A stretch of DNA of 64,000 nt, taken from contig OY811979.1 of assembly GCA_963681505.1 (NCBI GenBank), positions 5,825,910 to 5,889,909 of the forward strand. The letters run 5' to 3'. This document shows, piece by piece, positions 1-64,000 of the stretch. Origin of the DNA: Eunapius fragilis (lineage: Eukaryota; Porifera; Demospongiae; Spongillida; Spongillidae). A program made the translations under genes and the position numbers. The notes under the pieces are model-generated. The model did not search any database. It was not told the origin of the DNA and saw only the letters and a program-made list of their open reading frames with translations. Every line of letters begins with the position of its first letter. The first letter of the stretch is position 1.

Positions 1-559
1 GTTTTATGGAACAGATCCCAAGGTTGATATGGTAAAACTAAACCCAAGGTCGATTTTTATCGAGAAGGGGGAGAGAGCGAGCTAGAGGGAGGGGAGCACG
101 GCTGTTTCGAGATGGACATTAGGTTTTCTAATTAGAACCGTATTACATTTACGGTATTCTTAGAGTCCTGACGATTGATGGAGCTCATTAAAATGTGGTT
201 TATGTTCTTAAACTTATTTTTATCACACAAAGCTTGCAATAAAAGAAGGATAATCATTTAAGCATTTCTACATTTATTTCTATACTAGATAAGATATATG
301 CGCACAGTCAAGGTGTGTTATTTTTTTACCTACTAACTCCGCGCAGGTCACGGTCATATTATGGATAATATGAGACACTCAAACGGCAACCAATTTTTCT
401 CGAAAAAACGCCTGATAGTTGGGCATGAAACTTACCTTTTCGTAAAGAGGAATCATTGCACATTCTATACGTGTTTAGTTTATGTCTAGACATATTTTCT
501 GGTGAGAGAACAAAACGGTTACTTTTCGTTTGTTTAGTCATGAATAAATCGAAGTCACG
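1..559. other. Stretch upstream of the RAG1-like gene, no gene recognised
   Basis: I see no coding exon here on either strand. The minus-strand open frames are short and lack recognisable motifs or splice context. If the RAG1-like gene starts further upstream, its promoter and a first exon would lie here, but I cannot place them. I did not find a convincing terminal inverted repeat matching the far end of the gene. Confidence 0.4.
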
Positions 560-571
560 TGCTTTGATTAC

Positions 572-876
572 ATGTACCGTACGGCAATGGATATTCCACG
601 ATGCCAAGTAAACCGTTTGTGCAGGGTCTGTGGACACAGATTGTTGAAAAAAACCTCTGCTGGTTATCATATAGCTGTGCTAGTTTCTCAGTGGAGCTCA
701 GGATATGTTGTTTTGAAATTGACATCAGCAATGACACAGCTGACTTTCCCCCCAGCTTCTGCAAATCTTGTAGACTTGCTTTGTCCAGGATTCAAGAAGC
801 TTCTGAGAAGAAGATTCCATACAAGTGTATGGTAAAGCCATACAATTGGTCCCTACACTGTCCCAGTACATGCAAG
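572..876 (+). CDS. RAG1-like copy 1, N-terminal zinc-module exon
   Basis: This exon encodes CRVCG (first Cys codon at 620) and, about 50 residues on, an IDISND segment followed by FPPSFCKSC. Spacing and motif order match the conserved zinc-binding region near the RAG1 N-terminus, where CRICG is followed by an ID.. segment and FCHNCW. The two halves sit in different reading frames (frame of 572, then frame of 601), so one nucleotide has been lost or gained between about 660 and 720. The exon ends at TGCAAG|GTAAAC, the same donor as in the second copy at 10175. The start codon is uncertain; the ATG at 572 is only the first in the open frame. Confidence 0.65.
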
Positions 877-3800
877 GTAAACATATTCACATGACCTCAT
901 AAGTTTAATCATATGCACATACACATGCACACACTAATTCATGTACACAATACACATATTTCAGGAAACCATACATGTACACTCATGGATGCACTTAAAA
1001 GAGCCACGGAAACCAGGGCGGCAACCAGGTGTCACACCAAGTGCTCTGCTTCATCATATAAACACCATTGCACCTCAAAAGATCATGGGTGGTAAAAATG
1101 ACCCTGCATTAGCACCAACACAGGTCATTTCAGTCATAGACTTACTCAAATTTCCTATGTGCAAAGGAATGTTGTCACAGCCACTGAAGTTGCATTGTGA
1201 TGTTGTAGTGTGTGCTAAGTGCGTTGTTGATGCCATTACAACATCAGCCAGTACTCGGTGTCCATGCTGTGAGGATGCTGTTAACTTGTTACCAAGTTCT
1301 GTGCAACCAGCTTCAGACATAATACAACGTCTTCAATGTGATGTGATAATATTGTGTGAAACATGCAATAGGGATGTACGAGCAGGTGACTATGACTCAC
1401 ACGAGTGCCAAAAGTCTGGAGTTCTTGAAGAGCAAATGGCTTGTAAGGTGATTAGAAGAATCCTGTCTGAAAGTACAAGTGACAACATTTTACAAATTAA
1501 GACAGGAGGAACTGTACGTTATAAAAACGAAGTTGGTAATATTTAAAGCCTATTTCTCATCTTATACAGCCACTGACTTTATAGTGCGAGTGACAAAGGC
1601 TCGTTTATCTCAAAGTGAGCAAAACTGTAGCACGAAAACTCTTAAGCGAAGAGTCAGTGAGCTTCAGGCAGTGAGGAGCCTTCTGTCACCAGAGAGACCT
1701 GAACAAGTCCTTGTGGAGGAAATCAGAGCCTTGGGAAGTGATGAAAAAAAGAAGATACTGGCTGATGCAGGTATTACTCTAGATATAGATGCAAAAACCG
1801 GACTTGCCATGAAAGCAGCACTATGTATGCCTTGGAACCAACTTCGGACATTAAGGAGGTAATTCTTCACTTGTGTGAAAATAAAATAAAGCCCACTTTT
1901 CTATGCTCAGATGGTTGTCACATTCGGGTGTACAGATAGAAAGTGAAAAGAGGCAACGTCTCATCGCAAAAGACATCCTGGGAGAGAATTTAGAAGCAGA
2001 AGTTGCACCATTTTGCTTCTCACGCCCGTCTTGTGATGATGGGATAAGAGCAGCTGTCTATGCGTATACCCCAAGCCTCATACAGAAAGTGACCAACCTT
2101 ATAGATGAAAATGAAAGGTAATGTACACTATATTTTTAGTAACCTGATCAGTGCAGTTTCTCTAAACAGTGCAGGTACTCTGATGTGGCATAATGGAGTA
2201 ATTCCAGAGACTGAAATATGGGTCAAACTCGGAGGTGATAAAGGCGGTGGTGCATTTAAAACGAACTTTCAAATTGTAAATACCAACTCACCAAACTCAG
2301 TCCACAGTACATGTGTGTTTGCATGCTTTGAGGTATAAGGACACCATAGCAAACTTTCACATAACCCTTGATAGATACAAGGATGAAGTGACAAATTTAG
2401 GCATGTCTCAATGGAAGTGAGTCATACGAAGTATTAAATATCTGTTTACTCCAATATTGCTTTATTTATAATTGCTACTGTTACAGAGGTTACAATATCA
2501 GAGTCTTTCTATCAGGGGATTACGAGTTTTTATGTGCATTATATGGCCATTCAGGTGCAAGTGGTAAGCAAGCTAAATTTTACACATATGGGAAATACAC
2601 AACATGCACATACCGTAACATAGGGAAGCCGCCATGTTTATGGTGTTTGGTGACACTTGATGACCTAGAAAGAAGTTGCAGTTTGAGAGCCCCATTTCCC
2701 AAGCGGACCCTTCAGTCAATGTTTGATGACTACAAACGCTTTGTAGCATCTGGAGGGGATATAAGGAAAGTGAAATTTTTAAATAACTACAAGGGAGAAC
2801 CCTTGTTTGCCATTCCATTAACCCAGGTAAATATTCACATATGTTATGATTAGTCACTTCATTTCCATATCTTTTTAAAGGTCTGCCTTCCAGGACTACA
2901 TATATCCATGGGCATATTCTATAAACTGTACTCCTTACTTGAGGAGGAATGCCACCTCTTGGATTTAAGGCTCGCCTTGCAGTTATCTACAAATACAGGG
3001 CTAACACCTGCATCCTATGAAGAGTATGCAACTGCACTGAGGGAGCTGACTGTACTCAAGGAGCAACTGGAAGTGTTACATCATGAACGCAGCAGTCTGA
3101 AGGATTTCTTCAACTACTCTGCAATGATTGTGGGAGAAAGCAGTCCTCTTCTCTCTAGTCTAGCAGAGGAAGACATAAGCTACAGCTGTAAAATAGCAGA
3201 ATTGGTTAGTTACTGGATATTAGGCAACACATGTTATCCTCATGCCAATGGATGTAGGAAAAAAAGATCAGGTATGTGAATCTGAAGTTGGAAAAGGCGT
3301 TTGCAGTGTCTGAGGGACCATTTGTGAAAGGGGTAGAAGCTGTACTCCAATCTCTCAATGTACAACACCAGCAGTACCATGGTGGAGCATTTATTGGTAA
3401 TCATGTACACAAGGTATTGCAGGTAAGTATTTTTTTAAAGTAGCACTTTTGGCTTAATGCAACTTTATATTTTCTCACATAGGCTCAACACACACATGCA
3501 CTGTGCACATCGCTTGTATGTACAGCACAAAAGTACTCACCGCAACTGATTGGAAAAGCAAATGCCCTTTGTGATAAATACAAGCGGGCATTTGCACTTT
3601 TTTCTCAGTACCACATACTCTATAATAAGAATTTGGTATCTAAAGAAGAAAAGACAGCACTCAGTACGTGAACTGTACTTCAAACCTTTTTTTGACATAT
3701 TTCATTGCATGTAATGCTGGAAAAGAATTCTTTAGCTATTTCGACAGTGCTTTCCCTGGAACAAATAGGACAATTAAAATGCATATACTGGAAATGCACA

Positions 3801-4027
3801 TCATTGAGTGGATGAGTACATACAACGCTGGATTTGGGCTAATGGAAGAACAAGGCACTGAAGCAATACATGCCCATTTCAACAAGCTGTATAGGACCTA
3901 CGGCTGTATGGCAAACAAAGTGCAGAGGCTGAAATGCATTATGCAAGAACATCATTTGAGTGTGTGTCCAACTCTCAATGCCCTGAAGCCTGAAATAAGA
4001 ACGAGAAAAAGAAAACGCAAAGACTAG
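572..4027 (+). CDS. RAG1L: RAG1-like recombinase/transposase gene, copy 1 (multi-exon, apparently frame-damaged)
   Basis: The gene encodes a protein collinear with vertebrate RAG1, the DDE recombinase that derives from a Transib-type transposon. Approximate exons: 572-876, 965-1517, 1570-1858, 1911-2117, 2170-2416, 2487-2563, 2624-2826, 2881-3204, 3267-3422, 3483-3669 and ~3707-4027; most borders are GT/AG with consistent phase. In order they carry a CRVCG/FCKSC zinc module, a RING-like finger and a second C2H2-like finger, a region like the RAG1 DNA-binding and dimerisation part, GGDKGGG (candidate first catalytic D), GDYEFL...SGASG...CLWC, LHISMG...FYKLY, GAFIGNHV, and EQGTEAIHAHFN with the candidate catalytic E. 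The last exon ends in a basic KRKRKD tail. Oddities: a frame change inside the first exon, a +1 shift near 2333-2336, and a serine where RAG1 has its second catalytic aspartate. It could be a domesticated gene, a decayed transposon or a pseudogene. No RAG2-like partner is visible nearby. Confidence 0.75.
965..1517 (+). CDS. RAG1-like copy 1, RING-like and second zinc-finger exon
   Basis: After the acceptor at 961-964 the exon begins with a basic KPGRQPG stretch. A RING-like block follows: MCKGMLSQPLKLHC, VVVCAKC and RCPCC. Then comes a smaller finger, LCETCNRDV...YDSHEC. RAG1 has the same order (RING then a C2H2 finger), with similar linker lengths. Compared with a canonical C3HC4 RING, the first Cys aligns with Phe and the His with Asp, so zinc binding is probably weakened. 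The exon ends TGGTV and splices in phase to a PTDFIVRV exon at 1570. In vertebrate RAG1 this RING is an E3 ligase; function here is unknown. Confidence 0.65.
2170..2826 (+). CDS. RAG1-like copy 1, core exons with candidate first Asp and CxxC
   Basis: Three exons (2170-2416, 2487-2563, 2624-2826). The first carries WVKLGGDKGGG; its Asp codon at 2236-2238 is the candidate first catalytic residue. NFQIVNT..PNS follows, resembling the RAG1 stretch after its first Asp. Next come GDYEFLCALYGHSGASG and, across a 60-bp intron, GKPPCLWC. This matches RAG1 GYDEKL...EASG...CTLC, in which the CxxC begins the zinc-binding core domain. The frame breaks by +1 at 2333-2336, between FACFE and KDTIANF; no intron of usable size fits there. 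Confidence 0.65.
2881..4027 (+). CDS. RAG1-like copy 1, C-terminal core exons with candidate Glu
   Basis: Exons 2881-3204, 3267-3422, 3483-3669 and ~3707-4027. LHISMGIFYKLYSLLEEE aligns with the RAG1 LHCDIGNAAEFYK region, but the aspartate position reads Ser (codon 2905-2907). The next exon has GGAFIGNHVHKVLQ, like RAG1 MNGNFARKL. The final exon has GLMEEQGTEAIHAHFNKL (Glu codons 3845-3862), aligned with RAG1 ASEGNESGNKLFRRF around its catalytic Glu, and a RLKCIMQEHHL helix like its ...VLKHHWL. The stop is at 4025-4027. The acceptor of the last exon is not certain. Confidence 0.6.
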
Positions 4028-4641
4028 CCTTAAATTGTTAAGATACTCATGGCATTGATTTCATTTAACAACATCGGACGCTTACGATACGGATAGTACA
4101 TGCACTGAATATTCATCCGTGAATCAACGAGACCGCGCTCCGCCATGTTAAAATAACTGCCATATTCAGAGGCTTGGTACGTCTCACAGAAAATATGTCT
4201 AGTAACAGAGATAGCCAGAATACGTAGAGACAGCACTCTTGTACACACTCATACCATTTAATAGACCACTTGTCAGGCAAAAAAAAGAAAAAAGTTATTT
4301 CGAAGATGATGACTCCAAATGGAGCACAACTCAATATCATGGCGTACGTTAACATAAACAACATAACGCTGGTATGTCTGTAGTCCTCCAATGATGTATA
4401 ATCCATATGTTTAACTGTATTTACCTTTCCTTGAACGGATTGCACAAGATAACCCAGGTATGCTATAATGAGGCCCCACTTAATCGCTCTACCGCCAAAT
4501 ATGGGGACGAGACCTAATGTCCATTTTTCAATGGAATGAAACACCCGTGGGAGAGAGGTAAAGTGAGTGAGAGGTAGGTAGCGAGAGATAGAGGTAGATT
4601 GGCAAGGAATATATGTACTATCAGTGGTTCTTCTTATTCAG
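4028..4641. other. Interval between the RAG1-like gene and COP1; weak minus-strand frame
   Basis: A 143-codon minus-strand frame (4544 to 4113) encodes hydrophobic stretches after MFHSIEKWTLGLVPIFGG. A possible splice donor lies after QSVQGK (near 4426). I do not recognise the protein and see no conserved motif, so it could be a small membrane-protein exon or chance. The missing first exon and promoter of COP1 should also lie here or further upstream, but I could not place them. Confidence 0.3.
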
Positions 4642-7600
4642 CCCCATCTGCTTCGAAGTCTGGGATGAAGTCTACGTTACTGTGTGTGGTCACAGCTTCT
4701 GGTTAGTGGGTGGGTGACAATTGGAACATCACCTATCTGTGTAGGCATGTACGTGCTGTGCTTGCATATAAGATAATTGTTTGATATTCTATGCAGCCAT
4801 GGTTTGTGTGCATGTGTGTTTGCATGTGTATGTGTGTATGTGTATATGTGTGCATGCATGTGTGTGTGTATGTGTACATGTGTGTGTGTAAGGCTGCTGC
4901 ATTCAAACCATGATAGCTACAGGTGTATTACCAAAGTCTTGGGACAAGTTTTCCAATGTCCAGTGTGCAAGACTTCGTTGCCTGTTCAAAATCCAATTCA
5001 CCCCAACTTCTCGTGTGAGCACTTTTTGGGGTGGTGGTGGCAATCACGTGATGTGCACATGACTCCTCTTGTCATTTCAGTGCACGACATTGTGACCAAG
5101 TACAGACAACAGTCAGTCACAAGCCAAGGGACACAGAAGGTTAGTTTTGCGAGGGGGATTGTTGTGTGTTGGCCACTGGTTTGAACCTCACAGACCCCTG
5201 ATATCCAGGAGATAATAAAATTAACCAGCCAGATCAAAGATGGTGGTATGTTAGCCAGTTGCTCCTGCGTTGTCAGTGGGCAAGGTCTCCTGTTGCCATA
5301 GAAACACTACAGGAGCTATATTTGGCTATACAAGAGCAGATACAAATTTCAGCCAAGGTTAGAGGTGGCCTGCCAATGTGTGATGTGATCATTGTGACAG
5401 GAATATTCGTTTCTTAATCAATCAAAATCTTCCATAATCAAATCTTTAAATCAATATTCAGATGATTTTGATTAACTAGTTTCAATATAACACCATAATT
5501 AATTTTTAAAATAAAATATCTGTTATGTGTTAGTACATATCCAAAAATCGCCCATACATCGGCGGTTATCTTGCATTTTATTTCAAATTGAATTATAAAT
5601 GATGTTAAAAAATCATTTATAAAAAAATGAGCCTCAATGTATGCTGTTATTTTCATTGCAATTAAAACAAGCAATGTTATGCGAAAAATCAAGACAAAGA
5701 CCTAATTACTACCGCACGTAATTATAAAATTGTCCTACATAACCACATTGTCATCAATTTATTGAATGATTTTTTGCGTTACTAAACTCTTTCACATGAT
5801 CAAGTGTTAGATGTTTGTCAAACTGGGCCATAGAATTGAATATAATTAATTACCCCTTGAGCCGCGACTTGAACTATCGACCCTATCATCCCAAAGGATG
5901 AAAACCTAACTAGGCCCGGCTCAAACTAATCGTGCAGCCTGCAACCAGGCATATTCAGAGTGCACCCTCAGTCCGGAGTCTTTCAAAACCTATATAAAAG
6001 CACAGCACGCCCGGTTCGTGGCTGTAGGTCGGTTCGAGCTCGGCCTACGGCCTGTTTAGGTCCACCTTTAGGGATGGTACTTAAGTCGCGGTTCATATAG
6101 CATATGCTTGATTCTGCCGGTGTACATTTAGGAATCCTAGGGTCGATAATTGTAACCAGAGATAATGTATATATTATCTCTGGTGTAACTTTGTTGGCTC
6201 TTGAGGATGTACATGTTACGAAGTTCCATAAAAGTGATGTGAGGGGGTGTGTCCCCCAAAGTTTTACCATTATTGCAAGGGCAGCCGTGGCAATAAGCCT
6301 GTCTGCCAATTAAGGCAATTCTAAGCTTAGCCCATCATCCTATGGGGATGCGCGATTCCAAGAATTTGAACCCTCTTGAATTGATCCGCCGAGCCTATTG
6401 GGCTATTTCAGCGTCCTCCGGTAAGTTGGTAGTGACTGGTTCATTTGTAACTACGTCCGTAATAGGCTAAATGGTTGTAAGTGGCGAGGGAGGTGCTTCA
6501 GGTCAGGCTGGATACGAAAAGTTGGGGGGGGGGGGGGGGGGAGGGTGCTTCTCTTTCCGTAAGAAGTCTGGTTGTGTACCCAGGCTTTCATGTGTCGATC
6601 ATCTGGGTCCTTTGTGTATCGTAACCTCCATCTTTGAAAATTGTAATCCCAATTATTGCAACCTAGCCACTTCTACATGTGGTCATGCATGTTAAGTCTA
6701 GCTAGTCAGTATATTTCAATAATCATTGAACTATAACATCAACAATAGCTACATGTAGGTCTGGGCACGACTAGCTGACGATAATGTTACATGTATGTGG
6801 GTGTATCTCACTAACCATTCATAGGAAGTGCAATTTGAAAGCCCTAAACTTTGAAAAATGAGTGCACTGACTACTCTCAAATAATCCTTTAGCACCTAAG
6901 GAAAATATCGAAACTATTGATGATGGAATAATGAAATGAGATTTAAAATGAATGGACATGAGAAACCTTGCATAATTAATGTGTAAGTACCTAAAGTGTG
7001 AAAAACTAGTCATAAAATGCGAAATAGTCCCCACATTGCAAATCCGAGAGCACCTAGTCAATATTTGGTTTTGTTCTGCAGTAAGCTGCTCATTTCAAAA
7101 TGCGTCAATACATTTTCTACGGACATTGAATTATGCAATGACCGAATGCCGCGTAATCCTTTTGACGCCAATTTCTCGATATGATTAGTTTCAAGGCAAA
7201 AACAGCTGTCACTGTCCCTTAACCACTAGTACTAATTAACCACACCCACCCTCCTGCAGCAAGAGGAGTATCTCCGTACAGCTGTGACGTTGAATTTCCT
7301 GGAGCGAACCAGACAGGTTATAGTGACGGTGGGTACTGCACTTGTCCACTGAGGTGGCCACTAACCCAAAGGGGTTTGTTGTGTGTCCGCAGGAGGCTGA
7401 TAAACTGCAGAGTAGGCTGAGTTTTACGGAGAAAGACATAGCAGAGTTTAAGGTGACTAGCTGCCTCCATTGTATTGTTTAACCTCCATGCACCTGTTTA
7501 ACAGAAACGGGCACAAATTGTCCCAGAATCCAATATGTCCGTTGTTCCTTCCACTGTTCCCCCCACCATCTCCCCTGCCTCTCCTTTGGGAGGCGTCTCT

Positions 7601-9307
7601 ACTGCATCTGGTGTGTTCTGCCCTGCCCTTTTCTTAGAGGCCACACCCTTTGGCTCCAGTGCACCCGAGGGGACATCAATGGTGTGTCCCATTGATCTGG
7701 AAACTCCACTATTCCTAAGCACCCAGGAAGCCCTTAGCAAACGCAACATGCGTGTTGAGGCTAACATCACTGAGATTATCAGCGACTACTTTGAAACACG
7801 GATGCCTGTTGTGGAAGCTGGTGTGTGTATACTGTTTGATCCATGTGATCTGTCAGATTATCTTTCTGCTTTGGCAGAGGGTTCGGATAACACACTACAC
7901 CAGTTCAGCGATGGTCTGTACCGATTCACGCGATACAGTACCTTCAGAGAACTCTCAGGGCTGGTTTATACAGATCCTAACTTGAATTCGAGCATTGTCT
8001 CGAGCATAGAGTTTGACAAAGATGGAGAGTACCTCGCAGTTGCAGGTGTATCCAAGAAGATTAAGGTATGGTGATGTGTACAGGTACAGGAATGTGTAAG
8101 TATGGGGCATGTATATGGGTGTGACCTGTGTATATTGTTATCTGTGTGTGAGTGTGTATATCGGTGGGACCTTATGTGGCTTGCCTCATAGATCTTCAAC
8201 TATTACTCTGTCATAAAAGCCATGGGATTCACCAACCATTTTCCAGAACAGGAGATGACCTGCACAGCCAAACTAAGGTGAGGATGTGGTGTGGTTAAGC
8301 TGGGAGGATGGTAGTGGCCAGGTGAGGAAGGGGCTAAAGTGATACAGGGTGTACCCTTCTCCACTGATCCAACCCCTCCCCCCTAATCCACTCAGCTCAT
8401 TATGCTACAACCCGTACCACAAGGCACGGCTTGTTTCCAGTAACTATGATGGTGCTGTATGTGTGTGGGACACCAGTACTGGCACACGCCTTGTGAAGTT
8501 CCAGGTAAGGAAGGAAGGCACTTTTGTTAGAGGGAAGATGGCCATGTGACTCTTGGACCTTGTAGGAGCATGAGAAGAGGGTGTGGTCAGTGGTATATAA
8601 CCCCACAGAACCCAATCTGATCGCCTCTGGGTCAGATGATCGCACAGGTGATTATAATTGATATTGTGTTCAGAGTGTTAAAATGAACCACTTCTTCTTT
8701 CCCCCCCCCCCCCCTCCCCCCCACAGTTAAACTGTGGTCTTCCAATCGTCCTCAGAGTTGCTACTCCTTCCCTGCAAAGTCTAATGTATGTTGTGTTCGG
8801 TTCCATCCTACCAATCGTTACAACCTTGCCTATGGATCTGCTGGTAAGCTTAATAGCTGCATGTGCATGCATGTGAGTGTGTGTGTGTACATGTACGTGG
8901 AAATCCTGTGGCTGTAAACGGTCGTAATACTTAACAATGAAGCTCAGTTTCCAGTGTGGTTAGTGTTTGGAGTATTATGTGTCTTTGCTGTTTTGCATGT
9001 TGGAACAGATCACATTGTGCACTACATGGACCTGAGGAAACCATCAGAACCTGTGGCAGAGTTCAAAGGTCACCTAAAAGCTGTATCGTATGTCCATTTT
9101 ATTAATTCGCAGGAGCTCGTATCAGCGTAAGTGCCATCCAATAACACGCAAAGTAGCTTTGAGAGTGCATGCCTTCTGTTTACAGGTCAACTGACAGTGA
9201 ACTAAAACTTTGGGACCTCAATAAGGGCATTGTGAGGACATACAAGGGACATTTCAACGAAAAAATTTTTGTAGGTCTCAGTGTTACCCCACACTTCATT
9301 GCTTGTG
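4642..9307 (+). CDS. COP1: E3 ubiquitin-protein ligase COP1 (RFWD2), 14 exons, incomplete at both ends
   Basis: COP1 is the substrate receptor and RING E3 ligase that targets transcription factors such as c-Jun and ETS factors through its WD40 propeller, with DET1/DDB1/CUL4. Exons: 4642-4701, 4917-5014, 5081-5139, 5194-~5245, 5277-5357, 7260-7316, 7393-7452, 7505-8065, 8192-8277, 8396-8504, 8566-8647, 8727-8843, 9009-9126, 9186-9307. The first two form a RING (PICFE..VCGHSFC.YRCI, QCPVCKTSL, then HPNF). Exons at 5277-7452 are the coiled coil. Exon 7505-8065 ends in FTRYS..SSIVSSIEFD, the entry to the propeller. Later exons carry CVWDTSTG, EHEKRVWSV, ASGSDDRTVKLW, HYMDLR, FKGHLKAVSYVHF, SASTDSELKLWDL and GHFNEKIFVGL. 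Almost all phases agree; the 5194 exon border is uncertain. The last exon ends at the IACG position. About 75 further residues expected in COP1 were not found downstream, nor was the residue-1 exon upstream. Confidence 0.93.
4801..4893. repeat. TG-rich microsatellite in a COP1 intron
   Basis: An interrupted (TG)n tract with ATG/CATG interruptions fills most of the 215-bp intron between the two RING exons of COP1. It ends about 25 bases before the acceptor at 4916. The open frame across it is low-complexity (Cys/Val/Met) and is not a protein. Confidence 0.85.
5358..7259. other. 1.9-kb COP1 intron with tRNA-like/SINE-like fragments
   Basis: This is by far the longest COP1 intron. It contains no convincing exon. 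On the minus strand near 5862-5927 there is a segment with an A-box-like stretch (GGCCTAGTTAGG), a B-box-like stretch (AGTTCAAGTCG) and complementary ends (GAGCC/GGCTC). Near 6327-6405 a further segment has TAGCCCA/TGGGCTA ends and a GGTTCAAATTC motif. Their arms do not fold into a proper tRNA, so they may be pieces of tRNA-derived SINEs. A poly-G run lies at 6524-6541. Confidence 0.35.
6161..6188. repeat. Perfect short inverted repeat (28 bp)
   Basis: CCAGAGATAAT and its reverse complement flank a GTATAT core, giving a 28-base perfect palindrome inside the long COP1 intron. It could be a remnant of a mobile element or a cruciform-forming site. Nothing else around it suggests regulation. Confidence 0.6.
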
Positions 9308-9898
9308 GTGAGTTCCATCAGTTTTTCCCCCAGTGCCATGCTACATGTATAGCGTGGCGCATTCCAGGTGATAAATGTGTGGGCTATGAATTTAATTAGC
9401 ACTTGGTTGCCTTGTCATCTCACGGTGGTCCAAACGCGGACATTAAGTTGTATAATTAGAACGAATAGTTCTATTGCGGTATACGTAATCGTACATTCAT
9501 ATTTTCAAAACGGCTGTCTTTCCATGCTTATAGTTCTTTCGCACAACGACCAAATGCCAAAAGAATTATATGAACCTATTCACAAAGTAATGCGATCATA
9601 AACTCTTTCAAATTCGCATAAAAAAAGTACCCTCTTGATAAATCAGAAGTCCCGCGCATTGGTGTACCATAAAGACAGCCATTATGGTGACTTACATGGA
9701 GATGCCTTTTGCTTCCAATCCGCCAGAGGGTTTGAGCTGTCTTTATTAGCATACATTCAGTGGTCCAGGTACAGCCTCTTAAGCATGTTTTCTTTTGTGG
9801 CCATTGCTTTCTTGACCTCTCTTTTATGCCATCAAACTACATGAACCACTTGAACGGTGTGCCCACACAAATCAAGGATGCAAGGTGACCTGTTATGC
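9308..9898. other. Junction between truncated COP1 and the second RAG1-like copy
   Basis: A good splice donor (GTGAGT) follows the last recognised COP1 exon, but I find no exon encoding the rest of the propeller in this interval. Reading through the donor would add about 30 residues before a stop near 9399. The rest is AT-rich sequence with no motif I can name. Confidence 0.5.
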
Positions 9899-11160
9899 GA
9901 TCTGAGCAGTCATTGCAGAGTTTGTGGTTTCAAGATAAAGCAAAGGGAATAGTGAAGGCTAAACTCGTATTTGACTGCGCTCCACATGCAGTCGATTTGC
10001 AAAGGGCCTTTGGCATTGATATCACCAACGACCTGCAAATGAGCCTCCCAAATACTTTCTGTAGGCCATGTTACCAATCAATGGAACATGCTGTTAAGGC
10101 AATAGAAGCTAACTTGGTTCAAAGATGCATGGTAAAAGTTTATGACTGGTCTAAGCATGCTGCCAACAATTGCAAGGTAAACATTTGTAACCCCATCACC
10201 AGCCAAACACTTTACACATGCATATATATATATATATATATATATTCATATGCAGAAGTGCACATCATACAGACAATGTTGCTGGACAAAGATAAGCAGG
10301 TATCCTGCAAAACAATCCATGGACATAGCACAAACCAAGAACCTTATCACATTTAGCAGATTGCCCCACAAAAACTCATCTCTTCCAACGAACATCCAGC
10401 AGTATCTGCCAACCAAGTCCTTTCTGTTGCTGAAATGCTGTTATGTGCCATGCCAGAAGACTCTTGATCAACCAATACAGCTGTCATGTGATACTTTGGT
10501 GTGTACAGGATGTTTGGTACAGCAATTAACAGCTTCTGCACAGACATTCTGCCCTTTTAGTTCTCCACCACATCAACTGACGCCAGAGACCATCAAACCA
10601 GCATCACAGATGATACTAAGGTTGCTGCAAGATGTACTGGTGAAATGCAAACGAGATGGGGCATTCATTGGAAATCATGTCAACAGGGCACTACAGGTAG
10701 TAATTTATACAAACCTGTATCAAAATGTCTATTTCTTACTGCTGCAGCCATCAAGCATAGCAACTCTGCTCTTCAGTGTAAAAAACTGCTGAACAATGCC
10801 CAACCCTTATGGAGAATGCAACGGTGTGAGAAGTTCACCACATTGGTTACTAAGTTTGCAACGTGCCAATGGAGGAATCATGTCAAAAAAAGAAGATAAC
10901 ACTCATCTAGGTAATTCCTTATGTATCTAAAGTGTATTTATTACATTTTATACACAGACCTATCGATCAGGGAATTTATGGATGCTTTCACTGCAGCCTT
11001 TCCAACAGTACGTCGAACAGTGAAAATGCACCTGCTTGAGGATCATGCTACAGAACTAGACGAGGCAACTATGCAAAATGGGTTTTGGCAGTATGGGTGA
11101 GCGAGGGGCTGAAGCTATCAATGCACAGTTTAATTCTCTGATGATGACTTACAGCTGCAT
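9899..11160 (+). pseudogene. RAG1-like pseudogene, copy 2 (internal deletion, frameshifts)
   Basis: This copy retains CRVCG (first Cys at 9914), AFGIDITND, LPNTFCRPCY and the same TGCAAG|GTAAAC donor at 10175. A RING-like exon follows (CCYVPCQKTLDQP, LSCDTLVCTGC, FCPF). That exon runs directly from the position of the second finger into GAFIGNHVNRALQ, which in copy 1 lies several exons later. The region of the first two catalytic positions is therefore deleted. The next exons match copy 1 (GIMSKKEDNTHL; then FMDAFTAAFPTVRRTVKMHLLE and GERGAEAINAQFNSL with the candidate Glu). Frameshifts occur after CRVCGFKIK, in the penultimate exon and just before GMGERG. Shared intron positions show that both copies descend from an intron-containing ancestor. 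Confidence 0.7.
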
Positions 11161-11164
11161 TCAC

Positions 11165-11290
11165 AGTGTATCCAGTGATGATTCCATTCCTTGGTATGGG
11201 TACTGACCAGCTAGCAGAGAGCAAAGTTGTTGAACTCAGAACAGGTGATAGTGTGAAGTTTGAAGGTGAGGATGGATTCCAAACAAGGTG
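11165..11290 (-). pseudogene. Fibronectin type III exon fragment
   Basis: On the minus strand the frame reads NFTLSPVLSSTTLLSASW, then PRNGIITGYTV. This is the A/B-strand and early C-strand signature of an FN3 domain (hydrophobic pattern, W in strand B, NG.I..Y.V). It begins where similarity to the RAG1-like copy 2 stops. It may be an orphan exon copied from a receptor gene like the one at 55-58 kb. No flanking exons were found. Confidence 0.45.
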
Positions 11291-11693
11291 GCCATCTAAG
11301 AAAATACAAAAATATTGTAGCTCGCTTTGTCTATGAAGTGCACACAAAGGCTTTAGCCGTTCCCTCTGGCGGATAGTTCAATCCAAGACCTTTTCTGAAC
11401 CCTACCGCAATCGTATAGGTGAGTCTCCAGCAACAAATCCGAGCGCTAAGAAACTTTTGTACCAAGTCGTTGACATCTTTTGGTAGAGCATGGAATGCTA
11501 ATACTAACCTTATCATTGTTATAAGTGCCACGTGAAGCAGTAACAAAGTGCGAAGCCGTAAACAAAGGCAGGTGGTAACTAAGGACTTAATGGTGCCATT
11601 GCTAGGTAATTAGCAATTCATTGCAGGCGTAGGTTATTGTCCACCTTTTCAATGCAACGTAACCCCCATGATCTGTGGTTTCTTTAAATTTTC

Positions 11694-11819
11694 TTTAAGA
11701 TAGTTAAACGCTGTTAACCGACGCGAGCGGCCACGCCTGCATCGGCTACATATGGGCTGGAGCGCATGCGCCTAGCACACGTGTTCCTCATTCTGCTGCG
11801 TGCATTGACTCTTTCTTTT
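11694..11819 (+). repeat. 5' terminal direct repeat of the DIRS-type element
   Basis: Begins TTTAAGATAGTTAAACG and ends near CTTTCTTTT. It shares long runs with 14764-14889, for example CGGCTACATATGGGCTGG. It probably contains the promoter, because the first ATG (11848) follows closely. Confidence 0.7.
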
Positions 11820-11847
11820 GCATCAGCTGGCTTGGCTGTCCACCATC

Positions 11848-12600
11848 ATGACGAAGGGAGCGCCTCAGTCCTCGCAGTCATCCAGTAAGTCGAAACAGCA
11901 GCTTCACGATAGTTGGGTTGATAGAAGGGATGCATTATCGACGCCATCTCTCCACGGTTCGTCATCCCTGGGCGTGCTCACGATCTGTACCTAACGTGTT
12001 TTTTAATGTGATTAGAGGTGTTCATAGGTGTATATATCTTTCTCTGCGCTGGTTAGGTACGACGCCCTCGATGTCCACTATAGACGTGCCGACGTTTGCT
12101 CCACAACTCTAGGGCGAGAGTCAATCTCAGATGTCGTCATCGAGCACAGCGCCTGTGTCGTCGAATCAGGCACTGTCGTTCGACTCGACCGCAGGGATAC
12201 CGGCTTGGCTTGTCAAACGTATCCTCGAATTCGAATCCGTGGAAATGGCGGACATGTTACCAGACACATAGCAGGAAGATTCCCAAATGGGGACCGACAC
12301 TCATCCATTGTTACCCCGACTCGTCCATCGCGCGCCTGTTGCGGAGATCACTGCGTGGTTGGAGGGATTCGCGCGGCTGGCCTCGGTTTTGTCGTCGAAA
12401 CACCCCACCAAAGCCGCCAAGATGTGGGCCTACCAATCGGCTATCATTCACGCGGCCAGGATCTTCAAAGGCACCGCGTGGTGGCCTACGATCGCCAGTA
12501 TCGTCGGGAGGCACTGGCCAGGAATTATCTTAACTGGTCGGTGGTGAATTCGCGGCTCAACAGCGAGGCGTTAACTGGTCGTGCCAAGGTCATTCATTTT
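11848..12600 (+). pseudogene. Gag-like region of the DIRS-type element
   Basis: The first ATG at 11848 opens a short Ser/Gln/Lys-rich frame (MTKGAPQSSQSSSKSK). Farther on, pieces in different frames read HPTKAAKMWAYQSAI and then AYDRQYRREALARNYLNW, ending ALTGRAKV. This is the conserved C-terminal gag-like block upstream of the reverse transcriptase in metazoan DIRS-like elements. At least one frameshift separates the pieces. Confidence 0.55.
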
Positions 12601-13640
12601 GGTCGCACCCCGCTGAATCTTGCTGCGTGGGAAGCTGCCCTCCGCAGACACCCAGACAAAGACTTTGCTACATACCTCTGCTCAGGCTTAAGGGTGGGGT
12701 TCAGGATTGGCTTCGTGCGCGGTCGAGGCTCAAAAGTGCCACAACCAACCTGTTCTCCTCGTTCGAATACCCCGATATCGTTCAGTGGTACATTTCAAGC
12801 TGGGCAGGATGCTGGGACCACTGGACCTCATATGTCACTCCACTGTCCACATTAACAGGTTCGGCGTTATTCCCATGGGCCACGCCACCGGGAAATGGCA
12901 TCTGATAACAGACTTATCCTACCAACCCTGGGAAAGTGTGAATGACGGTATCGATCCCGAGCTCTGCTCCCTCCGCTACACATCGGTCGACAACGTAGCT
13001 ACAGCAGCCGCTGGATTAGGCCACTTATGGTGAAGGTCATAAGCGAGGCAGCATATCGTCTGGTGCCGGTTCACCCAGACGATCGCCCACGTTTGGGCAT
13101 GGAATGGAAGGGCCAGGTTTTCGCGGATCCAATGCTACCTTTCGGTCTCCGGTCTGTGCCAAAAATATTCAACGCTGTGGCTGATGCAGTGGAGAGGTAT
13201 CCGAAGTTGCAGGGGATCGCCCATTTATTTCATTATTTGGATGACTTCACTATTCTCGGGTCGCCTAACTCCGACGAGTGCGCGAGATCCTTAACCGTTT
13301 TATGGCAGGCATGCACCCCTAACTCGAGATACCGTTGGCAAAGCATAAGACTGAGGGTCCAGCGACCCGGGTAACGTTCCTGGGCATCATGATCGATAGA
13401 ATGACAGGCCAGCTGAGCCTTCCATCGGAGAAACTGGTGCACCTACAGTCCCTCCTTATAGATTGGGGAGACTGGAAATCCTGTTCGAAGAAGGACCTAA
13501 TTGGCACTCTGAATCACGCTTGCAAAGTCGTTCGTCCCGGTCGTTCCTTCGTGAGGAAAATGATAGACTTACTTAAACAGCACAAGAAGGCGCACCATCA
13601 GATCCGGCTCAATCGAGAGTTCCGCTCCGATCTTTATAGC
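12600..13640 (+). pseudogene. Reverse transcriptase of the DIRS-type element, frameshifted
   Basis: The order of motifs is typical: TPLN..AWEAALRRHPD, GFRIGF, then INRFGVIPMGHATGKWHL and TDLS...SVNDGI, LPFGLRS.PKIFNAVADA, and HYLDDFTILG with the catalytic DD near 13240. These lie in three frames (12028, 12707 and 13027 series), so several indels have accumulated. The SVNDGI and LPFGLRS blocks distinguish it from the Gypsy polymerases further along the window. Confidence 0.7.
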
Positions 13641-13650
13641 ACTGTGGAAT

Positions 13651-14130
13651 GTGGTCTTGTACCTACTTGCAGGAAACTCATCGGAGTTTGTGTCTGATGC
13701 TTCCGGGTCTTGGGGGTGTGGTGCCCAGTGGTTCCAGATCGAGTGGGACGAACAGTCCTCGCCTCTAGCAATCACGATAAAAGACCTGCTGCCAATCATG
13801 TTCGTGGTGGTTGTGTGGGACAGGCGCTGGCAGGCCCAGAAGGTACGCTGCCACTGTGATAATCAAGCAGTCGTCGCAGTACTTCGTTCGAGGTCGAGTA
13901 AACAGCCACAGCTAATGCACATGCTGCACTGCCTATTTTTCATTGAAGCATCGTACGGGTTCGAATTATCAGCCTCGTATATACCTACTAAGGTGAATGA
14001 TCTAGCCGATGATCTTTCCTGCAATAACCTATCCTCTTTCCTGTGTAAGGTTCCAGCACTCAAAGGCAAGCAGGTACAATTTCCTGCCCAGCTACTGGAG
14101 ATCCTGCTCGACACGTCCGGGGACTGGACG
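13651..14130 (+). pseudogene. RNase H domain of the DIRS-type element
   Basis: Starts with SDASGSWGCGAQW, where the first Asp is catalytic. It continues through ITIKDLLPIMFVVVVW, CHCDNQAVVAVL and SASYIPTKVNDLADDLSC, the DNQA and N..AD/LS motifs of retroelement RNase H. It follows the reverse transcriptase directly and is open for about 150 codons. Confidence 0.7.
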
Positions 14131-14149
14131 TCACGAAACCGGATGCGTC

Positions 14150-14715
14150 ACTTCAGGAATACTTTCACAATGGCCTCACCGCATCCGCGCACCGGTCCTA
14201 CGATTGCGCATTGAATCGTTTTAACTCGTTTTGCATGCAATACAATGTTTCTGATCCTTTCCCAGTGACTGAGAAGTTGCTCTGCTACTTCTCCACTAAA
14301 TTGGCGGACGATGGGCTGGCACCTCAGACGATTAAGGTGTACCTTTCGGCCTTCCACAGCATGCAGCTGTCCCTGGGGCTGCCGCCACCGCGAGAGGAAT
14401 TTACACTGCCAGTGTTGAAGAGGGTACTGGACAGCATACGGCAGGTCAGGGCATCAGGGAATCGCACACCACGTATTTGCATGCCAATCACCATTGCCGT
14501 TTTACGTCAGATCCATGCTGTACTAGGTGCATGGGTCTCTGAACCAGACGAACTGGCGTTCTGGGCTATTGCCACCCCAGCATTGTTTGATTACTTCCGC
14601 CTCGGGGAGTTACCGATTGGGTCGGAGGTCGGCAAGTCATCTTTCCTGGGGAGACGTTGCCCTCGACAGCAAGGCAGCCGCTACCTTGGTTAAAATCCAC
14701 TTAAAGAGGTCAAAC
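14150..14715 (+). pseudogene. Tyrosine recombinase (YR) of the DIRS-type element, truncated
   Basis: An N-terminal SAM-like region (FPVTEKLLCYFSTKLADD, TIKVYLSAFHSMQ) is followed by the beginning of the catalytic domain (FWAIATPALFDYFRLGEL, with the first conserved Arg). After WGDVALDSKAAATLVKIHL, in a shifted frame, the sequence stops. The HxxR and Tyr motifs of an active YR are absent before the 3' repeat at 14764. Confidence 0.65.
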
Positions 14716-14763
14716 TAGCAGCGCTGGTCTATCACTGATCCACAGCATGGAGGTTAAATTGAG

Positions 14764-14889
14764 TTTAAGGTAGTTAAACGCGGTGAACCGATGCAAGTGG
14801 CAACGCCTATATCGGCTACATATGGGCTGGAGCGCATGTGTCTGGCACACGTGTTCCTCAGTCTGCCGCGTACATTGACACTTTCTTTT
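14764..14889 (+). repeat. 3' terminal direct repeat of the DIRS-type element
   Basis: Counterpart of 11694-11819, with scattered substitutions and a T-rich extension to 14900. Its position right after the cut recombinase suggests an internal 3' deletion of the element. Confidence 0.65.
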
Positions 14890-15949
14890 TTCTTTTTTAA
14901 AAATTATCCCCTCCATCACTAGTAATGTTAGTGATGTGATCTGGACAGGGATCACATTCACCTTATTACTAACATGCACAAATCAAAGCAAATCCTTAAA
15001 TTCAAATATTGCATATCTTTTTATGCTTCTCAAGGTAATACACAGTATGAGAAAGCATATAAATATGGGGGGGGGGGTGGTGGTTTAGTGTTCTGAAGGT
15101 CATGTGAAGGCCTGCCTCCTTTCTTGAGTGCTAAAACGTGTATTGCTGCTATGCATTCTAAACACTGTAAGATGTAGATCATTAATCAGATACCCTGCCC
15201 TGGGAAGGACTGCCTCCTTGTTAGTTTTTACTGCCTAACACATAGGAATCAGCCAATTATCATTGAAAGGACTACTTCTGTATGGGTGCACAACATATGT
15301 TCTACCTAGGTGTGATAAAAGAATGCCATAATAGTATAGTTACAAGTCTGCTGATCATGAACTATGAACTATTTGCCATGGGAGCAGGTCCCCCATATAT
15401 CTCTGTTTGGTTTATGAGATATATGTATTATCCACTCAAAGGTGGGGGTGTCATGAGCCCCAGCTCACTCATTGTAGCCTGCTTTAGACACGTACCAAAC
15501 ATATTTTCATCATAGAACAGAACCTTGGACATTTACATGCATGCAATGTTGTATAACTTCAGCTGGGCCAATGTTTTATATGGATTGTGCAGGAGACAAT
15601 CCCTCAGTACTGGTGCTATGCACAATGATTAATTTCTCTAGTCACTTGCAATAAAAAAATCCTTTGTCTTTCACAAATACACAATACACTGATATAGAAC
15701 ATGGGCTGTGTGTTAACAGCCTTGGTCTGCTTGTTGTAGCTTGACCAGTCTACTCAGACAAATATAGACGAAGGACATCAGTGTTTTTATTTGAGCATTG
15801 TGACCATCAACATTTGTAATCAATGTGCATACCCTCCACACCTACCCACCAGTAATAGGGACTGTCCGCATTGCACGGACCAAATATAATAACACTGTGC
15901 CTTAGCATGTCATTGGGGAATCTAATCATGCATAATTTATTCCATCTGA
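14890..15949. other. Non-coding interval, nothing recognised
   Basis: About 1 kb of AT-rich sequence with a short poly-G run near 15067-15076. I see no splice-consistent exons or repeat signatures. The ORF pieces are short and unlike any family I know. Confidence 0.4.
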
Positions 15950-16670
15950 GAAGAAGAAGAAGAAGAAGAAGAAGAAGAAGGAGGAGGAGGAGGAGGAGGA
16001 GGAGGAGGAGGAGGAGGAGGAGGAGGAGGAGGAGGAGGAGGAGGAGGAGGAGGAGGAGGAGGAGGAGGAGGAGGAGGAGGAGGAGGAGGAGGAGGAGGAG
16101 GAGGAGGAGGAGGAGGAGGAGGAGGAGGAGGAGGAGGAGGAGGAGGAGGAGGAGGAGGAGGAGGAGGAGGAGGAGGAGGAGGAGGAGGAGGAGGAGGAGG
16201 AGGAGGAGGAGGAGGAGGAGGAGGAGGAGGAGGAGGAGGAGGAGGAGGAGGAGGAGGAGGAGGAGGAGGAGGAGGAGGAGGAGGAGGAGGAGGAGGAGGA
16301 GGAGGAGGAGGAGGAGGAGGAGGAGGAGGAGGAGGAGGAGGAGGAGGAGGAGGAGGAGGAGGAGGAGGAGGAGGAGGAGGAGGAGGAGGAGGAGGAGGAG
16401 GAGGAGGAGGAGGAGGAGGAGGAGGAGGAGGAGGAGGAGGAGGAGGAGGAGGAGGAGGAGGAGGAGGAGGAGGAGGAGGAGGAGGAGGAGGAGGAGGAGG
16501 AGGAGGAGGAGGAGGAGGAGGAGGAGGAGGAGGAGGAGGAGGAGGAGGAGGAGGAGGAGGAGGAGGAGGAGGAGGAGGAGGAGGAGGAGGAGGAGGAGGA
16601 GGAGGAGGAGGAGGAGGAGGAGGAGGAGGAGGAGGAGGAGGAGGAGGAGGAGGAGGAGGAGAAGGAGAGG
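15950..16670 (+). repeat. Giant (GGA)n array with short AGA start
   Basis: About 30 bases of (AGA)n pass into roughly 690 bases of nearly pure (GGA)n. It ends in GGAATA/AGAATA variants at 16672-16710. Read in one frame it gives a 240-residue poly-Arg ORF, which is not a protein. The flanking sequence at 16716-16945 is the end of a Helitron-like element that normally has a short GAA/GAC tract at this point. The array therefore seems to be an expansion seeded within that element. Confidence 0.9.
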
Positions 16671-16715
16671 GAGAGGAATAGGAATAAGAATAAGAATAAG
16701 AATAAGAATAAGAAG

Positions 16716-16945
16716 CCGACGGAGGAGAAATTTTAGGTGGGACTGGGTACGGACGATGGGGACGAGTATTTTTGTTCTCTAAAAGTACAACACAGATACA
16801 ACGCAGAAATATTATCCTTTTTGATATCGCTCGATTGCCACTAAGAGCGAAATGACCCGATTCTTAAATGTCCCGCTAGACGTGAGTGACGTTTTTATAA
16901 TGACATTCATGATACTGTAGGATTCTTATATGGAATAGGTTCCGA
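16716..16945 (-). mobile_element. Partial Helitron-like element (5' end, subfamily B)
   Basis: This segment matches 50603-50851 and, in inverse orientation, 48437-48690: GGAGAAATTTTAGGTGGGAC at one side, and the GACATTCATGATACTG and ATATGGAA..AGGTTCC end at the other. On its own strand it starts A|TCGGAACC, the 5' terminus seen in the other copies, although the terminal hairpin is decayed. Everything on the other side of the GGA array is missing. Confidence 0.7.
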
Positions 16946-18544
16946 TAAATTACACTGGGGTAGGATAATGTATACTGGGATAGATTATCCGCCCGGATGA
17001 ATTGTACTAGCACATATAATCCTCCCGGATGAAATGTACGGGGATAAATTGTACCGTCATTGTGACTACAGGTGGCAGCGTCCCAACTTGAACGAATAGC
17101 CAGTTTCCGTTTCCACGCCTGCCATCCGAGATTTAACATGGTCGACATGGTAGCGGGTCTCTGTGAAGTCCTCCAAGGCTACCATTTAACAGTTACCGGA
17201 CCAAACACTGATGTAACTGTTCCTGGCAACCATTTTGGGTTCACTCTGTGATTCCGGGCCCCCACTCTGAATGACCGCAGGCTAGCATTCGCATCATGCT
17301 TTATCTTTTGCCTTTCTTGATTCTGTCTCACATGCTCTCCAATGAGGGAATGATGAGGTCCAGGTGTGACCGCGGCTTCTGCCCCAACAACAGCTCAGCA
17401 TACTCTGCTGCATATACTCTGAAGTAATTCAAATGCATGAGGTGGAAAAATGGCACAAGTCAATAAAGATAACACTAACCATTAAAAATTTCGTCGTATT
17501 CAGCAGCACCACGCATAGGTTCCATTACAGATAATGCAAGGTGAACATCCAAAAGAACAGGATGCGATGGTAGGTATATATCGCGTCGGCGCTTGTTGTG
17601 GTAGCCATAGCAATTAACCATCATGTTCTTGGTATGCAATATCAATAGCAACAACAATATAATGATTCATATTTGATTGCCATTTCACCAGCATCAAATG
17701 CATTATGTAAATTAGGACCTTAGAGTAATCCATTCCTCACGTCATTAATAGTGTTGGGTAAGGAGTATATTAAATTTTTGATAGATTGTGGGAGACTGTC
17801 CTTATTATTCCTATGAGCTATGGCAACAATATGACATGCTTGTGAGTGTTTAGGATCTCCAGTAATCACACAGGCACTGTGATCTTTTGTATGAATTTGT
17901 TCGTGAAGGACTTTGAGCTGGTCTTTCAAATGGACTTTGACGTCGTCTGGGTATGATTCTAATTTCTTTATATTCGTCCAAGACACAAATTTGTTGAGAA
18001 GTTCTTTGTTTTGCAATGATAGTATGCATTCCATGCAGGTAATAAAAGTGAATTGAAGTCAATATCATCAGTGTCTTTCTGCTTAATGTCATAGTCTTTG
18101 ATGTCAAAGTGACTACAAACATAAGTCATAAACAAATATACTCGACCCCACATTCGACCATTGAAATGGCATTTAAACTCGAAAAAAGTCGCCGTTTCGT
18201 CGTCACCGTTGAAAAAAAGAATGGTAGGATTTCCTGAACATAAATAGATGATAAAGGCATCAATATTATAAAAAAGATCACAGGCATAAATAAGCTATGG
18301 TGATGGTTATGACATAATAATGAAGATGAGAGGGGGATAGTGTAATGTATGGGCACGCAATTAATGAAGTACGATCGTGTGTGGAAATGATCACAATGAT
18401 AAGCTGCTCTTGCCTAATTTGCCTTACTTTTATAGATGATGTAGTTTTACATTGTATTTTTTAATTTAAATATATATATATGCTATTTTTAGCTGTCATT
18501 TCATTTAAATTTTAATAACTTTAAAGTCGGTTTAATATGTGATT
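16946..18544 (-). other. Minus-strand ORF remnants of unknown origin
   Basis: Short minus-strand frames suggest one decayed multi-exon gene. They are at 18034-17720 (VSWTNIKKLESYPDDVKVHL, HSQACHIVAIAHRNNKD) and 17657-17475 (NKRRRDIYLPSHPVLLDVHL, then a possible donor after DEIFNG). I do not recognise a domain. Given the surroundings, a transposon-derived gene is more likely than a host gene. Near 16945-17060 there are short, imperfect repeats built on GGATAAATT/AATGTAC. Confidence 0.3.
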
Positions 18545-18846
18545 CCTCTATATTGTTGGTTGTTGTTGTAGCACACTGGTAAGGTATCTGGAACATACCG
18601 CCAGCAAATGGCTTGGTTATCTATAGAGAGACGCTCCCGTTGTCATATGCAACCTACGTACTGCATTGATAGGCTATAAAACCCTCTGTGGTTTATATAC
18701 ACATGTACATTTTGTGTACGCTGAACAGTGCGCTATAGCGCCTATGACAACCGGAGCGTCTCTCTATAGATAACCAAGCCATTTGCTCGCGGTATGTTCC
18801 AGATAGCTTACCCACTAGTGTGCTACAAACAACCAACAATATAGAG

Positions 18847-18847
<1 letters not shown>
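18545..18847. mobile_element. Palindromic MITE (303 bp)
   Basis: CCTCTATATTGTTGGTTG at the left is mirrored by CAACCAACAATATAGAGG at the right. The arms pair through most of their length (for example CTATAGAGAGACGCTCC against its complement), leaving a ~110-bp centre. It has no coding capacity. It abuts the AAGC tract that hosts Gypsy-1. Confidence 0.75.
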
Positions 18848-18906
<59 letters not shown>

Positions 18907-18912
18907 AGCAAG
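18848..18912 (+). repeat. (AAGC)n microsatellite, left part
   Basis: About 15 copies of CAAG/AAGC directly before the 5' LTR of Gypsy-1. The tract resumes directly after the 3' LTR (23971-24055). The retrotransposon therefore inserted into one longer tetranucleotide array. Confidence 0.9.
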
Positions 18913-19085
18913 TGTAATGCAGGATTTATTAGTCTGCGCTTGCGCAGTACATTGTATTGATGGAACATTGTGTAATAGATTGTCACACGCACACCCGTGA
19001 TCACACATATATATATATACCTTATTGTTGTATGTTTGTCAGTCTGTACCTCGTGTATACCTGCTATCAATCTTGGCCGCTTACA
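18913..19085 (+). repeat. 5' LTR of Gypsy-1
   Basis: It is 173 bp long, TG...CA bordered, and identical by eye to 23798-23970. A TATATATATATA stretch at about 19006-19018 may serve as the promoter. Confidence 0.93.
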
Positions 19086-19086
19086 C

Positions 19087-19100
19087 TGGCGTAGTCGGCT
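19087..19100 (+). promoter_or_regulatory. Primer-binding site of Gypsy-1
   Basis: TGGCGTAGTCGGC starts one base after the LTR, as expected for a site complementary to a tRNA 3' end (CCA). The same motif follows the LTR of Gypsy-4 at 44006. That supports its role and the kinship of the two elements. Confidence 0.7.
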
Positions 19101-19114
19101 CTACACGAGTTGGA

Positions 19115-19999
19115 ATGTCCAAACCCTTGCTCCTACCTGAGCCCTACGGAGGCGAAGCGGGTGGCTGGGCGGAATGGGTAGACCATTTCGAGAACGTAGC
19201 CACTGTCAACAAGTGGGCCACTGGTGAGGAGAAATTAAAATGGCTGAAGGTGCGTCTAACTGGGAAGGCTCAGACAGCGTTCAAGAAGTTGCCACAAGAT
19301 GTGAAAGAAAACTACGGTGAGTGCATAAAATCCTTACAGCGCCGTTTTGACCCTGACAGTAAGAAGCAACTCTACGTGGCCGAGTTAAGTGCCAGAACGA
19401 GGCGAAAGGACGAAGACTGGGCTACTTTCGGCGACGTATTGAGAGTTCTTGTGGACAAAGCGTATCCTGACCTGGAGGAGAAGGCAAGAGAACGTCTTGC
19501 ATTAAACCAGTTTTTGGCACAAATTGAAAACGCCCAAGTCGCTTTCGGCGTGAAGCAGAAACGACCCACCAACGTCGAGGAGGCTGTCGTCGCAACAATT
19601 GAATTAGAGTCGTACTTGGGAAGCTCCGGTAAGCCGCTGCGAGTGAGCGCTGTGTCCCCACAGGAACCAGACCCAGATGTACGCGTACGCCGTGCAGACC
19701 GTGCTGAAGCTGTCGCAGCTGTCTCTCCACTTGATGAACCTCAGACGGTGAAGTTGCTTGGCGAGCGGCTACAACGGTTGGAGATGCTACTCGAGAGACA
19801 AGGGAGTTCCACAAGGCCTCGGACAAGTAAGCAAACTGGGGAGGCTGAGAGTGGGAAACGCAAGGCTGTAGTCTGTTGGACTTGTGGCAAGAATGGCCAT
19901 ATTGCAAGAGTTTGTCGGAGTCGCGCAACAGAGCAGCATCAGGGAAACTTCAGTCCCTCAGTGGAAAGAGCCCACCACGTGAGGGAAGAAGACATGTAG
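19115..19999 (+). CDS. gag: Gag polyprotein of Gypsy-1
   Basis: 294 codons from an ATG 29 bases after the LTR (MSKPLLLPEPYGG). A capsid-like region (GWAEWVDHFENVA, TAFKKLP, LQRRFDPDSKK, LALNQFLAQI) is followed by one zinc knuckle, CWTCGKNGHIARVC, at about residues 249-262. It forms the retrotransposon particle and binds the RNA. Its 3' end overlaps pol by 124 bases, with pol in the -1 frame, which suggests -1 ribosomal frameshifting. The gag decayed at 44.0-44.8 kb is a close relative. Confidence 0.92.
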   Translation: MSKPLLLPEPYGGEAGGWAEWVDHFENVATVNKWATGEEKLKWLKVRLTGKAQTAFKKLPQDVKENYGECIKSLQRRFDPDSKKQLYVAELSARTRRKDEDWATFGDVLRVLVDKAYPDLEEKARERLALNQFLAQIENAQVAFGVKQKRPTNVEEAVVATIELESYLGSSGKPLRVSAVSPQEPDPDVRVRRADRAEAVAAVSPLDEPQTVKLLGERLQRLEMLLERQGSSTRPRTSKQTGEAESGKRKAVVCWTCGKNGHIARVCRSRATEQHQGNFSPSVERAHHVREEDM

Positions 20000-22900
20000 A
20001 GGCTCAAACTGATCAGTTGACTGTTCCTTCTCTTTCGGTAACTTGCGGGGTAAGTTACAGCGTAAAGGGAGTCATTGGGGTGGTAGCTATTGCATTCGTT
20101 GTTGATACGGGAGCAGCTGTATCTCTTATCCGCAAGGATGTCTGGACACAACTTGTAAACAGGGACAGTACACTTGTTCTTGAACAGTGGTCTGGAAAAA
20201 AGCTTGTAGGGGTCAATGGGGCTTCATTGTCTATATGTGGGTGTGGAAACATACAGGTTTTGTTCAAGGGTACTCCATTTATGGTCACTTGCATTGTAAC
20301 TGATGACATCACTATAGAGGCAATCCTTGGGTTGGATTTTTTGGAAGCTAATAGTTGTGTGATTGATTGTGGTCAGAAGGTACTCACATTCCCCTCCCAA
20401 AAGCTTTCAATTCCATTCTTAAGCAAAACCACCACAGAACAAGGAGTTGCAACTGTTGGACTGGTCCTAAAAGAGAAAACAGTTGTTCCAGCAGGAAGTG
20501 AAATGGAAGTTATGGTAAAAATTGCTGGTCCAGTCACTAATGGTACGTGGTTTGTAGGACACAAGTCAGCCACTTGTAAGGGTGTGATGGTGGCTAATGC
20601 AGTAGTGTCTCCAAGCAGTAATGTAGTACCAGTACGTATACTGAACCCACGTGATGAAATGGTGGTGCTGAAGAAAGGAACACAGATTGCAAGCATGGAG
20701 CTCCTGGAGCAAGATCCAGTTATCAACATATCTACAGTGATGAAGAATGCTGAAGTCTCACCGGAATGCCAGAGCATTTTATGGGATTTGGTGTCTAAGG
20801 TTGGGAATCACATTAGTGAGAGTGAAAGAGAACAACTCTATTCTCTTCTTGTGGAGTTTGCCGATGTCTTTTCTTTCAGCAGCAAGGACTTGGGCCGCAC
20901 TAAAGAGCTGAAGCATCATATTTTCACCAGTGATGCTCAACCAGTGCACCTATCTCCACGTCGTATTCCTCAGGCACGCAGGGAGGAGCTCCGAGGCTTG
21001 CTGAGGGACATGCTGGAGAGTGATGTAATCCAACAGTCTGACAGCCCTTGGTCCTCACCTATAGTGTTAGCAAAGAAGCATGATGGGACAACACGATTTT
21101 GCGTAGACTACAGGAAGGTAAACGAAGTAACAAGAAAAGATGCCTACCCACTACCTCGAGTGGACGACACTTTGGACACACTGGTTGGTTCTAAATTCTT
21201 CACCACACTCGACCTTGCCAGTGGGTACTGGCAAGTGGAAGTGGCTCCCGAGGATCAACCTAAGACAGCCTTCACAACACCGGAAGGACTTTACCAATTC
21301 AAGGTAATGCCATTTGGCTTATGTAACGCTCCAGCGACATTTCAGCGTTTAATGGATAGAGTCTTGAGTGGGTTAAAATGGTCGAGCTGTTTAGTGTATT
21401 TTGACGATATAATTGTAGTAGGTACTACATTTCAGGAGCATTTGCATCACCTCACTAGTGTCTTCACTCGTCTGAGGGGGGCGGGTCTCAAGCTAAAACC
21501 AAAAAAGTGTACACTCTGCAGGCAGCAAGTAACATTTCTAGGCCATATAGTATCCACAGATGGTGTTGCAACAGATCCAAGCAAAACTGAGGCTGTGTCG
21601 AAGTGGTCCATTCCCCAGAACAGAAAAGAAGTTCAACAATTTTTGGGGCTAGCCAATTACTATAGGCGTTTTGTAAAAGACTTTGCCTTGATCTCAAAAC
21701 CACTACAGCGGTTGACAGAGAAAAACGCACCTTTCGAATGGACCATTGGATGCCAAAACGCTTTTGATGAATTGCGTAAACGTTTGGTTTCTTCCCCAGT
21801 CCTTGCATACCCAGATTATGAGCGACGTTTCATACTCGACACGGATGCAAGTGATGTTGGAATTGGTGCTGTGCTTTCACAGGTTAGTGATTGTGGTTCT
21901 GAGCGTGTTATTGCCTATGCGAGCAGATCGCTTACTAGGCCAGAGCAAAGGTATTGTGTAACACGTAAAGAATTATTAGCAGTTGTGGAATTTGTACATC
22001 ATTTTAGACAGTATCTCCTTGGGCGAGAATTCACCCTTCGAACTGACCATGGATCTCTGGTCTGGATCCGGAATTTTAAAGAACCGGAAGGTCAACTGGC
22101 TCGCTGGCTAGAGAGACTCCAGGAGTATAACTTCACCGTTGTGCACCGCCAAGGCTTGCGCCATTGCAACGCTGACGCCCTTTCCCGTGTCCCATGCAGG
22201 CAGTGCGGTAGGGACAAAGATATAGAATCGGAGAACACCGTCATGGTAGGAGTGGTTTCCAATCCGTTCCAGAAATATACTCCAGCTGAGATGAGGCAGA
22301 TGCAACTGGACGACTCAACCATCCAACCTGTTCACTGTGCTGTATCTTGTGGTCAACCAACGAGCCCTGATATTGTTAAATCGTGGAGTCGAGGAAGTCG
22401 TCTCCTGATGCAACACTGGGACGCCCTCTGCATTTATGATGGTATCCTGTGGAAGAAATGCGTGGATGGAAGTAGAAGATTCCAGCAGCTCGTTTTACCC
22501 GCGAAGTTACAAGTGGATGCTCTTCGCGATCTCCATCAAGGGGCTGTAGGCGGTCACATTGGAGAGGAGAAGATGAAACACAGACTGAAAGAGCGGTTTT
22601 ACTGGCCAGGATGTACAGAAGCAGTTGGGGAGTGGTGTAGGAACTGCAGAAGCTGCACCACGAGGAAGACGGTTGCCCCAAAGAGAAGGGCTCCTCTGCA
22701 AACCATTAAGGCTGGGTACCCGATGCAAATCGTGAGTGTAGATTTAATGGGCCCCCTTCCCGAGACTGAGGATGGCTGTAAGTATGTCATGGTAGCTATG
22801 GACTGTTTTACCCGGTGGGTAGAAGTGTATGCTATACGGAACCAGGAGGCCACAACTGTTGCTAAAAAACTTGTTGATGAAATGTTCTGCCGTTTTTCTC

Positions 22901-23712
22901 CTCCAGAACAGCTCCACAGCGACCAGGGACGACAGTTTGAGTCAGATTTGGTGAAGGAGATATGCGAACTGTTGCAGATCAGAAAAACGCGCACCACGCC
23001 ATACCACCCACAGTGCAATGGAATGGTGGAGCGGTTCAATCGGACTCTATTGGACATGCTTTCCACCGCAGTCAGCAACAATCAAGCTGATTGGCAGCAG
23101 CACATACGTAAACTTTGTCTGGCTTACAACTCTAGCGTCCATTCCTCCACAGGATTTACTCCGTTCTTCTTGATGTTCGGGCGCCAGGCGAAGCTACCGA
23201 TCGACCTGATGTACGGCACTAATCAGATGGAGCCGAACACTACCTCCGAGTATGCACGCTGCTTGAAAGACGCCTTGCAAGAAGCATACGCACTGGTGAG
23301 GGAGCGCTGTCAGGCCGAACATAAAAGGCAGAAAGAGCTGTATGACCAAAAAGTGCATGGGAAGCCATTTAGCCCGGGCGAGTTGGTGTGGTTACACTCC
23401 ACAGCTGTTCCTCGTGGTCGATCCAGAAAGCTACACCATCCTTGGAAAGGACCCTTTAAGGTCATGGAACGACTGGGCGAGACCACGTACAAAATCAAAA
23501 ACCTTCAAGGTCGGAGGAAAACAACATTTGTTCATTTTGACAGGCTCAAGCCGTGTGTAATATCCGATGACAAGCCAGAGAACACAGGGTCCAGAGAACA
23601 AGAACCAGTTGGTACAAATCTGGATATCTGGTTGACAGCGATGACGATGATCCAGTACAGCAAGAAGAGGCAGCAGTCCCAGAAATTGCAAACCCACCTG
23701 TACCACCCTTAA
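19876..23712 (+). CDS. pol: Pol polyprotein of Gypsy-1 (protease, RT, RNase H, integrase)
   Basis: The open frame has 1278 codons; the true N-terminus comes from a frameshift inside gag. An aspartic protease lies around residue 77 (VVDTGAAVSL). The reverse transcriptase has YFDDIIVVG with its DD pair at about 21403. RNase H starts near TDASDVGIGAVL (21841), with TDHGSLVW later. The integrase has an HHCC zinc finger (HQGAVGGHIG...CRNCRSC), catalytic DLMGP (about 22740), HSDQGRQFES (about 22917) and MVERFN (about 23023), and a C-terminal GELVWL...KGPFKV domain. No internal stop is present. All active-site motifs I can check are intact, so this copy may be active. Confidence 0.95.
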   Translation: MDLWQEWPYCKSLSESRNRAASGKLQSLSGKSPPREGRRHVEAQTDQLTVPSLSVTCGVSYSVKGVIGVVAIAFVVDTGAAVSLIRKDVWTQLVNRDSTLVLEQWSGKKLVGVNGASLSICGCGNIQVLFKGTPFMVTCIVTDDITIEAILGLDFLEANSCVIDCGQKVLTFPSQKLSIPFLSKTTTEQGVATVGLVLKEKTVVPAGSEMEVMVKIAGPVTNGTWFVGHKSATCKGVMVANAVVSPSSNVVPVRILNPRDEMVVLKKGTQIASMELLEQDPVINISTVMKNAEVSPECQSILWDLVSKVGNHISESEREQLYSLLVEFADVFSFSSKDLGRTKELKHHIFTSDAQPVHLSPRRIPQARREELRGLLRDMLESDVIQQSDSPWSSPIVLAKKHDGTTRFCVDYRKVNEVTRKDAYPLPRVDDTLDTLVGSKFFTTLDLASGYWQVEVAPEDQPKTAFTTPEGLYQFKVMPFGLCNAPATFQRLMDRVLSGLKWSSCLVYFDDIIVVGTTFQEHLHHLTSVFTRLRGAGLKLKPKKCTLCRQQVTFLGHIVSTDGVATDPSKTEAVSKWSIPQNRKEVQQFLGLANYYRRFVKDFALISKPLQRLTEKNAPFEWTIGCQNAFDELRKRLVSSPVLAYPDYERRFILDTDASDVGIGAVLSQVSDCGSERVIAYASRSLTRPEQRYCVTRKELLAVVEFVHHFRQYLLGREFTLRTDHGSLVWIRNFKEPEGQLARWLERLQEYNFTVVHRQGLRHCNADALSRVPCRQCGRDKDIESENTVMVGVVSNPFQKYTPAEMRQMQLDDSTIQPVHCAVSCGQPTSPDIVKSWSRGSRLLMQHWDALCIYDGILWKKCVDGSRRFQQLVLPAKLQVDALRDLHQGAVGGHIGEEKMKHRLKERFYWPGCTEAVGEWCRNCRSCTTRKTVAPKRRAPLQTIKAGYPMQIVSVDLMGPLPETEDGCKYVMVAMDCFTRWVEVYAIRNQEATTVAKKLVDEMFCRFSPPEQLHSDQGRQFESDLVKEICELLQIRKTRTTPYHPQCNGMVERFNRTLLDMLSTAVSNNQADWQQHIRKLCLAYNSSVHSSTGFTPFFLMFGRQAKLPIDLMYGTNQMEPNTTSEYARCLKDALQEAYALVRERCQAEHKRQKELYDQKVHGKPFSPGELVWLHSTAVPRGRSRKLHHPWKGPFKVMERLGETTYKIKNLQGRRKTTFVHFDRLKPCVISDDKPENTGSREQEPVGTNLDIWLTAMTMIQYSKKRQQSQKLQTHLYHP

Positions 23713-23797
23713 ATGAACAACGCCGATACCCCGTGCGAGATAGACAACGCACACAGCGCTATGGAATATATGTGGAACACTAAAAAGAAGGGAGCAG

Positions 23798-23968
23798 TGT
23801 AATGCAGGATTTATTAGTCTGCGCTTGCGCAGTACATTGTATTGATGGAACATTGTGTAATAGATTGTCACACGCACACCCGTGATCACACATATATATA
23901 TATACCTTATTGTTGTATGTTTGTCAGTCTGTACCTCGTGTATACCTGCTATCAATCTTGGCCGCTTA

Positions 23969-23970
<2 letters not shown>
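23798..23970 (+). repeat. 3' LTR of Gypsy-1
   Basis: It is 173 bp long, identical by eye to 18913-19085, and preceded by a polypurine tract. Confidence 0.93.

Positions 23971-24055
<85 letters not shown>
23971..24055 (+). repeat. (CAAG)n microsatellite, right part
   Basis: About 21 copies of CAAG directly after the 3' LTR; continuation of the array at 18848-18912. Confidence 0.9.
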
Positions 24056-24059
24056 GTCA

Positions 24060-26020
24060 TATAGGGAACTATTAGTTGTGCAGCGTATGCGTGATTCGGG
24101 GTATTTAATAGTGAGATGTCGTGTGATAATCAGATGATATACTCATTTTGTCAGACTTAACAATAGGCCTACGTGGGTATATCACATTGGCGACGAGGGT
24201 GGGATGGCTGCAATAGCCGTAGAGGCCAAATTTTGGAGTTCCAGTCGGAACTGGAGTCTATCACAGTGTATTTGGAAATAGTTGCGCAGTATTTCCGCAC
24301 GAACCAGATTCCAACAGAGAGACGAGTGGCGGTACTACTCAGCGTGATTGGCAGCCGGACGTATTCCTTGCTGAGGAGTTTGCTACATCCGGTAGTACCC
24401 GGAGATAAGACGTAGGAACAGCTGGTGACAGCCCTTCAAGAACGCTTCGAACCGAAGCGCCTGGTCGTGGTCGAACGTTTCCATTTCAACCGGCATAACC
24501 AAGATAACGGGAAGTCGGTTTTGGAGTATGTAGCAGAGCTTAAATGATTAGCGGGTACGTGTGCGTTTACAACTCTGTTGAGTTCTTGGGGCATAGAATA
24601 GATGCAAAAGGTTTGCACTCGCTCGAAAGCAAAATAGAAGCTATGGTGAAAGTTCCACAACCTAAGAACGTGGCAGAATTAAAGTCATTTTTAGGAATGG
24701 TGAACTATTTCTGCCAAACCTATCGACAACTATTTCCCCGTTATACACACTGCTGAAGAAGAATAGTAGATGGCAGTGGTCTAAAGAATGTAGCCAAGCC
24801 TTTTTAGCAGCCAAAGGCATGTTGACATCTTCTAAGGTTCTAGCGCATTATAATCCAAAGTTGTCTTTGAGACTGGCTACAGATGCATCGAGTTACGGTG
24901 TAGGGGCGGTGTTGACACAAGTGAGTGAAGAGGGAACGGAAAGGCCAGTAGCGTTGCGTCACGGACGTTGTCGGAGGCAGAACGAAACTATGCACAGATA
25001 GAAAAGGAGACTTTATAGCTATCATCTTCGGTGTAAAAAGATTTCACGTGTATTTGTATGGACGAAAATTTCTGCTGTTAACGGACCACAAACCGTTAAC
25101 CACCATTTTCGGTGGATTATCTATGGTGGCTGCGTCTAGATTACAAAGATGGACACTAGTACTGTCAGCTTATCAGTATGACGTGAAGTTTAGAGCAACG
25201 GAAGAACACGGAAACATGGATGGGTTGTCCAGACGAAGAAGAAACAGAAGCTAGCATATTCAACATGGTGCAAATAGAAACGCTCCCGGTAACTGCAGGA
25301 CAGTTGAAAATGAAAGCCGACAAGACAGAGATTTGAGCAAGGTGATGAGTTACCTTCAAAAAGGCTGGCCAGAAGTGGTCATAGCAGAGTTACAAGCATA
25401 TGAATTAAAGAAGATGGAACTAACCATGGAAAATCACCTTAATTGCTGTGGGGGATGCGAGTCGTAATGCCTCGTAAGTTACAGGATAAGGTCCTATCGG
25501 AATTACATCACAACCATCCGGGTATGTCCAGAATGAAAGCCCGGGCGAGAAGTCATGTGTGGTGGTCTAACATAGACCGGGACATTGAAGCATGTGTTAG
25601 GTCATGCGAATGTTGTCAGGCCATAAAGCAATCCATACCCCTGGCTCCAATGCAACCTTGGACGTGGCCAGAGAGACCATGGCAAAGAGTTCATGTGGAC
25701 TTTGCGGGACCGGTTAGTGGGAAAATGTTGATGGACGTGCACTTTAAATGGCCACTGAGAAGTGTACGAGATGACAAGTACAACAGCGCAAAAGACGACT
25801 GAGATTCTTCGTCACAAGTTTGCGTCTTATGGACTGCCAGAACAGTTGTTGTCTGATAATGGCCCTCAGTTTGTTGCAAATGAGTTTGAAGAGTTCATGT
25901 TTTAAATAATGGAATAAAGCATATTCGAAGTGCTCCCTATCAATTCACCCAGCGACAAATGGACTAGTGGAACGTTTCGTGCAGTCATTCAAAAGAGCGA
26001 TGGAAGCAATGAAGAACAGC
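24060..26020 (+). mobile_element. Decayed, internally deleted Ty3/Gypsy element (Gypsy-2)
   Basis: The LTR tail ends ...ATATCACA, then T and a TGGCGACGAGGG primer-binding site (24188), the same site as in Gypsy-3. Pieces follow in order. A gag fragment (YLEIVAQYFRTNQIPTERR, 24250-24415) comes first. Then, after a large deletion, come the end of RT (FLGHRIDAKGLHSLESKI), RNase H (LATDASSYGVGAVL, LLTDHKPLTTIFGG), the integrase finger (HHNHPGMSRMKAR...CECCQ), HVDFAGPV, SDNGPQFVANEFEEF and LVERFVQSFKRAM. Frames change repeatedly. No 3' LTR was recognised. Confidence 0.8.
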
Positions 26021-27308
26021 GGGTAGGTACTTGGATAAATCACGTAACTACCGTAAAAAATTGTATCCCAAAAATTGTGCCGTAATTTTTGACTGACGGA
26101 GAGGATTGATTTGAGGCGATCGTTTGTTTGCGCTGGTTTCGAGTTTTGTTGTGCTTGCTATATTTTATAAAGGTAACCCATGGCTTCTTTTAGCATTTGC
26201 AATTCGTTGTATACGGTGAAATGATTCGCAGTAGTAAGTTGTGGGCGTGCAAAAAAGGGTATGGCTTGATGCTTATAGAATTTTGTAGCGCATTGAATGG
26301 GTTGCATGAAATACATATGAAGGCATTAAGGACACCTAGATTCATTACTCATTTAAATATGAGGGCAATCAGACTATGCGCAGGGTGTTGTCTCGAAGCC
26401 TCCACGAACGGCTTCATATGGTTTAAAGTACCCGATTATCGTGAAAGCTAATAGCTTTTATGACAGTGGGACATCATACTTATTTGCCCTAATGTTACTA
26501 AGATATGTTTCTGACCTTATTTTACGTAGGTAGAGAGTATTAACGAAGTGTTCTATATAAAACGCACCTTTTCGTTGTCGTGGGTTCTTTAGCTAGATAA
26601 TTTTCAGACTCTGCTGCTTATGTAGTATCAGCGCCTCGAATATCACGAGATTCTGAATTAGCGCAGTGCTCTTATCAATCAAACCAATTTAATCAAAATT
26701 TGTCATGCAACATGCAATGTTAATTTATTATTCATGTTTTATGATTATTATTACAACAAATAATAAATTGTGTCCAGCCGCAACCAGCAGTGAAGACACG
26801 AAAAGAGGTGAAGACACGAAACTTCAAACAGTTATCAGTCCGTAGCATATGTACGTGTAGGCTGGCCACCTCACGTTACATGCTGTGTCTGTCTGAAGTG
26901 GTGATATTCCCCTGTGGTGGGCATGTATTGGAACGACTCTCTACTTTGAAGTGGCTTGGTGACGAGGAGAAAGTGGTGCGCTCGGAAGGGAAGACGAAAG
27001 GCGACATTTTGGCGCTGAATAGCTCCGTGGAAGAGCAATTACCCGCGAAATCTGTGGTCAAGGGCTGCAAGGATCCTTTTTCAAAAAACCATGTGGGTCT
27101 GCGACCGCTAGACTGGGCGCTTCAAAGTTGGGGGGATTGTTCCGGGTGGGGGATATAGATGTGTAGTGTTTTGAAAAAATGTACACAAAAAAAAAATATT
27201 TATAATACAGACATGTTATATAAACTATACTAATACTAAGTACTAGCACAACTAGCACAATTTATGTAAACTGTTCTGTCTCCCACCCCAAAATATTAAA
27301 CACTTTTG
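26021..27308. other. Non-coding interval with one unassigned ORF
   Basis: The plus-strand frame 26790-27158 encodes 122 residues without a motif I recognise. A gag-like relation of the GGHVLERLSTLKWLGDEEK part is possible but unsupported. The rest is AT-rich and holds no feature that I can name. Confidence 0.3.
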
Positions 27309-27313
27309 CATGT
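27309..27313 (+). repeat. Target-site duplication of Gypsy-3, left
   Basis: CATGT immediately precedes the 5' LTR and recurs at 31888-31892 immediately after the 3' LTR. A 5-bp duplication is typical for Ty3/Gypsy integrases. Confidence 0.85.
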
Positions 27314-27427
27314 TGTTAGGATATGAACTAATAGTTAGTAATAGTTAGTTAACTGCGTGACTCTATATGATGCGCATGTATCTGTAGCGTGTTCATATCA
27401 GTGTGCAAATTGAGCTATTTCCCTACA
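27314..27427 (+). repeat. 5' LTR of Gypsy-3
   Basis: It is 114 bp long, TG...CA, and identical by eye to 31774-31887. It is unusually short for an LTR. Confidence 0.92.
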
Positions 27428-27446
27428 TATTTGGCGACGAGGGACA

Positions 27447-30101
27447 ATGGACGAAAACTCTATTCGTGATGCGGTGCAGCGGTTCCGGTTCGACCGTTTT
27501 AAGGCCGAGGAAGAAGAATGGGTGTATTACGTGCAGCGGTTTGAGACTGAACTGGCGCTACATCGATTACTGGTTGGGGATAACACAGCGGACACACGGA
27601 GGAACCTACTGCTCTCCAAGGTTGGACCAGAAGCTTTTAGGGTCTTAGTTGACCATTTTCGTCCAGAAGACGTCACGACGAAGACGTATGTACAATTAAA
27701 AGATGCGTTGAAAAAACATTTTCAAAAAAAGGTTTGTATCCTCGCGGAGAGGGTGAAGTTTACATTCAGGCACAGAAAAGAAGAGGAAACGGTAACACAA
27801 TTCCTCATTGCACTGCGAGCTATAGCAGGAAATTGTGAGTTCGGGGCATCCTTATCGGAACGGCTTCGTGATCAATTGGCGATAGGAATTAACAACGATG
27901 CGTGGCAGAAAGAACTATTTCGGCTTCACACGACAAACGACGCAACCCTTCAACAGGTGGAAGCTTCAGCTCTAATACTGGAACAGGCTTCTACACAGCA
28001 GGAAAGTATACGACAAATGGCGGCCCCCCAAGAGAAGGGATCGGAGGTGCATCGGCTGAGAGAGGCCAGGAAACAAATACCACAATTCCAGAGGAAGACT
28101 GAGCACCGAGAACTAGATGCTGGTAGAGACTGTGTAAGGTGTGGGTATAGCAGACACAAGAAGGTAGAAGAGTGCCCGGCAAAGGGGCAGACATGCAACG
28201 CCTGTGGTGGATTGAATCACTATGCCAGGGTCTGCCTCAAGTCAGGTAAAGTATCCATCAAGGGACAGAAAGGCAAGAAAAGATTAAATGCTATGAAACA
28301 AGCAAAAGAAACAGGAGGAACTGAAAGCAGTGATGATGATGACCTGGAGATATCTTGTGGAGAGGTAAACACTATTCATATTCGGGCAGTAAAGGGTTGT
28401 GCTGCACGTTTGGAAGCAGAGATAAATGGCGTAAGAGTCAAAATGCTGTATGATCCAGGTGCAGCTCGATCAGTTATCAGTGAAAAAACTTGGAGGAAAG
28501 TTGGAGCACCTCCCCTCAAACCAACTGACACATTGGTGGCATACACAAATGTCCCAGTGGAGACTCTAGGGGAAACAGAGGTGCGAGTTCGGGCATTTGG
28601 AAGGGTAAAACATCTGTTGGTTTCAGTTGTAAAGGAACAGGATAAACCTCTGTTTGGCTTAGACTGGTGTGTTAGTTTCAATTTGAATATGCCGAAAGGA
28701 GTTACCATCTGTAATGTCAAGCCTAAAATGAAGAAGGAATCAGGTAGTATGGAACATCAGGAATATACAGAACTAGCATCGTTACTTTTGGAGTTTGGCG
28801 AACTTTTCGCTGAGACACCTGGCACAATAGTTGGGCACAAGGCAGTTGTGCACCTAAAAGAAGGAGCTGTACCAAAGCTGTACTCAGCTCGTCCTATTCC
28901 GTTTCCTATGAAAAAGGCTGTGGAAGACGAACTTAATCGATTAGTAAAACAAGATATCTTGGAGATAGTCAACACAACAAAAAACCCAATTGAATGGGCC
29001 TCTCCCCTGGTATGTGTTCCCAAGAGTAGCGGTGGAGTTCGCCTCTGTGTGGATTTTAGAGTGACTATCAACCCGCACGTGTACGTAGACCCACACCCCC
29101 TCCCGAGGTTCGAGGACATCATAGCCAAACTAAGTGGCAGCAAAACATTCTCAATCGTTGACCTTACTGATGCATACCTCCAGATGGAAGTTGATCCTTC
29201 ATCTAGAAAGTTCATGGTTGTTGCAACACATAAGGGATATTTCCAGTATAAGAGATTGCCTTTTGGGGTAAACTTTGTGCCAGCTATCTTCCAGAAAACA
29301 ATGGAAAAATTTTTAGCAGGTATAGATAAAGTGGCAGTTTATATTGACGACATCATAGTTGGAGGGTCATCGAAAGAGGAACACATTCATATTCTCCGAG
29401 AGGTATTCATCAGGCTGAGAGATGCAAATGTGCGGGCAAAGAAATCAAAGTGCAGATTTGTACAAAAGGAGGTTGTGTATTTAGGATACAGAATAGATGA
29501 ACATGGAGTACACCCTACAGAGGAGCATTTGGAAGCCATACGAAGTATGCCCACCCCCACAAATGCTAAGGAGCTACGTTCATTTTTGGGGATGATAAAC
29601 TATTACTCTCGTTTCATAGCAAATCTACAACCAATTTGTGCCCCACTTCATTCCCTTACCAAGCATTCAGTAAACTGGACATGGTCCAAGGAGAGTGATA
29701 AAATTTTTCAACATTTGAAACTGATTTTGTCTGCTAGGGACACATTGGTGCACTACAGGGAGGAATTGCCCCTCATCCTCGAAACAGATGCAAGTGATCG
29801 AGGTGTTGGTGCAGTGCTTTTACATCAACTACCAGACAAATCAGAGAGACCTGTGGCATTTGCTTCACGAACCTTCCTGGATCGTGAAAAGAATTATTCA
29901 GTAATTGACAAGGAGGCATTGGCCATTATTTTCGGCGTTACAAAGTTCTACCAATATGTGTATGGCCGAAAATTCACCCTGCGTACAGATCACAAACCGT
30001 TGGAACACATCTTAGGGGCAAACCAGGAAATTCCGAAGATGGCTGCTAATAGACTTCAAAGGTGGGCCATAACACTTAGTGCATATCAATATGATTTGTA
30101 G
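27447..30101 (+). CDS. gag-pol: Gag-pol of Gypsy-3, part 1 (gag, protease, RT, RNase H)
   Basis: 884 codons from ATG 27447 to TAG 30099-30101. The gag region contains two zinc knuckles (CVRCGYSRHKKVEEC and CNACGGLNHYARVC, about 28131-28240). The protease motif is YDPGAARSVI (28449), with Pro where most retroelement proteases have Thr or Ser after the catalytic Asp. RT has YIDDIIVGG (29340), RNase H TDASDRGVGAVL (29783) and TDHKPLEHIL. The frame ends at SAYQYDL, just after RNase H. The next codons (YVKGKENLLADPLSRLP) continue in the same frame, so the stop replaces what is usually a Lys or similar residue. Confidence 0.93.
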   Translation: MDENSIRDAVQRFRFDRFKAEEEEWVYYVQRFETELALHRLLVGDNTADTRRNLLLSKVGPEAFRVLVDHFRPEDVTTKTYVQLKDALKKHFQKKVCILAERVKFTFRHRKEEETVTQFLIALRAIAGNCEFGASLSERLRDQLAIGINNDAWQKELFRLHTTNDATLQQVEASALILEQASTQQESIRQMAAPQEKGSEVHRLREARKQIPQFQRKTEHRELDAGRDCVRCGYSRHKKVEECPAKGQTCNACGGLNHYARVCLKSGKVSIKGQKGKKRLNAMKQAKETGGTESSDDDDLEISCGEVNTIHIRAVKGCAARLEAEINGVRVKMLYDPGAARSVISEKTWRKVGAPPLKPTDTLVAYTNVPVETLGETEVRVRAFGRVKHLLVSVVKEQDKPLFGLDWCVSFNLNMPKGVTICNVKPKMKKESGSMEHQEYTELASLLLEFGELFAETPGTIVGHKAVVHLKEGAVPKLYSARPIPFPMKKAVEDELNRLVKQDILEIVNTTKNPIEWASPLVCVPKSSGGVRLCVDFRVTINPHVYVDPHPLPRFEDIIAKLSGSKTFSIVDLTDAYLQMEVDPSSRKFMVVATHKGYFQYKRLPFGVNFVPAIFQKTMEKFLAGIDKVAVYIDDIIVGGSSKEEHIHILREVFIRLRDANVRAKKSKCRFVQKEVVYLGYRIDEHGVHPTEEHLEAIRSMPTPTNAKELRSFLGMINYYSRFIANLQPICAPLHSLTKHSVNWTWSKESDKIFQHLKLILSARDTLVHYREELPLILETDASDRGVGAVLLHQLPDKSERPVAFASRTFLDREKNYSVIDKEALAIIFGVTKFYQYVYGRKFTLRTDHKPLEHILGANQEIPKMAANRLQRWAITLSAYQYDL

Positions 30102-30104
30102 TAT

Positions 30105-31754
30105 GTGAAAGGGAAAGAGAATTTGTTGGCAGATCCACTGTCAAGATTGCCTTTGAATGTGTCAAGCACATCCGCTGAAGAAGATGTTGGCCATCATAGT
30201 GCCTTACTCAATGTACGAATTGAGGACTTACCAATGTCAAAAAGAGATCTTCAGAAGAGGACACGTCAAGATCCGCTACTTGCGCAGGTTATAAGGTGTG
30301 TGGACAGGGGCTGGCCTAGTGACAGAAAACAAATACCAGCAGAACTTCTGACATTTTATGAGAAACGTGAGACGCTGTCATTTGAGGAGAACATTTTACT
30401 TTGGCAAGGACGAATCGTGGTTCCAACAGCATTGCACAGAAATGTTTTGGACACATTACATGAGGGTCACCCGGGTATATGGGCCATGCGGGCTCTGGCA
30501 AGGTACTATGTGTGGTGGCCACATATTGATGATGATGTGGAAACCTATGTAAAACAATGTAAGGCATGTCAGCAAAACCGACCACATGAACACGAAACAC
30601 TTCTATTCAGTTGGAATGTTCCTACAGAACCTTGGCAAAGAATTCACATAGATTATGCTGGCCCATTTGAAGGCAGTTCTTGGTTGGTAGTGGTTGATGC
30701 ATTTTCCAAGTGGATAGAAATAAAACCTCAAAGGAGTACAACAACCTCAGGGACAGTAAAGGCTCTACGAGAGATCTTTTGCAGGTTTGGTCTCCCAAGG
30801 GTAATTGTTTCAGACAATGGTCCCCAGTTTAGTTCTCAAGAATTCAAACAGTTCTGTGACTCAAACAATATTGTTCACATTCGGTCAACTCCTTACCACC
30901 CTAAGACCAATGGTCTAGCAGAAAGGGCTGTGAGAACATTCAAGGAGAGGTTCTTGGCTTCAAAAGGATCAACAGATGACGTGGAGTTAAGATTGCAGAG
31001 GTTCTTGTTATCATATAGGAACACTCCTCACAAGTCTACAGGGCGGGCACCAGCAGAGATGTTGATGGGCCGAAAGCTTCGAACAAAGCTGGACTTGCTG
31101 AAACCAGACCCTCTGAGTTATATGGATCAGGCAGTCGTAAAGCAGAAATTGTATCATGATAAAGGGGCCAAGTTAAGGATTTTTAGGGATGGAGAAGAAG
31201 TTTGGGTACAACGACCAACAAGCAAAGGGTATGATGAAGAAGGGATCATAGTTAGGCGGACTGGGGATGTGTCTTACCTTGTAGAGACAGGAGGTCAGGT
31301 AAAGAGAAAGCATGCAGATCAGCTAAGGACAAAGATGGCATCTGAGCAGTGTACATCTGAGGAATTGATGCATAATGACCCAGCAAGAGTAAAGGGCAGA
31401 CAAGTTTGGGATGTAGATGCAACGCAAACAGAAACACAAGGGACAAAGAGGGGAGATGAGGGATCGCATCAAGTTCCGCACAGGTCACCGGAAGTGCTGC
31501 AAGAAGGGGCAGATGGTTGTCAGGGATTTCAGACATCAGAAGTACCAGGTGTGCCTACCATCAGTAATGAGAAGGTACAAGATGAACAAACCCATAAAAC
31601 CAATGGCAGTACGCACACACAAGAAGAACAAGAAGAACCTACCCTGCCAACAGTTTCTTCGGGATCAGTACAGCAGAAGGAGCGGCCAAAGAGGGATCGA
31701 AGGCCTCCCTCTCGACCTTACGACAAATATCTCAGCAATCCTAGAGCAAAATGA
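30105..31754 (+). CDS. pol: Pol of Gypsy-3, part 2 (integrase)
   Basis: 549 codons in the same frame as part 1, beginning just past the amber codon. An HHCC finger (HEGHPGIWAMR...CKACQ) is followed by the integrase core: HIDYAGPF (about 30645), SDNGPQFSSQEF (about 30811) and LAERAVRTFKERF with the Glu near 30918. A C-terminal domain (GEEVWVQRP...VETGGQVKRKHADQL) and a long polar, Gln/Glu/Thr-rich tail follow. Translation would need readthrough or internal initiation. All catalytic motifs appear intact. Confidence 0.92.
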   Translation: MKGKENLLADPLSRLPLNVSSTSAEEDVGHHSALLNVRIEDLPMSKRDLQKRTRQDPLLAQVIRCVDRGWPSDRKQIPAELLTFYEKRETLSFEENILLWQGRIVVPTALHRNVLDTLHEGHPGIWAMRALARYYVWWPHIDDDVETYVKQCKACQQNRPHEHETLLFSWNVPTEPWQRIHIDYAGPFEGSSWLVVVDAFSKWIEIKPQRSTTTSGTVKALREIFCRFGLPRVIVSDNGPQFSSQEFKQFCDSNNIVHIRSTPYHPKTNGLAERAVRTFKERFLASKGSTDDVELRLQRFLLSYRNTPHKSTGRAPAEMLMGRKLRTKLDLLKPDPLSYMDQAVVKQKLYHDKGAKLRIFRDGEEVWVQRPTSKGYDEEGIIVRRTGDVSYLVETGGQVKRKHADQLRTKMASEQCTSEELMHNDPARVKGRQVWDVDATQTETQGTKRGDEGSHQVPHRSPEVLQEGADGCQGFQTSEVPGVPTISNEKVQDEQTHKTNGSTHTQEEQEEPTLPTVSSGSVQQKERPKRDRRPPSRPYDKYLSNPRAK

Positions 31755-31773
31755 AAATAGAATAGTGACGAAA

Positions 31774-31887
31774 TGTTAGGATATGAACTAATAGTTAGTA
31801 ATAGTTAGTTAACTGCGTGACTCTATATGATGCGCATGTATCTGTAGCGTGTTCATATCAGTGTGCAAATTGAGCTATTTCCCTACA
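31774..31887 (+). repeat. 3' LTR of Gypsy-3
   Basis: It is 114 bp long, identical to 27314-27427, and followed by the CATGT target duplication. Confidence 0.92.
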
Positions 31888-31892
31888 CATGT

Positions 31893-32280
31893 TTTAATAC
31901 TATGTTTATTAAACTCTATATTTTTATTCAACAGTTCTGTGTGTAGTTGCATGGATAATGAAGACTGTTGGTGATTTGAAGAGTTTTGTTGACCATTTTT
32001 AAAATGTCATCAATGAACGTAATGAACTGCAAGCACCCATGATACGAAAGGGGCTAGTGTTTTACATCCACACCAATATAGCATCTCAACGTTTAGAAAA
32101 TACTTGAAGTATCATTGCATCAATTATTGAGCACTGCTGGAAGCAATGTCACCACTACACCTGATGTGTTGCGTAGGACAATACGTCATATTATTAATAT
32201 AATGTCAAAAAAAAAAAAAAAAATTACAAAATGTTGGGCTGAAGTAGAGGTGTTTCTCAATGAGCAGTTTATTGTGTCTA
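31893..32280. other. Non-coding interval
   Basis: AT-rich sequence with a poly-A run at 32205-32222 and no recognisable gene. It lies between Gypsy-3 and the palindromic end of a Helitron-like element. Confidence 0.4.
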
Positions 32281-32572
32281 CAAGTAAATAAAAAACATTC
32301 TCTATGAGAAAGTTGGTGGCATATAGGATTTGAAGGCAATGGTGGTGTAAAAAGGAAGGAAACAAGGGTCTAATAATAAGGGAAAATGGAATAGTCCTAT
32401 ATTTAGCACACGAACAACATACTATATCCTACATTTAGAAATATGCTAAATATAGGACTATTCCATTTTCCCTTATTATTAGACCCTTGTTTCCTTCCTT
32501 TTTACACCACCATTGCCTTCAAATCCTATATGCCACCAACTTTCTCATAGAGAATGTTTTTTATTTACTTGT
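32281..32572. repeat. 292-bp near-perfect palindrome (3' end of subfamily A copy 1)
   Basis: CAAGTAAATAAAAAACATTC at the left mirrors GAATGTTTTTTATTTACTTG at the right. The arms of about 130 bp match almost base for base, with about 30 unpaired bases at the centre. RNA or single-stranded DNA from it would form a long hairpin. Confidence 0.9.
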
Positions 32573-33425
32573 TTCATTGATTTTTATTCATACCCGATTA
32601 TGAGCCGTACAGCATGTTAAGTAATCCATCTTGATATGAGAGGGAGGTTGTAAAGGTACGACATACCTTTGAGTGACCTTAACTCTTTTCGCCGAGCGAG
32701 ATGCACGTTCAGGACTATGGCAATATCGCTGTCTTTTTTCAGGATCTGTACCTTGCACGTGAAGGCATTTTGAAAAAAAAAACTACTTCACTAAGTTACA
32801 AATTAAAGAGCGTCAAACTTACAACGATCGAATAACAAGTATGATTCTAATAGTACGCACGTGCACGTTATTATAACCGCCACAGTTAATTACCACTACG
32901 TGTAGTGCCCAGACCATACACATTTGATTACAAGATGTATACTGCTAGTACTTCGTATAATGGTATAAAGAGCGAAGTAGGACCTATCCGAGTCTTGTCA
33001 GTGCAGTAAGCTTAACTATACGTGATTTGCTAACACAACCACCGATATATGTCATGTAGCCTCGAGACGTTTTGACCACAGAAGCGATAATGCCAACGAA
33101 TTCTGAAGCCATTGGTGCAATTTTCATTTCTTAAAAGTGTTCCTATCCCGAGTTATGCGTGGTCAAGAACAAGAACAAGAACAAGAAGAAGAACGAGAAA
33201 TACGTGAGACTGGGTACGAGTTTCGAAAATTGTTTTGTTCTCTACAACCACGCGGTTTTGTGACATCAAACAAACACGAAACTGCTTGTTGTTGCCTTCT
33301 TGTACGACGACGATAACAAGGTAAGCCATCCGCTCGTCGGGAGTCTTGTTAGAAGCGGGTCGCGTTTTTTTAATGACATTCATAATCGGGGTCAAATCCT
33401 ATATGAGAGTTAACGTAACTCTCGA
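32281..33425 (-). mobile_element. Helitron-like non-autonomous element, subfamily A copy 1
   Basis: On the minus strand the element reads A|TCGAGAGTT... at 33425 and ends ...TTTACTTG|T at 32281. This agrees with Helitron insertion between A and T and a 5' TC; the 3' CTTG is close to the usual CTRR. The 5' end forms a hairpin (GAGAGTTA/TAACTCTC). The 3' end is the 292-bp palindrome 32281-32572. The middle matches 52157-53350 and keeps only the last part of the coding module (SPERAS...VKVTQR, minus strand near 32730-32660). It has no intact ORF. Confidence 0.75.
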
Positions 33426-33489
33426 TTGACACAGCTGAGAATGTAGCTGTTACTTTACCAGCTTTGAATACAGAGATAAATGTAATGTA

Positions 33490-33894
33490 GTGTACAATCC
33501 ACCTTTACCTATTCCACTTAATGTAAGAACTGATTGTGAGAATTGTGCTAAAAGGAAGGATGAGTTGCAGAGAATGGCTAAAGTGAATCGCATGCTTAAG
33601 CAACAACTGAAAAGGAAAATAAGAGACATTAAACTTAAAACTAAAAAAACAGCGAAAGTAAGAAATTCACAAGTGGCACATAGCAGCAGTGTATTGAAAT
33701 GTTACTATCTAAAACGTGAAGATAATGCCAACATCCAAGCTCAACTTGTTATAGAAAAAAGGCAAAAAAAAAAAAGATTCAAGTTACAGAAGGAGGCTGG
33801 AAGAAAGCTGAATTTAGTACTTACTAACAATGCTGAGTTGTCTGAAGTTCTCCCAGAACTTAGCGCAGAGTTCTTCAAGTTGATGAGTTCGTAG
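33490..33894 (+). CDS. Hypothetical basic coiled-coil protein (fragment)
   Basis: The 134-codon frame begins MYNPPLPIPLNVRTDCENC. A CENC/CAKR pair is followed by a long Lys/Arg- and Leu-rich stretch (about residues 25-115) with coiled-coil character. It ends AEFFKLMSS. A central poly-A run at 33766-33776 could be an indel hotspot. It lies just outside the end of the Helitron-like element. I do not recognise the family; it may be the last exon of a transposon-derived gene. Confidence 0.4.
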   Translation: MYNPPLPIPLNVRTDCENCAKRKDELQRMAKVNRMLKQQLKRKIRDIKLKTKKTAKVRNSQVAHSSSVLKCYYLKREDNANIQAQLVIEKRQKKKRFKLQKEAGRKLNLVLTNNAELSEVLPELSAEFFKLMSS

Positions 33895-34349
33895 ATACTT
33901 TCACCAGTATGCTTAATGTATGAACGCACAGGCTTAGTTCTCACAAAGTTCCCGCACCATCGTTCCACTGAAGGTAACTTGTAAAAGTTCAAATTCAAGA
34001 AACTATTTTTGGCATTGCCAGTAATGATATTTTGATATTAATTTCAGATGTCTTTGCAGGAACCATCTAATAAGGGACATTAAAAAAATTAAGCCTCGTT
34101 CCCAGTTATTTATGACGTGAAAATGGCTCCAGTTCAGTCACTTTTTTTGGTGCTCGACAAGGCCCTCACGTGCTGTACAGCCAATCACATATGGAGGGAG
34201 CATAGTTTCTGTCTAATTCACCTTGTTTAACCGACAGAAACGTATATCTCCCTCCCCATGCCTCCAGCACTACCCATTAACCACACATAGGTATAGCATC
34301 ATTGTGCACGCCTACAAAAACGACCAACAAATAGAACACACATACACAC

Positions 34350-34568
34350 ATGCAAGACCAATCCTCTGAATCGGAAGACAATTTGGGCGTTCCAGAGCCG
34401 GCAGATGAGGTGGTGTCTGATTTATTGAAGCCGCATGGAACAAATTGGGAGGTCAAGTCACAGTGGACTACTTCCAAGGTTCTCAAACTAGTGTTCAAGC
34501 TTATCTGGGACTCTGTAAATCCTGATGGACACAAAAATCCATATGACTATTTTTGTTTTGATGTTTAA
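34350..34568 (+). CDS. Hypothetical acidic ORF, unassigned
   Basis: 72 codons: an acidic N-terminal part (SSESEDNLGVPEPADEVVSD), then NWEVKSQWTTSKVLKLVFKL. No domain recognised. It could be a short exon of a decayed gene; splice context is unclear. Confidence 0.25.
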   Translation: MQDQSSESEDNLGVPEPADEVVSDLLKPHGTNWEVKSQWTTSKVLKLVFKLIWDSVNPDGHKNPYDYFCFDV

Positions 34569-34980
34569 CATGAGTGATGTTCCAAAATTTATCCACCCTT
34601 TTCAGCAAGTAAAGGAGCAATTAACCTCACATAGCATTGCTGTGATCAAATCTACGGCACACATTAATCATTTCTGATCTCTTTATTTTATTACAGATAC
34701 TCATTTTATGAAAATGTTTCTTCTTCACAAAATGCCTATAGGCTATATCTGCACATGTACATTTACATAATGGGATTGGGACCTTAAAAGTGCCTTGAAT
34801 GTATACATGTACATACACACTTGTTTATTCACACAGAAGCTCCTCCCCCTTCTGAACCTCCTACTGACTATGGTACAGTCACAGTATTTTCAGCTTCTTA
34901 TTTAAAACCAGTGCTTTGTTGCAGCAATCCTGGTGGTGATGGTGGTGGTTGTGTTAGTGTTGGTGATAATGGTGTTTATA

Positions 34981-35347
34981 CAGTAGTGATCAAAATAAAC
35001 TTGACGTTTTTATAATGCAGTTGCAGTTGCACGGTGTGAGTACTACAGTTCAAGGGGTGTACCATTCCGCGCAGTTTTATAGAACATAGAAAATCTTATT
35101 GACATTTTATGTGTCAACGAAATCTACATGTATGTTGCGTCGCCGTGCCGTTTAAAAAAACTACTACAACATTTTGATTATGTGTCAACGTAACTACGAA
35201 TGCTTCGACATTCCTCACATAAAAAATAGTTGACCAAAGCAATCAGAAATGGGTTTATTGTCATTTATGAAGCTACAGATAAGCCGCTGTTTGGTGAAAA
35301 GATGTTTCTGGTTTCAAAAAACGTCAAGTTTATTTTGACCACTACTG
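34981..35347. mobile_element. Tc1/mariner-type MITE (367 bp)
   Basis: Terminal inverted repeats of about 30 bp (CAGTAGTGATCAAAATAAAC at the left and its near-exact complement at the right) are flanked by TA on both sides (34979-34980 and 35348-35349). The CAGT start and TA duplication are the Tc1/mariner hallmarks. The interior has no transposase. Confidence 0.75.
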
Positions 35348-35349
35348 TA

Positions 35350-37200
35350 TGTACACGAGAGAGTAGGGAAGTGATTCATTATGAATCAGCGAATCCAAGG
35401 CATGAAGAGGGTGTGGAGGTGAGTACTATACTGGATACTATTGGAAGGATTGCAGGATGTGAGGTGTAGTGAAATTTGTGAATGGCATTGATCTTATTTT
35501 AATGTGTCCCCACAGAATGATCCTGACAAAAAGCATTCATGACACCTTCAGAAGAAACAGGAAGTGCAAAGAAGGTGTGCATTTGTGGTACATTGTATTT
35601 GAATGTGTGTGGATAAAAAACATACTTGCATGTCTATATATTTTATAGACATTATGTTTGGCGTTTATGTACTACATTTGACACAATATAAAAAGTGGGG
35701 CCAGCTGTAAAGGCAGGCATGAACTGCACATATAAGGGGAATACCTTCATGATGACTGGTAATATACCACACCCACAGCCATCAGAGCTGGTTGCCCCAC
35801 ATCTGCCATTGCACAGGTATGAGTGGCAAATACAAGGGCGTTTAGCCAGACAGTTATGAGTAATGTACAACCAGTGGAGGGAGTCTGCCAGGTGGCGGGA
35901 TCTACAGACGATATCCGTAGCAAGATCAAGGTATCATTACGGCCCAGATGTATTCCAGAACAAGTTAGAGGGCCTCAAAGCCCTAGCAATAGCTACAAAG
36001 ACTCAGGCACATAAGAAGAGAGTGTTGGCAGCGCTGTTGATATGGAAGAGGTTTGCACTTCAGAAAAGCGCAGGAAGAGCATTCGGAAGGACAAAGGGAG
36101 ATATTTTATTGATTGCGAAGTGGAGGCCTCATCTGATGAATGCAAGTATGGTGAGCAGTTGGAGTACTCAAAACAGCGTCATCCTTGACACGACTATGAG
36201 GTCATCAAGAAGCTTGACTCCACAATCTCAGCCCTATTGGGTTGTTCAGAGGAAATTGAATCTGAGCAGGAAGAAAGACCGAAGCTTAAGAGCAGTAAAG
36301 GCAAGCGTAGCAAAGATGGTGAGCGAAGTGGACAGAAAAAAAGGTCTGAATGCAGTGGTGAATCTGACTGTCCCTCCGGAGGTGAGCATTATGTAAGGCA
36401 ACACTGTGGAAACTCCATAACCACACTGCAAGAGACTGCAAGATATGCACTTTCACCTCAACACATTTGACAGTTCAGATGCACACTACCTTTTCAGACC
36501 ATATTTGGAAATAGAGAGGCATATTTACACAAAGCCAGTGGATTTACAGTGTTTGAAAGGATAAAGGCATTAAAGAAGGAACACACATATCCATCACCAT
36601 AAAGGAGCTTACATTACATATATATAAATATATATATATATGCCAATATATAATTTCTTTGTACACAAGTTCTTTGTATGTGCTTGTGCATGTACGAAAC
36701 CGTACAGTATCTCATGCATCATCAATCTAAAGTCTGTTCCCAAGATGCAGCAAACCTAGAATAATAACTATCCTGTAGCCTGATATTATTGACATGAAGC
36801 ATTACTCTTTGCACATATGCATGGATGCTCCAAAATGGTACATTGCCTGCTGTTGTTTTGAATATTGAAGGTGTGTGTACAAAAACACACCTATGCTGGC
36901 TACAAACAGATAGTCATTCACCGGAATGGCTCTGAAAACTTTGACCTGATTAACTCAGCGCCATGTTGCCCACCTTATCACATGACCTTTGCCCTAATCA
37001 AGCCAGGATTCAGCAACTACTGACTACGGGTTAAAATGTGCCACACATTGCTCCGAGTGATCAGGTGACGTGGGTGACGCGGCCAATCAGCAACGCCGAC
37101 GTGACACGTCGTAAATTTGGGATGACGTCCACGTGCGTGATCAAAATTGCCCCTTTTTTCCCGTATAAAATCGACTGCCTTTTGCTCTCAGAATCACTTT
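35350..37200. other. Interval without a recognised gene
   Basis: It contains a 177-codon plus frame (35863-36396) and an overlapping Lys/Ser/Glu-rich frame (36237-36470), neither with known motifs. An alternating AT tract lies at 36619-36645. TGACGTCA-like motifs (37065-37135) precede the frame at 37206 and may mark a promoter, but this is speculative. Confidence 0.3.
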
Positions 37201-37205
37201 TAAAC

Positions 37206-38530
37206 ATGGCAACTCTTCCAGCGAAGCGATTCAAATTCAAGAGCCAAGCAGAGTGGGCTGCTTCTCACTTCAAGACCGAAATTTCATCTGGAAAGCGTGT
37301 GTGCCAAGTAAAACAAACTGAAGATTCTGAGGTGTGTGGATTGCAATATGGGGCGCAAATTGCAGCAACATCCATGGTTGCACACTTGGCCTAAAAGCAC
37401 GAGATTTCGGTGCCTGAATACTTAACAGAAAAGGCCAGTCAACACTCCTCCGAGAAACAGCTCTCTGTGAAAAGCATGTTTGCTCAGATATCCGATCCCA
37501 CTGCTGTTCAGAAGGAATTGATCGTGGTAGCTTACTGCATGAATCTGATTGTTCCATTTTCCACCGTTTTTTTTCTCGTTGGGGTCCGAATTGCAAGATG
37601 AAGAATTGATCTCATTGAAGAAGTTTAAGTTCCCATCACCAACAATTGAACGTGGAACTTGTTCTGTTTGAATTTTACTGGATGGAGGAGTCTGAAGGTG
37701 AGTCTGCCATTCCCTTGCATTTGGTTCACACTTTGGAATGGGCTTGCGTCGCTTTGAAGATAATTTGAGGTGTCTTTGTTTTGGAGATAATGATCCTACT
37801 GACCGACCAGATCAAGGAAAGATTTGAAATGGATAATGAAAATATTGATTGTTTGAAGGCCCTGTATGAATCATTAGAAGTAGACGGGGAAGTGTACAAG
37901 CATAGAAGAGACTATGAAGAATGAATGGGCTTGACACATACTTCTTTTAATATTCAATTCTTCATGCACTACTGAGGGGTTTGGAATATTGCTTGAAGAT
38001 TATCTGCAAGTTAAAAGGAGGTGCCACAGCATGGAAAGAGAGTAAACACACAAGTCTAGTTGATAAGGCCAAGAAGCGAGTAAGAGAAACAATAAAAGAA
38101 CAAACTGGGATGATTATAGACAGGCCAGATAGTGTAGCAGGTGGAACTACAACCACTGGCAATACAGCAGCAAGGTGTTTCATAAATGCAACGACCCGAC
38201 AGGTACTGATTGATTGTGTAACCCGCAAAGTCGAATCTGATGGAGAGTGAGACAGGCAAGTTTTTGATGAGTTCATAACCTGTTATTTTGAGAGCTATTT
38301 GAACTGTTCAAAGCAAGCTGTCAACACAGAGCAGCTGGATCAACTCTGCAAGGAGACTTCAATCAAACTTGTAACACACTGGCCTACATTCCAATTTACA
38401 CCATCTGTGTTGCACATTCTGCAGCACTGATTCATAGAAATGAATCACAGTGTTTGGGAACATTGGCATTGTCAGAAGAACAACTGGAACATAACAATAA
38501 AAAGCTTTGTTCATATTGAGAGAACCTCTG
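37206..38530 (+). pseudogene. Decayed transposase with a RAG1/Transib-like C-terminus
   Basis: A short ORF (37206-37394) starts MATLPAKRFKFKSQAEW and has a CGLQYGAQIAATSMVAHL segment resembling a BED-type finger missing part of its ligands. Farther on, 37981-38250 reads KKRVRETIKEQTGMIIDRPD and then GGTTTTGNTAARCF. After a stop and frame changes come LDQLCKETSIKLVTHWPTF, PSVLHIL and LALSEEQLEHNNKKL. The last resembles the S-E-E-x-x-E-x-x-N-K segment seen around the catalytic Glu of RAG1/Transib-like transposases. The copy is interrupted at about 38530 by the OTU element. Family assignment is tentative. Confidence 0.45.
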
Positions 38531-38532
38531 TC

Positions 38533-40170
38533 GGAGGATATATTGTCCCCCTGGAAAAAGTGTCCCCCCAGACAATATACCCTAGGGTATATCGTACCCC
38601 GGACAATTCACCCTAGGATATAATGTTCCCTTTCTGGGTATATTGTCCCCCTACCCGGACAATACACCCTAGGGTACATTGTCCACCCCCCCCCCCCCTC
38701 CCCCCCAAACATTTGAAACATCTGCTACAGTCGACAATCGCTAAAATAATGACTTTGTGGTCGTTAATGAAGAATTGCACAGGGAGTTTGATGAGTTTAG
38801 AAGCAAAGTGTATGCATATGTGGATAAAGAATACATCTTTGTTGAAGCTGTGGAACTGCTTCAAGTTTGGTGTCTACGCAGAGTTCAATAGCTTGGAAGG
38901 CGATATTTTCTAATGTCTTCAACCACATCTGGATGAATTCTGTGAGTGGGTTCATGATAAAAGGCGCTTGTGCTGTGATGAGGCGGAGTTTAGAGTGACA
39001 ATGTTAACTGATCCTTGCATTGATTCCTCACATTTCAAATACAGTATGGATGCAATCACATACAACCCAGTATGTAGAGGTTGGCAAATTTCCAGGTGTA
39101 ACTCATTTGGATTGAATTTTCATTATGGCAATAACCCTCATCATGGTGCAGCAAGTAATAAAATGATCGGGATTTCTCAAAGACCCATTAGAAATGGAAG
39201 AATATCTGCAGATGGAAATTGCTTTTTTCGGTGCATTTCATTCATCATCACTGGATCACAAGACGACTATGAAGTATTGAGATTACTAGTAACAACAAAC
39301 ATGGCTCACAATTCATCAAATGACAAGCATCGATCCTTCTTCCCCCAAACATGTCAATGCAATCATATATTACACATTCAAAGATGCAGTCACCTGGAGA
39401 ATGGGCTACAGAAATTGAAATCCTGCTTGCTGAACACAGCAATATGTGTGTTTGCCTATACTGGAAAGATTTTTGATTGGGTGCAATATTCTTCACATGA
39501 AGCAAAGAGCGACACACATCAAGAAGAGTGTATCTACATAACCAATGTGCATAATCTGTCAAAAGGATGATGTAGTGGAATTGATGTATTGTACTGTACT
39601 GAAGTCACTTTCAGCATGACATTATAAAGTCAATTTATTTATTCCACAATTAACTGACACGATTTTGAACAATCCAATAGTCTCTGACCATGCATGCCGC
39701 AGGGGCGGCAGAAGGTGATGTAAAATTGGTGGGGGGTGTGGGGGGGGGTAGTGTAATGATTTAATGCCAATTATTGTTTATACACATGTATTGTTGATTG
39801 TGTATTTTGTTTATGTTTATATACAGTGTAATTCATGCACTCATTGGATTTCATTTCTTTTGGATTATTTGCTAACACGCTGTCCTGTTGAGAGGCAAGG
39901 TTCATTCTACTTACATTTGAATCGATATATGCATGACACGTAATATATATGGACAATACTGGAATGTGCTATCGGGATTTTAAAATGTTGGGAGACAATG
40001 TACCCTAGGGTGTATTGTCCGGGTAGGGGGGACAGTATAACCAGGGAGGGGCTAGGGGGAATTGTCCGTGGGGGACAATATACCCTAGGTTACATTGTCC
40101 GGGGGACAATGCAACCTAGGCTATGCTGTCCGGGGGGACAATATCTGAGGGGACAATATATACTACCTCC
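38533..40170 (+). mobile_element. DNA element with ~160-bp inverted repeats of iterated GGACAAT units and an OTU remnant
   Basis: The left end (38533-38693) starts GGAGGATATATTGTCCCC. The right end (39995-40170) is its inverted counterpart, ending GGACAATATATACTACCTCC. Both arms are made of short units such as GGACAATATACCCTAGGGT alternating with C- or G-runs. The 1.3-kb interior carries a decayed OTU-protease frame. The superfamily is unknown; I did not find a clear target duplication. Confidence 0.6.
39160..39570 (+). pseudogene. OTU-type cysteine protease domain, frameshifted
   Basis: RNGRISADGNCFFRCISF contains the OTU catalytic box (D-G-N-C; Cys codon near 39221). ITGSQDDYEVLRLLV follows. 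In a shifted frame GEWATEIEILLAEHS matches the following W-A-T-E-x-E-I block of OTU domains, and then the frame returns. OTU domains remove ubiquitin and also occur in animal transposon polyproteins, including Helitrons. The N-terminal residues before 39160 are in other frames. The copy is not functional as read. Confidence 0.6.
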
Positions 40171-40729
40171 ATTAATAATTAACACAGTTTGAAAATCAAA
40201 CCACAACAATCAAGATTACCAAAACTGACCACATCACATTTATATATATGAATTCGAATCTACATAATGTGACTTAATTAACTATTAATACAAATCAAGG
40301 CAAATCTATCAAGATATGGTAAGAGTTTCTGCTGCTACAAGTAGGTGCTTGTCATTGAAAGATAGCCTGATAGCATGTTGATGGAGCTGATCTTCAAGAT
40401 GCAGATGTTTTGCCAGAACATTTATAATGATTTATTGTCCATTGCATTTTACAATACATCTAAAACTTCATACTATTGGATCTGATTTTACCCAAAGATT
40501 TGAGGGGTTACAATTGTGACCCTTCCCCCTCCCCCCATCCTCTCCATTTCTCACTGTACATGCACAGACACATACAATATACAGAAATTTTGGGACTATT
40601 GTAAAGAAAACACTGTCATTAAAATCAGGCATATTGTGAAATCTAATTCTTGCAGGTCCAATACTCGCATTCTTCGATATGGCCCCAGTGGAGGAATCAT
40701 GTGTTGGGTATACGGAGGAGAGGGTTCTA

Positions 40730-40870
40730 TGGAGCTTTTCGTTACGACTCATACCAGTAACCATTAAGATAAAGATGGAGCCATCATACCTCATTGACGA
40801 TGTCAAGCTCTTGATCCAAGAAGTGGAAGTGTCCCCACCGGACCAAATGCACCTTATCAAAAGTTCAGAT
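40730..40870 (+). pseudogene. Ubiquitin-like domain fragment, frameshifted
   Basis: SMELFVTTHTS in one frame is followed in another by PVTIKIKMEPSYLIDDVKLL and then QEVEVSPPDQMHLI. This aligns with the first half of ubiquitin (start, V-x-P-S-D-T-I-x-x-V-K segment and PPDQ-x-L-I). The frame change falls between the first two beta strands. The second half of the fold is not recognisable, so it may be a ubiquitin or ISG15-like pseudogene, or an exon of a larger gene. Confidence 0.5.
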
Positions 40871-41588
40871 ATCGTGCAGCTATTCCCGTATCCTCTCCTA
40901 ACACCACAATTATTTCAAATTTCAAATATGGGAACCACTCTTTGACAAGATGGAGGCTTATATTACCCTCAATTTCAAGGCCTGGAACACTGCCCAGGAA
41001 ACTCAATTCTCCTCCCCCAAACCCCACCATGCGTGGGAGAGGGTGCACATGCCTGGTTCAATCGTGCACTGTGGCCCCTCATCTGCCGGTACAGGTTAAG
41101 GAAGAACCAGACTTGTGTACCCGTCAAAGAGACTAGTGGTGGACTTGTCAGAGACATAGGCTGTTGCAAGTGCAGCAGCCTATCTGACACGAGCACAGGA
41201 GATGGTAGCACAGGAGATGGATGCTAGTGGGTCAGAGTGCCCCTCAGATATACCCATGCTGTGCCAATCATGTATTCCCATGCTGTGCCAATCATATGTG
41301 CAAATCATGTACATGCATTGGCACAGAATACATGATTGGGTCATTCTATAGCAGATCACCCAATGACCCCTTGATTAAAACACTGCACTTTGTCAGATTT
41401 AGATGACATTTGGTATATATGACTGGGAAAGTTATCACACCTATTATCACCTTGTGTCATGAATCAGATTAGGAGATAATGGAGTTTTTATCTTTTATTA
41501 ACCATTCTGACCTCTCAGTGCTTGTACCCTCCCCTTCCTTTTTAACCAAAGGTCCAAACATAGCATGTAAGGTATCATTTTAAAGCTC

Positions 41589-43878
41589 TTAGCGTGCCAA
41601 ATCTCACAATTTTTAAATGTAATTATTATGTTAATAAAAGTGACTGTTACTGTGCAATGAAATATTTAACATTGTATTGCTCAAAAGGGATATGTAGTTA
41701 ATCAAAATGCCACCGCTCCCCCAAAGCCCTATCAATCTTTTTAGAAAATACGATGGCAAATCATACTGTTAGCAGACTATACGTATTGGTAGAAAGATTT
41801 CAAAGGTGGGTTCTGTGGCAGTAGGTGTTATAAAATTCATTCATATGCAGTGTTCAATATAAACAGAACAGAGGCGCATGAAACCTTACTTTGGCTAATC
41901 AACTCCTGAATGCTTTCTGTCTTGCATGCAACGCAAAATGTCGGGTACTTTGCATCTAAAATCGCAACTCTCGGAAAGTGCTTTGCGATCACGTACACTA
42001 ATATTTAAAGGGTGCACAACGTTACCAGTGATGAGATCGAGCTGCTATCGTTGCGTTCGAAGTTGTCTTCAACGCATATCCATGACATCTGCTTGCATCA
42101 CGAGCAAGTGTACTTGCACAAGTACTCCGCACTACAGAAAAAGTGCTGCAATGTCAATCTGCACAAAGACAACAAGCCAAGGGAAAAGTCTCTACGAGCT
42201 GAGAGATCACTATTGAGTGTAGGGCAAGTGCACTGGAAGTGGGCATCTCGCTGGTGCCAGGAGAGAAGCTAAGTTCATTGTGCAGGACGCACTGGCAGAA
42301 ATTGTCGGCCCAGGCCCCTGAAGAGCTCTTAACGGTTGTAGATGTACTATTTCCTGGTCCAGGTCCATCAACATCAGGTTTGAATGAAGAACTCCCTACA
42401 TCTATGTCTGCTTCTACTGATTCAACTTCAGATGAGTGTCACTCATGTGGTTGATACTGATGAAGTTATTCAGTATATTAACCTAAACCCTGTGAAACTC
42501 GGTAAGGCAAGAAGTACATGTGTATGTGTAATATGGGCAATTTATTGCAGGTGGTCTGAGCAGTACTCAGTGGTTACATTAGGTTCAAGACAAGTTTCAC
42601 AAGGTATCAGCTGTCCTCAAGAGAAGGCTGGAGGAGTCTTACCAGACATCATTTGAATGTCTAGGAGAGCCTGATGCAAAGAAAGCCAAGGAAGATGCCG
42701 GTGAACTTTCTTTGTAAAGACATCTGATGGAAAGTCTGAAAGACAAGTTCCATCAGAGTAAGTCCTACAAGGAGAAGCTACAGATACTTACACTGTTACC
42801 ATTCACCATTGAACAAACTCAGCACTTCTTCAGTACCACCAACTACATGGCGAAGAAAAGTAGATGTCAAAAGGTAGAAAGGTAACAGGAACTGAAGACT
42901 GAAGTGGCAGCATTCTACGAGTCAGACGAAGTTTCACGACTGTGCCCAGGGAGGAAGAATTCTGTGAGCGTTAGATTGCCCAGTGGTGAAAAAGGAAAGA
43001 GCATTAACGACTTGTACTTGCCAACCTGAAGGATTTATACTCTTCCTTCAAGGAGACACACCCTAATTCTAAAGTGGGGTTTTCAACCTTTGCTTCTCTT
43101 CGTCCTCCATATTGTGTTTTGGCTGGTTCACCAGGCACTCACAGAATCCCAAACTTGTGCTTCAGTCCCTCACTAAAGAGCTGGATCTTACTGAGTGCAT
43201 GAAGGCAGCTGTATGCAATATGGCGTCTGAAAAGTACATGATGCAAGAAGGTGTGGTGAATCTTTAGAGCTCATTGGAGGAGTTGGATCAGAACCATTCC
43301 TACTTCTGAGTGCATCATTGCAGGGGACTTCTCTGAGAACACCTCCTTCGTAGTACAGGATGCAGCTCAATTAAGGGTATCACTGGGAAAACACACAGGC
43401 AACACTGCACCCTTTTGTTGTGTACGTTCGAAATGGAGATGGTTCCCATGTAGTTGACAGGCACTGCGTTATCAGTGATACAACCCAGCATACAACCAGC
43501 ACTGTGTATGCCTTTCTGAAAATGTTATTAAAAGGCCTGAAAGTAAAGTATCCAGCCTTCAAAAAGGTCCACTACTTTTCTGATGGCTGTGCAGGCCAGT
43601 ATAAAATTAATAAACCTCTGTTTCCACCAATAGGACTTTGGGTTGCTGGCTATGTGGAACGTTCATGCGACATCCCACGGCAAGACTGCTTGTGATGGAA
43701 TAGGGAGTACTGCAAAGCGCCTCACACTTAAAGCCACCTGTAACGTCCTGTGTCCAACCAAATCATTACTGCTCGTGATATGTTCTCATTTAGTAGGTTA
43801 AATATTTCATTGCACAGTAACTGTCACCTTTATTAACATAATGATTACATTAAAAAATTGTGAGATTTGGCACGCTAA
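41589..43878 (+). mobile_element. DNA transposon with ~85-bp terminal inverted repeats
   Basis: The left end TTAGCGTGCCAAATCTCACA is mirrored at 43859-43878, and the match continues inward for about 85 bp with few differences. The interior holds a frame-broken protein gene described separately. The target duplication cannot be read because the 5' LTR of Gypsy-4 starts directly at the right end. The element is presumably old, given the interior decay. Confidence 0.75.
42000..43790 (+). pseudogene. Transposon protein pseudogene inside the TIR element
   Basis: Pieces in several frames: SDEIELLSLRSKL, VHWKWASRWC, LCRTHWQKLSAQAPEEL, KFHQSKSYKEKLQILTLLPF, TTNYMAKKSR, AAFYESDEVSRLCPG, then FASLRPPYCVLAGSPGTH, HYFSDGCAGQYK and MWNVHATSHGKTACDGIGST. 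I associate these blocks, in this order, with a widespread uncharacterised metazoan transposon protein (LRPKHCVLAG... and HGKGACDG motifs). Stops and frame shifts are frequent. Whether it is the transposase of this element or a captured gene is open. Confidence 0.55.
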
Positions 43879-46385
43879 TGTAACGCATGCGCAGCCCCTT
43901 TCTCTCAGGTGATCGACTAGTATGTGTAGATAGCTCTATTATTGTAGTGGACAGTGTGTGTGCCTATTTGACAGCTATTAGTGTTAGCTGCAACACCACT
44001 TACATTGGCGTAGTCGGCAAGACGATATGGCGCAGCGACTGCTGCCTGAACATTACAATGGAACAGGGAGCTGGCCAGAGTGGGCAGCGCACTTCGAGAA
44101 TGTTGCTGTAGTCAACAGCTGGGAGAGCGCCGAGGACAAATTAAAGTGGTTGCGGGTGTGGCTGACGGGGAAAGTCCAAACCGCTTTTTTTGCGGTTCCC
44201 GGAAACTGTCAGGAACAAACACAGTGAGAGCATGAAAGCACTTAACACGCGCTTTAATCCTGATTGCAAGCGAGAGCTGTACGTCGCTGAGCTCCAGTCA
44301 AGGAAGAGGCGAAAGGAAGAGGATTGGGCCTCATTTGGAGATGTCCTAAAGTTACTTGCAGACAAGGCCTACGCGGACCTCGAAGAGAAAGCAAGAGAGC
44401 GCCTCGCGCTGAACCAGTTCCTGGCCAAAATAGGTAACCCTCAGGTTGCATTCGGGTGAAACAAAAGTGCCCAAAAACTGTGGAGGAGGCCGTAATTGCA
44501 ACCATTGAGCTGGAGTCGTACCTTGGAACCGCCGTTACCCTTCTGGTTAACACAACTGTCCCCCAGATAGACACCGAGCAGACAAGCGCATCTGTGTCTT
44601 CAGTTACATCTCGTGCAAATAGTTCCCGAGAGAGAGATGCGTCGATGGACGGCGCGGAATCAATGGTTGCACCGTTTGGAACTGCGCATGGAGACCGGGA
44701 GAGATGTGGAGCAGAGGAAGAAGCGAGGAGCCACAATTTACTGGACCTGTGACAGAAAGGGTCATATTGCACGCTTTTGTCGAAGCCATAGTGAAGAACA
44801 GCAGCAGGAAAACTCCAGCACCTCGGTGGTAAGGACCAGCCACTAGCTGGAGGGACAATGCCTAATGACCCATGGTAAACCTGTCATTGTACCTACATTG
44901 TCTGTGTCGTGTGGAATTAGTTATCGCCTTAGAGGAGTAATTTTGTCTATGCCTGTTGATTTTGTGTTAGATACCAGAGCTGCTGCGTCTCTGATTCGTG
45001 AAGATGTCTGGAGCCGGATCTCCAAATTAGAAGATGCTCACGTGTACATCAGCTCCAGGAGTGGAAGGGCAAGAGACTGGTTGGCGTCAATGGTTCCGCA
45101 TTGTCTGTAAAAGGATTTGGGAAGTTTCTTGTGTTCTTGGGAGACAGAATGCGCCAACTGAAGTGACCCTCATTGTAACAAGTGACCACACCGTCCATGA
45201 AGCCATCCTTGGGTTAGATTTTGTTGAGAAGCATAAATGTCTGATTGACTTTAACATGAAAACCCTGACTTTCCTCATGATAGCTCATCTGTGCAGATCC
45301 AGTGCAGCCCCTCTGATGCTGCTGCATCTCTGCTTGGAGAGACTTTTGGACTGGTGACAATGGAGAAAGTGGTGGTACCACCTAGCAGTGAAGTGGAGCT
45401 GATGGTGATGCAGACTAGTGCTAACGAGGGTACGTGGCTCGTGGAGAGTGAAGCTTCCAGTCGCCTCGGAGTGATGGTGCTCGAGGTTTGGTATGTCCTG
45501 TCAAAAATGGGTTGATTCCTGTGCGGGTACTTAATCCTCGCAATGAGCAGGTAGTTCTAAAGAAAGGAGTGAAATTGGCTAAGATGGAGTCTATTGAAGA
45601 GAACTGCACTGTCAGAGTTTCAGCGATTGGTACGAAATGTAAACTGTCACAGGAAGACCAGTCGACTATTTGGAACATGGTGCTTGAGTCTGGTAACTGC
45701 ACCAGTGATGTTGAAAAGGAGCAGTTGTATTCACTCTTCACAGAATATTCGGACATTTGTCTCTCAGCAGCAGTGGACCGGGCCGCACATCAGTGATGAA
45801 GCATCATATCAACACAGGCGATGCCCAGCCAGTACATCGTCTTCCTCGCCGCATACCACAGGCCCGCAGAGTCGAAGTTAAACGGCTAGTTCAAGAAATG
45901 CTGGATCAAGGAGCCATTCAGCATTCGGACCGTCCCTGGTCATCTCCTGTGGTCCTCGCGAAGAAGAAAGATGGGTTGGCTAGGTTTTGACTATAGGAAG
46001 GTGAATGAAGTTACCCGGAAAGATGCGTATCCGTTACCTCGAGTGGACGATACTTTGGACACGCTAGGACAAAAGGTGGGTCGAAATATTTCACAACGCT
46101 GGATCTTAACTTGCTAGTGGATACTGGCAGGTGGAAGTTGCCGAGGAAGACCAGCCGAAGACTGCTTTCACCACACCGCGGAAGTCCAATTTAAAGTCAT
46201 GCCGTTTGGGCTGTGCAATGCGCTTGCCACCTTCCAGCGGTTAATGGACAGAGTTCTGAGCGGGTTGAAATGGTCGAGCTGCCTAATGTATTTTGATGAT
46301 ATCATCGTGGTAGGGACATCCTTTGCAGACCCCCTCTCCAATATTGGTGGCGTTCTTGCACGACTCCGGGGGGTGGGGCTGACAC
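43879..46385 (+). mobile_element. Decayed Ty3/Gypsy element related to Gypsy-1 (Gypsy-4)
   Basis: The solo 5' LTR (43879-44004, TGTAACG...CTTACA) is followed by the TGGCGTAGTCGGC primer site shared with Gypsy-1. Gag (WPEWAAHFENVAVVN, LNTRFNPDCKREL, CDRKGHIARFC) and pol fragments follow: FVLDTRAAASLIRE with R for G in the protease motif, PRRIPQARRVEVKRLV, YRKVNEVTRKDAYPLPRVDD and YFDDIIVVGTS. Each has counterparts in Gypsy-1 but is split by frameshifts. It ends in the RT at about 46385; no 3' LTR is present. Confidence 0.85.
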
Positions 46386-46391
46386 AGACTG

Positions 46392-46490
46392 CAGTGGCGT
46401 AGTCAGAGGGTTTCCTGAGCATATTCACTAAGGAATGAGTAATACCATGGTTGTGAATATACTCTGGAAACCCCTCGGGCTACGCCACTG
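46392..46490. mobile_element. Short palindromic MITE (99 bp)
   Basis: CAGTGGCGTAG at the left and CTACGCCACTG at the right, with complementary inner arms (GGGTTTCC/GGAAACCC). GACTG flanks both sides and may be a target duplication. CAGTGGCG-type ends occur in several animal DNA transposon groups, so I do not assign a superfamily. Confidence 0.7.
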
Positions 46491-46885
46491 GACTGACTCT
46501 CGAAATTACTTTTTCGTCAGAAAACGAGAAAGGAGCTTTCCAAGAGAAGTTCGATGCCGTCAAGAAGCTACTATTGCCCCAGGTTCCCCACCTCCCACAG
46601 CAAGGAACAATCTTATGGGAGTGGCTAGTCTCCCTGCTCTATAAGCCGTAATGGGCCTCTTGTGACCACCACATGCCTCTCACCTTTGGGTGGAAGAGGG
46701 GAGAGGGGTGGTAGGGGAGGGGGAGGATGAGTCATAACCTCTACAGAGATAAATTGCACCACTAACACACCAACCCAAGTTAAGCAATTTTTTTTGTTTT
46801 TTCTTCTTTTTTTTTTTCCAAAAGATGCGATCTACACGTGGTGTCGCTTGTCGTATCAAAACCAACATATATAAGAAATTGATTT
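46491..46885. other. Interval before the Ig-like gene
   Basis: No recognisable exon. There are a G-rich stretch at 46685-46730 (minus strand C-rich) and a T-run at 46789-46819. The signal-peptide exon follows, so this is the likely promoter region, but I see no certain core-promoter element. Confidence 0.35.
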
Positions 46886-47620
46886 ATGGCGTTGGAGATT
46901 AAATGTGTACTGTTGGTTATATTGTTGGCTGTAGGAGGTACGTCTCTTCATTTGTGAGTAGCACACTATAGCAGGAATTGTCTGGCGCTATAGCATGTGG
47001 TCACTGGGACTGGCTCCAGCACACAGTGGAAAGTATCAGGGCAGAACATATGTGATGGTGAAATAATCACATTACTATCGCAATATCCCCCATGTGCTGA
47101 AAGGGGAGTCCCCTCCTCCATTGGAAGGTGTGTTCCCCTGGTCGCATATAATGATGCAGTACTACCCCAGGGGGCAGGGCACTGCCAAAGATCGACACTT
47201 ATAGTCACAGGGAACCAAACAGTCGAGGGGGTGGAAGTCACATGCAGGGGATATGAGCAACCCTTCCATTATAATTGGAAGTGTAACCTTCCATATAGCT
47301 CGTATGTGTGCTCCCTTTGGGGGTTTTACAAGCTTTACTATCTTTACTATGTCCTCCTCCCCAGTCATTTGGCTTGAGTCTGTTCCCCACCAGCGAGAAA
47401 TATACAGTTTTTTGAACACTATGCTCAACCGGTACTACTCTTCATGACGGAAGCGCCCGCTACTACATCAGTAGCAGTAACACCACCTTCAAGATCCTTT
47501 CTTGACAGCTCTGGTAAGTACACAATACATGTATGTGATACGTTTGACGTTGCGTTGTAGGGATATTCACTGGTGACGATGACCATGATGACCAGAAGTT
47601 TTTCATTGTTGTGCTTCAGG
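46886..47620 (+). CDS. Secreted or membrane Ig-like receptor gene, 5' part (partial)
   Basis: The ATG at 46886 opens MALEIKCVLLVILLAVGG, a typical signal peptide, with a donor (GTACGT) just after it. The next exon (about 46991-47290) encodes an Ig-like or cysteine-paired domain: VVTGTGSSTQWKVSGQNIC, CAERGVPSS, GRCVPLV, GNQTVEGVEVTCRGYEQPFH. A further exon (about 47400-47516) encodes EAPATTSVAVTPPSRSFLDS, a Ser/Thr/Pro stalk, with a GTAAGT donor. A short acidic exon (GDDDHDDQK) may start at 47562. Beyond 47700 the locus is filled by hairpin elements and no transmembrane exon was found. Function is unknown; cell adhesion or recognition is an inference. Confidence 0.5.
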
Positions 47621-47730
47621 AATCTTTGTCATAGCCTCGTTCAGAGTTGTAACTCCATGGGTCCTCCATCATGGCAACTACAGTCATTTGTTCAGGCAAA
47701 CACATCTCCCTTTCCCTGCTACTATATACA

Positions 47731-48436
47731 AAGTAATAAAAACATTCTCTACACGAGAAGGTTGGTGGTATATAGGAATCAAAGGTGAGATGGTGGTGTA
47801 AAAAGCAAGGGAACAAGGCTTTTGATTGAAAAGGAAAAATGAAATAGACCTATATTAGCCGCATGTTGTCATATTTTAATGTGCGCGCTAATATAGGTCT
47901 ATTTCATTTTTCCTTTTCAATCAAAAGCCTTGTTCCCTTGCTTTTTACACCACCATCTCACCTTTGATTCCTATATACCACCAACCTTCTCGTGTAGAGA
48001 ATGTTTTTATTACTTGTTTCCTAAATTTTTCTGGTGCATTTGGTATTGTACTTAGTTCTTGAAACGCATAGAATAAGGTAGCATAAACGTCAACTTGCGC
48101 GATCATGACAGGTTTATATCGGAACCTACGCGAGTAGGTTCCATTGAAAAGGAAAAATGAAATAGACCTATATTAGCCGCATGTTGTCATATTTTAATGT
48201 GCGCGCTAATATAGGTCTATTTCATTTTTCCTTTTCAATCAAAAGCCTTGTTCCCTTGCTTTTTACACCACCATCTCACCTTTGATTCCTATATACCACC
48301 AACCTTCTCGTGTAGAGAATGTTTTTATTACTTGTTTCCTAAATTTTTCTGGTGCATTTGGTATTGTACTTAGTTCTTGAAACGCATAGAATAAGGTAGC
48401 ATAAACGTCAACTTGCGCGATCATGACAGGTTTATA
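47731..48436. repeat. Palindromic Helitron-like ends with 318-bp tandem duplication
   Basis: 47731-48016 is a ~286-bp palindrome of subfamily B (AAGTAATAAAAACATTCTC...). It is followed by ~100 bp and the terminal hairpin of the family. The block 47825-48142 is then repeated head to tail as 48143-48460 with no difference that I can see, period 318. It looks like a rearranged cluster of element ends. Confidence 0.75.
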
Positions 48437-49835
48437 TCGGAACCTACGCGAGTAGGTTCCATATAGGAATCCTGCAGTATCATGAATGTCATTAAAAAAA
48501 CGTCACTCGCGTCTAGCGGGACAGCCAAGAGTCGGGTCATTTCGCTTTTAGTGGCTATCGAGCAATATCAAAAAGGAGAACAGTTCTGCGTTATACATAT
48601 GTCATAAGACGGTGTACTTTTAGAGAACAAAAATACTCGTCCCCATCGTCCGTACCCAGTCCCACCTAAAATTTCTCCTTCGTCGTCGTCTTCTTCTTCT
48701 TCTTCCTTCCGGAGAGTATAACTCACGACAGGAACGTTTGTAAAGCACGCCATGTGTACCAATCGCTTCAGGATGTGTCCGCATGTTATCTTCAGGTATC
48801 TGTTAGACGCCTAACCGATCGGGCAATTGGCTGAAGCGAGTAGTACCTTATTTGGTGTTGATCTACAAATAGCACATTACATCAGCTATCACAATGTTCA
48901 TGACGCACCAGTATAATATAACCAGCGTTATCAAATTCGATGGTTTTACCATATAATCTCATGAGGACAATTCTGATTCCACTCGAGCATATAAAAGTGG
49001 AAAGATCCAGATGCTGCCAGATCTGCCAAACGTGCGTATGTCAAGCGCGGTACCGAAAGGAACAACAAAACGACCACCCAAAGGTACGTTTATACGGCAT
49101 CGATAAATGTTGGATCGATAAATTATAAGCATGCATATGGTATATCGCTAAAATGGAAGGAATAGTTTAGTTACAGCGGTAGAGATACTGTGTCTCTCCG
49201 TTTTACAGTAATATGCGCTGTTTGAAATGTGTGTATAACGCCAAAGTTGCTTACGTCAATTTGGTCATGTATTGTGGTGCATGGTTTATCTGATTATAGC
49301 GTGAGATCAGTTTACTTAGAGTGCATTTATTCTTTGTATTATATGGCTTCGTTTTTAACCTTTATCAATCCTTTGCTCCTCAATGGAGATAGTCTGGGGA
49401 CTAGTGTAAAATTTGGTACACACCTCAACAGAGTTGCAGATTCTAATATAAACCTGTCATGATCGCGCAAGTTGACGTTTATGCTACCTTATTCTATGCG
49501 TTTCAAGAACTAAGTACAATACCAAATGCACCAGAAAAATTTAGGAAACAAGTAATAAAAACATTCTCTACACGAGAAGGTTGGTGGTATATAGGAATCA
49601 AAGGTGAGATGGTGGTGTAAAAAGCAAGGGAACAAGGCTTCTGATTGAAAAGGAAAAATGAAATAGACCTATATTAGCACGCACATTAAAATATGACAAC
49701 ATGCTGCTAATATAGGTCTATTTCATTTTTCCTTTTCAATCAGAAGCCTTGTTCCCTTGCTTTTTACACCACCATCTCACCTTTGATTCCTATATACCAC
49801 CAACCTTCTCGTGTAGAGAATGTTTTTATTACTTG
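48437..49835 (+). mobile_element. Helitron-like non-autonomous element, subfamily B, full copy
   Basis: Starts A|TCGGAACC with a terminal hairpin (GGAACCTAC/GTAGGTTCC), then ATATAGGAATC and GAATGTCATTAAAAAAACG, a TCG/TTC triplet tract (48678-48708), a ~1-kb body, ~100 bp and a 3' palindrome (49548-49835). It ends ATTACTTG|T. A short frame around 48940-49085 ends QARYRKEQQNDHPK and is followed by AAAG|GTACGT, the same coding-exon end and splice donor as in the other subfamilies. Confidence 0.75.
49548..49835. repeat. ~288-bp palindrome (3' end of subfamily B)
   Basis: CAAGTAATAAAAACATTCTC mirrors GAGAATGTTTTTATTACTTG. The arms are nearly perfect, with a centre of about 25 bases. Its sequence differs from the subfamily A palindrome on both arms in step. 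Confidence 0.9.
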
Positions 49836-49836
49836 T

Positions 49837-50851
49837 TAGAATATGCAATTCTGTTGAGGTGTGTACCAAATATTACACTAGTCCCCAGACTATCTCCATT
49901 GAGGAGCAAAGGATTGATAAAGGTTAAAAACGAAGCCATATAATACAAAGAATAAATGCACTCTAAGTAAACTGATCTCACGCTATAATCAGATAAACCA
50001 TGCACCACAATACATGACCAAATTGACGTAAGCAACTTTGGCGTTATACACACATTTCAAACAGCGCATATTACTGTAAAACGGAGAGACGCAGTATCTC
50101 TACCGCTGTAACTAAACTATTCCTTCCATTTTAGCGATATACCATATGCATGCTTATAATTTATCGATCCAACATTTATCGATGCCGTATAAACGTACCT
50201 TTGGGTGGTCGTTTTGTTGTTCCTTTCGGTACCGCGCTTGACATACGCACGTTTGACAGATCTGGCAGCATCTGGATCTTTCCACTTTTATATGCTCGAG
50301 TGGAATCAGAATTGTCCTCATGAGATTATATGGTAAAACCATCGAATTTGATAACACTGGTTATATTATACTGGTGCGTCATGAACATTGTGATAGCTGA
50401 TGTAATGTGCTATTTGTAGATCAACACCAAATAAGGTACTACTCGCTTCAGCCAATTGCCTGATCGGTTAGGCGTCTAACAGATACCTGAAGATAACATG
50501 CGGACACATCCTGAAGCGATTGGTACACATGGCGTGCTTTACAAACGTTCCTGTCGTGAGTTATACTCTCCGGAAGGAAGAAGAAGAAGAAGAAGAAGAC
50601 GACGACGAAGGAGAAATTTTAGGTGGGACTGGGTACGGACGATGGGGACGAGTATTTTTGTTCTCTAAAAGTACACCGTCTTATGACATATGTATAACGC
50701 AGAACTGTTCTCCTTTTTGATATTGCTCGATTGCCACTAAAAGCGAAGTGACCCGACTCTTGGCTGTCCCGCTAGACGCGAGTGACGTTTTTTTAATGAC
50801 ATTCATGATACTGCAGGATTCCTATATGGAACCTACTCGCGTAGGTTCCGA
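49837..50851 (-). mobile_element. Helitron-like element, subfamily B, inverted truncated copy
   Basis: This is the reverse complement of 48437-49450 with only scattered substitutions (for example GGTCATTTCGC against GGTCACTTCGC). It lacks the ~100 bp before the palindrome. With the full copy it forms an inverted repeat with arms of about 1.01 kb and a loop of about 390 bp that is itself palindromic. Its own 5' end, at 50851, is A|TCGGAACC. Confidence 0.8.
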
Positions 50852-50899
50852 TTACCATTGCATAGCTACATAATTGTGTAGAAAGAGACGTCCATGAAG

Positions 50900-51640
50900 A
50901 ATGCAATTGAGAAGGTCAAAGCTCTTCTTAATTATGCATCGAATGGCAAGGTACAAGTTAATGTGTACTAACTGTTCCTACAGTATATGAACATATGAAT
51001 CTGACACATACAGTGGGTTATGACAGATGCTTGTGATAACTCTACATCAAATGCATACCACATAACTGTCCCATATCTGGCTGGAAGGTGAGTATGTACA
51101 TGTAGGTTATATTCTGTAGTATTACTTAACTCAGTTCTTGTAGAATTGTTGGAATGAATACAGTCTCACGAGCAGAAAACATGGAGTGGAACAGACAAGG
51201 GAGATTGTGTGTACAAAAGCAGTGATGGCTGATGTTGTGGCAAGGAGTATGTTGTGTATTGTGTAGTACAGGATGTGTCGTATTTTCAATGCAGGTCTGA
51301 ATGTTACTGAAGTTGCTCATGACTATCAGCCTCAAGTCACACGATTTTTCATTGACAAGCTGCATGCTACCAATTCATATGACACATGGCCTGGTAAAAT
51401 TTAAATGTGCTGCAATTAAAATTTAAATGCTATTAATGCTTTAAGAATGTCGTCAAGGAGATCAAAAAGGTCTCTATAGCAAATAGAAATGTTACCTGGT
51501 TCACAGAGCTTTCTGTTAAGAGTAAGTTGTAAATTTAAGTGATGACGTAACACTAATACAAGTGAATAGTGAAGAGCGCCAAGGCACACTTGTACTGGTG
51601 CTCATAAAAATTGTTAATTCGTTTAATAGTTAGTTAATCG
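50900..51640 (+). pseudogene. Transposon-derived protein remnant
   Basis: Exon-like pieces: MKNAIEKVKALLNYASNGK (50897-50951), WVMTDACDNSTSNAYHITVP (about 51014-51088), LNVTEVAHDYQPQVTRFFID with YDTWPG (about 51299-51393), VKEIKKVSIANRNVTWFTEL (about 51450-51520) and KSAKAHLYWC (about 51570-51605). YDTW followed by G-T-K-N-V-x-K and V-T-W-F-x-E-L-S then H-L-Y-W-C is a block order I associate with a widespread transposon-encoded metazoan protein. Stops between pieces and missing parts make it a pseudogene. The family name is not known to me. Confidence 0.4.
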
Positions 51641-52156
51641 ACCCCCCCACACCACCCCAAAAAATTACGTCAACTATGTAGTAATTAAAAAACGTATCTT
51701 GATTTTAACTTCATAATCCATACAAATCTGAAACTCAAATTTTTATAGTGGAAAGAAAAAAAATTCCGCTATATGCAAAAATGTTATAGAATTCAATTTG
51801 GAATTTTTTTTATGAATGTCCTCCAATGTATGGGGCATTTCTGGATATGGCTCGTTAGAGAATGTTTTTCTTTACTTGTTTCCTCTATCTTTTATATTAA
51901 TTATCATTTTTTATCGATTTAATTAATACTGGCAAGTTCCCCCCCCCCCCCCCCCCCTCCGCTTCGAGCAGACGCCCGCTTTTGTTTGGGATCACTGTAA
52001 GGAACGCGGGAGAATTCTAACACGTCGCGTCTGCTCTCCTCTTTTGTTGCACAATTCTAAATATGTAGATAAGGTTATTCCTAGCCCCACTTTGGTTACA
52101 ATCTGTTCTGCGATGTCAAGATCTCCAAGAGCACACTGCTTTCCTACGATATTTAT
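51641..52156. other. Non-coding interval with homopolymer tracts
   Basis: AT-rich sequence with a C run at 51938-51957. A TTAGAGAATGTTTTTCTTTACTTG stretch near 51854 resembles the end of the Helitron-like palindromes, so a degraded element end may lie here. Confidence 0.4.
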
Positions 52157-52792
52157 CGAGAGTTACGTTAGTAACTCTCATATAGGATTTGACCCCGATT
52201 ATGAATGTCATTAAAAAAACGCGACCCGCTTCTAACAAGACTCCCGACGAGCGGATGGCTTATCTTGTTATCGTCGTCGTACAAGAAGGTAACAACAAGT
52301 AGTTTCGTGTTTGTTTGATGTCACAGAACCGCGTGGTTGTAGAGAACAAAACAATTTTCGAAACTCGTACCCAGTCCCACGTATTTCTCGTTCTTCTTCT
52401 TGTTCTTGACCACGCATAACTCGGGATAGGAACACTTTTAAGAAATGAAAATCACACCAATGGCTTCAGAATTCGCTGGCATTTTCGCTTCTGTGGTCAA
52501 AACGTCTCGATGCTACATGACATATATCGGTGGTTGTGTTAGCAAATCACGTATAGTTAAGCTTACTGCACTGACACGACGCGGATAGGTCCTACTTCGC
52601 TCTTTATACGAAGTATTAGCAGTATACATCATGTAATCAAATGTGTACGGTCTGGGCACTACACGTAGTGGTAATTAACTGTGGCGATTATGTATTTTTA
52701 ACAACGTGCACGTGCGTACTATAATCGTTCTTGTTATTCGATCGTTGTAAGTTTGACGCTCTTTGTAACTTAGTGAAGTTCTTTTTTTTTTC

Positions 52793-53262
52793 AAAATGCC
52801 TTCACGTCAGGAAAAGACGACGAGCATAGTACCTCAAAACTAGAGTCGACGTATTAGATTCAGCCCGAGCGGAACTACAAAGCAGAGCCTGAAAAGAAGC
52901 GGGCCTCTCAACGTGAAAAATATCGAGCAGAGCCTGAAAAGAAACGGACCTCTCGACGCGCAAGGTATCGAGATGCGATTAGTAGACTGTAGGAAGGGGG
53001 GGGGGGGGGGGGGGGGGGAGAGAGGGTGCTGCCTGCTTCAGTCTGGCCCGATACAAAATGCGTTCGTGGGTTCGATCGCGCTGGGGCGACAATTAATAAC
53101 CTCTCTTCTATTTCGGCCGCCCCTTAAAGCCCCCTCAGATCCTGAAAAGGAACGGACCTCTCGACGTGCAAGGTATCGAGCAGATCCTGAAAAAAGACAG
53201 CGATATTGCCATAGTCCTGAACGTGCATCTCGTGGCGGCGAAAGAGTTAAGGTCACTCAAAG
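52793..53262 (+). pseudogene. First-exon module with D-P-E-K-K repeats (subfamily A)
   Basis: ATG 52793 opens MPSRQEKTTSIVPQN and then a stop. In another frame PEKKRASQREKYRAEPEKKR continues into TSRRARYRDA. After a G-run and about 110 unrelated bases, DPEKERTSRRARYRADPEKR follows, with ASRGGERVKVTQR last. The unit is about 18 residues, basic, with a Tyr-Arg at its end. The module stops at a splice donor (AAAG|GTATGT). I associate such ladders with N-termini of large sponge gene models that include Helitron-type polyproteins; this is memory-based. Confidence 0.45.
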
Positions 53263-53356
53263 GTATGTCGTACCTTTACAACCTTCCTCTCATATCAAGA
53301 TGGATTACTTAACATGCTATACGGCCCATAATCGGGTATGAATAAAAATCAATGAA

Positions 53357-53646
53357 ACAAGTAAATAAAAAACATTCTCTATGAGAAAGTTGGTGGCATA
53401 TAGGATTTGAAGACATGGTGGTGTAAAAAGGAAGGAAACAAGGGTCTAATAATAAGGGAAAATGGAATAGTCCTATATTTAGCACATTTCTATATGTAGG
53501 ATATAGTATGTTGTTCGTGTGCTAAATATAGGACTATTCCATTTTCCCTTATTATTAGACCCTTGTTTCCTTCCTTTTTACACCACCATGTCTTCAAATC
53601 CTATATGCCACCAACTTTCTCATAGAGAATGTTTTTTATTTACTTG
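53357..53646. repeat. 290-bp palindrome (3' end of subfamily A copy 2)
   Basis: Near-perfect inverted repeat, almost identical to 32281-32572 apart from a 3-base deletion present in both arms (near 53412 and 53588). Confidence 0.9.
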
Positions 53647-53754
53647 TACATATTAAAAGGTCACTCATACATATAACAAGTACCTCTCCCACAAAGGATG
53701 CGTTCTTTTAAATACCACTTCTTCTCCGAGAGCAACCAGCACATATACCTAATT

Positions 53755-54672
53755 AAAAATATATAATGCAAAACTGTTACTTTTCTCGCATACTGACAAC
53801 CTTTGATGTCGTGTTGCCAACGTCTTGGGAATGTTCTTAAAATTGCGTGACACTCTGGCAAGATACTTGAAGTAACAGTGCTTCGCTTCAAACCGCATGC
53901 ACCATAAATGTACTATAGGTCCACACCTATAATTAATTCAGCACATTAGCACACACTTTCAAAATAATACATCATATATACCTTTTCATCCATGTAGCAA
54001 CATGAATCAAGTAGTGCATTTTGGGAGTTAGACGCCGAGTAAATAACCGCTTGAAGTCAGTAAGATACATTTCAATCAGTTGCTGCACATCACTTGTCAT
54101 GGATGTTGTTATGTTGGAAGCAAAGATGATGATGACCAACAACTGGATGAAATGCTTCCATTTTTCATCCTCTTGTGGAACTAGATCACCTATTAAAAGG
54201 GGTAAAGCTCTTGCCAGACACCACATCTGTGCATGACGCTACAGTATAGAAAGGGAAAATTTTACTCATTACATGCATATACATTAATAAACTAACCTGA
54301 CTCGCACAGCTTTCCATCATCTGAGTGTATCTTTTCCATTGACAATGGTGTAGGTTTATTGGCTGCATCGCTTTTGCTAAAGGCAAATGCAGCCAGTCGT
54401 TGTTCCACTGTAAACATGCGATTCCTTATGCAGTATTGCAACATTTCTTTTGTCTGGAGCTGAACAACTCCTTCTAGGCCATCGTGCATACAGTCCATAG
54501 CCAAGCCTAACACAAAATGAAAGTAGGAAGACGAGTTTAGAACTGAGTTTCTTATTATTCCATAAGTGGTGGCAACATGGTTGCGCAATTCATGATCCAG
54601 TGACTCCAAATTTGCACAGTGAAGATCGTGTAACTCTTCTAACCCTAATTGCCATAACATGTCGTAACTCAT
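53755..54672 (-). CDS. Transposon-derived gene, three exons, possibly decayed
   Basis: Exons (minus): 54672-54297, 54226-53982 and 53926-~53755. The first begins MSYDMLWQLGLEELHDLHC and includes MDCMHDGLEGVVQLQTKEML. The second has MWCLARALPLLIGDLVPQED and LTPKMHYLIHVATWMKR. The third has GPIVHLWCMRFEAKHCYFKY and then NIPKTLATRHQRLSV. The order HDxLEGV, PKMHxLxH, LWCMRFEAKHxYFK matches proteins encoded by DNA transposons in cnidarians and sponges. The junction of exons 2 and 3 is in phase; that of exons 1 and 2 is not. Upstream sequence (the N-terminal part of the usual protein) was not found. The exact superfamily is unknown. Confidence 0.55.
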
Positions 54673-55004
54673 GGATCAGCTATGTATATTGCCTGTCTGT
54701 AAATTATAATGTTTAGGTAGTCCTATATGTAAAAATAAATTTTACATAATACACTGAAACCGAGCTTGCAATTTATTAATTATATATATATAATTATATT
54801 AATTAATACATGTACAGTAATGATAAACACATGTTTGGTTACAGCTGCTACCACAATAATATCCTCTGCTTCCTCATGTGCATTCATGGATAGTTTTAAT
54901 TATGAATCCAGTGCAACAATATATTCACCTTGCACCCTTGTAGGTAATGATGTGTGTATCACATGGTTGGATGTGTGTATCAATTGTACAATCAAGAGCA
55001 TGTA
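54673..55004. other. Interval between the transposon-derived gene and the receptor gene
   Basis: AT-rich, with an AT tract at 54780-54800. The cytoplasmic tail or 3' UTR of the minus-strand receptor gene could extend here, but I see no clear exon. Confidence 0.35.
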
Positions 55005-57976
55005 AATCGCACATGAATGTTTCCATGTGTTTGAAATAAATCTTTTCTCATCTTCTGGACACAAATGACCATGATGGTTACCATGGTCACCACCACAACG
55101 GTAGGAGAGTGGCAAGTAGGATTATCACCACCTGGTCTGCCAACAGATGAGGTTGTCATTACATAGGGAATAATGGCACTGCAATATACCTGGAAGAGGC
55201 AACTCAACTCCTAATGTGGGCAGAGATAATGTGTGTGAATGATTAATGATACAGGTATTGATGTCTTCATGCCCAAAGATCATCACCTGTGTTAGGTGTG
55301 TCCTTTGATGTTAGCATTGTAGTTAAGGTGATAAACACATTAGCACCACCAAATCCTGGGGAGGTGCAGTTGTAAGGACTGGAATTGTTGTTGGTAGCTG
55401 CTGCCTTGCAGTAGTAAGTCTGACCACTGGTGAGGCCATCAAGGTCAACAGTCACCTCTCTGCCTCTGGTAGAGGAGATGTTGTACACACTTGAGTTAGG
55501 AGGAGCTGTTGAATCAGTATTGCAGCACACCAAGCAGTAGAGAGACTGGTTGTCCCGAAATGTGCATTGAATGGATGCATTGGAAACACCATAGTTCACC
55601 ACTGTGAAATTGTTGATGACTGGGAAAATCAAAATCAATCATGCTGCTGTTCATTAAAATTACATACATGTCTGGAAAAAATTAACGGGACAATCACCAC
55701 TGCAATGTTGTTGATGACTGGAAGTAAATGTTTAAACATACAGTGTCTTTTGTTTCTTATTTGATCATACATTTTCATTATACATTATCATACGTTTCTG
55801 TTATGTTAGATAATGGTATTGTAGTTCTCCTATGAAATCAAATAAGTGAGTTATATATAAATATGAGGAAAATATTACTTTGGCATGATCTTGCCATGAG
55901 ATAATACTTTAGATCTGGCCGTAAAAATTAATTAAGTATAATAGACTAACCATTAATAGTTGAATTATTTGCAGCACCCACATCTCCATCTCCATTTATG
56001 GAAGCAATAAAGATGACATAACTGGTGGCAAAGGTAGAGATTTCTTGGACATAGAGACATGTTGAAGTGGTACAGTTAGTGGTGCCTTCACCAACAGAGG
56101 TACCATCACCAACAACCCTCACTGTGTACATGGTCACATGCCCCCCTGGAGGTGACCAAAGGTTCATCACTGGGTCATGAGACATATTATTGCTTACCAC
56201 AGGTGTCCACTTGATGTACAGAAGGGGGAGGGTCTCGGTACTATACAGAATAAACATAACACTGATACTGTTACTGTTTGGAGGCTGTGCCACTGTGAAT
56301 GGAAGAAATGGTTTGATGGAGGCAATGATCAGAGTACACACTGCTTGAAATAGCTCACACCCACACGGGGAGTGTGCATCTGGATGGCTTGCGAGGATAC
56401 CCCTCCTCCCCTTCCCTCCATATGAAGACTTATATGGATACAATTGAGATCTTAGTGGCTGTGGTGAAGTATCAAGCCAAGCTTCACTAGCCAAGAAAGG
56501 TGGTCCAATGCAACATGTTAGAATATGTAGTGATGCACACCCACACACACACACACTCACTCACACACTCACGCACTCACTCACACGTACTCACACACAC
56601 CATGGAAGAAACACTTAATTACATGTCACTTCTGTTTCAGATGTCGCATTGCTGGTCCCAGCACAGTTGATGGCCACCACTGATACAGTGTAGAGTGTGT
56701 CACTGATCAGTCCAGTGAAGGTGTGCGTGTACAGTGATGATCCATTATCAGGTATGACCATGTGACTACTGCTGTCATTGATACTGACATTGTAGCTGGT
56801 AGGAACACCACCAGCAGTGGGAGGGGTCGAGGTTGGGAGGGACAAGTATGTGTTAACTATAATAGCATTACTTAGTGACAATGTGCAGCTCATATATGTT
56901 AAACAATCACAGGCCGAGAGGAAGTTAGAAAACCCTGGTCATATTGTTTATAAGATGTCAAGACACCATATCACCCACCTGCCACCTTCACAATCACACT
57001 ACCATTTCCCACAACAGCTCCAGTAACACCATCCACACACATAACTGTGGTCCCATTCAGACCCTGAACAGCAGGAATGGTGAGGACAGATGTGTAGCAA
57101 TATCCATCAGTGGAGACATTTGTTGTCACAGCTGAGAGATTGCCACATGATCCGCCAGCAGTTGGATTGACAACTCCACCTGACTTCTGGGATAGTGATA
57201 GTTGGTTTACTGCATGGTTTTCAGTGGAGGGACAGTTAACCCTTTAAAGGCCAAGGGCATAATTATATGCATGACAATCTGTTCTCATGAAATTGTTATA
57301 AGTCATACACATCTTGCTATTCAAGGCTTGTGGATGTCTCTTTCAACTCTTCTGAAATAAAGCATGTTAAAAGACTACATGGTGTGAAAGAGCTAGGATG
57401 CAACTGTGGTTGATGAGGTAAACATGTACACCATGTTACACTCCATCGTTAAGAGGGAGGATTTGGGAGTTGTGATAAAGAAGCAGTGTGGGGACTGTGC
57501 TTACAAATATAGTAATAATTTGCATCACTTTGCAAATTACTACTGCACAAAAAAATTGTTAACACTGTACTTCCAGGTCCACAGTAGGTTTGCACATTTT
57601 TATTGGAGGAGAGGTGATATGTTGGTTTAGTGCATGGCTGCATATGCATGTCAGCAGTTACCATGGGTACATGTGTGATTTGTTAGCTCTAAATGTGCAG
57701 ATTGCATGTATATTGTGGAGTCCCACCTCACTGGTACCAGGATTTAATAATTCATGGTTAGGCTATTTACCATTTGATTGGCACTTCGTTCAATACCATG
57801 CATTACAGTGCAATAAGATACACATCAGGCGTTCAGAGGGTTAAAGGCTGATCCTCTCCACACTGTGGTCACACCAGCAAAGCTTGAGCAAAGAACACAG
57901 GTATATGTAATGTTGCTTCCAGGACATGAGTAGGTACCCTTAGGTGGGTAACTGAGGGTGAACTGTTGGCATGCAC
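55005..57976 (-). CDS. Ig/FN3 transmembrane receptor gene (partial, one exon split by a MITE)
   Basis: Minus-strand exons in transcript order. 57976-56979 is Ig-like (ACQQFTLSYPPKGTYSCPGS, NITYTCVLC...WRGSAF | MITE | NCPSTENHAVNQLSL...VNPTAGGSC, TTVMCVDG). 56856-56624 is FN3 (GVPTSYNVSIND...LYTVSVVAINCAG). 56292-55951 is FN3 (VAQPPNSNSISVMF...YTVRVVGDG...YVIFIASINGDG). 55619-55287 is FN3-like (DLDGLTSGQTYYCKAAATN). A last exon near 55190-55005 has a membrane segment (VVVVTMVTIMVICVQKMRKD). Borders are GT/AG with good phase. No signal-peptide exon was found upstream. The architecture suggests a cell-surface adhesion or recognition receptor; no kinase or phosphatase domain is seen. The MITE insertion breaks the Ig exon. 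Confidence 0.65.
57240..57840. mobile_element. piggyBac-like MITE (601 bp) with TTAA target duplication
   Basis: The element begins CCCTTTAAAGGCC and ends GGCGTTCAGAGGG, so its ends are imperfect inverted repeats starting CCCT. TTAA stands on both sides (57236-57239 and 57841-57844). Removing the element and one TTAA joins the host exon in frame (...GSAFNCPST on the minus strand). TTAA duplication with CCC ends is the piggyBac hallmark. No transposase is inside. Confidence 0.8.
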
Positions 57977-58684
57977 CTGAGATGAAGGGAAGATGTGTCA
58001 GTATATGATTAACATAGAGTAGGAAGAGGGATGTCTTAATTATATGATATGGACAATTGGTATTCAGCCATGTTCTTGAAGTAGAACAGTACTCCCCACT
58101 CTAGTAGTACACTGCCAATGGTGAGGCAAAGCAGTAATGACGAAGCACTAACAAATCCTAGTAAGCAAGGCTATATACTGACTTTATCAGTACCAAACAT
58201 GTGATAAGGTGACCATTTCTGTACTACAGGTAAGTGATGTGATGAAAATAAGTGTTCGATCAGCATTGTCAATGGTTTTACCATACCTGGTTTCATAATA
58301 GCACTGATAATGACAACTAGTGGATTACCACAAATAAGAGCGGAAAGTTTATAATATGAAAACATTGAAACAAGCAAATCATGGTATGACGAATATAGAA
58401 CATTTTCAAGCTTACATTCCAACCATTGTTACACATAACCATGTGTGTTTACAGAAGATTGCACCACAATACAATGTAAATTGCTGATCACTGTAGATGC
58501 ATTCATCTGTTGACCTTCGCAACACACTATAACTTAATTACCTTGCATGATGAGTAGCATAATATGTACACATTGGTGGAAACTTGTTTTGACCATCTCT
58601 GTCTGTTTGGCCTATAGAAATTAATATTAAACAATTGGCTTTACACATATATATATGTAACAGTACCTGATATTGACAACATTC
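57977..58684. other. Upstream of the receptor gene, nothing recognised
   Basis: The missing upstream exons of the receptor (signal peptide, further Ig or FN3 domains) should lie at or beyond this stretch on the minus strand. I could not identify any. Confidence 0.35.
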
Positions 58685-58840
58685 TAGAAAGTTGGTGGCA
58701 TATAGGATTGGTAGGCAATAGTGGTGTAAAAAGGAAGGAAACAAGGGTATAAAGAGAAATGTAATAATCCTATACAGACACAAACATAATGCCTACAATA
58801 TAGGATTATTACATTTTCCCTTATTATTTGACCCTTTATA
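58685..58840. repeat. Partial, decayed hairpin of the Helitron-like family
   Basis: AGAAAGTTGGTGGCATATAGG and GGTGTAAAAAGGAAGGAAAC match the subfamily A palindrome arm. TAATAATCCTATA.../...TATAGGATTATTA forms the centre. The second arm stops after about 50 bases. Confidence 0.65.
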
Positions 58841-58990
58841 TTTAACTATTCACTGTCTTTATCCAGGTTCTAAATTGTGAGAGGCACAACCTTAAGTGTT
58901 CTTTTTATACATGTGCACCTTTGTTTATTTTTATTTGCATTTTTTTAAAACTGCCATGACAAATGGGTGTGATTTTTAAGGAAGGCCCTA
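58841..58990. repeat. Dispersed repeat, copy 1
   Basis: TTTATCCAGGTT, AAATTGTGAGAG, CACAACCTTAAG..., CTTTTTATAC and GCCATGACAAATGG recur in the same order at 63575-63700. Identity is unknown; it may be a transposon fragment. Confidence 0.5.
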
Positions 58991-59107
58991 GTGGCCTTGA
59001 CAAAATTAATGAATTATAATTTAGGCCTATATTATTTTTAGCAGGAGTAAAGAAATTAAGTCTGCCCCAGGCATGTAGGTGTATCAACGAAGCTATGTGA
59101 CAAGGCC

Positions 59108-59559
59108 ATGTGTGTGTGTGTGTGTGTGTGTTGTGTTATGTGTATTTGTGTGTGTGTTGCCCTGCGTGTGTGTGTATGTGTGTGTGTGTGTGCGTGCGTG
59201 TGTGAGTGTGTGTTGTGTGTGCGTGTAACAACACGATGTCAGTGTGGGTTAAATTTGCAAGCATACTGGATTTGGCTACCACAGCTAGGTATAGCTCAAC
59301 ACCCACACGTCAACCTCCATGCATGGGCATCAAACGCTTGTATGATACCCAACAGGTCAAAATAAGTACCTGTATGTGTGTGTGCGCATGTGTGTGCATG
59401 TGTTTATGTGTGCGTATTAAATCACAAAGTCAGTGTGGGTTCAATTTGCAAGCATACTGGATTTGGCATACACATACTACAGTTAGGCACTGCTTATCCA
59501 CAGGTCAATCTCCATATGCGGGCATCAAAAGATTGTATGATACCCAACAAAATAACAGT

Positions 59560-59637
<78 letters not shown>

Positions 59638-59816
59638 ATATCACAAAGTCAGTGTGGGTTCAATTTGCAAGCATACTGGATTTGGCATACACATACTACA
59701 GTTAGGCACTGCTTATCCACAGGTCAATCTCCATATGCGGGCATCAAAAGATTGTATGATACCCAACAAAATAACAGTACCTGTGTGTGTGTGTGTGTGT
59801 GTTTGTGTGTGTGCGT

Positions 59817-59862
<46 letters not shown>

Positions 59863-60000
59863 ATATCACAAAGTCAGTGTGGGTTCAATTTGAAGCATAC
59901 ATGTACTGGTATAACCAGGCACTGCTTCTCTCAATCAATCTACCCACAGTGTACACAGGTCGACCTCCATCCTCCATATATGAGCTTCAAAATAAAATAG
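59108..60000 (+). repeat. Satellite of ~190-228-bp units fused to TG microsatellites
   Basis: Four head-to-tail units start with a (TG)n tract and contain GTCAGTGTGGGTT, CAATTTGCAAGCATACTGGA, CCACAGGTCAATCTCCATAT and GGGCATCAAA...TTGTATGATACCC. The second and third units are nearly identical apart from the TG-tract length; the first and last are more diverged. Long Cys/Val frames across it are artefacts. Confidence 0.85.
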
Positions 60001-60890
60001 CAGTAGGTATTGTGTGCTTATGTGTATGCGTGTATATCACCAAGATCTGTGTGCAAATGGAAAGGAGGGGTTAATCTGCTAAATATATGTTTTAGTTGAC
60101 TAAAAGTTATAGAAGCCTCATGTGTGTAAATGTGTGTGTGTTTGTGATATGCACATACACACAAGGATTAAACCTGCTTTCCATATGCACACAGATCTTG
60201 GTGATAGGTCTAGACACACACACCATGGCTACACACACACAAAGGATTAGCCCCTCCTACATTTGCACATTAATTAACCACAATTCCACTTTTGTATCAC
60301 CAAGAATGTGTGTATCTGCATGCTTGTGTGCTTGTGTGTGTGAGACTTCTATAACTTCTGGACAACTATTTAGCAAATTAACCCCTTCTTTCCATATCTG
60401 AACCTGCGGCAGCAGGTTCAATATAGGATTGATTGAGGGTTGATGAATGTCATTAATAAAACTTCACTAGCGTCTGGAGGGCAACGGAGAAACGGATCGC
60501 TTATCTCTTTATCGCGATGGAATGAGAGCACAACGATCTACAGTTCTACGTTGGTACCGTGGCATAAAACGGTGTGGTTATAGAGAAACAAACAATTTCC
60601 TGTTTCTCGTGCCCAGTCCTAAAATAATTCTCCATCGTCGTCGTCTTCTTCTTCTTAGGAAGGTATAACTCGAGCTAGAAACGGTTTAGAAGGACGGGAA
60701 TAGTACCAATCGCTTCGAAATTCACCGGCACGTTATCCATATAGACACATATCAAGTTCTATTTTAAAATGTATATATAGATTTTTATTAATAATTTTAG
60801 GTCTCTAACCTGCACTAAATATATTTGGTGTTCTTATCGCAGTCTAGTTGTTACTTTGGCTATTTAATATATAGTGAAGTTGCTAAAAAT

Positions 60891-61363
60891 GCCTTCGTGT
60901 AATCAAAGAAGTGTCTAAGCAACGAGCGGAATACCTCTAGAAGCAAGACGAGAACAAAGCTAAAGCCCGAGCGTTCTACAAGGCCAATCAGAATGCCTCT
61001 GTTAGCGACAGCTACAAGGCCGATCCCGAAAAGAAGAAGGCCTCTGTGCGCGACAACTACAAGGCCGATCCCGAAAAGAAGAAGGCCTCTGTATGCGACA
61101 GTACAACGCAGATATTGAATCTAAGCGATCTGCTTAAAGGCGGCGATATGAAGAGGACCTCGAGGAGAACCGTGCTGCTAAAAGGCGGCTATATGAAGAG
61201 GACCTCGAGGCAAACCGCGCTGCTAATACGAGGACAATTCAGCTGCCATTAGAGCTTCTAAAAGGAGTCGGTATTGGAATGACCCCGCTGTCCGATTGGC
61301 TAAATGTGCTTCCGAGAGGACGCAGTACCGCAGGGGTCACAGAACTACCACTACCACCCAAAG
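60891..61363 (+). pseudogene. First-exon module with D-P-E-K-K repeats (subfamily C)
   Basis: MPSCNQRSV (ATG 60891) is followed by a stop. Then, in shifting frames, come KARAFYKANQNASVSDSYKA, DPEKKKASVRDNYKADPEKK, RSAKRRRYEEDLEENRAAKR, RLYEEDLEANRAAN, and ASKRSRYWNDPAVRLAKCAS ending in HRTTTTTQR. The exon ends at a donor (AAAG|GTATGT) as in subfamilies A and B. The repeats resemble basic, helical, DNA- or RNA-binding ladders. At least three frame changes make this copy non-coding. Confidence 0.45.
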
Positions 61364-61439
61364 GTATGTTATGGCATGTTTTATTAACATTAAAAAGCTG
61401 TATTAACATTAAAAAGCTGTGTATGCATGCAACATTTGT

Positions 61440-61523
61440 ACAGCATAGTCGGGCGGCCCGTTTGGTCGGGCTTGTCACCCTACTACCTGACCAAACGCGG
61501 TAGTAGGGCCCGCCCGACTATGT
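61440..61523. repeat. Small GC-rich palindrome inside subfamily C
   Basis: CATAGTCGGGCGG at the left and CCGCCCGACTATG at the right, with inner arms CCCTACTACC/GGTAGTAGGG. About 84 bp in all. It is probably a nested foldback MITE or a strong hairpin. Confidence 0.65.
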
Positions 61524-61983
61524 ACAGCACAGATCTGCACAAAACCATTCACTAAAGCATGCATGGTGACTCAACTGTGTGTACAGTTAATTGTTTTAAT
61601 CTGATAAGGCTTCCTTACTTATCGATCTACACTGAGCCATGTAGTTCACTTCCTGAGTTCCCACACTATCCATCTATACAAAAGTCGGCTACACCTCCAT
61701 GTTTAGATGGGAGCATTATTACTGGATCAAATTTGACCAATAGATTTTTAGCAAAACTGATACACATACATCCCTTCCCTCCCTGTCATTTATATGATGG
61801 AATTGGACCAATAGAATCACAGCACAGTCTCTACACACGTGTTAAGGCTTTGCAAGGTATAAAAGTCATTCACCCGCTGAATAGTGCACTTTGCAAAAAG
61901 AAATAATACTCTGTGGATTCTAGGCTTTGCACTAAAAAGAAAGAGGTAAAAATTTAATCATACTCTCTGTCACGTACATGTAG

Positions 61984-62223
61984 ATGGCAGCTGAAGACCT
62001 CAGATGTTTTTTCACCAACAAGGGGTCAGAGGAGGAAGAGGATGACTACATTCATCCTCCGACTCCTCTCCCCTTCACCCCGCCACCACCACCACCAGTG
62101 CTGCCCCCACCACCACCACCAGTGCTGCCCCCACCGGTACCACCAGTGCTGCCCCCACCGGCACCACCAGTGCTGTCCCCACCACCACCAGCAGTGCTGC
62201 CCCCCTGGCCCGAACAAGCATGA
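61984..62223 (+). CDS. Hypothetical acidic/proline-rich ORF within subfamily C
   Basis: 79 codons: MAAEDLRCFFTNKGSEEEED, then repeats of V-L-P-P-P-(P/A/V) from about residue 30 to 73. It is low-complexity, so it may be a real small peptide, an exon of the ancestral polyprotein, or a CCACCACCA repeat in an open frame. A splice acceptor (TACATGTAG) lies just before the ATG. Confidence 0.3.
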   Translation: MAAEDLRCFFTNKGSEEEEDDYIHPPTPLPFTPPPPPPVLPPPPPPVLPPPVPPVLPPPAPPVLSPPPPAVLPPWPEQA

Positions 62224-62342
62224 CAAGAAGGACGGCCCCGAAGAAGAAGACGGTGTGGGCGAGGACACATCATCATACATTCTACTAATTCTTATAATAA
62301 TTATGATTATTGACTATGATAGGGCGAAAAAAAACTTATGAA

Positions 62343-62637
62343 ACAAGTAAATAAAAACATTCTCTAACGAGAGAGTTGTTGGTATATAGGATTGACCAAT
62401 GCTGGTGTAAAAAGCATGGAAACAAGAGTGACAGAAATTTTACTGGAAAATTGAAATAGGCCTATATTTAGCACACTCACAATATAACAGCGCATGCCTG
62501 ACTAATGGGCTAAATATAGGCCTATTTCAATTTTCCAGTAAAATTTCTGTCACTCTTGTTTCCATGCTTTTTACACCAGCATTGGTCAATCCTATATACC
62601 AACAACTCTCTCGTTAGAGAATGTTTTTATTTACTTG
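62343..62637. repeat. 295-bp palindrome (3' end of subfamily C)
   Basis: CAAGTAAATAAAAACATTCTC-like left end (62344 on) with its mirror at the right. The inner arms (GTGACAGAAATTTTACTGG and complement) are specific to this subfamily on both sides. Confidence 0.9.
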
Positions 62638-64000
62638 TGCACACAGATCTTGGTAATATACACACAAGCACTGTGTAAATGTATGTGTGTTTGTGATAAG
62701 CAACACACACAAACACACACACAAAAACACACACCCACACTTGTAAATGTACATGATGACAGTGCTCCATATTTTTTCTGTGGAAGGGCACAAATGTGGT
62801 TTTGATAGGATTTGTACATGTATGTTGTACTATACCTCATGGATCGTTTTAATGTTAGCGACAAGTTCTACCACACAGGAGATTGAGAAGCATGGGTTAT
62901 AAAATGAAACATAGCCATGGTATATTGGAAGTTGTAGTGCAAGGTTAGCTGAACATACCCAATCTTGACTCAGTTTATATCAGTGCTCTGTGAGGTGCTT
63001 GCCTAACACTTTTTTTTTTTCACCATATTTCATTCTCAAGTGGTTGGCCAAATATTTAAAATATTTGGGCCTAAGTTCCTATATGAATTTGGTAGAGTTA
63101 TCACAGGGGTGTTACAATGTATCATAGCCAGTTCAAATAGGACCATCTAGTGCTTAAGTTAGAATGAATCTCAAATTTAACTTAGATCTACATGTATATA
63201 CTACATATCAAACACTACCACAGGAATGTCTTAGTGAAAAGTAAGCTACATTTGCTGCATATACCGTAAACTCGCAATTAGCCACGGCTTCTATAATCGG
63301 GACTACAAACATGAATTCCTCTCATGCACAAAAAGCGTAGCAACGACATAACAACATACCCTGGCCTCACCAGATTTTTTTGATTGCAATGCTTGTTGAT
63401 CCAAACATGTGTGAAATCTTCAAGCACTGTTTTGGTGATGCTGATATTTTTATGGTGATTATCCAAACCCTCCATGCAAAATTTTTGTAGTCCCAATTAT
63501 ACGCATGCACTTGTGTGGGTATGTGTGAACAAAAAAATTAAAGTGTAAGATGTGTATGGATTTAACAATTCACTTTGTTTATCCAGGTTAAATTGTGAGA
63601 GCCACAATCTTGAAACATTCAGGATCCTTTTTATACCACCTATGTTCATTTGTGTACCATATTTAACAGCCATGGCCAGTGGCAAATGTGAACTTTGAGC
63701 TGGTAAAGCTGGTAATATTAATCATGCACAAGAAGAGGGCTGGTGTCAATTTATTTATACAGCCTTCGCAAAGATGTACATTTTAAAAATTAATTTACTG
63801 TCATCATGCCTTTGCTATTTAAAAGATGATGAACACTGGCAAACAGTTGGCCAAGTGGGGACACCATAAAATAGGTTATACACATTTGCAATGCCTGATA
63901 AAAGCTTACAAGCTATTCCAAGGAAGACATGTACGAAGCGTATGTGAGGCACAAAAGGATTGTATGGCACGTTGAAGCACGTTCAGGTGTGTGCGATAAT
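62638..64000. other. Right end of window: no gene recognised
   Basis: The start continues the TG/AC-rich repeats interrupted by the subfamily C element. At 63294-63310 and 63484-63500, GGGACTACAAA and TTTGTAGTCCC form the inner part of a probable MITE of about 240 bp. 63575-63700 is the second copy of the dispersed repeat at 58841-58990. No exons were recognised. Confidence 0.45.

Follow-up and report, generated by a model that had tools for sequence, protein, structure and literature searches.

Chapaev transposons, according to the available parts of the sources consulted, have CAC...GTG ends, 3-4 bp target duplications, and the domain DUF1280, which marks the superfamily; some carry a Chapa domain and a RING finger (Kapitonov and Jurka 2007, cited in PMC4411706). 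Kapitonov and Koonin 2015 (PMC4411706) name the Chapaev group from the lancelet and the sea anemone, and nowhere in their paper does the word sponge appear. ProtoRAG/RAGL elements also encode a RAG1-like transposase with N-terminal zinc motifs, and in the available sections of PMC7204232 and PMC8289069 their RAG1L is paired with RAG2L and the duplication is 5 bp. Transib elements, including HzTransib, are described in the partial accounts at hand as making 5-bp duplications and lacking an N-terminal zinc/RING region.

We analyzed a 64,000-nucleotide stretch of DNA, here called the window, that an earlier note had taken to hold a RAG1-like gene in a probable sponge. The host is indeed a sponge, the freshwater species Eunapius fragilis. 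An exon nearby in the window (7502-8071), compared for host taxonomy, drew nine hits that were uninformative on that point. Positions 97-4549 very probably hold a single copy of a cut-and-paste DNA transposon that belongs to the Chapaev superfamily and has been active recently; its transposase and RAG1 are distantly related.

Results

The element and its copies

The boundaries of the element are common to near-identical copies on other chromosomes, and 4-bp duplications flank it:

93..96, + strand: left target site duplication, GGAG, matching 4550-4553
97..4549, + strand: complete Chapaev-type DNA transposon, 4453 bp
97..123, + strand: short end, with outer motif CACGGCTGTT, an 8-bp gap, and inner motif GACATTAGG
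4513..4549, - strand: long end, with outer motif CACGGGTGTT, an 18-bp gap, and inner motif GACATTAGG
4550..4553, + strand: right target site duplication, GGAG, matching 93-96

The coding motifs lie inside the interval first proposed for the gene, 572-4027, but the feature is bigger than that because the transposon spans 97-4549; it is also multicopy, with a broken frame. Its termini are CACGG...CCGTG. Dozens of copies are scattered over many E. fragilis chromosomes, and the exon 9 region alone gives 150 scored matches in this genome. Within the window element's family the duplications are 4 bp long and of mixed sequence, being exact in 12 of 16 scorable copies and absent as exact repeats at the other 4. 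Other subfamilies have 4-bp duplications as well (L021, AGAT; L024, GTGG; L023, AGGC); no exact duplication was found at the flanks of L022 or L025.

The transposase gene

Joining GT-AG junctions predicted from the DNA gave a gene of 12 exons and 11 introns (587-4027, + strand); intron 1 (663-691) is only 29 bp long and is the weakest junction of the model.

587..662, + strand: exon 1, where the RAG1-like N-terminal zinc (Chapa) region has its first Cys pair (GT-AG model)
692..876, + strand: exon 2, remainder of the Chapa-like zinc region (profile match to the mouse RAG1 N-terminus)
965..1535, + strand: exon 3, RING finger and second finger (profile match to the RAG1 RING/dimerisation domain, including 1rmd; RING Pfam match weak, below cut-off)
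1570..1858, + strand: exon 4, region ahead of the core (exon model)
1911..2117, + strand: exon 5, core start (exon model; the matching part of relative P0008 aligns structurally to RAG1 from about residue 460)
2170..2416, + strand: exon 6, DUF1280 match; within GGDKGGG, residue 466 is the first catalytic Asp
2333..2336, + strand: frame break, then stop, common to two other copies that are 99.8% identical
2487..2563, + strand: exon 7; within SGDYEF, residue 536 is the second catalytic Asp
2624..2826, + strand: exon 8, C(2)C zinc motif (CLWC)
2881..3204, + strand: exon 9, LH motif (LHISMG)
3258..3422, + strand: exon 10, GAFIGNHV
3483..3667, + strand: exon 11 (exon model)
3736..4027, + strand: exon 12, H(4)H motif (HILEMH); within EQGTEAIH, residue 885 is the catalytic Glu
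614-637, + strand: motif CRVCG
754-774, + strand: motif FCKSC
844-873, + strand: motif WSLHCPSTC
1151-1270, + strand: RING
1352-1408, + strand: second finger
2225-2251, + strand: motif GGDKGGG
ending at 2646, + strand: motif GASG plus KPPCLWC, split by intron 2564-2623
2890-2913, + strand: motif LHISMG
3381-3410, + strand: motif GAFIGNHV
3845-3880, + strand: motif EQGTEAIHAHF

Every motif named in the earlier note is present, on the + strand and in the order given there. The set goes far beyond chance, the 939-residue reading being 66% identical to a sponge protein across 99% of its length. The closest protein comes from the sponge Ephydatia muelleri; the annotation of the sponge relatives calls them hypothetical proteins. 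D466, D536, E885, CLWC, LH, and HILEMH align across the relatives.

The gene of the window copy is broken: its reading stops after 498 residues, ahead of the second catalytic Asp. Copies bearing the identical break have moved, so they were mobilised in trans or broken just before moving.

The window protein matches DUF1280 (PF06918) with an E of 1e-9 and 38.8 bits against a cut-off of 25, and 17 of 24 relatives match it at E values up to 0.1. The C(2)C, LH, and H(4)H motifs accompany the DDE residues, as in Chapaevs, and the termini and the 4-bp duplication agree with the same superfamily. The Chapaev3 subgroup was rejected; it requires a 3-bp TWA duplication, and that of the element is 4 bp of mixed sequence.

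As far as the data allow, relatives occur in freshwater demosponges and in Sycon ciliatum, a calcareous sponge. The earlier proposal that a very early animal lineage already had the recombinase, N-terminal zinc region included, is unsupported, because transposons can pass between species; the available part of PMC4079192 documents repeated between-species transfer of three Chapaev families.

Relationship to RAG1

Searched alone against the PDB, the window sequence found no RAG1, its best matches being the RINGs of RNF125 and BRCA1; RAG1 kinship therefore needs profiles or folds. In the profile comparison with RAG1 suggested in the earlier note, the N-terminal zinc region plus RING matched mouse RAG1 with E values of 1.6e-22 and 4e-9, and the match to the mouse RAG1 core was weak (hhalign; 116 columns aligned, probability 21.7%). 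The pre-core segment reached an E of 0.1, which 6 of 60 shuffles matched or beat. Neither the window protein nor any of 24 relatives matched the Pfam RAG1 core (PF12940), against which control mouse RAG1 scores 1158 bits. The genome has 50 places where RAG1_imp_bd scores above its cut-off; at 19 of the 50, DUF1280 follows 1.3-1.7 kb downstream, on the strand of the RAG1_imp_bd match. Whole-genome Pfam RAG1 and RAG2 searches were empty, and the tool's positive controls were silent too, so absence is unproven.

The structure comparison with the RAG1 core, also suggested there, was favorable: RAG1 was the top structural match, as it was the top N-terminal profile match, and the RAG1 core fold appeared in models of two relatives whose identity with the window reading is 30% and 34%. 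Over the structurally aligned core, identity with RAG1 is about 15%, and the nonamer-binding-domain region was modelled at low confidence. The predicted layout is that of RAG1, with an N-terminal zinc (Chapa) region, a RING, a second finger, and an RNase-H-fold DDE core with inserted zinc motifs, the fold being modelled for the two relatives. Thus, the full RAG1 domain order and the fold hold, the latter in relatives' models, but the identification as a RAG1-like gene does not: this is a Chapaev transposase gene, carried by a 4.45-kb element that has 4-bp duplications, and its Pfam match is to DUF1280, not to RAG1.

Bipartite, unequal ends

The inner and outer motifs are separated by 8 bp in one end and by 18-19 bp in the opposite end, a difference of one DNA helical turn that holds in 5/5 subfamilies with both ends readable; the subfamily ends of L020 (long end missing) and L025 (long end decayed) were unusable. 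Adjacent ends formed short-plus-long pairs in 15 of 16 cases, a count that overstates significance since the copies share descent, the five subfamilies being the fairer number. The remaining pair combined a short end with an in-between end (length 33). Left out of the 16 pairs were ends with >1 substitution in either motif and the 3.3-kb pieces L001-L008, seven of which (7/8) derive from copies represented again by longer loci; subfamilies C, D, and E entered only the subfamily comparison.

The unequal spacing could be a mere inherited insertion in the long end, carrying no functional pairing rule, and we regard this as a serious possibility, although short of an even chance. It would fit the common descent of the copies and the CATTGAA core kept in the long spacer of all five subfamilies, a spacer that may itself be a protein site. 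Against it, the short gap is constant at 8 bp while its sequence varies (four different 8-mers in five subfamilies), and the outer and inner motifs are retained at both ends in five subfamilies that are 34-56% identical over one exon. A limited search of partly accessible literature found no printed description of a one-turn end asymmetry of Chapaevs, nor is it mentioned in the available text of Kapitonov and Koonin 2015 (PMC4411706).

Discussion

A genuine sponge RAG1L gene or element of the RAGL/ProtoRAG type, directly related to vertebrate RAG1, would have the same domain order, would account for RAG1 as the top match by structure and N-terminal profile, and would suit ends that start with CAC and are asymmetric, as in ProtoRAG, although the spacers there are 27/31 (available part of PMC8289069). 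We nevertheless consider it very improbable and rejected it: the duplications are 4-bp, not 5-bp, the Pfam RAG1 core is unmatched, DUF1280 points to Chapaev, and within 97-4549 there is no sign of a RAG2-like or second gene and no room for one (the coding part is preceded by 490 bp and followed by 522 bp). Transib was ruled out by the N-terminal zinc/RING region and by a duplication of 4 bp, not 5 bp. A long, multi-exon gene with relatives annotated as hypothetical proteins might suggest a domesticated host gene of transposon origin, but the ends are intact and have a target duplication, other chromosomes carry near-identical copies, and the frame is broken, all of which makes this more improbable still. 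Least credible is bilaterian contamination, a concern raised in the earlier note, for which nothing was found in favor; the element sits inside a 9.79-Mb chromosome of the E. fragilis assembly, copies occupy many other chromosomes, and the nearest protein is that of E. muelleri.

For the preferred reading, a Chapaev cut-and-paste transposon, we propose that a transposase dimer would pair unlike ends, one whose inner motif lies 8 bp from the outer CACGG motif and one in which that distance is 18-19 bp. It would nick at CAC, probably leaving hairpinned flanks by analogy with RAG and HzTransib, and would insert at a 4-bp stagger; the RING may act as a ubiquitin ligase.

The origins of the RAG1 non-core N-terminus and of the 12/23 asymmetry are two open parts of the history of V(D)J recombination. 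This family, from a lineage that is neither bilaterian nor cnidarian, is recently active and multicopy; its elements combine the entire domain order of RAG1 with defined ends that keep a conserved one-turn asymmetry, and it is amenable to a simple excision assay. The corrected label carries a caution: RAG1 similarity in nonbilaterian genomes should be checked against Chapaev before RAG1 is claimed.

The one-turn asymmetry resembles the 12/23 rule of RAG signals. That the sponge pairing rule (8 versus 18-19 bp) is homologous to it, with a Chapa-RING-core transposase that joined a short- to a long-spaced end already present in the ancestor shared by Chapaev, Transib, and RAG transposons, seems to us unlikely; if true, the RAG1 N-terminus and 12/23 logic would be far older than adaptive immunity. 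Unlike vertebrate RAG1 with its 12/23 RSS, the sponge element has no RAG2 and a 4-bp, not 5-bp, duplication, and its ends contain no RSS heptamer or nonamer sequence. Asymmetric spacers also occur in the Drosophila P element, which belongs to another superfamily and makes 8-bp duplications. In N-RAG-TP of Aplysia, as in the sponge element, a RAG1-like N-terminus resides in a transposon, but the available part of PMC8355894 describes N-RAG-TP as N-terminal part entirely. With the Chapaevs, as far as they are described in the sources cited above, the sponge element shares the order of Chapa zinc region, RING, and DDE core, as well as the ends, the duplication length, and DUF1280.

Chapaev transposon in the sponge window

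The window, at C9:5825910-5889909, is part of chromosome 9 of the freshwater sponge Eunapius fragilis. The genome searched (G000) comprises 24 contigs and 218,937,333 bases; the genome note reports 218.91 Mb, assigned to 23 chromosomes, and a mitochondrial genome of 28.5 kb (PMC12616128). A search with the exon at 2881-3204 gave 150 scored matches out of 226 candidates, and the best of these (three at 100% and two at 99%) are spread over five chromosomes, including the window's own. Comparison of the copies revealed sharp element borders at window positions 97 and 4549, with termini CACGG...CCGTG and the 4-bp target site duplication (TSD) GGAG on either side. The terminal 200 bp have at least 41 genomic matches for the left end and at least 40 for the right. 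The feature is thus a transposon.

Both ends were read in 18 copies of this family (8 + 10), two of which have a decayed left end, leaving 16 scorable. A 4-bp TSD was found in 12 of the 16, with ∼0.06 expected by chance: GGAG, GACG, CCTT, AGTC, ACCA, GCAT, AATT, GAAG, GTTC, ATGT, CATT (counted only if one base of the element end is changed), and GGGG (inside a homopolymer, with element ends 12.6 kb apart). The other four, fetched locus L019 and the copies at C13:2625499, C4:10809233 (three of four bases), and C23:502829, have no exact 4-bp TSD.

Transposase gene and its family

A coding model with GT-AG splice sites has 12 exons at 587-4027. The N-terminal motifs CRVCG, FCKSC, and WSLHCPSTC are followed by a RING finger and a second finger, and then by GGDKGGG, SGASGKPPCLWC (split by an intron), LHISMG, GAFIGNHV, and EQGTEAIHAHF. 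All motifs named by the earlier note in 572-4027 were found, in the RAG1 order that it described. The nearest protein found, from the sponge Ephydatia muelleri, is 66% identical across 99% of the window reading.

A frame break at 2333-2336, with a stop codon immediately after it, means that the window copy can make only 498 residues, which include the first catalytic Asp (466) and exclude the second (536) and the Glu (885). Compared with the window element, two full copies have 9 and 10 substitutions and no indels over 4,453 bp; both share the frame break and have TSDs different from the window's, showing that the broken version has moved. This points to help in trans, although the break may instead have arisen just before the burst. 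Two ∼98% copies lack the break but have a length change in the exon at 1570-1858, among others.

Pfam identified DUF1280 in the window protein (E 1e-9) and in 17 of 24 relatives. This domain, the Chapaev transposase, shares a clade with RAG1 in a structural classification (PMC3985635), and the transposase family has a predicted RAG1-type core. Published Chapaev hallmarks, namely, 3- to 4-bp TSDs, CAC/GTG ends, C(2)C, LH, and H(4)H (PMC4079192), are all present in the window element. In an alignment of the window protein with 11 relatives, the catalytic and motif columns are conserved in every sequence covering them; relative P0001 lacks the exon bearing the first Asp, and P0011 lacks the LH stretch. 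The Pfam RAG1 core matched neither the window protein nor any of the 24 relatives (mouse RAG1 control, 1158 bits). The element is very probably a Chapaev, and the earlier label, RAG1-like gene, is best renamed: its motifs and their order stand, but the name does not, given the Chapaev hallmarks and the unmatched RAG1 core.

Kapitonov and Koonin described Chapa and RING preceding the core in two Chapaev subgroups and argued that this fusion already existed in the common ancestor with RAG1's line (PMC4411706). Since such Chapaevs have been published, our main finding is a further one, in a sponge. Martin et al. report RAGL in bilaterians and cnidarians, and the words sponge and Porifera are absent from that text (PMC7204232). 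The suggestion that the recombinase with its N-terminal zinc region was present in very early animals does not follow: horizontal transfer is documented for Chapaevs (PMC4079192), so the occurrence of relatives in sponges, including Sycon ciliatum, cannot by itself date the architecture.

Other features of the window

Other features of the window (all on the + strand)
7502-8071, + strand, exon with a weak WD40 match at its end, COP1-like by eye
9889-10789, + strand, second Chapaev-like gene remnant of another subfamily, with zinc region, RING-like cysteines, and GAFIGNHVNRALQ
13567-14693, + strand, two overlapping open frames resembling, by eye, a DIRS-like RNase H and tyrosine recombinase
19001-23712 and 27414-31754, + strand, two long Ty3/gypsy-like retrotransposon frame groups (Pfam)

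The exon at 7502-8071 likely belongs to a host gene adjoining the insertion. The zinc region of the remnant matches RAG1_imp_bd below the Pfam cutoff (E 0.0011); GAFIGNHVNRALQ directly adjoins the RING-like cysteines, so the remnant is apparently internally deleted. The frames at 13567-14693 look like a DIRS-like element, and Pfam gave no match for one of them (14049-14690). Pfam-searched frames of both retrotransposon groups contain protease, reverse transcriptase, and RNase H, with integrase also in 19001-23712. A purine-rich GGA-type repeat of ∼750 bp lies at about 15950-16700, and GC skew is 0.478 in the bin 16001-18000.

Conserved one-turn asymmetry of the ends

A conserved one-turn end asymmetry may set the sponge element apart from published Chapaevs; a limited literature search found no description of it for Chapaev. 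Each end consists of an outer (CACGGCTGTT-like) and an inner (GACATTAGG-like) motif, separated by 8 bp at the left (short) end versus 18 to 19 bp at the right (long) end. In fetched loci, each counted once with at most one substitution per motif, the gap is 8 in 19/19 left ends and 17 to 20 in 14/14 right ends. A genome-wide search for the end pattern gave 129 matches (reversed control, 0). Among the 100 listed, 48 have a total length of 27, 48 of 37 to 39, and 4 of 24, 30, 31, or 33; these 100 include 16 neighboring convergent pairs within 12 kb, 15 of them short plus long and one a short end with an end of length 33, with no like-with-like pair. The pairs include ∼2-kb (8 pairs) and 852-bp (2 pairs) elements, probably nonautonomous derivatives; examples at C1:3534573-3536558 and C3:13611352-13612203 have short and long ends as in the window element.

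Because copies share descent, comparing subfamilies is a fairer test than counting pairs. Five subfamilies (34 to 56% identity over the compared exon) have gaps of 8/18, 8/18, 8/19, 8/19, and 8/19; their short spacers represent four different 8-mers, and CATTGAA is common to all long spacers. Locus L025 (C7:9650200-9659000), 98% identical to subfamily C over 56 to 59 residues, shows a gap of 8 at one end; its long end is decayed and lacks the CATTGAA part of the spacer, a natural shortening.

The element is mobile, with defined unequal ends, 4-bp TSDs, and recent copies. By analogy with RAG1 and HzTransib biochemistry, a transposase dimer would bring together one short and one long end, nick at CAC, form hairpins on the flanking DNA, and insert with a 4-bp stagger; the C(2)C and H(4)H zinc motifs would shape the core, and the N-terminal RING may ligate ubiquitin. 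RAG-type hairpin chemistry in this family seems somewhat more likely than not; that the short/long pairing rule is functional we consider an even chance. The two gaps differ by 10 to 11 bp, one helical turn, as do the spacers of the 12/23 RSS. ProtoRAG spacers are 27/31 (PMC8289069), and Transib ends are mostly symmetric, with a few 12/23-like (PMC8289069, PMC8355894).
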